This document shows, piece by piece, positions 1 to 36,343 of a DNA stretch of 36,343 nt; within the stretch, counting starts at the first letter, position 1, and every line of letters begins with the position of its first letter. The notes below the pieces were generated by a model. The model searched no databases, was not told where the DNA came from, and worked only from the letters and a program-made list of their open reading frames with translations. The stretch lies in NCBI GenBank assembly GCA_016215115.1, contig JACRLN010000013.1:1-36343 (forward strand), read 5' to 3'. The DNA is from Nitrospirota bacterium (GTDB taxonomy: Bacteria; Nitrospirota; Thermodesulfovibrionia; UBA6902). Position numbers and translations under genes: made by a program.

Positions 1-25
1 CAAATAATTTCGGAGGTAGAGATAT

Positions 26-1369
26 ATGGAGAGTGTTCTCAGGAAAGTTGAAGAGCTTGCTTTAGTGCATGACAAGGTAGATCCGAAAATCGTCAAAGAA
101 AAGAATATCAAACTGGGTTTGAGAAATGAAGATGGTTCAGGGGTATTCGTAGGTATCACGAGCAAAGGACAGGTTATAGGATATGAGAAAATCATAACCG
201 GAGATGGCACACAAAAATTGAATCCCATACCCGGGAAGCTTTACTATTGCGGTTATGATGTTGAAGATTTAGTGAGGGAAAAAGAAAGTGAGAAACGATT
301 TGGATTTGAAGAAACAATTTACCTGCTTTTAACCGGTGAACTCCCGTCAACAGGAGACTTGAGAAGCTTTTCAAAAGAGCTTGGGAAAAGACGTGCGCTT
401 CCGGAAGAAATGAAAGAAATAATACTCAACAGGCCCAGGCATGATGATCAAATGTGTTCGCTTCACACCATTGTATCGGCAATGCATCTTTTTGATAAAA
501 ATCCGAATTCAACGGATATCAGGGATGTAACAAGACAGTGCATAGATTTAATAGCAAAGTTTCCGACAATAATAGCTTACAACTACAAGAAAAAACTGAT
601 GAAGAAAAATGACACTAAAAAACTGACAGAACCGGACCCGGACCTCAGCAGCGCTGAAAACTTTCTGTACATGCTGTCCGGCAAGGTCCCTGACAGGTTC
701 ACGGCAGAACTGTTTGACACTATGCTGATATTCCACGCCGAGCACGGCGGAGGCAACAACTCTACTTTTACAACAAGGTGCGTCTCTTCTTCCGGGGCTA
801 ACACATATATGGCAATATGCGCCGGGATCGGCTCTCTTTCAGGCCACCTTCATGGAGGGGCCAACGAGGCCGTAGTCAGGATGATAAGTGACATCAAGCG
901 AAGAGTAAAAGACTGGGAAAGTGATGAAGAAGTAAAAGCTTACCTTGAGAGGATGCTAGACAAAAAAGCAGGTGACAGGTCCGGAAAGATTTACGGGCTT
1001 GGACATGCCGTTTATACCTTATCAGACCCGCGCGCGGTATTTCTGGAAGTAAAAGGAGAAGAGCTTGCAAAATTGTATGGAAGAGAAAAAGAGTTTTCGC
1101 TTTACAGAAAAATTGCAAAGATAGCTCCCCAGCTTGTTAAGGACAAGAAAGGCAAAGTTGTATGCACGAATGTTGATTTTTACTCCGGTTTTGTCTACCA
1201 GTGCATGGGGATACCAAAAGAGCTTTTCACTCCGATATTTGCAATGGCACGTGTCTCAGGCTGGTCCGCACACAGGATTGAGGAGATTGTGCAGGGAAGG
1301 ATTATAAGGCCTTCATATTTTTCATCATTGAAAGGAATGAGGAAATACATCCCCATGTCCAAACGCTGA
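26..1369 (+). CDS. gltA: Citrate synthase
   Basis: Condenses acetyl-CoA with oxaloacetate to give citrate, the entry step of the TCA cycle, in the cytoplasm. The 447-residue product carries the family's two catalytic histidine regions: HAEHGGGNNS (His237/His240) and GLGHAVY (His327). The catalytic aspartate region TNVDFYSG and the Arg-containing C-terminal end follow. An N-terminal extension of about 60 residues precedes the core, which makes it somewhat longer than the compact bacterial type. The ATG at 26 follows a good Shine-Dalgarno (CGGAGG). The 2-methylcitrate synthases are close relatives, and the sequence alone does not fully exclude that activity. The next gene has its own promoter, so this one probably ends its transcription unit. 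Confidence 0.93.
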   Translation: MESVLRKVEELALVHDKVDPKIVKEKNIKLGLRNEDGSGVFVGITSKGQVIGYEKIITGDGTQKLNPIPGKLYYCGYDVEDLVREKESEKRFGFEETIYLLLTGELPSTGDLRSFSKELGKRRALPEEMKEIILNRPRHDDQMCSLHTIVSAMHLFDKNPNSTDIRDVTRQCIDLIAKFPTIIAYNYKKKLMKKNDTKKLTEPDPDLSSAENFLYMLSGKVPDRFTAELFDTMLIFHAEHGGGNNSTFTTRCVSSSGANTYMAICAGIGSLSGHLHGGANEAVVRMISDIKRRVKDWESDEEVKAYLERMLDKKAGDRSGKIYGLGHAVYTLSDPRAVFLEVKGEELAKLYGREKEFSLYRKIAKIAPQLVKDKKGKVVCTNVDFYSGFVYQCMGIPKELFTPIFAMARVSGWSAHRIEEIVQGRIIRPSYFSSLKGMRKYIPMSKR

Positions 1370-1403
1370 GGGCTCAACTTTTTTCGTTCTTTTCTAACAT
1401 GCC

Positions 1404-1431
1404 TTGACAGCAGTTAATATTGAGTTATAAA
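1404..1431 (+). promoter_or_regulatory. Sigma-70-type promoter before the NDP-kinase-like gene
   Basis: TTGACA at 1404-1409 and TATAAA at 1426-1431 are separated by 16 bases. Transcription would start about 80 bases before the ATG at 1522. Confidence 0.55.
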
Positions 1432-1521
1432 GTTAAAGATTAATTTTTAAGTCGGTAAGTCCTATACATCGGAATGGGACCACATAATTCAGAACAATTC
1501 TTGTGAAAGAGGTGATTTTGC

Positions 1522-2256
1522 ATGGACAGAAAAATACTTGAACAGACCCTTGTGCTTATCAAACCTGATGCCCTTAAGAATTCGCTGACGGGTTATATAC
1601 TTTCTCAACTTTCCGAATTTCATACAGGTTTGCGTTTTGCCGGGACAAAGATTGTCCATGTCAGTAAAATGCTTGCTGAGGAACACTATGCTGAACATCG
1701 GGGAAAGGTTTTTTTCCCTTCTCTTCTGGATTATATCATGGGGAATTTACATTATCCTGATGAACCGGAAAAGCATAGAGTGATTGCGATTGTGTATCAG
1801 GGGACGGATACAGTAAAAAAGATACGTGATATAGTGGGTCCGACGAATCCCCATATCGCCAGAGAGCAAAAGCCTGGATGCATCCGTGCATTAGGGACAG
1901 TGGTTCCTCTCAAGGATGCGGAAGGAACTGTAATCGGTGAGCGCATGGACAACCTCATTCATGCTTCTGCTAATGACAGTGACGCTGAAAGAGAAATAAA
2001 GCTCTGGTTCAGGCCTAATGATATCCCCCCATTCATGCATGCCTATCCCACCGGTGTAAGCAAGGACTACTACTTTTTTAAGAACAATAAACTTTACATG
2101 AAGGATGAGCCGGGCAGCATCTGTTTTCTCGTTCCCGGGGATACTGTCTGGAAGTCAGACCTCGAAACGCTGCGCTTGCTGCAACAAGGAATTTCAGCGC
2201 CTTGCTCTCTTTCATCAGTCGTTGCCAAATACCTCATCAACGAAAAGAGGGAATGA
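1522..2256 (+). CDS. Nucleoside-diphosphate-kinase-like protein, extended
   Basis: The first ~165 residues resemble nucleoside diphosphate kinase, which passes the gamma phosphate between NTPs and NDPs through a phospho-histidine. VLIKPDAL (Lys14) matches the N-terminal motif, and NLIHASANDSDAE (His147) matches the active-site N-x-x-H-x-S-D-S region, followed by EIKLWF as in the family. The protein is 244 residues against about 140 for ordinary NDK. It has an insertion in the middle (roughly residues 60-90) and a C-terminal extension of about 75 residues that I do not recognise. The ATG follows AGAGGTG. The active-site Ser-Asp spacing is altered (HASANDSD), so normal kinase activity is inferred rather than certain. 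Confidence 0.8.
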   Translation: MDRKILEQTLVLIKPDALKNSLTGYILSQLSEFHTGLRFAGTKIVHVSKMLAEEHYAEHRGKVFFPSLLDYIMGNLHYPDEPEKHRVIAIVYQGTDTVKKIRDIVGPTNPHIAREQKPGCIRALGTVVPLKDAEGTVIGERMDNLIHASANDSDAEREIKLWFRPNDIPPFMHAYPTGVSKDYYFFKNNKLYMKDEPGSICFLVPGDTVWKSDLETLRLLQQGISAPCSLSSVVAKYLINEKRE

Positions 2257-2278
2257 CAATAAAAGCAATAATTCAAAT

Positions 2279-3271
2279 TTAAGACAACTTCAGGTTCATC
2301 GCTCTTCTTGCCTTCTCCATTGTTTCAGAAGCGGTTTCCCCTGCTTTTTTGGAACCTGATGCAATTATATCTTCGAGATAGTCGGGTTTTTCCAGAAAAT
2401 ACTTCCGTTTCTCCCAGATCGGTTCTAACACCGCAAAAAGGTTTTTTATCAAAATCTTTTTGCAGCCAATACACCCGATACCGGCTGTACGGCATCCTTC
2501 GGCAACTTCATTCTGTTCTTCTTTGGAAGAAAATATTTTGTGCAAATGGTAAACCGGAGAAAGCTCGGGATCGCCTTTGTCTGTGCGTTTTATCCTCTGC
2601 GGGTCTGTCATCATTGTTTTAACCTTATGTTCAACTTCTTTTGATGAATCAGAGAGGTAAATACAATTGTCATATGTTTTACTCATCTTCCTTCCGTCAA
2701 TGCCCGGCACTTTTGGAAACTGTGTTAGAAGCGCTTCAGGTTCAGGAAATACCTCGCCATAAAAATGATTGAACCTCCTGCGAATCTCTCTTGTAATCTC
2801 CAGATGCGGTACCTGATCAACGCCGACAGGTACATAATTGGCTTTATAAATTAAAATGTCCGCTGATTGAAGCAGGGGATAACCGAGAAATCCATATGTG
2901 TTGAGGTCTTTATCTGTTACAGCCTCCTGCTTTTCTTTGAAAGAAGGCACACGCTCAAGCCATCCGAGAGGTGTTATCATTGAAAGCAAAACATGAAGTT
3001 CAGCGTGTTCAAGAACGTGTGACTGCTGAAAGATTGTTGCTTTCTCAGGATCAAGGCCCGCAGCAAGACAATTAACCAGTACATCTTTGATGTACTCTTG
3101 CAATTGCGCAGTGTCGGCATATTGAGATGTAAGCGCATGCCAGTCGGCAATAAAATAATAACATTCGTATTGCTCCTGCAATTTTACCCAGTTTTGCAAG
3201 GCGCCGACGAGGTTGCCTATATGCAGCTTCCCGCTGGGCTGTATTCCGCTGAGAACCCTTTGTTTTGACAA
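2279..3271 (-). CDS. trpS: Tryptophanyl-tRNA synthetase
   Basis: Class I synthetase that charges tRNA-Trp. The protein begins SKQRVLSGIQPSGKLHIGN, which contains the HIGH-type motif, and carries the KMSKS-type motif as GRKMSKT, with the expected Rossmann core between. I place the start at the TTG at 3271, because AAGGAG lies 8 bases upstream and the product is then 330 residues, the usual TrpRS length. The open frame continues upstream to an ATG at 3382, but those 37 extra codons simply translate an intergenic palindromic repeat and are not expected in the protein. It lies downstream of the membrane protease gene on the same strand and may share its transcript. Confidence 0.93.
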   Translation of the reverse strand: MSKQRVLSGIQPSGKLHIGNLVGALQNWVKLQEQYECYYFIADWHALTSQYADTAQLQEYIKDVLVNCLAAGLDPEKATIFQQSHVLEHAELHVLLSMITPLGWLERVPSFKEKQEAVTDKDLNTYGFLGYPLLQSADILIYKANYVPVGVDQVPHLEITREIRRRFNHFYGEVFPEPEALLTQFPKVPGIDGRKMSKTYDNCIYLSDSSKEVEHKVKTMMTDPQRIKRTDKGDPELSPVYHLHKIFSSKEEQNEVAEGCRTAGIGCIGCKKILIKNLFAVLEPIWEKRKYFLEKPDYLEDIIASGSKKAGETASETMEKARRAMNLKLS

Positions 3272-3317
3272 CTTATGATCTCCTTGGATTTTGGTTCTAA
3301 AAGTGTTTCCTTTTTTT

Positions 3318-3374
3318 GTCATTCCCGTGAAAACGGGAATCCAGACTTGATCCCGGATCAAGCCCAGAATGACA
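3318..3374. repeat. Dispersed palindromic repeat, family A (copy 1)
   Basis: Begins GTCATTCCCGTG and folds on CGGGAAT, then runs through CCAG and ends in AATGACA. The same outer and inner motifs recur at seven other places in this window, mostly between genes. Confidence 0.85.
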
Positions 3375-3411
3375 GCAAGCAATGAAATAATACAAAAATA
3401 TAATGTCTATT

Positions 3412-4083
3412 TCAAAACAACTGCAGTAATGCCAAAAACAGTCTTACAAGAGGCATAACAAAATAATTCGCAATACCCAGGTAAATCAGGACAATTACTA
3501 TTATAAAGCCATATGGCTCGATCCTGCTATAGGAAACAGCCTGTTTATGAGGCAGAAAACCGACAAGCACCCTGCCGCCATCAAGAGGTGGAATAGGTAT
3601 TAAATTGAAGGCCGCCAGGACAACATTAAATATGATACTTGATGTCAGCATCAGCGTCAAAGGCTTAAGGACCGTTGTAGTGACAATTCCGGGAAAAAAC
3701 ACAGACGACGGTATTACAATGAACTTGAGAATTAACATGCTTAATATCGCAAGCAGGATATTTGTAATCGGACCGGCTGCTGCTGAGATAGCCATGTCTC
3801 TTTTAGGGTCCTTAAAGTTTGACGGGTTGATCGGGACAGGTTTGGCATATCCAAAAACGAACTGTCCATTTGTTAAAACAATCATCATAAGAGGAAGCAG
3901 TATCGTGCCTACCGGATCAATATGTGCTATAGGATTAAGCGTAAGCCTCCCCATCATTTTAGCGGTAGGATCGCCGAGCCTGTTAGCAACAAAACCATGA
4001 GACACCTCATGGAATGTTATTGCTATCAGCACCGGCAAAGCCGATATGGCCAATTGTCTGACTATATTTGCTATATCCATCAT
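3412..4083 (-). CDS. Site-2-protease-type membrane metalloprotease (M50, YwhC-like)
   Basis: Polytopic membrane zinc protease of 223 residues. The zinc motif HEVSH is at residues 25-29 in the first membrane segment, and the third ligand region is NLIPIPPLDGGR near residue 165. There are about five to six hydrophobic segments in all. This short, PDZ-less form is the usual partner upstream of trpS and the scpAB genes in many bacteria, but its substrate is unknown. Two adjacent ATG codons (4083 and 4080) are possible starts and neither has a clear Shine-Dalgarno. Confidence 0.88.
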   Translation of the reverse strand: MMDIANIVRQLAISALPVLIAITFHEVSHGFVANRLGDPTAKMMGRLTLNPIAHIDPVGTILLPLMMIVLTNGQFVFGYAKPVPINPSNFKDPKRDMAISAAAGPITNILLAILSMLILKFIVIPSSVFFPGIVTTTVLKPLTLMLTSSIIFNVVLAAFNLIPIPPLDGGRVLVGFLPHKQAVSYSRIEPYGFIIVIVLIYLGIANYFVMPLVRLFLALLQLF

Positions 4084-4206
4084 TTTGAATCAGTTATTGT
4101 ACCCTAAATGTAATGATTTAGGTAAGGGCGGACCATGAAATTATTTTTTGGATACTGATTATAAATACTATTTACAATTTCATGGAAAAAAAATGGGAAA
4201 AAATGA

Positions 4207-4236
4207 TTGACAACCACTTGCATCATTGGAGATAAT
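4207..4236 (+). promoter_or_regulatory. Sigma-70-type promoter at the head of the selenium/formate island
   Basis: TTGACA at 4207-4212 and GATAAT at 4231-4236 are 18 bases apart. The predicted start near 4243 lies just before a full-strength Shine-Dalgarno (AAAGGAGGTGA, 4264-4274). It points toward the tRNA gene and the fdh-selD-yedF genes. No better promoter is visible closer to them, so it may drive the whole island. Confidence 0.55.
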
Positions 4237-4256
4237 AGCGTACATTTCTTTTCAAC

Positions 4257-4496
4257 TTAGATAAAAGGAGGTGAACCGGATTGCCTACAGTTTCCTGTTT
4301 TAATATATTCAACACAGATTCCGGCTGAAGTAGTAAAAGAAACCTGGTCCAGGTTTGCCGGCTGAGGAGACTGTGCGGTCTGCTGTTCACGTTCCGAGTC
4401 TTTTAAAACGCATCTCTCTTCACGATCATATCCACCCAGTCTACCAGCCGCAAGATAACTATAATCCGTTGTAATTGACCATACAGTAAATGCCAT
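4257..4496 (-). CDS. Possible small ORF, unknown (79 aa)
   Basis: An open frame with an ATG and AAAGGA about 12 bases upstream. The product is hydrophilic, has no signal peptide or membrane segment, and contains three scattered cysteines. I do not recognise it. A promoter and a strong ribosome site on the opposite strand argue that the + strand of this stretch is the transcribed one, so this may be a chance frame. Confidence 0.2.
   Translation of the reverse strand: MAFTVWSITTDYSYLAAGRLGGYDREERCVLKDSEREQQTAQSPQPANLDQVSFTTSAGICVEYIKTGNCRQSGSPPFI
4281..4406 (+). other. Possible leader ORF with in-frame UGA and SECIS-like hairpin
   Basis: A TTG at 4281 sits 9 bases after a perfect Shine-Dalgarno and about 38 bases after a predicted transcription start. 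Translation gives 15 codons (MPTVSCFNIFNTDSG) and then UGA at 4326-4328. If UGA is read through, the frame runs to TAA at 4404-4406, 41 residues in total. From 4340 to 4356 there is a perfect 7-bp hairpin with loop GUC, whose loop begins 18 bases after the UGA, close to the 17 bases seen in selD downstream. I do not recognise the peptide. It could be a selenoprotein, a selenium-sensing leader peptide or chance. Confidence 0.3.
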
Positions 4497-4546
4497 TCGT
4501 CATTTTCCTTTGGTCATTGTTCATATGTCATTTGAAATTATTAATC

Positions 4547-4642
4547 GGGGGGTATGGGACTGGTGTCCCTCCTGGTCTGCAAAACCAGAGACAGGATGCG
4601 CAAAAGCGTTCTGGTGGGTTTGATTCCCACTGCCCCTCTCCA
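4547..4642 (+). tRNA. Selenocysteine-type tRNA with Cys anticodon GCA and discriminator U
   Basis: Folds as a 96-nt tRNA. The acceptor is 8 bp (4547-4554 with 4631-4638, G-U at pairs 2 and 7). The D-stem is 5 bp (4556-4560/4565-4569) plus a T-T mismatch, with the 4-nt loop TGGT. The anticodon stem is 5 bp (4572-4576/4584-4588) with loop CTGCAAA, anticodon GCA at 4579-4581. The variable stem is 8 bp (4592-4599/4606-4613) and the T-stem 5 bp (4614-4618/4626-4630). Discriminator is T4639, and CCA is encoded at 4640-4642. The 8+5 acceptor branch, tiny D-loop and long variable arm are hallmarks of bacterial tRNA-Sec, which normally has anticodon UCA and G at the discriminator. GCA plus U73 are instead the main cysteinyl-tRNA synthetase identity elements. 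The T-loop is TTTGATT, with U where C56 is normal. It precedes fdh and selD on the same strand. Whether it carries Ser/Sec or Cys is not decided by sequence. Confidence 0.9.
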
Positions 4643-4783
4643 GTACCTATAATGTACGAATAATGTACGAAATAAATCAGATCGGCACGAGAGGAAGGGA
4701 GGCAGTGGCTACCTGATGCAGTCAAAAGGAGCTAACGCTTCAGTGAAAGATGAGATAAATTCAAGAAAAGGAGGCTAACACTT

Positions 4784-5539
4784 ATGACAACAAAAAGTTT
4801 AACAAGAAGGGAATTGCTGACCGGCACAGGAAAGCTTGTTGTCGGGACAGCAGTTGTAGCTGGTGTTTCAGCAGGCATGAATATATTTTCCAACGCTGAG
4901 GGGTCGGTGCCCCAACAGTTGCCATGGCCATATGAAAAATTAGAACCGGAAGAAGTTGGGAAAATAGCCTACGACGGGTGGTATAAGGCATTCTGCTCTT
5001 ACGGTGTTGCAAGCGGAATACTAACATCTCTTCAAAAAAAAATAGGGGAACCTTATACACAACTGCCGGTCGAGGGTCTTAGGCTTGGTGAAGGCGGGCT
5101 TGTTGGCTGGGGCACCTTATGCGGCTCACTGCTCGGGGCAACGGTAGCAGTAGGCTTTATCGCACCTTACGATGTAGGGAAACAGATTATGAACGAAATG
5201 CTTCAGTGGTACAGTGATACAGAGCTTCCTATCTATAAGCCCTCAAATCCAAAGGCAACGGTTGCGGTACAAACCACAAGCAATTCGCCTCTTTGCCACC
5301 TTTCAGTCGGCAAATGGACCAAGGCTGCCAGCAAATCATTGGGAAGCCCCGAACGGAAAGACCGTTGTGCACGTGTTACGGCAGATGTTGCGATGAAAAC
5401 AGTCATGCTTTTGAATGACTGGAAAGATGGGAAGTTCAGGTCTGATCGCAAACTTCCCTCAGCGCTATATGGAATTACCGCCCAGCACAACTGCAATGAA
5501 TGCCATACTCATGAAATCCCAGAGGCGATCAAACAGTAG
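4784..5539 (+). CDS. Tat-exported split-Soret-cytochrome-like protein (C_GCAxxG_C_C family)
   Basis: The N-terminus TRRELLTGTGKLVVG is a twin-arginine signal followed by a hydrophobic stretch, so the protein is probably exported folded. The body matches the C_GCAxxG_C_C family to which split-Soret cytochrome c belongs: FCSYGVASG, then WGTLCGSLLGA, then single cysteines in SPLCHLS and DRCARV. A c-type heme site CNECH lies near the C-terminus. Length is 251 residues. The ATG follows AAGGAGG. It sits between the tRNA and the formate dehydrogenase gene, so electron transfer or a redox role with that enzyme is a reasonable inference. A stable hairpin separates the two genes. Confidence 0.82.
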   Translation: MTTKSLTRRELLTGTGKLVVGTAVVAGVSAGMNIFSNAEGSVPQQLPWPYEKLEPEEVGKIAYDGWYKAFCSYGVASGILTSLQKKIGEPYTQLPVEGLRLGEGGLVGWGTLCGSLLGATVAVGFIAPYDVGKQIMNEMLQWYSDTELPIYKPSNPKATVAVQTTSNSPLCHLSVGKWTKAASKSLGSPERKDRCARVTADVAMKTVMLLNDWKDGKFRSDRKLPSALYGITAQHNCNECHTHEIPEAIKQ

Positions 5540-5549
5540 CAGTTATAGA

Positions 5550-5566
5550 GGGGGGCTATCCCCCCC
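5550..5566 (+). terminator. G/C hairpin between cytochrome and fdh genes
   Basis: GGGGGG and CCCCCC with the loop CTAT, followed by TTTATAAT. The T run is short, so this may be a partial terminator or an mRNA-stabilising hairpin that reduces downstream expression rather than a full stop. Confidence 0.45.
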
Positions 5567-5598
5567 TTTATAATTTGAAAGGAGAAATATAAAAGGAT

Positions 5599-8295
5599 AT
5601 GGTTACGCAAACTGATTTATTGAAAATCAAAATAAATGAAAAAAATATCGTATGTGAGAAAGGCAAGACCGTTCTCGAAGCAGCAAAGGACTCAGGAATC
5701 GATATCCCTACTCTCTGTCATGACGAAAGGCTGGAATCTTACGGCGGCTGCAGGTTATGCCTTGTTGAAATAAAAGGAATAAGCCGACCGCTTCCCTCAT
5801 GTACAACGCCTGCAATAGATGGAATGGAAGTTATTACAGAAAGCAATAAACTGACATCGCTGAGGAGAAGCATACTTTCACTTCTGCTTTCAAATCACCC
5901 GAATGACTGTATGCTTTGTGAAAAGACCGGCGACTGCCGACTGCAGGATCTTGTTTACAGATATAACGTAAAATGGGACCGGTTTGAGGGACAGGTATTG
6001 ACACTCCCGCTAAAGGAAGACAATCCGTTCATAACCTTTGATCCGAAGAAATGCATCTTATGCGGAAGGTGCATGAGAATCTGCAATGAGGTTGTCATGG
6101 CAGGGACGATAGATATGACAGGGAGGGGATTTAACACAACGCCCGGCACTGCATTCGGCAAGCCTCATTTATTGGATAACTGCGAGTTCTGCGGCCAGTG
6201 CATATCAACCTGTCCTGTCGGCGCGCTTGTAGCAAAGCCGTCAAAAGGGATGGGGAGAAGTTATGAGATGAAGAAGGTCAAGACCACCTGCACCTATTGC
6301 GGAACAGGATGCAATTTCTATCTGAACGTAAAAGACAACAAGGTTGTCAGGGTGACATCCGATTATGATTCTCCTGTGAATAAAGGAAATCTGTGTATCA
6401 AAGGAAGATTCGGATATGAATTTATTCATCACCCTGACCGTTTGACTACGCCCTTAATACGCAAAGGGAATAAATTTCATTCTGTCTCATGGGATGAGAC
6501 TCTGGATACCGTTGCAGACAGATTCAAAAAGCTTCTAAAAAAATACGGCCCGGATGCGGTCGGCGCTTTTTCATCAGCGCGCTGCAGTAACGAAGAAAAC
6601 TTTCTGCTTGCTAAATGGGTAAGGGCCTGTTTCGGCAGTAACAATGTAGACAACTGCGCCCGTGTATGTCACGCCCCAACAGTTGCGGGTCTTGCAAGAT
6701 CGTTCGGCGCAGGAGCCGCAACCAATTCTTTCGATCAAATAGCCGGAGCAGATACACTTTTCGTAATTGGTTCAAATACAACCGAAGGACATCCGATTGT
6801 TTCTCTGCATCTAAAAAAAGCCCTTCAAAACGGAGCAAGACTTATTGTTACTGATCCAAGAAGAATAGAATTGGTGAAATACTCCGACGTCTGGCTTAAT
6901 CTGCGTCCGGGAACCAATATCGCCCTGATTAACGGACTGATTCATATCATTCTCAAAGAGGGCTGGGAGAATAAGGATTTTATCTCTCAAAGAACAGAGG
7001 GATTTGGAGAATTAAAGAAAAAGGTCAGTGAGTACACACCTGAAAGAGTGGAGAGTATCACAGGCATTTCAAAAGATAAACTGTATAAAGCAGCACATCT
7101 GTATGCAAAGGCAGAAAACGCAATGATACTTTATGGACTTGGAGTTACCGAACATCTGACCGGAACAGAGAACGCAATTGCAATCGCTAATCTTGCGCTT
7201 GTCTGCGGACAGATTGGGAGGCCTTCAACGGGAATTATGGCGCTCAGAGGGCAGAACAATGTGCAGGGCGCATGTGATGTCGGGCCTCTTCCAAACGCAC
7301 TACCGGGTTATCACTATGTCACTGATGAAAAAAGCAGGGCCAAGTTCGAGAAGGCATGGAATATTAAAATCAGCAGTAAGCCTGGACTTAAGACTGTTGA
7401 GATGCTGGATGAAGCCCTGAAGGGGAATCTTAAAGGCATGTACTTACTCGGAATAGACCCAGCGCATACTGATCCGAATCTTCACCATATCCGGAAGGCA
7501 TTGCAGTCCCTCGAATTTCTGGTGGTGCAGGATATCTTTCCCACAGAGACTACGCAATTTGCCCATGTTATACTGCCCGGAGCAAGCTTTGCGGAAAAAG
7601 ATGGAACCTTCACAAACGGAGAGCGGAGAGTTCAGCGAATTCGAAAAGCCATTGAGCCTTTACCGGGAATGGCAGAGTGGCAGGTCATCTGTGAGCTGTC
7701 AACCCGGATGGGTTACCCCATGAAATATAATCATACGTCAGAGATCATGGATGAGATCGCAAGCCTTGCGCCTGCCTACGGCGGCATCAGCTACGAACGC
7801 CTTGAGAAAGAGAGTCTCCAATGGCCCTGTCCTGCCAAAGGACATTGCGGGACAACGACACTTTATAAAGAATCATTTTCAAGACCGGGAGGTCTTGCAG
7901 CATTTATCCCCCTTGACCACAAAGGTTCAGGGGAAAATCCTGACAGGGATTATCCTTTTATGCTTACAACGGGACGAAGGCGTGAGCATTACAACAACGG
8001 TTCGATGACAAGGAGGGTAAAAGGAATCATGGAACTCTGCCCTGAAGAACTTCTTGAGATCAATCCCAAAGATGCAAACCGTTTGAATATCAAGAATGGA
8101 GATATGGTTAAAGTTGCTTCAAAACGCGGAGAGATTCAGGTAAAGGTAAAGATAACAGACCGATCTCAGGAGGGGATGCTGTTTTTATCTTTCCACTATC
8201 AGGATACATTGACGAACTTCGTGACCTCGGAATTTAGAGATGAGATTGCAGGGACGCCAGAGTACAAGGCATGTGCTGTAAAAATTCTGAAATAA
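5599..8295 (+). CDS. fdhA: Formate dehydrogenase alpha subunit, catalytic Cys encoded by UGU
   Basis: Oxidises formate to CO2, or the reverse, at a Mo/W-bis-pyranopterin site. In order it shows a 2Fe-2S domain (Cys40, 51, 54, 68), a His-Cys cluster (His100, Cys104, 107, 113), two 4Fe-4S motifs (Cys152-162 and Cys195-205), the 4Fe-4S site of the Mo domain (Cys231, 234, 238 and the Cys of GNLCIKG), the molybdopterin oxidoreductase domain, and the C-terminal dinucleotide-binding domain. The 898-residue length fits the NuoG-like cytoplasmic type that works with NADH or ferredoxin partners; no partner genes adjoin it. The active-site segment NCARVCHAPTVAGL has Cys357, where E. coli FdhF has Sec. 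Its codon is TGT (6667-6669). The ATG at 5599 has AAAGGAG upstream. Mo supply genes (mod) lie nearby. Confidence 0.93.
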   Translation: MVTQTDLLKIKINEKNIVCEKGKTVLEAAKDSGIDIPTLCHDERLESYGGCRLCLVEIKGISRPLPSCTTPAIDGMEVITESNKLTSLRRSILSLLLSNHPNDCMLCEKTGDCRLQDLVYRYNVKWDRFEGQVLTLPLKEDNPFITFDPKKCILCGRCMRICNEVVMAGTIDMTGRGFNTTPGTAFGKPHLLDNCEFCGQCISTCPVGALVAKPSKGMGRSYEMKKVKTTCTYCGTGCNFYLNVKDNKVVRVTSDYDSPVNKGNLCIKGRFGYEFIHHPDRLTTPLIRKGNKFHSVSWDETLDTVADRFKKLLKKYGPDAVGAFSSARCSNEENFLLAKWVRACFGSNNVDNCARVCHAPTVAGLARSFGAGAATNSFDQIAGADTLFVIGSNTTEGHPIVSLHLKKALQNGARLIVTDPRRIELVKYSDVWLNLRPGTNIALINGLIHIILKEGWENKDFISQRTEGFGELKKKVSEYTPERVESITGISKDKLYKAAHLYAKAENAMILYGLGVTEHLTGTENAIAIANLALVCGQIGRPSTGIMALRGQNNVQGACDVGPLPNALPGYHYVTDEKSRAKFEKAWNIKISSKPGLKTVEMLDEALKGNLKGMYLLGIDPAHTDPNLHHIRKALQSLEFLVVQDIFPTETTQFAHVILPGASFAEKDGTFTNGERRVQRIRKAIEPLPGMAEWQVICELSTRMGYPMKYNHTSEIMDEIASLAPAYGGISYERLEKESLQWPCPAKGHCGTTTLYKESFSRPGGLAAFIPLDHKGSGENPDRDYPFMLTTGRRREHYNNGSMTRRVKGIMELCPEELLEINPKDANRLNIKNGDMVKVASKRGEIQVKVKITDRSQEGMLFLSFHYQDTLTNFVTSEFRDEIAGTPEYKACAVKILK
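6670..6698 (+). promoter_or_regulatory. SECIS-like hairpin after the catalytic UGU codon of fdhA
   Basis: TTGC (6683-6686) pairs with GCAA (6694-6697) around the loop GGGTCTT, which holds the GGUCU core of the E. coli fdhF SECIS loop. The loop begins 17 bases after the catalytic codon, the same distance as in E. coli fdhF. Part of the match is forced by the conserved protein sequence TVAGL, so function is inferred. Confidence 0.4.
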
Positions 8296-8334
8296 GATCA
8301 GGAATCATGCAAATTTCTTATCAGGAGGACAACA

Positions 8335-9381
8335 ATGGAGAAAGATAACCAGTCGCCCGAGATTAAATTGGCTGAAAAGGTAAAGGCGGCAGGCTGAGCG
8401 TCAAAGATAGGTCCGTTGGACCTGCAGGGCATACTTGAGATGCTGCCTCTTGTAAAAAATCCCAATCTGATTGTGGGATATGAGACAGGTGAGGATGCCG
8501 GTGTCTATAAATTATCAGAAGACATAGCGCTCATCCAGACTCTCGACTTCTTTACACCCATAGCGAATGACCCTTATATATTCGGGCAGATAGCAGCGGC
8601 GAATTCGCTGAGTGATGTTTACGCTATGGGAGGGAAACCACTTCTTGCAATGAATATTGTATGTTTCCCGATTAAGAAAATGCCAAAAGAGGTCTTGGGG
8701 AAAATACTCCGCGGGGCAGCGGATAAACTGAAGGAAGCGGAAACGCTTCTTGTAGGCGGACACAGCGTGGAGGATGAAGAAATAAAATATGGTCTTTCTG
8801 TCACAGGGATCGTACATCCAGCGAAAGTTATTCTAAATGCAGGGGCAAGATCAAGCGATTATCTGATTCTAACTAAGCCGCTCGGCACCGGGATAATTGC
8901 AACTGCCGTCAAAGGTGGGCGGGCGACAGTCGAAGCGGAAAAGAAAGCATACACGATAATGAGCGAGCTTAACAGGAAGGCGTCAGAAGCGATGCAAACA
9001 GCAGGCGCTCATGCCTGTACTGATATCACGGGCTTCGGACTTGTTGGACATGCTTATGAGATGGCAAAGGCGAGCAACGCGGGCATCACACTGTATGCTT
9101 CGAGAATCCCGATAATAGACGAGGCGGTTGAATATGCGGAAAGAGGCTTTATACCGGAAGGGGATTACAGAAACAAAGAGTATTGCAAAAAGGCAATCAA
9201 AATATCCCCTGAAATTTCTCCGGCTATAGCAGATATCCTGTTTGATGCGCAGACTTCCGGAGGCTTACTCATATCAATCAGTCAAGACAAGGCGGATGAA
9301 TTTCTAAAGTTATATCCAAAAGCAAATGTCGTCGGCGAAGTTACTGATAGCAACCGAGGAATAATTATTATCGAACCCTGA
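8335..9381 (+). CDS. selD: Selenide, water dikinase, itself a selenoprotein (in-frame UGA)
   Basis: Makes selenophosphate from selenide and ATP, the selenium donor for Sec-tRNA and other selenium modifications. Standard calling would start after 8397 because of TGA at 8395-8397. Read as Sec, the gene starts at ATG 8335, preceded by AGGAGG, and gives 348 residues, the family length. The N-terminal active-site segment is then AAG-Sec-ASKIGP (Sec21, Lys24), matching the [Sec/Cys]-x-x-K motif of SelD. Downstream motifs such as SDVYAMGG and LVGGHSVEDEE are also typical. A hairpin suited to SECIS function follows the TGA. It lies 39 bases after fdhA and 24 bases before yedF, so the three are probably co-transcribed. 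Confidence 0.94.
8395..8423 (+). promoter_or_regulatory. Sec codon UGA with bacterial SECIS hairpin in selD
   Basis: The UGA is at 8395-8397. AGGTCC (8409-8414) pairs perfectly with GGACCT (8418-8423) around the loop GTT. The loop starts 17 bases after the UGA and begins with G, both as expected for bacterial SECIS elements read by SelB. Confidence 0.8.
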
Positions 9382-9405
9382 AAACCTTATAACATGGAGG
9401 AGAAG

Positions 9406-10008
9406 ATGCTAATAGACGCAAGAGGTCTTGGATGCCCCAAACCTGTAATTATGGCTGAAGAGGAACTGATTAAAGCAGATGAAGGCATTGTTGAAATATT
9501 AGTCGATAATGAAGCATCGGTAGAAAACCTTACAAAGTTCGCAACAAAAAACGGGTTTTATTCAGAAACCTCAGAAGAAAACACTCACTGGTGTGTGAAG
9601 ATTGTAAAAGGTTATGGTTGTGAGGTGCAGAGCCATCACCCAAAAGAAAAGACTTCAGTGATAGAGGAGCAGGAAAAAGATATGCTGCTGATCATCAGTT
9701 CCGATGTCATCGGCAAAGAAGAAGAACTCGGCAGGATCTTAATGAAAGGTTTTTTCGAAACAATGAAAGTCACAAAAGAGATTCCCCATACAATGTTTTT
9801 TCTTAATGCAGGGGTGAAACTTACGACAGTAAGAGAGGAGATTATAAATTTACTGAAAGAGATTAGCTCAATGGGCGCAGAGATTTATTCATGCGGCACG
9901 TGTCTTAAATATTACAACCTTGAGTCAGAATTAAAAGTCGGTCACAGAGGGACAACAAACCACATTGTTGAGGGGTTTAAGGATTTTAGAAAAGTAGTGT
10001 GGATGTGA
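9406..10008 (+). CDS. yedF: Selenium metabolism protein YedF (TusA-like plus DsrE-like)
   Basis: The N-terminal ~75 residues are a TusA/SirA-like domain with the Cys-Pro signature GLGCPKP (Cys10). Residues ~85-200 form a DsrE-like domain with a CGTC motif. This pairing is the YedF family, regularly found next to selD and thought to handle reactive selenium or sulfur, although its exact reaction is not established. An ATG also exists at 9394, but GGAGGAG just before the ATG at 9406 and the usual start MLIDARGLGCP favour 9406 (200 residues). A decayed second copy lies at 12762-13040. Confidence 0.88.
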   Translation: MLIDARGLGCPKPVIMAEEELIKADEGIVEILVDNEASVENLTKFATKNGFYSETSEENTHWCVKIVKGYGCEVQSHHPKEKTSVIEEQEKDMLLIISSDVIGKEEELGRILMKGFFETMKVTKEIPHTMFFLNAGVKLTTVREEIINLLKEISSMGAEIYSCGTCLKYYNLESELKVGHRGTTNHIVEGFKDFRKVVWM

Positions 10009-10081
10009 TGTTGTTGTAAATTAAACAGCTCATAAAAGTTCTTGGGAGGAAAGACATATATCTGCAACATGCTGGGGATAT

Positions 10082-10798
10082 TCAAAGCTTCTTTGTGTTG
10101 ACAAGCATCTGAACCTCAGTGCTTGACGGCTGATTCATCACCTCTTGCAGAGAGCCGACCTGAGCAACCTTTCCGTGTGAATACACAATAAGTTTATCTG
10201 CAAGAGAAGAGGCTTCATCAAAATCATGGGTTACGAGGATGACGGATATGGCAAACCGTTCCCTCACCTCCTGAAGGAAGCGCCGCATTTCCAGCCGGAG
10301 GGGATGATCAAGGGCTGAGAACGGCTCATCAAGCAGTAAAACCTCCGGCTGACGGATAAGCGCCCGCGCAAAGGCGACCCTCTGCTTCTGACCACCTGAT
10401 ATCTCGGAAAGATAGCGGTCCTCAAGTCCTTTAAGCTTAAATGCCTCGATCATTTCTTTGGCTCTTGAGACTTTTTCATCTTTTGGTATCTCAGGAGCGC
10501 CGAAGATGATGTTTCTAAGAACCGTCATGTGAGGGAATAAAGCAAGGTCCTGAAAGACATAGCCGAATGACCTAACCCACGGTGGGGTGTCTATGCCTGC
10601 CGAACTGTTAAAATAAGTTTTGCTGTTTGACCTGACAATGCCCTCATCAGGCCTAATCAGGCCTGCGATCATTTGCAAGGTCAATGACTTACCCGATCCG
10701 GAATATCCAAATAGGACTGCGAGTTCATCCTCAATCTCCCATGCCACATCAAGAGTAAAGCCGTTGACCTTCTTTTTCAGACTGACCGAAAGCCCCAT
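10082..10798 (-). CDS. modC: Molybdate ABC transporter, ATP-binding protein
   Basis: ATPase that drives molybdate import. Walker A is GYSGSGKS, the ABC signature is SGGQKQR and Walker B runs into LLLDEPFSALD. The protein is 238 residues, so it lacks the C-terminal molybdate-binding TOBE/Mop domain of the ~350-residue E. coli ModC. The ATG at 10798 overlaps the modB stop (TAATG arrangement), implying translational coupling. A longer frame to 10891 only reads back through modB. Last gene of modE-modA-modB-modC, it converges on yedF. Confidence 0.9.
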   Translation of the reverse strand: MGLSVSLKKKVNGFTLDVAWEIEDELAVLFGYSGSGKSLTLQMIAGLIRPDEGIVRSNSKTYFNSSAGIDTPPWVRSFGYVFQDLALFPHMTVLRNIIFGAPEIPKDEKVSRAKEMIEAFKLKGLEDRYLSEISGGQKQRVAFARALIRQPEVLLLDEPFSALDHPLRLEMRRFLQEVRERFAISVILVTHDFDEASSLADKLIVYSHGKVAQVGSLQEVMNQPSSTEVQMLVNTKKL

Positions 10799-11463
10799 TA
10801 TATACTCCGCTTCGTGTACATATTTGCAATATAGAGGAATAGGCCGGACATGATAGTAAGCAGGATAACCATTGTATGCGCTTGTGTCCATTCACCGCTG
10901 TTTGCAAGGCTGTAGATAGCAAGCGGCATGGTGTTTGTCTTGCCCGGTATATTGCCTGCAAGCATAAGAGTCGCCCCGAACTCTCCCATAGCCCGTGCAA
11001 AAGAAAGAACAGTGCCTGCAATAATGCCCTTTCTGGCAAGAGGCAAAATAACCCTGAGCGCTGTTTCAATCTCTCCGTGTCCCAGGGTATAAGCGGCATT
11101 GATAAGATTCCTATCCACTGATTCAATAGCAGCTCTGGTTGTCTTTACCATAAGCGGCAAAGCAACAACAAATGACGCAAGGGCGGCAGCATACCATGTA
11201 AACATGATTGTGAATCCTGTCCAGTCATATATCATTTTACCGATCAATCCATTTCTTCCGAATATAACAATAAGATAATACCCGGTAACCGTAGGCGGAA
11301 GAACGAGAGGAAGGGTAAAAATAATATCAACAAGCTCTTTGCCTTTAAAATTTTTCTGTGCGAGAAAGTAGGATACCGGCACACCGGTTATGATAATGAA
11401 GGCCGTAGCAACCAACGCAACCTGCAGTGAAAGTCTCGCTGAAAAAAGGATAGAATTATCCAA
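10798..11463 (-). CDS. modB: Molybdate ABC transporter, permease
   Basis: Inner-membrane channel subunit of 221 residues with about five to six hydrophobic segments. The ABC-contacting loop AYTLGHGEIETALRVILPLA contains the EAA-type glycine signature, and FARAMGEFGATLMLAGN is characteristic of ModB. Its stop codon overlaps the modC start, and modA ends 17 bases upstream. Confidence 0.92.
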   Translation of the reverse strand: MDNSILFSARLSLQVALVATAFIIITGVPVSYFLAQKNFKGKELVDIIFTLPLVLPPTVTGYYLIVIFGRNGLIGKMIYDWTGFTIMFTWYAAALASFVVALPLMVKTTRAAIESVDRNLINAAYTLGHGEIETALRVILPLARKGIIAGTVLSFARAMGEFGATLMLAGNIPGKTNTMPLAIYSLANSGEWTQAHTMVILLTIMSGLFLYIANMYTKRSI

Positions 11464-11480
11464 GTCCCTTCTCCATGTTA

Positions 11481-12254
11481 TTACTTCACTTCACCGGGAA
11501 GAACAAAACCATAATTTTTCATAATTGGCCTGCCTGTCGGTCCGTTTATAAAATCAGCAAATCCCTTTGCTTCTTTGGGATTGCGGCCATTTTTTATTAC
11601 AGCCATTGCTTGTTCAATTGGAGGATGAAGTTCTTCAGGAATAAGGGTATAGTTTGTATTTGAACCTATACTGACAGAGAGGGCGACAATTCCTGCATCC
11701 ACACTCCCGGTTTCAACATAGTCAAGGGCCTGGCGTATATTTTCAGCCAATACGAACTTATCTTTTAGCCTTTCCCATATGCCGATCTTCTCCATTGCAG
11801 CCTTAGCAGCCATTCCGTAAGGCGCATGAGCCGGATTGGCAATAGCGATTTTCTTAACTTCAGGCTTTAATAAATCCTGCAAAGAACTGAACTTCGCGTA
11901 TCTCTTTGGGGTGGCAAGAGTGATCCTTCCGACTGCGTAAAGCTTCTTGGTTTCCGGTATAATCAGCCCTTTCACTTCAAGTGCGTCAATGTAACTTTTG
12001 TTTGCAGCAGCAAAAAGATCAACCGGAGCGCCGCCTTCTATCTGCTGCGCCAGCAGGCCGGTGGAGCCAAAATTGAGTAACACCTTTACTCCGGTTTCCT
12101 TTTCATACATTTCCCCGATCTCCTTGAAGGCACGGCTTAAATCAGCGGCCGCTGATATGGTTATTTCCTTTGGTGCTTCTGCAAACGTCACAGATGAAAA
12201 TATTACCAAAATAAAAATCATACCCACTGAAATCCATTGCAATCTTCTTAACAT
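11481..12254 (-). CDS. modA: Molybdate-binding periplasmic protein
   Basis: Extracytoplasmic receptor that delivers molybdate or tungstate to ModB. Residues 1-25 form a signal peptide, with cleavage likely at TFA-EAP. The mature start ITISAAADLSRAFKEIG and the FGSTGLLAQQIEGGAPVDLFAAA segment with the oxyanion-binding serines are typical of ModA. The ATG follows GGGGAG. Molybdate versus tungstate preference cannot be judged from sequence. Confidence 0.92.
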   Translation of the reverse strand: MLRRLQWISVGMIFILVIFSSVTFAEAPKEITISAAADLSRAFKEIGEMYEKETGVKVLLNFGSTGLLAQQIEGGAPVDLFAAANKSYIDALEVKGLIIPETKKLYAVGRITLATPKRYAKFSSLQDLLKPEVKKIAIANPAHAPYGMAAKAAMEKIGIWERLKDKFVLAENIRQALDYVETGSVDAGIVALSVSIGSNTNYTLIPEELHPPIEQAMAVIKNGRNPKEAKGFADFINGPTGRPIMKNYGFVLPGEVK

Positions 12255-12258
12255 ATTG

Positions 12259-12672
12259 TTATCTCCCCTTGTTTTTTATTTTTCCTTGTTGTGTACTTTT
12301 CGACAGCATCAGCTTGTTTTCCTCACGCCTGAGGAAGTTTTGGAAATCCTCGTGAAATTCCCAGAAAAGTTTAATTGCCTTCTCTCCTTCATCAGTCAAA
12401 ATAGCGCCTCCGCCTCCGCTACCACCGGTCGCTGTTTCAACAAGCTGCCGACTGGATTGTTTATTCATCGAGTCCACAAGCTCCCAGGCATTTCGGTAAG
12501 ACATTTCCATTGACTTGGCAGCCTTTGTAATAGAGCCGCACTCACGGATTCTTTCGAGTAAGATAATTCTTCCATAACCCAAGAAGGTACCTTCTTTTCC
12601 ATCAATCCAAATACGTCCTCGAAACCCTGGCGATATTTTCCCTTGATCCGGTTGTTTAGGCTTTTTGTGCAT
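12259..12672 (-). CDS. modE: ModE-type HTH regulator lacking the molybdate-binding domain
   Basis: Winged-helix regulator of the ModE N-terminal family: GRIILLERIRECGSITKAAKSMEMSYRNAW covers the HTH, and the glycine run TATGGSGGGGAILTDEG is typical of this family. At 137 residues it lacks the C-terminal Mop repeats with which E. coli ModE senses molybdate, so either it senses differently or another factor does. I use the ATG at 12672; a TTG five codons upstream (12687) lies on the predicted -10 region. It is the first gene of the mod operon, with modA 4 bases after its stop. Confidence 0.85.
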   Translation of the reverse strand: MHKKPKQPDQGKISPGFRGRIWIDGKEGTFLGYGRIILLERIRECGSITKAAKSMEMSYRNAWELVDSMNKQSSRQLVETATGGSGGGGAILTDEGEKAIKLFWEFHEDFQNFLRREENKLMLSKSTQQGKIKNKGR

Positions 12673-12675
12673 GAG

Positions 12676-12708
12676 CGTAATATACAAAAAGGAATAACGT
12701 TAAGTCAA
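12676..12708 (-). promoter_or_regulatory. Promoter and possible ModE site of the mod operon
   Basis: On the minus strand TTGACT (12703-12708) and TATATT (12679-12684) are 18 bases apart. The segment 12676-12699 has an imperfect symmetry, CGTTATT near one end and ATTACG at the other, reminiscent of the E. coli ModE box and lying across the promoter. The transcript would have almost no leader before ATG 12672. Confidence 0.35.
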
Positions 12709-12761
12709 GATAGATGGAATTGACAGGTGGTATTGACATCAAATGGCACAAAATTGGGAAA

Positions 12762-13040
12762 ATGGTAATAGATGCAAGAGGGCTTGGATATCAAAAGCCT
12801 TTGATCATGGCTGAAGAAGCACTGAGTACAACAGATGACGGCATTGTTGAAATGTTGGTTGATAACGAGCATTAATCATAAATTTCCTGCAAGGGATTAG
12901 CTCAATGGGATCAGAGATTTACTCATGCGGTACCTGTCTTAAATATTACAACCTTGAATCCGCATTAAAAGTCAGTCGTAGGTGCAACAAACCACATTGT
13001 TGAGGGTTTTAAAGATTTTAGAAAAGTGGTGTGGATGTAA
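12762..13040 (+). pseudogene. Decayed second copy of yedF
   Basis: The first ~110 bases match the start of yedF (MVIDARGLGYQKPLIMAEE, with the Cys of the CP motif now Tyr) and then run into a stop (GAGCATTAA, ending near 12875). The bases from about 12895 to 13040 match the yedF 3' end, including the CGTC region and the tail that ends VVWM before the stop, with a small indel that shifts the frame. About 320 bases of the middle are missing. It is a remnant of a duplication, now upstream of nikR. Confidence 0.85.
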
Positions 13041-13093
13041 TTGAATTACGTTAGTCAAGGATGAGGGTATTTTTTTGACGCGCCCTGAATATC

Positions 13094-13150
13094 TTGACAT
13101 GATATCTGCAGCATGATAAGATAGTGTTATCTTATTAAAAAAGGTAACAC
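13094..13150 (+). promoter_or_regulatory. nikR promoter with NikR operator
   Basis: TTGACA (13094-13099) and TAAGAT (13117-13122) are 17 bases apart. Directly after lies GTGTTAT (13124-13130), 13 bases, then GTAACAC (13144-13150), a near-perfect inverted repeat. It matches the operator form GTGTTAC-N13/14-GTAACAC that I recall for Geobacter NikR, with one mismatch. It covers the transcription start and abuts the GTG of nikR, which implies autoregulation and probably control of the transporter genes. Confidence 0.75.
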
Positions 13151-13151
13151 T

Positions 13152-13568
13152 GTGAGCATTAAACGATTTGGGATATCTTTAGATTCTTCTCTTTTAGAGA
13201 ATTTTGACAGCCTCATAGCCAAAAAAGGTTATGCCAACAGAAGCGAGGCTATCAGGGACCTTATCAGAGACAGTCTTGTAAAAGAGGAGTGGGAGTATGG
13301 CAACAGGGAAACCGTAGGGGCCATCAGCATTGTTTACTCTCATGACAGAAGAGAACTAACGGACACCCTGACAGACCTGCAGCATCATTTCAGTAAATCC
13401 ATAGTTTCTTCACTGCATGTTCATCTTGATGCACATAACTGCCTTGAGGTCATTGTTGTTAAAGGAAAGGGAACAGATATAAAAAATATAGCTGACAGAC
13501 TGATAGGGACAAAAGGGGTGATGCACGGCAAACTTTCACTGACAACACTGGGTAAACATTTAAAATAA
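13152..13568 (+). CDS. nikR: Nickel-responsive regulator NikR
   Basis: Ribbon-helix-helix repressor with an ACT-like nickel-binding domain, 138 residues. [15 protein letters not shown] begins the DNA-binding domain. The nickel ligands are visible as His78 (or His79), His89, His91 and Cys97 in LQHHFS and [10 protein letters not shown]. The start is GTG at 13152, directly after the operator. It precedes an ECF nickel transporter on the same strand, which it most likely represses when nickel is plentiful. Confidence 0.93.
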
Positions 13569-13654
13569 TTTTTTTGATTTTATTGTAGCACTTTTTTTAT
13601 TTTGGTAGCACTATTATTCCGGGCAAGAAGGACAAGGAGAGAAAAGAGGCAGCT

Positions 13655-14695
13655 ATGCATATGGCAGATGCATTACTTTCACCGGCGGTAGGGACAACCT
13701 TTTGGGCAGGCTCGATGGGGATCATCGTGTACTGCGCAAAAAAGCTCAAAGAGAATATAGACGAAAGAATGATCCCGCTGATGGGCGTGCTCGGCGCCTT
13801 TATATTTGCCGCCCAGATGATAAATTTCACAATCCCGGCAACAGGCTCAAGCGGCCATATCGGCGGTGGCATGATCCTTGCCGCATTGCTGGGGCCATAT
13901 GCCGCCTTCATTGTTATCGCCTCGGTGCTGACAATACAGAGCCTGTTTTTTGCGGACGGCGGAATATTGGCCCTCGGATGTAATATATGGAATATGGGGG
14001 TGTATCCATGTTTCATTGCATATCCTCTTATTTACAGGACAATGGTGAAAACCGGAAGCGGCTCAAGGCGCATACTAATCGCTTCTATACTTAGCGTCAT
14101 CGCAGGACTTCAGTTAGGCGCATTCTCTGTTGTTCTGCAAACCATGCTTTCAGGCAGAAGCGAGCTGCCGTTCAGCACATTCGTCTATATGATGCTGCCG
14201 ATACATCTGGCGATAGGACTTGTCGAAGGGTTTATCACAGCAAGTGTGATTAATTTTGTAAAGTCCATGCGGCCTGAAATAATTGAGAGCATATCGCTTT
14301 CAAGATCACTTTCACAGGGAGTTTCAATCAAAAAGGTATTTACAGGTTTTCTGATTATGGCAGCGCTTACCGGCGGTGTGATGTCATGGTTTGCATCTTC
14401 ACATCCGGACGGTCTTGAATGGTCCATAGAAAAGATATACGGCAAACCCGAACTGCCGGAGCAGGAACACGGGATCGCTCCCGCTTTGAAACAGGTCCAG
14501 GACAAGACGGCGTTTCTGCCCGGCTATAATTTCAAACAGAGTGATGAAGCGTCAACAAAACTGAAGGGCGGGGAATCGTGGCCCGCTATAGGAGCCGGAA
14601 CATCTGTATCGGGCATAATTGGATCAATCATGGTGCTTGGCATAATACTGCTTCTGGGTGCAGGTATAAAAATTCTCAAAACAAGAAGAGCATAA
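13655..14695 (+). CDS. nikMN: ECF nickel/cobalt transporter, fused substrate-binding component NikMN
   Basis: The N-terminus MHMADALLSPAVG carries the Met-His pair that chelates the metal in CbiM/NikM proteins, followed by several membrane segments (residues 1 to ~210). The C-terminal part (~225-346) has two hydrophobic segments around SSHPDGLEWS, the PDGLE (NikN/CbiN-like) domain. Nickel rather than cobalt is favoured by the adjacent nikR. The ATG follows AAGGAGAG at some distance. It forms a unit with nikQ and nikO. Confidence 0.88.
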   Translation: MHMADALLSPAVGTTFWAGSMGIIVYCAKKLKENIDERMIPLMGVLGAFIFAAQMINFTIPATGSSGHIGGGMILAALLGPYAAFIVIASVLTIQSLFFADGGILALGCNIWNMGVYPCFIAYPLIYRTMVKTGSGSRRILIASILSVIAGLQLGAFSVVLQTMLSGRSELPFSTFVYMMLPIHLAIGLVEGFITASVINFVKSMRPEIIESISLSRSLSQGVSIKKVFTGFLIMAALTGGVMSWFASSHPDGLEWSIEKIYGKPELPEQEHGIAPALKQVQDKTAFLPGYNFKQSDEASTKLKGGESWPAIGAGTSVSGIIGSIMVLGIILLLGAGIKILKTRRA

Positions 14696-14742
14696 AACTG
14701 AATTTACTTATGAGTTCATAAGTAAAGATACATAAATTAGGC

Positions 14743-14820
14743 GTCATGCCCGAAGTTCTTAATCGGGCATCCAGTTCTTTAGCTGTCTGGATTCCCGCTC
14801 AACAGACTGCGGGAATGACA
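14743..14820. repeat. Dispersed palindromic repeat, family A (copy 2)
   Basis: Two linked palindromes: one folding on CATGCCCGA/TCGGGCAT, the other on ATTCCCGC/GCGGGAAT, ending AATGACA. It fills the gap between nikMN and nikQ. Confidence 0.85.
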
Positions 14821-14854
14821 AGCTATGTGGTTTTACTTATGACCGCTTTATTAT

Positions 14855-15661
14855 ATGCCGAATTTCGATAAAGAGTATTTCAACATTGGTTACCTTGATA
14901 CACTGTCATACAGGCAGACTTTTATTCACAGAATCAATCCGGGGATAAAGCTTGTTGTCACCCTGGTATTTATTCTTATAGTAGTTTCCTTCTCCAAGTA
15001 TGAGATTCACAGGTTGATGCCGTATTTTGCCTTTCCCGTTTTTCTCATATCTGCCGGAGAGATACCTACCGGGGTTATCCTGAAAAAAATTTTTATCGTC
15101 TCTCCATTTGTGCTGTTCGCCGGAATGTTTAATCCGATGCTCGATACGACTATTGTTTATACAATATCTGGCGTCCCTGTTTCCGGAGGATGGGTATCAT
15201 ATGTCTCAATAATCATCAAATTTATTCTTACCATAAGCTCTGCGCTCCTCCTGATCGCCACCACTTCATTCCCCGGAATATGTTCCGCGCTTGAGAAACT
15301 GCGTGTGCCGAAAGTTTTTGTAATGCAGTTACTCTTCATCTACAGGTATCTATTCGTACTTGCTGAAGAGGCGATGAGGATTGTAAGGGCAAGAAATATG
15401 AGGGCCTTCGGCAAACACGGCAGGGATATTAAAACCTTCATCAACATCATCGGGACCTTTCTTATACGGAGCATAGAACGTTCGGAAAGGATTTACCATG
15501 CAATCTGTTCAAGAGGCTTTGACGGACGGATAAGATTGTTGAGAGATATTAAATTTAAATTCACCGATATTATATTCGCTTTATTATCGGTTTCAGTATT
15601 CATCATTTTAAGGATGTATGATATTGCAGAACTGATTGGAGATGCTGTACTTAAATTTTGA
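14855..15661 (+). CDS. nikQ: ECF transporter transmembrane component (CbiQ/NikQ)
   Basis: Integral membrane T-component of 268 residues. IHRINPGIKL at the N-terminus is typical of CbiQ. Several hydrophobic segments follow, then the coupling-helix motifs around ARNMRAFG and ICSRGFDGRIR (A-R-G type) that contact the ATPase. No clear Shine-Dalgarno precedes the ATG, and a family A repeat separates it from nikMN. The nikO gene starts 8 bases after its stop. Confidence 0.9.
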   Translation: MPNFDKEYFNIGYLDTLSYRQTFIHRINPGIKLVVTLVFILIVVSFSKYEIHRLMPYFAFPVFLISAGEIPTGVILKKIFIVSPFVLFAGMFNPMLDTTIVYTISGVPVSGGWVSYVSIIIKFILTISSALLLIATTSFPGICSALEKLRVPKVFVMQLLFIYRYLFVLAEEAMRIVRARNMRAFGKHGRDIKTFINIIGTFLIRSIERSERIYHAICSRGFDGRIRLLRDIKFKFTDIIFALLSVSVFIILRMYDIAELIGDAVLKF

Positions 15662-15669
15662 ATTAAACC

Positions 15670-16404
15670 ATGAGCCACCACATTATAGAATTCAACAACG
15701 TTCACTTCACCTATCCTGACGGCACAGATGCATTAAAGGGCCTGGATTTCAGGATAACACACGGCGAATCAGTGGGCATTGTCGGCGCAAACGGGGCGGG
15801 GAAATCCACATTAATTTCTCATATGAATGGTTATCTTTTACCAGCAAAAGGGACGATTACTATCGGTGATCTGCAGTTGAACAAGTCCACAATCAATCAT
15901 GCGAGGAAAACCGTAGGTGTTGTATTTCAGAATCCTGATGATCAGCTTTTTATGCCGACTGTTTTTGATGATGTCGCATTCGGCCCTCTGAATCTCGGGA
16001 TGACAAGGGAAAGGGTAATTGAAAGAGTAAATGAAGCATTGACAACTGTCGGCTGCTTAAACCTTAAAGACAAACCCCCTCACCATCTCTCAATGGGACA
16101 GAAACGGGCAGTAACTATTGCAGCAGTTATTGCAATGCAGCCGGACATACTTGTGATGGATGAGCCCGCAGCAAGCCTTGATCCCAAGTCACGGAGGCAG
16201 CTTATAAATCTATTGAAAGAATTCAGGCATACAAAGATCATCGCCTCCCATGATCTTGATCTTATACGCGATGTCTGCACGAGGTGTCTCGTGATATCAG
16301 ACGGGGAGGTCACGGCTGACGGCCGTACCGATGAAATTCTTTTAAACGAACCGCTTCTTGAAGAAAACAATCTTGAACTGCCGCTTTCTTTACAGCATAA
16401 ATAA
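15670..16404 (+). CDS. nikO: ECF transporter ATPase (CbiO/NikO)
   Basis: ABC-type ATPase, 244 residues. Walker A is GANGAGKST, the Q-loop is VVFQNPDDQLFMPTV, the signature is LSMGQKRAVTIA and Walker B is LVMDEPAASLDP, with the switch His in IASHDLDLI. It powers the NikMN/NikQ complex. A single ATPase gene is present, as is usual for dedicated nickel or cobalt ECF systems. Confidence 0.92.
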   Translation: MSHHIIEFNNVHFTYPDGTDALKGLDFRITHGESVGIVGANGAGKSTLISHMNGYLLPAKGTITIGDLQLNKSTINHARKTVGVVFQNPDDQLFMPTVFDDVAFGPLNLGMTRERVIERVNEALTTVGCLNLKDKPPHHLSMGQKRAVTIAAVIAMQPDILVMDEPAASLDPKSRRQLINLLKEFRHTKIIASHDLDLIRDVCTRCLVISDGEVTADGRTDEILLNEPLLEENNLELPLSLQHK

Positions 16405-16429
16405 GGTTCTTCCGGGTTTTGTGTGGAAT

Positions 16430-16469
16430 CACCCTCCCCCTCACCCCCTCCCGTCGAGGGAGGGGGAAA
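16430..16469. repeat. GC-rich hairpin repeat after nikO
   Basis: CCCCTCCC and GGGAGGGG pair around GTCGA, preceded by a C/T-rich lead. No T-run follows. It resembles the repeats translated inside hemW and murU-amgK and may act as an mRNA 3' end. Confidence 0.6.
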
Positions 16470-16568
16470 CATAAGAGGTATCCACAGAAATGTCTGAATA
16501 ACCTTAAATAAAATGCAGAGAGTTACGGATAGAAAGTAGAGAGAAAAAATAACTGGAGGAGACATTCA

Positions 16569-16766
16569 ATGACTGAACTTGAAAAATTAAAACACCTGCT
16601 TGAACACTGGATAGAGCATAACGAAGCACATGTCAAAACATACAGCGAATGGGTGTCGAAGACAGAATCCCTTGGAGAAAAAGATTTAGCAAATATTCTC
16701 CTGGAGGTTGTCGATGAAAGTAAGAAGCTAAACGATTTGTTCAAAAAGGCGATGGAAATCTTGTAG
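16569..16766 (+). CDS. Small helical protein with His/Glu cluster, linked to nickel genes
   Basis: A 65-residue acidic, fully helical-looking protein, with GGAGGA 8 bases before the ATG. It has no signal peptide or membrane segment. Its striking part is HWIEHNEAH (residues 14-22), a set of His and Glu residues spaced as on one helix face and capable of binding a metal. It follows the nickel transporter on the same strand, and I have a weak recollection of similar small domains of unknown function near ECF metal transporters. A metal-chaperone role is inference only. Confidence 0.75.
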   Translation: MTELEKLKHLLEHWIEHNEAHVKTYSEWVSKTESLGEKDLANILLEVVDESKKLNDLFKKAMEIL

Positions 16767-16833
16767 GGGCGATTCGGTGAATCGCCCTTTTCCGGGCGAC
16801 CCGCCGGGGGGCGACCCGCCGGGTCGCCCCTAC
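16763..16833. repeat. Palindromic repeat, family B, between convergent genes
   Basis: Starts GTAGGGGCGATTC and ends GTCGCCCCTAC, with internal GGCGACCCGCCGG copies. It covers the stop codons of both the small nickel-linked gene (+) and murU-amgK (-) and could serve as a two-way terminator. Confidence 0.8.
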
Positions 16834-18794
16834 AGTCTCATAACCAATTCGTACAACTCCGGATATTCGTCTTTTAAAAGTGATATATCATTTTTCAGCA
16901 GCCTCAATCCTTCCGGTACATATTTTGAAAAATATTTTTTCCCTTTGACCGAAGATAGGTAGCCGTATGCGCCAAGCGCCTGCATGTGCCTTTGAAGCCT
17001 GCATACAAGCAGTGTCTCCCTGAAATAGTCTGTATCAAATTTATCCTCAATCTGACTGATGTAATAATTCACAAGTTTCTCTCTCATATTGTCATGAAGG
17101 CGATAATACGGATCCCACAGTATTGAAGCTACATCATAGGCTGAAGGGCCTATCCTCGCTCCCTGATAATCAATTATTTTCAAGGTGCGATCTGCCATCA
17201 CCATAATATTTTGCGACTGGAAATCCCGATGAATTATGGTCTTTGGGAAAGAGTCTGCTTTAAATGCAAGACTATTTAATTCATCCTCCAATCCTGAAAT
17301 ATTGTCAGCTTTCATGTTTCTAATGCCATCTATATAGTTTTCGATAAAATAATCAGTCTCCCATCTGAAATATTCAAAATCGAAAATTCTGTCCTTAAGA
17401 AGCGGACATACCGCCACATGATCGGTTGCAGCAGTATGCAGCAGTACCAATGCGTTAATTACCCTCCTGTAGATATCTTCTATCTCTGTCTCCGAACGAG
17501 GACATTTTAACCAGTTATATAGAGAAGTATCTCCGGCGTCTTCAAATACAGCACTCTTCTCATCAAAATCAATTTCTAACAACTCAGGAACAGGGATAGA
17601 GTATTTCAGGAAAAACTTCGTATATTCTATCTGCCGCTTAAAATCAGGGTCGTCCATTTTACATTCCAACAGTACAGCAGACTTTCTGCCCCTTTTAATT
17701 CTGTAGTATTTTCTGTCCGAACCTCCTGCGCCAATCAGTTGTTTCCCGTTCTCTTCAATATTCAGTATCTCTGATTTGTTCAAATCAATTTTGAAATCAG
17801 CGCCTATGATGCAGTTTTCAAGTAGGGGCAATTCATGAATTGCCCCTACCCTGCTGCCCGGAAGCAAAATACAATTTCTGAGTAGGGGTAATTCATGAAT
17901 TACCCCTACATCTTCGAATGTAAAGCCCTCTTCAATTACAACATATCCCTGGTAATCAACATTCTCACACCCCTTCGTTGCCGGGTGGATGTACACGGTC
18001 TCTCCATCAGATTTCAGCGCATCAAAAACCGCACGGGCATACGTTTCCGGTGTTCCAATATCGCTCCAATAACAACCGTTCACATTAAACGTTCCTACCT
18101 TGCAACCGGAATCCACAGCCTTCAGCCACGCATCAACAACACTGGATGCGCCGGAAGGGAGAAACTGGAGAAATTCAGGTTCGTAAACGGCGATGCCTGT
18201 GAAGGCCGATCGTTGTCCCCCGGTAGGGGCGGGTTTGAAACCCGTCCCTACGTGTTTAAAAAATCCATTCTCATCAACAACGACATTATTGAACCTCGGA
18301 TAATCATGAACAGCAAGCGTTGCAAGATTGTTGGATTTGAGATGGCGCTCAAGAAGTTTTTCCAAACTTATATCAGAAAGTATATCTGAATTGTGCACCA
18401 GAAAAGTTCCTTCATTTAATAATCCCTCTGCATTTTTCAGCGCCCCTCCGGTGCCCAGGATCGTTCTTTCATGAAAAAGGATAATTTTATCTTCTGATAA
18501 TCCCCCTACATCCCCCTTTTCCAAAGGGGGACTTCCTAAATCCCCCACTTTAGCAAAGGGGGGTGAGGGGGGATTTTTGAAATATTGTTTTGCCCAGCCT
18601 TCAATAACCTCTTTCTTATGATGAACATTAATTGCAATTTTATTAACCGGCAGAGTTGATATTTTTTCGAATACATACTGCAAAACCGGTTTACCTAAAA
18701 CCGGCAGCAGAGGTTTTGGAATATGAAATGTAATCGGCTGAAGCCTCTCACCAATACCCGCAGCAGGAATAAAGATGTTGATTTTTTTGTTCAT
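16830..18794 (-). CDS. Fused sugar-1-phosphate uridylyltransferase / sugar kinase (MurU-AmgK-like)
   Basis: The N-terminal ~250 residues are a nucleotidyltransferase: FIPAAGIGERLQPITFHIPK with the G-x-G-x-R-L and PK motifs, and HNSDILSD with the metal aspartate. Residues ~265-345 look like a short left-handed beta-helix. Residues ~350-654 are an aminoglycoside-phosphotransferase-fold kinase with IIHRDFQSQN (catalytic Asp524) and IIDYQGAR. Separate proteins of these two kinds, MurU and AmgK, convert MurNAc to UDP-MurNAc in peptidoglycan recycling; here they are fused. The neighbouring NamZ gene fits this. Four repeat elements are translated in frame, at about residues 73-98, 182-191, 296-305 and 316-325. 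Substrate could also be GlcNAc or another sugar. Confidence 0.82.
   Translation of the reverse strand: MNKKINIFIPAAGIGERLQPITFHIPKPLLPVLGKPVLQYVFEKISTLPVNKIAINVHHKKEVIEGWAKQYFKNPPSPPFAKVGDLGSPPLEKGDVGGLSEDKIILFHERTILGTGGALKNAEGLLNEGTFLVHNSDILSDISLEKLLERHLKSNNLATLAVHDYPRFNNVVVDENGFFKHVGTGFKPAPTGGQRSAFTGIAVYEPEFLQFLPSGASSVVDAWLKAVDSGCKVGTFNVNGCYWSDIGTPETYARAVFDALKSDGETVYIHPATKGCENVDYQGYVVIEEGFTFEDVGVIHELPLLRNCILLPGSRVGAIHELPLLENCIIGADFKIDLNKSEILNIEENGKQLIGAGGSDRKYYRIKRGRKSAVLLECKMDDPDFKRQIEYTKFFLKYSIPVPELLEIDFDEKSAVFEDAGDTSLYNWLKCPRSETEIEDIYRRVINALVLLHTAATDHVAVCPLLKDRIFDFEYFRWETDYFIENYIDGIRNMKADNISGLEDELNSLAFKADSFPKTIIHRDFQSQNIMVMADRTLKIIDYQGARIGPSAYDVASILWDPYYRLHDNMREKLVNYYISQIEDKFDTDYFRETLLVCRLQRHMQALGAYGYLSSVKGKKYFSKYVPEGLRLLKNDISLLKDEYPELYELVMRL
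17822..17909. repeat. Two near-identical family B palindromes inside murU-amgK
   Basis: 28-base perfect palindromes at 17822-17849 and 17882-17909 (GTAGGGGCAATTC and its complement; the second has T for C in the arm). Each is read in frame as IHELPLL in the beta-helix region of the fused enzyme. Confidence 0.9.
18223..18251. repeat. Family B palindrome inside murU-amgK
   Basis: GTAGGGGCGGGTTTGAAACC followed by CGTCCCTAC, a 29-base near-perfect palindrome read in frame as VGTGFKPAPT. Confidence 0.85.
18501..18576. repeat. C/G-rich repeat cluster inside murU-amgK
   Basis: Runs of CCCCC and GGGGG with AAAGGGGG-type palindromes (TCCCCCTTTTCCAAAGGGGG and a second related unit). Read in frame as a proline/glycine-rich peptide of about 25 residues. 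Confidence 0.85.
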
Positions 18795-18812
18795 TATTGT
18801 TGTCTGTTAGCC

Positions 18813-18898
18813 GTCATTCCCGCAGTCCTTAAGCGGGAATCCAGAGTTCTTTGTTTCTTAAAGACACTGGATTCCCGATTACTACCTCGGGAATGACA
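18813..18898. repeat. Dispersed palindromic repeat, family A (copy 3)
   Basis: GTCATTCCCGCAGTCC, AAGCGGGAATCCAG, CTGGATTCCCG and CGGGAATGACA in order. It lies between namZ and murU-amgK. Confidence 0.85.
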
Positions 18899-18968
18899 AT
18901 AATCGACTATCTTCAAGAGATTCACTGTAAAGGGATTTACGACGCACTACACTATAAACAAACTCTAA

Positions 18969-20135
18969 TTAATAGATCAAATATTTCTTCCTGATATTTT
19001 TATTAAACTCCCGGCATTGCTCGTTCCACCATTCTTCCATATGCTCAAGTGACCTGCCGTTTTCTATGTCTTTCCTGAGCCTGTCCGTGCCTGCGAGGAT
19101 ATCTATCGGCATCTTCTCAATTTCATATTCGTAAGGAGGCTTCTTCCATTCAAAACAATCAGGATAAAGGTCATGTATTGTCTTGATAATAGCGACGCCT
19201 GTTTTAAAAGGTCTGAATTTATTTCTGTTAGTGACATGAATCTGCGCTCCTCTGCAGAGCTCGTCTGCATGCTTTTGAAAAGTCGGTTGAAAATAGATGG
19301 GTCTGAAGATAACGCCGGGTAATTTAAATGACTTCAGCTTCTCTATCAAAGCTTCAGCATCTATGAAAGGCGCTCCAAACATCTCAAATGGCCGTGTCGT
19401 GCCGCGTCCCTCGCTTACATTGGTGCCTTCCAGAAGACACATGCCGGGATATACAAGAGCGGTATCCAGCGTAGGCATATTGGGAGAAGGCAACACCCAC
19501 GGCAAACCTGTCTCACCAAACCACATCCTGCGATGCCATCCTTTCATAGGGATGACATGAAAATCCAGTGAAGAATAAAATTCATTTCTTAAATAACTGC
19601 CGATCTCAGCTATTGTCATACCATATCGTACAGACAAGGGACGTCGCCCGACAAAAGATGTAAAAAACATATCGAGCACTGTACCTTCTGTGATGATGCC
19701 GCCAAGAGGATTGGGCCTGTCAAGTATTACAACAGATTTCCCCAGCTCATTGCATGCCTGCATACAGAGTTCCATGGTCCATATAAATGTGTAATAGCGG
19801 GAGCCGGCATCCTGCATGTCTATTACCAGCACATCCAAGTCTTTCAACATTGAAGGCGCAGGCTTACGTGTACTGCTGTAGAGGCTGTAAACAGGCAGTC
19901 CGGTTTTCTTATCCCTGAACCCTTTCCATTCAATCATGTTGTCCTGAGTCTCTCCTCGGATTCCGTGCTGGGGACCAAAGAACGCTGTAAGTTTAAGCTT
20001 TCTGCTCTTGAAAAAACAGTCACCGGCATGCTCCAGTTTTCTGTCTACAGACGCAGGATGCACAACAAGCCCCACGCGTAAGCCTTTTAATTTTCGGGGC
20101 CAATTTTTCTCAAATATGTCGAGTCCGTTTTTCAT
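18969..20135 (-). CDS. namZ: Exo-beta-N-acetylmuramidase NamZ-like (DUF1343)
   Basis: Matches the DUF1343 family, of which NamZ removes terminal MurNAc from peptidoglycan fragments. Recognisable segments are GLRVGLVVHPASVD, FFGPQHGIRGETQDN, LPVYSLY, the VLVIDMQDAGSRYYT block, DRPNPLGG and LLEGTNVSEGRGTTRPFEMFGAPF. I choose the ATG at 20135 (388 residues); earlier ATGs at 20192 and 20210 overlap the divergent hemW start. No signal peptide is visible from any of these starts, which is unusual for an enzyme of the wall and suggests action on imported fragments. The adjacent kinase/uridylyltransferase would use its product, MurNAc. Confidence 0.87.
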   Translation of the reverse strand: MKNGLDIFEKNWPRKLKGLRVGLVVHPASVDRKLEHAGDCFFKSRKLKLTAFFGPQHGIRGETQDNMIEWKGFRDKKTGLPVYSLYSSTRKPAPSMLKDLDVLVIDMQDAGSRYYTFIWTMELCMQACNELGKSVVILDRPNPLGGIITEGTVLDMFFTSFVGRRPLSVRYGMTIAEIGSYLRNEFYSSLDFHVIPMKGWHRRMWFGETGLPWVLPSPNMPTLDTALVYPGMCLLEGTNVSEGRGTTRPFEMFGAPFIDAEALIEKLKSFKLPGVIFRPIYFQPTFQKHADELCRGAQIHVTNRNKFRPFKTGVAIIKTIHDLYPDCFEWKKPPYEYEIEKMPIDILAGTDRLRKDIENGRSLEHMEEWWNEQCREFNKNIRKKYLIY

Positions 20136-20190
20136 TTGTCTCTTAATGTAAGGTAATTCAGTAAAATCTTCAACTTTGCTAAAATGACTC

Positions 20191-21450
20191 ATGGCACAAT
20201 CGCTATACATTCACATCCCCTTCTGTCTGAAACGGTGCGCATACTGCGACTTCGTCTCAGGGATATTTGATCCACTGAAAGCAGATGAATATATCAACGC
20301 ACTTAAAAAAGAGATATCAGCCTTACCGCGCGAAACAGAATTCTCTACACTCTTCATCGGCGGAGGAACTCCTACTACCCTTTCAGCCCATACTCTGAAA
20401 GACCTGATCTATTACATGTTTTCTCACCTTACTTTCAACGGATCTTACGAAGCTACAATCGAGACAAATCCGGGTACGGTAGATTTTGAAAAGCTGCATG
20501 CACTGCGGCTTGCAGGAATAAATAGAATCAGTATCGGCATTCAATCATTTCATGATGATGAGCTTGCATTTCTCGGCAGAATACATACTGCAGAAGAGGC
20601 TGAGCATGCGGTCTCTCTCGCACATGATGCAGGTTTTGAAAATATTGGAATCGACCTCATATACGGTATCCCGGGACAGAATATAGTAAGCTGGAGAAAA
20701 ACACTTGAGAATGCTGTACGATTAAAGCCGACGCATATTTCAGCATATGAGCTTACGGTTGAGAAAGGGACCATGCTGTATGAATATTTAAAAAATCCCC
20801 CTTTATCCCCCTTTTCCAAAGGGGGATTTATAGAGTCCCCTCTATCAAGAGGGAATATAGGGGTGTGTTCCCCTCTTTGGCAAAGAGGGGTAAGGGGAGA
20901 TTTTGCAATGAAAAATATCTCAAAAGCAGATAACCTCAAACTTTTAGATGAAGAAAAAATCATCGAAATGTATGAGTACACAATTGATTACCTGACATCC
21001 AAAAATTACATCCATTATGAAATATCCAACTTTGCATTGCCTGATTATTTCTGCAAACACAATCTCAACTACTGGGACAGGGGTGAATATTACGGAGCCG
21101 GGCTGGGCGCGCATTCGTTTATTGACCATAAACGCTTTTATAATTTCGGCGATCTGGAATTCTATATAAACGCTTTGACAGAGAACAAAAGCCCTGTGCA
21201 GAAGATCGAACAGATAACAAATGACAAGGCGATAGCAGAGACATTTTTCCTGGGGTTAAGAAAGACCGGTGGAATAAACCTGAAAACTGTTTCCGAATCG
21301 TACAAACAGGACCTTGTGAGTATGTATCAAAATGAAATAAAGGAACTGGAGGAAGCCGGACTTGTGGAATACAACAGTAAGTCTTTCAATTTAAGGCTCA
21401 CCCGCAAAGGACTTCTCCTGTCAAATGAGGTATTCACCAAATTTATATAA
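20191..21450 (+). CDS. hemW: Radical SAM heme chaperone HemW-like, with in-frame repeat insert
   Basis: Radical SAM protein beginning LYIHIPFCLKRCAYCDF, with the CxxxCxxC cluster. The Cys-Asp-Phe that follows is the HemW type, not true HemN (which continues C-x-C). HemW binds heme and helps insert it into cytochromes rather than oxidising coproporphyrinogen. GGGTPTTL and IGIQSFHDDEL are typical. About 38 residues (~201-238) are translated from a C/G-rich repeat at 20793-20902, inserted where family members continue from LTVEKGTMLYEYLK to the helix DEEKIIEMYEY. The start has no Shine-Dalgarno and may lie close to the mRNA 5' end. Confidence 0.87.
   Translation: MAQSLYIHIPFCLKRCAYCDFVSGIFDPLKADEYINALKKEISALPRETEFSTLFIGGGTPTTLSAHTLKDLIYYMFSHLTFNGSYEATIETNPGTVDFEKLHALRLAGINRISIGIQSFHDDELAFLGRIHTAEEAEHAVSLAHDAGFENIGIDLIYGIPGQNIVSWRKTLENAVRLKPTHISAYELTVEKGTMLYEYLKNPPLSPFSKGGFIESPLSRGNIGVCSPLWQRGVRGDFAMKNISKADNLKLLDEEKIIEMYEYTIDYLTSKNYIHYEISNFALPDYFCKHNLNYWDRGEYYGAGLGAHSFIDHKRFYNFGDLEFYINALTENKSPVQKIEQITNDKAIAETFFLGLRKTGGINLKTVSESYKQDLVSMYQNEIKELEEAGLVEYNSKSFNLRLTRKGLLLSNEVFTKFI
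20793..20902. repeat. C/G-rich repeat inserted in frame in hemW
   Basis: Two linked palindromes, CCCCCTTTTCCAAAGGGGG-type and CCCCTCTTTGGCAAAGAGGGG-type. Related to the cluster inside murU-amgK at 18501-18576. Confidence 0.88.
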
Positions 21451-21460
21451 TCCGCTTTTT

Positions 21461-21616
21461 CGTAAGGGCGGACGGCCGTTCGCCCCTACTTACATAACTT
21501 AATCAAAAAAGGTAAAATAAGAACTAATTTGTTTGTCATTCCGCACTTGATGCGGAATCTGTAGGGGGGAAGAGCTGTTCGCCCTAACTCTGGATTCCCG
21601 TTTTCACGGGAATGCC
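21461..21616. repeat. Family B and family A palindromes upstream of ahbD-like gene
   Basis: A family B copy at 21461-21489 (AAGGGCGGACGGCCGTTCGCCC) is followed by a family A copy at 21535-21616. The family A copy has a second family B fragment (GTAGGGGGGAAGAGCTGTTC) nested in its centre. Confidence 0.8.
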
Positions 21617-21638
21617 ATACAAATTACTAAGGTAAAAT

Positions 21639-22712
21639 ATGATCGAAAAATTTGAACCAAAATGGATTGCCTGGGAAATTACAAGAAGGTGCAATCTCAA
21701 GTGCGTGCACTGCCGTTCTTCTTCTGAGATGGTTGTAGCGCAGCACCCGGACTTCCCTACCGAGGAAGCATACAGGATCATTGATGACATTGTAAGCTAT
21801 GCCAAGCCTGTAGTCGTGCTTTCCGGCGGCGAGCCTTTATTGCGAAAAGATGTATTTGATATTGCAAAATATGGTACTGATGAAGGTCTGAGGATGTGCC
21901 TTGCAACAAACGGCATGCTGGTGACTGAGGACATCTGCGAAAAGATTAAATCATCAAAAATCAGGATGGTGTCTCTCAGCCTTGATGGTTCTTCTGCTGA
22001 GGTCCATGATGACTTCAGGTCTCAAAAAGGCGCATTTGACGGAGTTATTAACGCGGCAAAACTCTTCAAAAAACATGGTATAGAATTTTTGATAAATTCA
22101 TCTTTTACAAAAAGAAACCAGAAAGAGATACCTAAAATCTACAAACTTGCCAAAGAGCTCGGCGCTACCGCATGGTACATGTTTATGATTGTCCCTACAG
22201 GCAGGGGCGAGGATATAATGAACGAGCTGATTTCAAAAGAAGATTACGAGGAGTTGCTTGAGTGGCATTACCAGATGGAGAAAAATGAAAAAGATATGCT
22301 CGTAAGACCGACCTGTGCCCCGCACTACTACAGGATCGTACTTCAGAAGCAGAAAGAAGAAGGTGAAAAAATAGAGCGGCGGACTTTAAAATTCTCCACC
22401 GGCGGATCAAAAGGGTGTCTCGCAGGTCAGCTTATCTGCCTGATAGACGTTGACGGAAATGTCCTTCCGTGCAGTTATTTCCCGAAATCAGCAGGCAACA
22501 TCAGGGAGAAGTCATTCAAGGATATCTGGGAGAACTCCGAACTTTTCAGAGACATGAGAAGCTTCAAGGATTATAAAGGAAGGTGCGGTTCCTGCGAATA
22601 TGTCAATGTCTGCGGAGGCTGCCGCGCACGCGCATACGCAGTGACCGGAGACTACATGGACGAAGAACCTTTCTGCGGATATATGCCAAGAAAACTGAGA
22701 ACTAAGAACTGA
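21639..22712 (+). CDS. ahbD: Radical SAM/SPASM protein, AhbD-like (heme b synthase type)
   Basis: Radical SAM enzyme of 357 residues with [14 protein letters not shown] (Cys18, 22, 25) for the SAM cluster, [10 protein letters not shown], and a C-terminal auxiliary-cluster domain ([19 protein letters not shown] and [18 protein letters not shown]). [11 protein letters not shown] is shared with the AhbC/AhbD/NirJ group. Placed before hemE, hemH and hemY, it best fits AhbD, which decarboxylates Fe-coproporphyrin III to heme b without oxygen. NirJ (heme d1) is the main alternative, but no nir genes are present. The last four residues and the stop codon lie in or next to an inverted repeat that starts the next element, so its original C-terminus may have been replaced. 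Confidence 0.78.
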
Positions 22713-23151
22713 GAACCGGGAAGTGAAGGAAGAAAAAGAAATAGATTTAAGTAAGAGGCTTTATGACTTTGCACTGAAAATCGTTCTGTTAGTCAGGACC
22801 TTACCCAAAGAGTTGGCAGCATATGAAATTGGAAGGCAGTTGATCAAATCAGGAACATCTATTGCTGCTAATCATGAAGAAGCGCGAGGAGGATTTAGCA
22901 AAGAGGATTTTATTTATAAAATTAATACTTCTTTTAAAGAGGCAAAAGAAACAAATTTCTGGTTGAGACTTTTGAGAGACTCAAAGATTGTGAAAGAAAA
23001 ATACATTAAAGAGCTTATCAATGAATCTAAAGAGATAAGGAATATTTTAGGAGCAAGCGTTAAGACCGCAAAAATAAATAATAGAAAATAGGAGTAATAA
23101 ATTGGGACATTGAAAATGATTTTTTGTTCTCGGTTCCCAGTTCTTAGTTCT
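22698..23151. mobile_element. Four-helix-bundle gene enclosed by 25-bp inverted repeats
   Basis: The segment 22698-22722 (AGAACTAAGAACTG then RGAACCGRGAA) recurs inverted at 23127-23151 with only two mismatches in 25. The enclosed ORF starts at the base after the left repeat. The arms are themselves degenerate 7-bp repeats of TTCCAAG type. This looks like a small non-autonomous element; no transposase is present. Confidence 0.55.
22723..23091 (+). CDS. Four-helix-bundle protein (23S rRNA intervening-sequence family)
   Basis: A 122-residue all-helical protein with the family's typical pattern: LYDFALKIVLLVRTLPKE, then IGRQLIKSGTSIAANHEEARGG, then KINTSFKEAKETNFWLRLL. The family is named from ORFs in 23S rRNA intervening sequences and is also scattered singly in genomes; its function is unknown. 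The start is GTG at 22723, immediately after the left inverted repeat, with GGGAA as a poor ribosome site. It interrupts a heme gene cluster with which it has no evident functional link. Confidence 0.88.
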   Translation: MKEEKEIDLSKRLYDFALKIVLLVRTLPKELAAYEIGRQLIKSGTSIAANHEEARGGFSKEDFIYKINTSFKEAKETNFWLRLLRDSKIVKEKYIKELINESKEIRNILGASVKTAKINNRK

Positions 23152-23173
23152 AAGTTCCTACTTTGGAGGTTTC

Positions 23174-24223
23174 ATGAACGATACATTTCTTAAAGCATGT
23201 CGTGGAGAAAAAACTGATTTCACCCCGATATGGATTATGCGTCAGGCAGGAAGGTATTTACCTGAATATCAGAAGGTCAGAGGTAAAGTTGATTTCTTAA
23301 CTCTTTGCAAAACACCTGAACTTGCGGCAGAGGTAACAATTCAGCCGATAGATATTTTAAAAGTTGATGCAGCCATCCTGTTTTCAGACATCCTCATCCC
23401 TGTTGAAGCAATGGGGATGCCACTTGAGTTTCATGAAAAGAAAGGGCCGGTCCTGGCTCCGGCTATCCGTGATGAAAATACTGTAAAAAAACTTTCGGTC
23501 CCGGACCCTGAAGACAAAATGAGATTTGTGATGGATACAATACGGATATTACGAAAGGAACTTGCGGACAGAGTGCCCCTTATCGGGTTTTCAGGTGCGC
23601 CCTTTACAACTGCGACGTATATGATAGAAGGCGGAACATCAAAGACTTTCCTCAACACAAAAAGAATGATTTTCCAGTCTCCTGAATTATACAGCGCCTT
23701 AATGGACAAAATAACTTCCACAATTACCGAATACCTGAAGGCACAAATAAACGCAGGAGCTCAGGCCGTTCAATTGTTTGACACCTGGGGCGGGATTTTT
23801 TCACCTCAGGACTTTAAGGCATATGCACTGTCGTATGTCAAAAAAATCATACATGATATTCGCAAATGGCAGAAGGCGGAGAAATCTGAACCGGTCCCTA
23901 TTATTTATTTTGTCGGCGAAACCGCAGGCCTGCTGGAAGAAATAAAAGAATCCGGCGCTGATGTTCACGGCGTCGACTGGAGAATAAATCTGGATGATGC
24001 AATAAGAAGACTCGGAAACAACGCAGTAGTACAGGGTAATCTGGACCCAATAGCATTATTTCTTCCACAAAATAAAATAGAGGAGCGCGTAAAAGATATC
24101 CTATCCCGTGCAGCTTCGGCAAAAGGCCATATTTTCAACCTCGGTCACGGTGTAGTACCTGAAACCCAACCTGATAATGTTATCGCTTTAGTAGAAATGG
24201 TTCATAGGCACAGTAAAAGATAA
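23174..24223 (+). CDS. hemE: Uroporphyrinogen decarboxylase
   Basis: Decarboxylates uroporphyrinogen III to coproporphyrinogen III. The substrate-binding signature IMRQAGRYLPEY is at the N-terminus, ILFSDILIPVEAMG carries the conserved Asp, and GFSGAPFTTATYMIEGG and FDTWGG are typical. The C-terminal FNLGHGVVPETQPDNV is a family hallmark. At 349 residues it is of normal length. The ATG follows TTGGAGG. It heads hemE-hemH, separated by only 10 bases. Confidence 0.95.
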   Translation: MNDTFLKACRGEKTDFTPIWIMRQAGRYLPEYQKVRGKVDFLTLCKTPELAAEVTIQPIDILKVDAAILFSDILIPVEAMGMPLEFHEKKGPVLAPAIRDENTVKKLSVPDPEDKMRFVMDTIRILRKELADRVPLIGFSGAPFTTATYMIEGGTSKTFLNTKRMIFQSPELYSALMDKITSTITEYLKAQINAGAQAVQLFDTWGGIFSPQDFKAYALSYVKKIIHDIRKWQKAEKSEPVPIIYFVGETAGLLEEIKESGADVHGVDWRINLDDAIRRLGNNAVVQGNLDPIALFLPQNKIEERVKDILSRAASAKGHIFNLGHGVVPETQPDNVIALVEMVHRHSKR

Positions 24224-24233
24224 CCTGATTAAC

Positions 24234-25256
24234 TTGGAACCTTTCAATAAAATAGGCGTTGTTTTATTAAACCTTGGCGGTCCTGATTCAATTCAGTCGG
24301 TAAGACCATTCCTCTACAATCTTTTTTCTGACAGGGAAATTATCAGGCTCGGTCCCGCATTCCTGCAAAAACCTATCGCCAAACTTATCTCAAGCCTTCG
24401 CTCTAAAAAGACAGAGTATATGTACAGTCAAATTGGCGGAAAATCACCGATACTTGATATTACAACCGTACAGGCAGAGGCGCTTGAAAAAGCGCTCAAT
24501 AGTTCCAAGTTCCAAGTTCCAAGTTCCAAGTTGTTCAAAGTTTACATCGGTATGCGTTACTGGCATCCTTTTATCAAAGACACCATAGATAAAATTATTC
24601 AAGACGGCGTTAAACATCTCATTGTCCTGAGTCTCTATCCTCATTATTCAAAAGCAACAACAGGCTCATCTCTTGAAGAATTCAAACGTGTAATTTCTCA
24701 GTTCCAGGTTCCAAGTTCCAAGTTCCAAGTTGAATATATTGACCGGTGGTATGATTTTCAACCATATATTGATGCCCTTTCCGATCTAATAGCACAAGGA
24801 ATATCTGAATTTAACGGGCAACGGACACGAACAACGGACACGCATATCCTCTATAGCGCGCACAGTTTACCGCAGTCGTTTATTGATGAAGGAGATCCCT
24901 ATCTTGACCATATAAAATCTACTATCACAGCGGTTAACTCATCGCTCGTTACTCATCACTCGTTACACGTTCAATGGCATCTTTCTTTTCAAAGTAAAAC
25001 AGGTCCCATCAAGTGGCTTGAACCGACAACTGAGGAGACAATTATCAGACTTGCAAAAGAAGGCTGTAAAAATTTATTTATCATACCGATCAGTTTTGTA
25101 TCAGACCATATTGAGACACTTTATGAAATAGATATCCTTTATAATAAACTTGCAGAGAAACATGGTATAACTCTAAAAAGATGCCGGGCGTTAAATACAT
25201 CCGAGAAATTTATACTTGCAATGAAAGAGCTTGTTATGGCTAAAATAGATTCGTAA
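24234..25256 (+). CDS. hemH: Ferrochelatase (protoporphyrin or coproporphyrin type) with repeat inserts
   Basis: Inserts ferrous iron into a porphyrin. VVLLNLGGPDSIQSVRPFL starts the fold, the metal-site histidine is in ILYSAHSLPQ, and FVSDHIETLYEID supplies the second conserved Glu/His region. The start is TTG at 24234. Four stretches do not look like ferrochelatase and coincide with repetitive DNA: about residues 90-100 and 156-166 (7-bp AGTTCCA repeats read as SSKFQVP), 194-204 and 234-246. Total length is 340 residues, slightly long for bacterial forms. Whether it uses proto- or coproporphyrin is not decided by the sequence. Confidence 0.92.
   Translation: MEPFNKIGVVLLNLGGPDSIQSVRPFLYNLFSDREIIRLGPAFLQKPIAKLISSLRSKKTEYMYSQIGGKSPILDITTVQAEALEKALNSSKFQVPSSKLFKVYIGMRYWHPFIKDTIDKIIQDGVKHLIVLSLYPHYSKATTGSSLEEFKRVISQFQVPSSKFQVEYIDRWYDFQPYIDALSDLIAQGISEFNGQRTRTTDTHILYSAHSLPQSFIDEGDPYLDHIKSTITAVNSSLVTHHSLHVQWHLSFQSKTGPIKWLEPTTEETIIRLAKEGCKNLFIIPISFVSDHIETLYEIDILYNKLAEKHGITLKRCRALNTSEKFILAMKELVMAKIDS
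24501..24533. repeat. 7-bp tandem repeat in hemH (site 1)
   Basis: Four units of AGTTCCA plus a partial AGTTG. Three units make 21 bases, so the repeat reads as a seven-residue period (SSKFQVP). Confidence 0.92.
24700..24731. repeat. 7-bp tandem repeat in hemH (site 2)
   Basis: Four AGTTCCA-type units (the first ends AG for AA) plus AGTTG, in the same reading frame and with the same unit number as site 1. Confidence 0.92.
24813..24843. repeat. Short direct repeat in hemH (site 3)
   Basis: CAACGGACACG occurs twice (GGGCAACGGACACG and AACAACGGACACG), read in frame as a hydrophilic insert ending RTRTTD. Confidence 0.65.
24933..24971. repeat. Short repeat in hemH (site 4)
   Basis: CTCATCGCTCGTTACTCATC and ACTCGTTACACG are related tandem units, read in frame between a helix and the conserved FQSKTGPIKWLEP segment. 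Confidence 0.6.
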
Positions 25257-25258
25257 AT

Positions 25259-25314
25259 GTCATTCCCGTGAAAACGGGAATCCAGAAAATACAAACTGGA
25301 TTGCCGGAATGACA
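25259..25314. repeat. Dispersed palindromic repeat, family A (copy 5)
   Basis: GTCATTCCCGTGAAAACGGG, then AATCCAG, then CTGGATTGCCGGAATGACA. Almost identical at the 5' half to the copy near trpS. It lies between hemH and hemY. Confidence 0.85.
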
Positions 25315-25367
25315 GACAAACAAACTTTATAAACAAACTCTATTCAGAACAAACTTCAGGAGTTAAA

Positions 25368-26768
25368 ATGAAAAGAATCGCCATCGTCGGTGGTGGAATA
25401 TCCGGGCTTACAGTTGCATATGCCCTTCTCAACAGTTCCAAGTTCCAAGTTCCAAGTTACAAGTTTGAAATTACCGTCTTGGAATCAGATAGCAGGTCCG
25501 GCGGAAAGATATGGACAGATAAAACAGACGGTTTCCTTTGCGAGAAAGGAGCAAACGGCTTTCTTGACAACAAGCTGCGCACCCTCGAATTATGCAAAAG
25601 TCTCGGTATCGAACCGGTTCGTAGCAACGAAAATTCCAAAAAACGTTTTATATATCTGAATGGCCAACTCAATGCCCTGCCTGAATCCCCTCTTGCTTTT
25701 ATCAAATCCGATCTTCTTTCATTTGGCGGGAAACTCAGGATGCTGCTGGAATATAATGCCCCGAAAGGCCCGGAAGATGAAACAGTGGCAGACTTTATCA
25801 TCCGCCGTCTCGGGAAAGAGGCCCTTGAGAAGCTTATAGATCCCATGTGCTCCGGGATTTATGCAGGAGACCCTTACAAAATGAGCATTAAAAGCTGCTT
25901 CGCAAGAATAAAGGAACTTGAACAGGAATACGGTGGATTGTTGAAGGCTTTAATGCAAATACGAAGAAAAAAGAAGAAAGAGTTAACTCAAAACTCAAAA
26001 CTCAAAACTCAAAACAAGGTTTCCGTTGCTCCGGGAGGCACGCTCACATCATTTTATAACGGCGCACAAACGATTACAGACGCACTCGCAGAAAAATTGG
26101 GAGACAGATTACATCTTGGGGTTTCAGTTCATGGGATTGTAAAAAATGGTAATGTGTATCAGCTTTATACATCTAAGGATACTGTAGAAGCTGATATCGT
26201 AATACTCGCGTCTCCGGCTTATGCCGCTGCTGAAATTCTGAAAGATTTTGACATCGGGATTTCAAAAACACTTTCAGATATCCCCTACCCTCACGTGTCC
26301 GTTGTCTGTTTCGGATACAAAAAAGATAAAGTCGGGCATCCTCTAAACGGTTTCGGATTTCTCGTACCTCATATAGAAGGACGGAAAATTCTCGGCACTC
26401 TCTGGGATTCAAGCATATTTCCAAACAGGGCATCTGAGGGATATGCCCTCTTAAGAACAATGGTCGGCGGCTCCAAGTCTCCGGAAATAGCTGCGCTTGA
26501 TGACGATAAAATTATCAGTATGGTATTTGATGAACTTAAACCGGTCCTTTCTTTTAAAACAGATCCGGACATGATAAGGATATACAGATGGGAGAAGGCC
26601 ATCCCGCAGTATTTGCTCGGACACAGCAAAAAGGTAAAGTCGATTGAGGAACAACTAAAATCCTATCCGGGCCTATACCTCACAGGTAATGCTTACAAAG
26701 GGATAGGCATAAATGATTGTGTAGAGAACGGTTATAAGCTGGCGGATGAGATTATTGCGAATCATTAA
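25368..26768 (+). CDS. hemY: FAD-dependent protoporphyrinogen/coproporphyrinogen oxidase (HemY/CgoX type)
   Basis: Flavoprotein that oxidises a porphyrinogen to the porphyrin. The N-terminal FAD fold is IAIVGGGISGLTVAYALL, GGKIWTDKTDGFLCEKGANGF follows, and the C-terminal FAD contact is YLTGNAYKGIGINDCVENGY. At 466 residues it has the usual length. Two inserts coincide with repetitive DNA: residues ~23-33 (7-bp AGTTCCA repeat) between the first helix and beta strand of the FAD fold, and ~207-216 (7-bp CTCAAAA repeat, NSKLKTQN). The family normally uses oxygen, so an alternative electron acceptor is likely if the host is anaerobic. Confidence 0.9.
   Translation: MKRIAIVGGGISGLTVAYALLNSSKFQVPSYKFEITVLESDSRSGGKIWTDKTDGFLCEKGANGFLDNKLRTLELCKSLGIEPVRSNENSKKRFIYLNGQLNALPESPLAFIKSDLLSFGGKLRMLLEYNAPKGPEDETVADFIIRRLGKEALEKLIDPMCSGIYAGDPYKMSIKSCFARIKELEQEYGGLLKALMQIRRKKKKELTQNSKLKTQNKVSVAPGGTLTSFYNGAQTITDALAEKLGDRLHLGVSVHGIVKNGNVYQLYTSKDTVEADIVILASPAYAAAEILKDFDIGISKTLSDIPYPHVSVVCFGYKKDKVGHPLNGFGFLVPHIEGRKILGTLWDSSIFPNRASEGYALLRTMVGGSKSPEIAALDDDKIISMVFDELKPVLSFKTDPDMIRIYRWEKAIPQYLLGHSKKVKSIEEQLKSYPGLYLTGNAYKGIGINDCVENGYKLADEIIANH
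25434..25465. repeat. 7-bp tandem repeat in hemY (site 1)
   Basis: Four AGTTCCA-type units (the fourth is AGTTACA) plus AGTTTG, the same arrangement and frame as the two hemH sites. Confidence 0.92.
25985..26015. repeat. 7-bp tandem repeat in hemY (site 2)
   Basis: Four copies of AACTCAA plus a partial unit. A different 7-bp unit from site 1, again in frame. Confidence 0.92.
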
Positions 26769-26805
26769 TTAAGGTTCTCATAATAGTCTGTACATTACTA
26801 TAATC

Positions 26806-26884
26806 GTCATTCCCGCATGTCTTTAGCGGGAATCCAGTAGTTCTTATTCTCTGGATGCCCGATAAAAGTCCTCGGGCATGACAG
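26806..26884. repeat. Dispersed palindromic repeat, family A (copy 6)
   Basis: GTCATTCCCGCATG, AGCGGGAATCCAG, CTGGATGCCCG and CTCGGGCATGACA in order, downstream of hemY. Confidence 0.85.
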
Positions 26885-26977
26885 ACAACGGCAGACAGTT
26901 TATAAATACTATTTTGAGACTATTAATAAGTGACAGATAACGGTGGAGTTTTTGATAGATGACGTGGATGTTTTTTC

Positions 26978-27364
26978 CTATCCTGCAAGTCTCCTTAAAA
27001 GCTTTGCAAATTCAGGTTTGTTTAATTTCCCTGATGCAAGAGACATCATTGCATCATATAATTCTCCATGCGGGTCAGCAATGCTGGTTCCATTCATTTC
27101 AAGAAAAACAAGAGCAGATGCAAGAGCAGTTCTTTTATTGCCATCTATAAACGGATGATTCTGGCTAATATGAAATGCATATGCTGCAGCCATCTCAAAA
27201 ATATCAGAATGCAGGAAAGTACCTGAAAAAGACGCATACGGAACTGCAATTGCGGAACTTAAAAGCCCGACATCCCTGATACCCCCGGTTCCACCATAAC
27301 GTTCAATCTGGTCAGCGTGTATCTCTATAATCTCGGCAAGTGTCAAAAAAACGATTTCCTGCAT
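26978..27364 (-). CDS. doc: Doc-family (Fic fold) toxin
   Basis: Death-on-curing type protein of 128 residues. The Fic-fold active site HPFIDGNKRTAL (His70 to Leu81) is intact. Phage P1 Doc phosphorylates EF-Tu by this motif; the target here is inferred only from the family. It follows its likely antitoxin by 3 bases on the same strand, the usual order for type II toxin-antitoxin pairs. Confidence 0.9.
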   Translation of the reverse strand: MQEIVFLTLAEIIEIHADQIERYGGTGGIRDVGLLSSAIAVPYASFSGTFLHSDIFEMAAAYAFHISQNHPFIDGNKRTALASALVFLEMNGTSIADPHGELYDAMMSLASGKLNKPEFAKLLRRLAG

Positions 27365-27367
27365 CGC

Positions 27368-27595
27368 TTATTTAGAAAGCTTTCTGAGGGTTTTTTCGTG
27401 AACCTTGTTTATTTTCTCTAATGCCGCTTTGAATTTCTTTTCTCTTTTATCGTTTTCTACAGGAGAAATAACAAGGTTTTTCCCATCGGTGGTAATTTCA
27501 AGAGGCGTGTCCATATCGACCTTTAGCAAATCAAGAATCGGCTTATCAATGATGAGAGCAGCGCTGTTGCCGTGAGAAACTAATTTTTTTATCAT
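27368..27595 (-). CDS. AbrB/MazE-type antitoxin
   Basis: A 75-residue protein starting MIKKLVSHGNSAALIIDKPIL, the swapped-hairpin AbrB DNA-binding domain, followed by a charged helical tail (~40-75) that probably binds the toxin. The ATG at 27595 follows GGAGG; the frame extends upstream to 27637 without a ribosome site. The partner is Doc, so the pair uses an AbrB-type rather than a Phd-type antitoxin. It probably autoregulates through its AbrB domain. Confidence 0.85.
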   Translation of the reverse strand: MIKKLVSHGNSAALIIDKPILDLLKVDMDTPLEITTDGKNLVISPVENDKREKKFKAALEKINKVHEKTLRKLSK

Positions 27596-27747
27596 ATCAA
27601 CCTCCTTCCGGTTATTGTATATACATTGTATCACCAAAATGGAGATAAATCAAACAGGTTTTTTATTGTTTCTCAAGCCTCTTTTGCCTGCACATGGGTT
27701 AGCTCTTGAAAAATAATTTGATACATAGCAATTATTCTAAATTCAAG

Positions 27748-28160
27748 GACTTTAGGAGCGTTCTTGATTATTTCACTTATCGTGTAAACGGAATGGACAT
27801 GAGGGTTGAGGAAGGGATCGATTAATATCAACAGACCAGACTTAACCTATACAATGTGTGTAACCATCCAAAGTCAAGGTGCCCCTTTGTGTAAATGTAT
27901 ATCACGGACATTTTCGACATTGCCCCCGTAGAAATGAGATAATCAATAGGACTTTTAAGTCCTAAAGACTTATGTGGTCGTTATGTATTATAGAATATCA
28001 AATAATCGGCCAACTTCAAGTTCAATGCATCAGAATCCTCTATGGAGTCTAAATTGTAGTTCAGGAATTCTTCCCTGAGGGTCCTGTTGTCATGTGGGGG
28101 GGCAAATCTATATTATACAGGTGATAGAACTTTAGGAACGTTCTTGACTATGTCAACTTA
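27748..28160. repeat. Imperfect 33-bp direct repeats around a transposase remnant
   Basis: 27748-27780 and 28128-28160 share CTTTAGGARCGTTCTTGAYT with a few differences and one indel. On the minus strand the two copies read as related peptides (EIIKNAPKVLEF and DIVKNVPKVLSP), so they may be pieces of a duplicated, now lost gene. Confidence 0.6.
27866..28088 (-). pseudogene. Transposase remnant (DDE integrase C-terminal end)
   Basis: Minus-strand translation from 28088 gives NRTLREEFLNYNLDS, then KLADYLIFYNT, a stop, then RPHKSLGLKSPIDYLI. This is the typical C-terminal end of integrase-core transposases (IS3/IS481 type), where the residue before RPH is normally Glu; here GAA has become TAA. 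Only the last ~60 residues survive and no inverted ends are recognisable. Confidence 0.85.
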
Positions 28161-28397
28161 TTTACTCCCGAGCAAGTTCAAGTAATCAACAACGTCTTCG
28201 ATTTCCTGCAATGAAGACTAACGTTGTGAATTTACGCCGTGTGCCTGCAACGGTCAATCTTAATCTCAATAATAAGACTGACACATGGAGCGACCCCGAC
28301 GTCGGACATGGATATTGAAGCGTCGCAAGCCCAGTTGTTAAAAGAAGTTTCGGGCGTTCTCTAAATACAACTGTGCCCTTTTCACTTATTTAAGTTC

Positions 28398-29060
28398 TCA
28401 TGGTTCTAATCGAGCTATTACCTTAATATCGCTGCTCGACGTGGAGAGAATACCCAATGTATTGTCTCGAATGATGAGATAATAGATACCCTCATTGAGA
28501 CGTGCTGAGCGTTTGTAACTCGTCGTTTTCGATGCTTCAAAATCGGGGAAATGTTGAAATTGATTGCTGTTCTTATAATTTTCTAATTCTGTACTATGAA
28601 TCACAACGATATCGACCGGATTCCCACGAACAACCTCAACAGTCAAGTTAAGGGTACCACTGTAAGATAAGTTCAAGGGCATTGCCTTCCACGAGGAAGC
28701 ACTGATATTTTCAATTTCATCGACAAGAGTGATTGGGGTATGGACAACAGAAGATATCATTTTTTCTGTACTCTGTTTCCCAACCGTTCTTGTAAGGAAA
28801 AACCAAGCTAAACCAATAAGAATCGATAGGATAAATAAATTTTTCAGAAACCTCTTTACTTTTGGTAGCGAGGAAGCTTTTGCTCTTATCTCAGTTGGCT
28901 TCGAGATAGAAGAATCTGCTTCTTTAGGAGTTGTTGCAGATTGAGATAGCTTCGTTGTGGTATCGATGACTGATGCCTTTGCTTTTTCGAATTCCTCGTC
29001 ACTCAAAGTTCCTTTGCGGTGTAACTCTTCGAGTTTTTCCAGTTCATCGGCGATACCCAT
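28398..29060 (-). CDS. SHOCT-domain single-pass membrane protein
   Basis: Residues 1-32 (IADELEKLEELHRKGTLSDEEFEKAK) form a SHOCT motif, a short helical hairpin usually found at C-termini. A low-complexity Ser/Thr/Lys linker follows, then one membrane segment (FILSILIGLAWFFL, about residues 93-108). The ~100-residue exterior domain is beta-rich, and I do not recognise it. The ATG follows AAAGGAGAAC. No clear partner: it stands alone between a transposase remnant and an orphan nucleotidyltransferase. No specific function can be given. Confidence 0.75.
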   Translation of the reverse strand: MGIADELEKLEELHRKGTLSDEEFEKAKASVIDTTTKLSQSATTPKEADSSISKPTEIRAKASSLPKVKRFLKNLFILSILIGLAWFFLTRTVGKQSTEKMISSVVHTPITLVDEIENISASSWKAMPLNLSYSGTLNLTVEVVRGNPVDIVVIHSTELENYKNSNQFQHFPDFEASKTTSYKRSARLNEGIYYLIIRDNTLGILSTSSSDIKVIARLEP

Positions 29061-29257
29061 TTGTTCTCCTTTGCTTTCTTCCAGAATTGAAAATATAGTA
29101 TCTACAACCTATAAAATCTTATTTTCGGCTACAACCATTGACCCAGTTATTGTTTTTGCCCGACTGGTGGCTTGCGAGCACACACTTACAAGGACGGGCT
29201 AATTCAAAAGTTTGGTCAAACAAATCACCTCCCTTTTCAGCCCTGTTTTTTGCAATC

Positions 29258-29698
29258 CTATTCTTGTCTAACACCGTCACATCCTAAAAAAACATTTCTG
29301 AAATGTGCGTATTCCCTGTATCTCTTTCCGACATCTTCGATAAAATCTGTCCTGATATCTTCCTCCCTGCTGAACAGGAGCAATCCATCCCTTAACACAG
29401 CCATCTGAAAGGCAACAGGAGCTCCATTAATTATTCTGACTTCAGCATCAAAGCCGGTTAGAGATGACAATTCGTAAGACAGGTCGGATTCAAAATAGAA
29501 ACCTTTTTTGTTGCTTGTAAAAATAGCTATATCTATATCCCTGAATTTTTCAGATTTAATAAATGAGCCGTGAACACAGGCAAAGACTATGTTCTCCTTT
29601 TGCAGCAGATAATCCTTTATCTTGCCGATCAAACTATCTTTCTTCTCTGATTCAATTTCGTGTAAAGGCTGAAATCTTTTTTCAGTAAATGTTTTCAT
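29258..29698 (-). CDS. Orphan minimal nucleotidyltransferase (MNT fold)
   Basis: A 146-residue protein of the polymerase-beta fold: FACVHGSFIKSEKFRDIDIAIF has the G-S-x(n)-D-x-D motif with both metal-binding aspartates, and a third acidic residue follows in FDAEVRII. Such proteins are usually the antitoxin half of HEPN/MNT pairs, but no HEPN gene is adjacent on either side. TATAAT lies about 6 bases before the ATG, so the message may be leaderless. Confidence 0.8.
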   Translation of the reverse strand: MKTFTEKRFQPLHEIESEKKDSLIGKIKDYLLQKENIVFACVHGSFIKSEKFRDIDIAIFTSNKKGFYFESDLSYELSSLTGFDAEVRIINGAPVAFQMAVLRDGLLLFSREEDIRTDFIEDVGKRYREYAHFRNVFLGCDGVRQE

Positions 29699-29750
29699 TG
29701 CTTAATTATAGCAAATAGCAAATCGCATTTCTCTATACTATCTCCTCTCT

Positions 29751-30785
29751 TCACGCCTCTTCTGTATAAATTTCAAACAAAGAAAGACATAAGGCGGCAA
29801 TTAGCGGTCCGAGGATAAATCCGAGGAAACCTAAAAACTTTATCCCGCCGAGGACGCTGAAAAATACAAGAAGCGTATGCAGTTTTGCCTTGCCGCCGAT
29901 TATCAAAGGCTTCAGGACGCTGTCCACACTGCTGATTATCAAGGCCCCGAAAAGTAAAAGACCTATCCCCTTTCCTATACTGCCTGACAGGATTAAAATA
30001 ACAGCCGCCGGACCCCACACGAGAAGTGTTCCAAAGAGGGGCACAAAGGAAAAAATAGCCATTACAGTTCCCCAGAATACTGGCGAGGGCAGACCCAAAA
30101 CCCAGAAAGCAATCCCTCCGAGCGTTCCCTGCGCAACGCCAACGGCAATCTGTCCGTATACTGCCGCTACGACTGTTTCTTTAACGCGCTCTTCTAATTT
30201 ATGCTTTTGCTCTTCGGAAAACGGAAGCAGTTTTTTCAGATATTCCGTGAGTGTTTCGCCGTCTTTTAAAAAATAATAAATCGTCAGGCACATGATGATG
30301 AAATTTAACGCAAGAACAAAAGCATTCGTAAAAACGTCCGAGACGTGTTTGACCACATATTCGCCGACCGACTTCAGACTGTTTACAATGCCTTCCTGAA
30401 GATTAAACCCTTTCAGTATTTCATAAGACGCCAGCTTTTGAAGCAGTTCCTGGAGCTTCGGATACGACTGTATATTTGTGATGGTCTCAATGCCCTTTTC
30501 TTCAATTGAGCTGTATACGCCTGTAATTTCGCCTGTGAGAGCACTGACGATATAAGAAAACGGTCCAAAAATTATTATTAAAATGGCTATAAGTGTTAGC
30601 AAGGAGGCGGCCCACGGACGTTTTATAAATTTCAGGAACAGATTGTACAACGGATAAAATGTTATGCTCAAAACCATGGCCCATGCAATCGTGATAAGAA
30701 AGGGGCTCATGATTTTGTAAAAAAGAAAAAACAGGAGTAATACAATCGCAAGATAAATTGTCGCGGATAAACGCTCAGTCTGCAT
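29751..30785 (-). CDS. AI-2E family transporter (PerM-like permease)
   Basis: A 344-residue membrane protein with hydrophobic segments at the N-terminus (residues ~8-40 and 58-85), a soluble middle portion, and a block of segments at the C-terminus. The segment SFVPLFGTLLVWGPAAVILI and the end FLGFILGPLIAALCLSLFEIY are typical. Members export varied solutes or work as ion antiporters, so the cargo cannot be named. It lies downstream of the deacylase gene on the same strand. Confidence 0.88.
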   Translation of the reverse strand: MQTERLSATIYLAIVLLLFFLFYKIMSPFLITIAWAMVLSITFYPLYNLFLKFIKRPWAASLLTLIAILIIIFGPFSYIVSALTGEITGVYSSIEEKGIETITNIQSYPKLQELLQKLASYEILKGFNLQEGIVNSLKSVGEYVVKHVSDVFTNAFVLALNFIIMCLTIYYFLKDGETLTEYLKKLLPFSEEQKHKLEERVKETVVAAVYGQIAVGVAQGTLGGIAFWVLGLPSPVFWGTVMAIFSFVPLFGTLLVWGPAAVILILSGSIGKGIGLLLFGALIISSVDSVLKPLIIGGKAKLHTLLVFFSVLGGIKFLGFLGFILGPLIAALCLSLFEIYTEEA

Positions 30786-30863
30786 GGATCATACCTTTCT
30801 TTTCCGATTTGCAATTTGCATTTTACATTTTACAATCTGCATTTTACAACACTACCTTACACA

Positions 30864-32447
30864 CTACCTTAGAATCCTTCCCGGCAAAGCTTTTGTTATT
30901 GCACCTTCAAGAACCACAGGAATACCGTTAACAAGTACGTGATGAATGCCTTCCGGCTTTTTAAACGGGTTGTTGAAGCCTGCTGTATCGTTCACTTTTT
31001 CAGGATCAAATATTGTAATGTCGGCAAAGTATCCTTTCGCAATTACCCCGCGCTGTTTAATGCTGAAAGTTTTTGCAGGTAACCCCGTCATTTTATGGAC
31101 TGCTTCGCTCAGTGTTAATATACTCTCCTCTCTCACATACCTTCCCAGCACTCTTGGAAAACTGCCGAAGCCCCTCGGATGCGGCATCCCTTTTGCCGTA
31201 ATGCCGTCAAAACTCCTTGCGCTGCTGTCAGAACCTATCATGGTGTACGGCTGTTTTAATATGGCTTTCAGGTTCTCTTCATTCATCGAAAAAAATATCG
31301 CCCCCACATTTAAATTTTCTTCGATGAGAATATCGAATAAACAGTTTACCGGCTGTTTATTTAAAGACCTGCTTATTTCGGAAAGGCTCTTGCCCTCCAT
31401 CCATTTATTTTTATCTGAAATTACCGATGAGATTGTGATTTTATCCCAGTAACCTTCCTCAGGATGCTCATGTATTATTTCCCGCCTCATCATCTCTTGA
31501 ATTTTTGAACTTTTCAATCGCTCCAATTCTTTTTCATGTCCGCCTTCAAACGCCCAGGAAGGAAGGATTGCGTCGAGATCAGTGCCTGCAGCGATATATG
31601 GATATCTGTCGCATGTCAATGCCAGGCCTGTTTTGTGTGCTGAATTAATTTTATCGAAGACATCTTCAAGCTTCTTCCAGTTTTTTTCACCGCTTGTTTT
31701 TAAGTGCGATATTTGAGCGTGGACCCCTGATTCACGAGCCACAGATATCACTTCATCAACTGCTTCTGTAAGCATATCCCCTTCACTTCTCATATGTGTT
31801 GTATAAATACCATTATATTTTTTTATCTCCCTTGCAAGCTCAATGATTTCCCGGGTGTCAGAGTAAATTCCAGGAGGATAGATAAGTCCGGTGGACAGGC
31901 CTATTGCGCCTTCATTCATGGCCTCTCTTAAAAGAGACTTCATTTCGTTACTTTCATTTTCAGAAAGAGCTTTATCTTCATATCCAATAACAGAAGCTCT
32001 GAGATTCCCATGTCCCACGAGCGTAATAAAATTAGTAGCAAATCTTCTCTTTTCCAGAAAGTCGAAATACTCTGAAAAAGTATTCCACCTTTCTTTTATA
32101 TCAAATGCTTCAAGATCCTTTTCTCTTTGTTCGAGTGCAGACCTGTAGAGAGGCGCTGCCGACAAACCGCAATTACCGTTTATTTCAGTCGTTATTCCCT
32201 GACAGATTTTACCCTCTGCCCTGCCGTCTGCAAGCAATGAAAATTCAGAATGTGAATGGACGTCAATAAAACCCGGGCAGACACAAAGTCCTCTGGCGTT
32301 GATAACCGTTGTTGCATTGAGGTGAGAAAGATTTCCGATCTCCTTTATGCAATCTCCTTCTATAGCAATATCAGTTTTTACCGGTGTACTGTCTTTTTCA
32401 GCGCCGTCTATAATGAATCCGTCTTTGATAAGGTAATCGATGCTCAA
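30864..32447 (-). CDS. N-acyl-D-amino-acid deacylase (amidohydrolase)
   Basis: Metal-dependent amidohydrolase of 527 residues. Metal and active-site motifs are PGFIDVHSHSEF (His-x-His), GNCGLS (the bridging Cys typical of D-aminoacylases), THMRSEG, QISHLK and MIGSDSSA with the catalytic Asp. It removes the acyl group from N-acyl-D-amino acids. Its ATG overlaps the stop of the amidase gene by four bases (ATGA), so the two are translationally coupled and may act together in degrading wall or D-amino-acid material. Confidence 0.9.
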   Translation of the reverse strand: MSIDYLIKDGFIIDGAEKDSTPVKTDIAIEGDCIKEIGNLSHLNATTVINARGLCVCPGFIDVHSHSEFSLLADGRAEGKICQGITTEINGNCGLSAAPLYRSALEQREKDLEAFDIKERWNTFSEYFDFLEKRRFATNFITLVGHGNLRASVIGYEDKALSENESNEMKSLLREAMNEGAIGLSTGLIYPPGIYSDTREIIELAREIKKYNGIYTTHMRSEGDMLTEAVDEVISVARESGVHAQISHLKTSGEKNWKKLEDVFDKINSAHKTGLALTCDRYPYIAAGTDLDAILPSWAFEGGHEKELERLKSSKIQEMMRREIIHEHPEEGYWDKITISSVISDKNKWMEGKSLSEISRSLNKQPVNCLFDILIEENLNVGAIFFSMNEENLKAILKQPYTMIGSDSSARSFDGITAKGMPHPRGFGSFPRVLGRYVREESILTLSEAVHKMTGLPAKTFSIKQRGVIAKGYFADITIFDPEKVNDTAGFNNPFKKPEGIHHVLVNGIPVVLEGAITKALPGRILR

Positions 32448-33607
32448 ATGGAAAGATCCAGCTTTTCAACGGGACGAACAATAAGTGTTGATTTTGTTAT
32501 GTAAGAGTTAATCCCTGTTGCAATGGCCTCTGCAATTTTATTTTTGTAAGCCTCTTCGGAAAGTCTTTTTTCTTCTTCGCTGTTACTGATAAAGGAAATC
32601 TCAATGAGAATTGAAGGCATCTCAGCTCCTACAAGTACATAAAACAATGCATATTTAACGCCAAGGTCCTCAATCTTGCTGTAGTTTTCTTTCATTGTAC
32701 TGACCATTGCACTCTGAATACTCGAGGCAAGTTTCATTGATTCTTCGTTTTTATTCTTCCTTGCAAGGTCCTGGAGGATCATCTGTAAATCACCATGCAT
32801 CTTCTCCATTTTTTTAAAGGAAATTTTGTTTTCTCTTGCCGCAACCCTCATGGCTTCTTTATCGTCAGTCCAGTTTAGAAAATACGTCTCAATGCCTCTT
32901 ACGTCTCTACTCGGACTTGCATTTGCATGAATGGATATAAAAAGATCAGCTTTTTTTGAATTCGCTATCTCGGTCCTCTCGTTAAGAGGAATAAAAATAT
33001 CTTTATCACGGGTATATATGACGTCAGCTTCATATTTTGCTGTCAGGATATCACCCAGTTTTTTCCCCACAGAAAGAACAATATCTTTTTCCTGTATCCC
33101 GCTAGGCCCGATTGCTCCGGGGTCGTCGCCTCCGTGGCCCGGGTCGATAACAATTTTCTTGATTTCTTCAAACCCCGGCTCAATATCGTTATCTCCATCC
33201 TTTGTTTCAGGCCCTGCTTTCTTTTGGTCATACACATCGATAACAAGCCTGTGCGGGTGTTCAAGCATAAACGCATAAAGGCTTTCAGCTTTCTGAAATT
33301 CAAGCACAATTCGTACAGTATCTTTGTTAAATTGAGCTATCCTCACCGTTTTCAAAATGCCGTCATCTATCACCGAAGGAGAAGATGTTTTCCTTTGAAG
33401 CGTACAATATTTCAGATCAAAATATAATCTGTCCGGATTAGAAAGACGGTTCTTCGAAAATTCTACCGCACTATCTGTTTCAACAATAACCCTTGTGTGG
33501 TTCTTATATGATTTGACACGAAGTCCGTTAACTGTGGTGAGCTTTGACGCTTCGATGTAGCTTGAAAAAACAAGTAATAGCAAAGGCACAATAAAAGCCT
33601 TTTTCAT
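32444..33607 (-). CDS. amiC: N-acetylmuramoyl-L-alanine amidase with AMIN domain
   Basis: Exported wall amidase of 387 residues. A signal peptide (MKKAFIVPLLLLVFSSYIEA) is followed by an AMIN targeting domain (~25-130), a linker, and an Amidase_3 catalytic domain. The zinc motif is IDPGHGGDDPGA with His, then the Glu of IQEKDIVL, ISIHANAS with the second His, and the catalytic Glu in ILIEISFISN. It cleaves the MurNAc-L-Ala bond of peptidoglycan, typically at division. First gene of a two-gene coupled unit with the deacylase. Confidence 0.92.
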   Translation of the reverse strand: MKKAFIVPLLLLVFSSYIEASKLTTVNGLRVKSYKNHTRVIVETDSAVEFSKNRLSNPDRLYFDLKYCTLQRKTSSPSVIDDGILKTVRIAQFNKDTVRIVLEFQKAESLYAFMLEHPHRLVIDVYDQKKAGPETKDGDNDIEPGFEEIKKIVIDPGHGGDDPGAIGPSGIQEKDIVLSVGKKLGDILTAKYEADVIYTRDKDIFIPLNERTEIANSKKADLFISIHANASPSRDVRGIETYFLNWTDDKEAMRVAARENKISFKKMEKMHGDLQMILQDLARKNKNEESMKLASSIQSAMVSTMKENYSKIEDLGVKYALFYVLVGAEMPSILIEISFISNSEEEKRLSEEAYKNKIAEAIATGINSYITKSTLIVRPVEKLDLSI

Positions 33608-33707
33608 GTAATATTTTTAAAATAAAGGCTTTTAAATGTCAATACTGATAAAAATTAATATACTTGTAAAAGCTAAAATATAGAAAATTTCTTTTAATCA
33701 AAAAATT

Positions 33708-33728
33708 CCTCGAAGCTCTGCTTCGGGG
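33708..33728. repeat. Hairpin repeat, copy 1
   Basis: CCTCGAAGC and GCTTCGGGG around TCT. Pairs with the copy at 33880-33900, which has matching changes in both arms. Confidence 0.7.
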
Positions 33729-33750
33729 TTAATCATACACTCCTTTGTCT

Positions 33751-33834
33751 GTCATTCCCGCAGTCTTTTGAGCAGGAATCCAGAGTCTTTTCATAAGGAA
33801 CTGGATTCCGGCTTAAGGACTGCCGGAATGACAG
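33751..33834. repeat. Dispersed palindromic repeat, family A (copy 7)
   Basis: GTCATTCCCGCAGTC, GCAGGAATCCAG, CTGGATTCCGG and CCGGAATGACA in order. Confidence 0.85.
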
Positions 33835-33879
33835 AATTAAGGCATTTTAGTGTCGAATAACATCTTTGTCTTTTGGATA

Positions 33880-33900
33880 CCTCGCAGCTCTGCTGCGGAG
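33880..33900. repeat. Hairpin repeat, copy 2
   Basis: CCTCGCAGC and GCTGCGGAG around TCT; compared with copy 1 an A-T pair has become C-G. Confidence 0.7.
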
Positions 33901-34095
33901 TAGTTCATTTATTGGAAAAGGAAAATACATTTATTGCACGGCCATCATATTATGATAGTTTAAATCATTTCAACAATCTGCTTCATCCCAGAATGTTATA
34001 AAATATAAATCGTTCATTATCTATTAAATTTCTTTTTATATCAGGTAACAGGATCTTTCTTAATAACTTGAACAAATTTTATTTTATCTGCTTTT

Positions 34096-34120
34096 GTAAG
34101 TCAATATATTTATGACTTAC
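34096..34120. promoter_or_regulatory. 8-bp inverted repeat (operator or terminator)
   Basis: GTAAGTCA and TGACTTAC, perfectly complementary and 9 bases apart, with TTTT following on the + strand. It could be a regulator's binding site or a weak terminator. Confidence 0.3.
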
Positions 34121-34344
34121 TTTTCGTTGGACCGTTTTATTTATTTACCCCAATTTAGTAGCAAATACTATGCCCATTACTAATTTTATTTATATTTCAG
34201 GAGGTTTATATTGCAATTACGGGCAGATTACAACTGTTTTTGTAAATTTAATTTACATTAAAAGGAAAAGCTTACACTTTATTGGGTGGATTTATTCGCA
34301 GGAACAAAGATACAAAGGAGTTCATAAATAAAACCACATTGTTT

Positions 34345-34444
34345 GTCATTCCCGTGCCTAAAGCACCTACTGTTGGCAGTCAGTAAGCGGGAATCCAGAT
34401 AGTCAAGAGGAACTGGATGCCCGATTAAGAACTTCGGGCATGAC
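34345..34444. repeat. Dispersed palindromic repeat, family A (copy 8)
   Basis: GTCATTCCCG at one end and CTTCGGGCATGAC at the other, with an inserted CACCTACTGTTGGCAGTCAG within the first palindrome. The longest copy in the window. Confidence 0.8.
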
Positions 34445-34500
34445 GGATAAAGTCATACATGACTATACTAATGAACTCTTTAGTATATTTACTGATTTAA

Positions 34501-35961
34501 TTAAATATTATATTTCCTTCTAAGGCTATAAACAGAGGGCCTGCTGATTCCAAGAACTCTTGCAACTTTTGAAATATTATTGTTGCAATGTTTCATAGCT
34601 TCTATAAGTTTTTGCTTTTCAATAGAATTTCTGACTTCTTTAAGAGAAGTAACCTCTTCCATCTTCATTGTCGTCAATTCCAGGTCCAAATCAGCAGGCA
34701 TTATAGAAGATTCCCTGGACATAACTACAGCCCTTCTAACTTTATTAATAATTTCTCTTACATTGCCGGGCCAGTCATAGTTATTAATAGCATCTATAGC
34801 TTCCGGTGAAAATGTTTTCTTCAAATTCATTTCTTTCGAAAATTTATTCAGAAAATATCTTGCAAGAATTAATTTATCTTCTCCTCTTTCCCTGACAGGA
34901 GGAAGATTTATTTTAAAGACGTCTAATCTGTAAAAAAGGTCTTTTCTGAACATTCCCTTAGCAATAGCTGAGTTGAGATCATTATTAGTTGCTGCAATAA
35001 GCCTGACATCTACCTTTCTCCCTCCATTAGAACCTAATTTTTCAACAACCTTGTCTTCAAGAAATCTCAGGATTTTTGCCTGCATGTTAGTAGAGAGTTC
35101 CCCTATTTCGTCAAGAAATATTGTGCCGCCATCCGCATATTCAAATTTTCCTATTTTTTGTTTATGTGCGCCTGTAAATGAGCCCTTTTCATGACCAAAA
35201 AGCTCTGCCTCGAGAAGATTCTCAGGTATAGCCGCACAGTTTATCGTCACAAATGGTTTATTCCTTCGAGGGCTTCTTTCATGTATGGCCATTGCTGTCA
35301 ATTCTTTACCTGTACCGCTTTCACCGGTAATCAGTACAGGAATATCTGTAGGGGCAATTTTTCTAATCATCGAAAAAACATTCAGCATCTTTTGACTGGA
35401 TCCTACAAATTCTTCGTTAATGTCAAGACGCTTGCCTATCTTTAAAACTTCTACATCAACAAAATTAAGAATTTTATATATATCTTCAATACTAAACGAT
35501 TCGCTCTTCATGGCAAGCCTGTTAATGAATGATTCCTTCTCGTGTTCCACAATATAACCCTGAGAGTAGAAAGTCAGACTCCATCCGCATCTATCACATT
35601 TTCTCAATTTCTGGGTATTCATCTTCCCACAATAAGGACATGAAAGGTCATCTGATATATTTTCTCTTATGTAATCCCACAGTTTTAGCTTGGCATCTCT
35701 ATTCAGATTATGAAACTGTGTAGCAATGCCTTTCTCATCTGAACGTTTTATCTCGCCCATTACCTCAAATTCTCCGTACTTTGGAAGGTCATACTTCAAA
35801 CCTATAATTTTGTTTTCTGCAGAAGGGGGAACGGCTTCAATAAATCCGCCGCCAAGGCTCAAAGATGTAAATTTTGTTTCTGTAATTCCACTTTTTCTAT
35901 CACAATCAAACATTACACTGACAGGTAAATCCACTTTACATCTGACATCCAACCTTGCCAT
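34501..35961 (-). CDS. Sigma-54-dependent activator with PilZ-like and zinc-ribbon N-terminus
   Basis: Residues ~1-100 resemble a PilZ domain, with RLDVR as the RxxxR c-di-GMP motif, but the second motif is SLSLGGG in place of DxSxxG. A zinc ribbon follows (Cys108, 111, 122, 125). The AAA+ sigma-54 activator domain (~185-410) has Walker A GESGTGKE (213-220), the sigma-54 contact loop GSFTGA (260-265; GAFTGA is usual), and Walker B GTIFLDEIGEL. A Fis-type HTH ends the protein (ISKVARVLGISRPSVYSLRRKY). No receiver domain is present, so the signal is probably a ligand or partner rather than phosphorylation. Its targets are not evident; no convincing -24/-12 promoter was seen nearby. Confidence 0.88.
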   Translation of the reverse strand: MARLDVRCKVDLPVSVMFDCDRKSGITETKFTSLSLGGGFIEAVPPSAENKIIGLKYDLPKYGEFEVMGEIKRSDEKGIATQFHNLNRDAKLKLWDYIRENISDDLSCPYCGKMNTQKLRKCDRCGWSLTFYSQGYIVEHEKESFINRLAMKSESFSIEDIYKILNFVDVEVLKIGKRLDINEEFVGSSQKMLNVFSMIRKIAPTDIPVLITGESGTGKELTAMAIHERSPRRNKPFVTINCAAIPENLLEAELFGHEKGSFTGAHKQKIGKFEYADGGTIFLDEIGELSTNMQAKILRFLEDKVVEKLGSNGGRKVDVRLIAATNNDLNSAIAKGMFRKDLFYRLDVFKINLPPVRERGEDKLILARYFLNKFSKEMNLKKTFSPEAIDAINNYDWPGNVREIINKVRRAVVMSRESSIMPADLDLELTTMKMEEVTSLKEVRNSIEKQKLIEAMKHCNNNISKVARVLGISRPSVYSLRRKYNI

Positions 35962-36007
35962 AATTTTCCCTTCTTTAGAAGATTATTTAACTGATTGTTT
36001 TAATTAA

Positions 36008-36343
36008 TAAATATATAGCTTAAAATAACATAAAAAAACATACTTGTCAACATATTTTACATATCTTACAAACATTGTCAAGCTAATTTAGAAACATCCT
36101 TTTTTGTTAAACATATATTTTACAAAATATATTTTACAGCATCTATCTAACACAGATAAACTTATAAACAATAGTCAGCCACGAATTTCACAAATGAACA
36201 CGAACAATATAGGGCTATAAAGCTCCTGTAATCATTACCAATTTGGTAAATAATTTAAACTTAGATTTCCTTTTGCTAATTCGAAATTCGTGTTAGTTCG
36301 TGCAAATGCTGTTTTAAGATAAACTGAATGCATTAAGAAGTCA
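36008..36343. other. AT-rich end of the window without a gene
   Basis: Upstream region of the sigma-54 activator. It contains tandem-like ATATTTTACA motifs near 36050-36140, and a repeat family fragment CACGAATTTC...AACACGAA (36180-36205) echoed inverted near 36280-36305. No open frame of note. Confidence 0.6.

Follow-up and report, generated by a model that had tools for sequence, protein, structure and literature searches.

A selC*-like tRNA-Cys of 8/5 form associated with selenium operons in Thermodesulfovibrionia

The window analysed here, that is, the whole stretch of 36,343 nucleotides of contig JACRLN010000013.1 from a Nitrospirota bacterium, encodes on its + strand a tRNA of 96 nt (positions 4547-4642) with the CCA end encoded in the gene. 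The tRNA stands first and is followed, all on the same strand, by the genes for a split-Soret protein, fdhA, selD and yedF. The features of the locus are as follows.

4547-4642, + strand, selC*-like tRNA-Cys (GCA) of 8/5 form with encoded CCA (Rfam, ARAGORN, fold, alignment)
4547-4554, + strand, 5' strand of the acceptor stem, 8 bp with 4631-4638 (fold, covariation)
4556-4569, + strand, D-arm of 5 bp with 4-nt loop UGGU, tRNA-Sec-like (Rfam, fold, covariation)
4572-4588, + strand, anticodon arm, with loop CUGCAAA at 4577-4583 and anticodon GCA at 4579-4581 (sequence, alignment)
4592-4613, + strand, long variable arm of 8 bp (fold, covariation)
4614-4630, + strand, T-arm of 5 bp (GUGGG/CCCAC) with loop UUUGAUU, including U56 (fold, alignment)
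4631-4642, + strand, 3' strand of the acceptor stem, discriminator U73 (4639) and CCA (4640-4642) (sequence)
4784-5539, + strand, split-Soret cytochrome c or C-GCAxxG-C-C-like protein, the next gene after the tRNA
5599-8295, + strand, fdhA (formate dehydrogenase alpha subunit; TIGR01591, 885 bits), with UGU at the Sec position (6667-6669)
8335-9381, + strand, selD (selenide, water dikinase); a single in-frame UGA lies close to the N-terminus
9394-10008, + strand, yedF (selenium-metabolism sulfurtransferase-like; TIGR03527, 200.9 bits)

The stretch separating the tRNA from the split-Soret gene has no predicted intrinsic terminator. The fdh gene and the UGA-containing selD that the initial annotation had placed downstream of the tRNA are both present. 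Elsewhere in the window, molybdate-uptake-like genes on the - strand (10082-12687) adjoin the operon of the Mo-dependent fdhA; one product is a ModC-like ATPase by profile, and the others we take, from reading of the sequences, to be a permease, a binding protein and a ModE-like regulator. By the same kind of reading, positions 13152-16404 presumably encode a NikR-like protein and a CbiM/CbiQ/CbiO-like nickel or cobalt transporter. At positions 16830-20210, a fusion of nucleotidyltransferase and APH-type kinase lies next to a NamZ exo-muramidase, in an arrangement resembling cell-wall sugar recycling.

A covariance search put the locus above the cut-off of the Rfam tRNA-Sec model (RF01852; positions 4547-4638, 53.5 bits versus a cut-off of 47), and ARAGORN assigned it to tRNA-Cys (gca). 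The minimum-energy fold consists of an 8-bp acceptor stem, a 5-bp D-stem with a 4-nt loop, a 7-nt anticodon loop, an 8-bp variable arm and a 5-bp T-stem, the acceptor stem and the D-arm being joined by a one-base linker. Its energy is -47.8 kcal/mol (z = -4.4), and none of 200 shuffled sequences equalled it. The coordinates and anatomy given initially are therefore correct, as is the description of a Sec-type body with Cys identity elements, namely the GCA anticodon and U73. The anticodon arm core, GGUCUGCAAAACC, is identical to that of the ordinary tRNA-Cys of the same genome, and the T-stem is the same as in its own tRNA-Sec. Judged from its sequence, this tRNA is a chimera, with the anticodon core and U73 from tRNA-Cys, and the T-stem, acceptor, D-arm and variable arm from tRNA-Sec.

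The 2.8-Mb assembly of the window's genome (G000) carries an ordinary tRNA-Cys at C20:38795 and an ordinary tRNA-Sec at C53:13359 (75.2 bits), the latter with the UCA anticodon that the initial annotation had suggested looking for, and with G73. Since both ordinary tRNAs are present, the tRNA at 4547-4642 is an addition and not a replacement, and its use as a stand-in for an absent tRNA-Cys or tRNA-Sec was ruled out. With a separate UCA/G73 tRNA-Sec in the genome, it is not the tRNA-Sec. One full-length CysRS, one SelA and one full-length SelB were detected in the genome; no full-length second CysRS or second SelB was found, and no selB* or cysS*. Among other carriers of the tRNA, one genome (G016) has two full-length CysRS genes (G016:C13 and G016:C25), neither of which lies near the selC*-like tRNA.

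A covariance model built from five copies of the tRNA was used to search 230 genomes of Thermodesulfovibrionia, and relatives were detected in 74 of them; the carriers identified by name are Nitrospirota/Thermodesulfovibrionia MAGs. The spread is patchy: within the window's genus, the gene is carried by two of ten genomes (G000 and G006). In an alignment of 49 copies, all five helices covary and 97.4% of the cells are paired; shuffling lowers this value to 82%, and sliding to 48-58%. Two-sided changes were found at 25 of the 30 pairs, including every pair of the acceptor stem, which is paired to 98.8%; the T-stem is paired to 99.6% and has no bulge in this alignment. The anticodon loop CUGCAAA is present in 49/49 copies, and 47 copies have U73, CCA and G1-C72; the two exceptions come from Cloacimonadota, have G73 and differ in the acceptor stem. 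These 47 copies, together with 28 further ones (U73 in 28/28, GCA in 27 and GUA in one), make up the 75 close members, among which U73 is invariant and GCA is found in 74. No UCA anticodon was seen among the 49 aligned and 28 further copies. For reference, all eight tRNA-Sec examined have G73 and the T-stem GUGGG, and 15/15 ordinary tRNA-Cys have AGCGG. The 8/5 structure, as predicted from the alignment, is found throughout the family; in the copy at L191, a single base bulges from the T-stem.

The structure is thus conserved with compensatory changes in 74/230 genomes of the class, so the locus is not the dead gene that the initial annotation would have recognised from its absence in relatives. 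It is, on comparative sequence grounds, a real and conserved, non-canonical extra cysteine tRNA gene. The odd T-loop brought forward as additional support failed: U56 is private to the window copy, the other 48 aligned copies having C56, and it was discarded as a family feature.

Several variants were noted on the way. L224 (G371:C88:5392-5486) is a family member with the same body and U73, of which the anticodon is GUA (Tyr codons), a natural anticodon variant. The Cloacimonadota tRNAs (L085:3374-3467 and L093:3132-3225) have a long variable arm, GCA, G73 and a mismatched 1-72 position (A-A or C-A); they may be sense-codon tRNA-Sec or some other unusual type. An 8/5 copy with GCA and U73 was found outside Nitrospirota, in a MAG labelled Actinomycetota (L089:6269-6361). 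Five copies (L127, L136, L225, L227 and L239) have very long variable arms, with a total length of 126-131 nt, and were missed by ARAGORN.

Cysteine tRNAs of the selC* kind were reportedly described as a general kind by Mukai et al. in 2017 (NAR). According to a review (PMC7609411), selC* tRNA-Cys has the anticodon GCA (or UCA), U73 and a tRNA-Sec-like body, with a modified 8/4 branch and an unpaired A51a in the T-stem as its most striking feature; this confirms the family of Cys tRNAs mimicking tRNA-Sec that the initial annotation had attributed to the Söll group. Since the same review already names Nitrospirae among the hosts, the kind itself is not new. The window tRNA shares with it the long acceptor stem, the long variable arm, U73 and GCA, and also the anaerobic hosts including Nitrospirae; selB* directly downstream is shared only by three relatives (L190, L191 and L128). 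It differs in having the 8/5 form with a full 5-bp T-stem, and 75/75 close members do not have the published 4-bp T-stem with the A51a bulge, in line with the initial suggestion that a U73-bearing 8/5 tRNA may be a type apart from the 8/4 tRNAs. It also differs in having G1-C72 instead of A1-U72, in a genome without selB* and cysS*, and in its setting within operons of yedF, selD, LysR and fdhA, which is absent from PMC7609411. As to other kinds, the tRNA resembles bacterial tRNA-Sec (RF01852) in the 8/5 branch, the D-arm, the long variable arm and the T-stem GUGGG, but has U73 instead of G73 and GCA instead of UCA, in a genome with a separate tRNA-Sec. With canonical tRNA-Cys it shares the loop CUGCAAA with its flanking pairs and U73, whereas canonical tRNA-Cys has a 7/5 branch, a short variable loop and a different T-stem. 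A tRNA-Sec with a sense anticodon is said to have been described from Aeromonas salmonicida by Mukai et al. in 2016; it resembles our tRNA in combining a Sec-like body with a Cys anticodon, and our tRNA differs from it by U73 and by the normal UCA tRNA-Sec alongside. Altogether, the sequence features place the tRNA at 4547-4642 beside selC* tRNA-Cys, in a form differing from the description in PMC7609411. The 8/5 form, the selenium-operon setting and the diverged Nitrospirota SelB* (see below) were not found described in the available literature; the 2017 original may hold 8/5 members.

The genes near the tRNA are largely linked to selenium. Among 49 loci, yedF lies within 7 kb of the tRNA in 20, often 15-300 bases downstream, and a LysR regulator of the selenium-metabolism family NF040786 (307.6 bits versus a cut-off of 250) is present in 16; split-Soret cytochrome family genes are found in 12, a double-cubane reductase with its activase in nine, and a transglutaminase-like protein in seven. 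Counted on the locus map, at least one such selenium-linked gene lies near the tRNA in 29 or more of the 47 close members. As the chance of a single-copy gene lying so near a random point was estimated to be well below 1%, this neighbourhood is far above chance. The tRNA is generally located at the operon head, behind the selenium LysR or ahead of yedF. YedF, LysR_Se and dehydratase-like genes have been tied to selenium by comparative genomics (PMC5322559), and in Methanococcus, LysR_Se/HrsM represses the Cys isoforms in the presence of selenium (PMC5322559, PMC11097638).

The fdhA gene of the window has UGU (Cys) at the Sec position, as does that of G006, where the same order of tRNA, UGU-fdhA and selD was found. 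The two closest paralogues within the window's genome, which are 71% and 45% identical, carry UGA instead, and so do nearly all fdhA homologues in the 16 genomes searched. The UGA copies carry a clear hairpin with the loop GGUCU and compensated changes in the stem (GUUGCC-GGUCU-GGCAAC and GUGGCC-GGUCU-GGCCAC). In the two UGU copies this SECIS-like hairpin is weakened, with pairing or loop gone; in G006, the loop GGUCU is changed to GGGCU. The former SECIS hairpin thus looks decayed in the Cys-type fdhA, and this counts against the main reading given below. By analogy, the window fdhA may be read as encoding the cysteine isoenzyme of an operon under selenium control, following the same logic as the HrsM-controlled Cys isoforms (PMC11097638). 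The pattern falls short of showing that the tRNA at 4547-4642 decodes this UGU. U73 and the degraded hairpin in both UGU copies led us to reject, as the main reading, an insertion of Sec at the UGU of the adjacent fdhA, and the insertion of Sec at Cys codons by this tRNA, put forward initially, found no support. After the Cys codons of the neighbouring genes (yedF, double-cubane reductase, activase, split-Soret and transglutaminase-like protein), there was no clear signal of a conserved hairpin. Conservation of synonymous sites in the same genes was weak and scattered, being best for the IFSCGTC codons of yedF (mean excess 0.118 versus 0.049), and was dropped as evidence for hairpin-marked Cys codons.

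SelB, full or partial and clearly above the EF-Tu-like background, was detected in 30 of the 32 carriers tested beyond the relatives set, and one further carrier has SelB as a split copy only; SelA was detected in 13 of 14 genomes tested. G231, one of the exceptions for SelB, is also without SelA, yet it carries UGA-containing fdhA genes and tRNA-Sec, so an assembly gap is likely. No tRNA-Sec was found in G110 and G134 (98-99% completeness), which have SelA, SelB and the selC*-like tRNA. We did not take them as a tie between SelB and this tRNA: both also carry UGA-containing fdhA, so an assembly gap is likelier, a divergent tRNA-Sec being the other possibility. A second SelB (selB*) is encoded straight after the tRNA in G298 (L190 and L191, within about 50 nt) and G296 (directly behind the tRNA in L128; L128/L198). 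The order of tRNA and selB* is the same as reported for Syntrophobacterales and Desulfobacterales, in which a second SelB follows selC* tRNA-Cys (PMC7609411). The three SelB* fall into a single clade (support 1.0). At columns conserved to at least 95% in ordinary SelB, the shared changes of the two full-length SelB* fall mostly within the C-terminal winged-helix, SECIS-binding domain; the SelB* of L191 is truncated after about 524 residues, before this domain. As far as sequence changes can indicate, the pattern fits a protein that has kept tRNA delivery and reads another RNA signal, or none.

On this basis we propose, with confidence only slightly above even, that the tRNA is a specialised second cysteine tRNA, charged by CysRS and carried by SelB or SelB* instead of EF-Tu, within a selenium-responsive Cys-for-Sec circuit. 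U73 and GCA are the main determinants for CysRS (PMC9976931), and G73 is held essential for tRNA-Sec (PMC5330540); charging by CysRS is therefore most likely. Between SerRS and CysRS, the sequence elements U73, G1-C72 and the GCA loop probably favour CysRS, through which the ordinary enzyme would attach cysteine. The low affinity of 8/5 tRNA-Sec for EF-Tu and its use by SelB are established. The 13-bp acceptor branch and the tRNA-Sec-like T-stem would likewise disfavour EF-Tu and suit SelB, which would bring the Cys-tRNA to the ribosome; transferred from the knowledge of tRNA-Sec, such delivery is on balance the probable one, and the dedicated second SelB directly behind the tRNA in three relatives may be taken in support. 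Expressed within selenium operons, the tRNA would support Cys versions of selenium-dependent redox enzymes at low selenium, and its neighbours make a role in selenium shortage plausible. The candidate codons for placement by SelB would be UGC/UGU with a hairpin, or a mispaired UGA. Several points speak against this reading: UGA is not matched by a GCA anticodon, and no special tRNA is required for an ordinary Cys codon; the single SelB of the window's genome, without selB*, also counts against it, as does the lack of a clear conserved hairpin after neighbouring Cys codons.

Instead, the tRNA could be an ordinary isoacceptor, charged by CysRS, delivered by EF-Tu and reading UGC/UGU anywhere, its Sec-like body being a relic of origin. 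The invariant Cys identity elements, the lack of a hairpin target after neighbouring Cys codons and the only SelB of the window's genome would agree with this reading, but the 8-bp acceptor, the tRNA-Sec T-stem and the selenium neighbourhood are retained across many families and a dedicated selB* stands behind the tRNA in three loci; we consider it unlikely. A regulatory or non-ribosomal tRNA, of which the charging or SelB binding reports selenium or cysteine, or which feeds an aminoacyl-tRNA-dependent enzyme of the operon, is quite unlikely: the usual place at the operon head and the one selB* copy without the C-terminal domain would suit it, but the perfectly conserved anticodon loop and CCA point to decoding, and no Cys-tRNA-dependent enzyme was recognised nearby. 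Highly improbable is a tRNA-Sec with a sense anticodon, charged by SerRS and converted by SelA for Sec insertion at UGC/UGU as in Aeromonas salmonicida; despite the Sec-like D-arm, variable arm and 8/5 branch and the presence of SelA and SelB, U73 in all close members stands against the G73 of functional tRNA-Sec generally, and the separate UCA tRNA-Sec serves the UGA genes, such as the two fdhA paralogues. Least credible of all is a decaying pseudogene in the window's genome alone within a living family, since, even though U56 disrupts the C56 that pairs with G19 and the gene is rare in the genus, all stems are intact with wobble pairs only, CCA is kept, and the G006 copy, ahead of the same fdhA and selD, is 95% identical.

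The selC* tRNAs with a GCA anticodon are not known to have a use. The selenium-operon setting and the three selB*-linked loci provide concrete genes and a selenium condition for probing one. If SelB carries the Cys-tRNA, this would be an exception to the delivery of all canonical amino acids by EF-Tu, and the cell would have a built-in choice between cysteine and selenocysteine in its redox enzymes. A further suggestion, possible but rather doubtful, is a dedicated cysteine channel beside EF-Tu, in which SelB, or SelB* with its own hairpin specificity, would lead cysteine to chosen codons in selenium-regulated mRNAs; if true, RNA structure together with the selenium status would programme the insertion of cysteine at certain sites.
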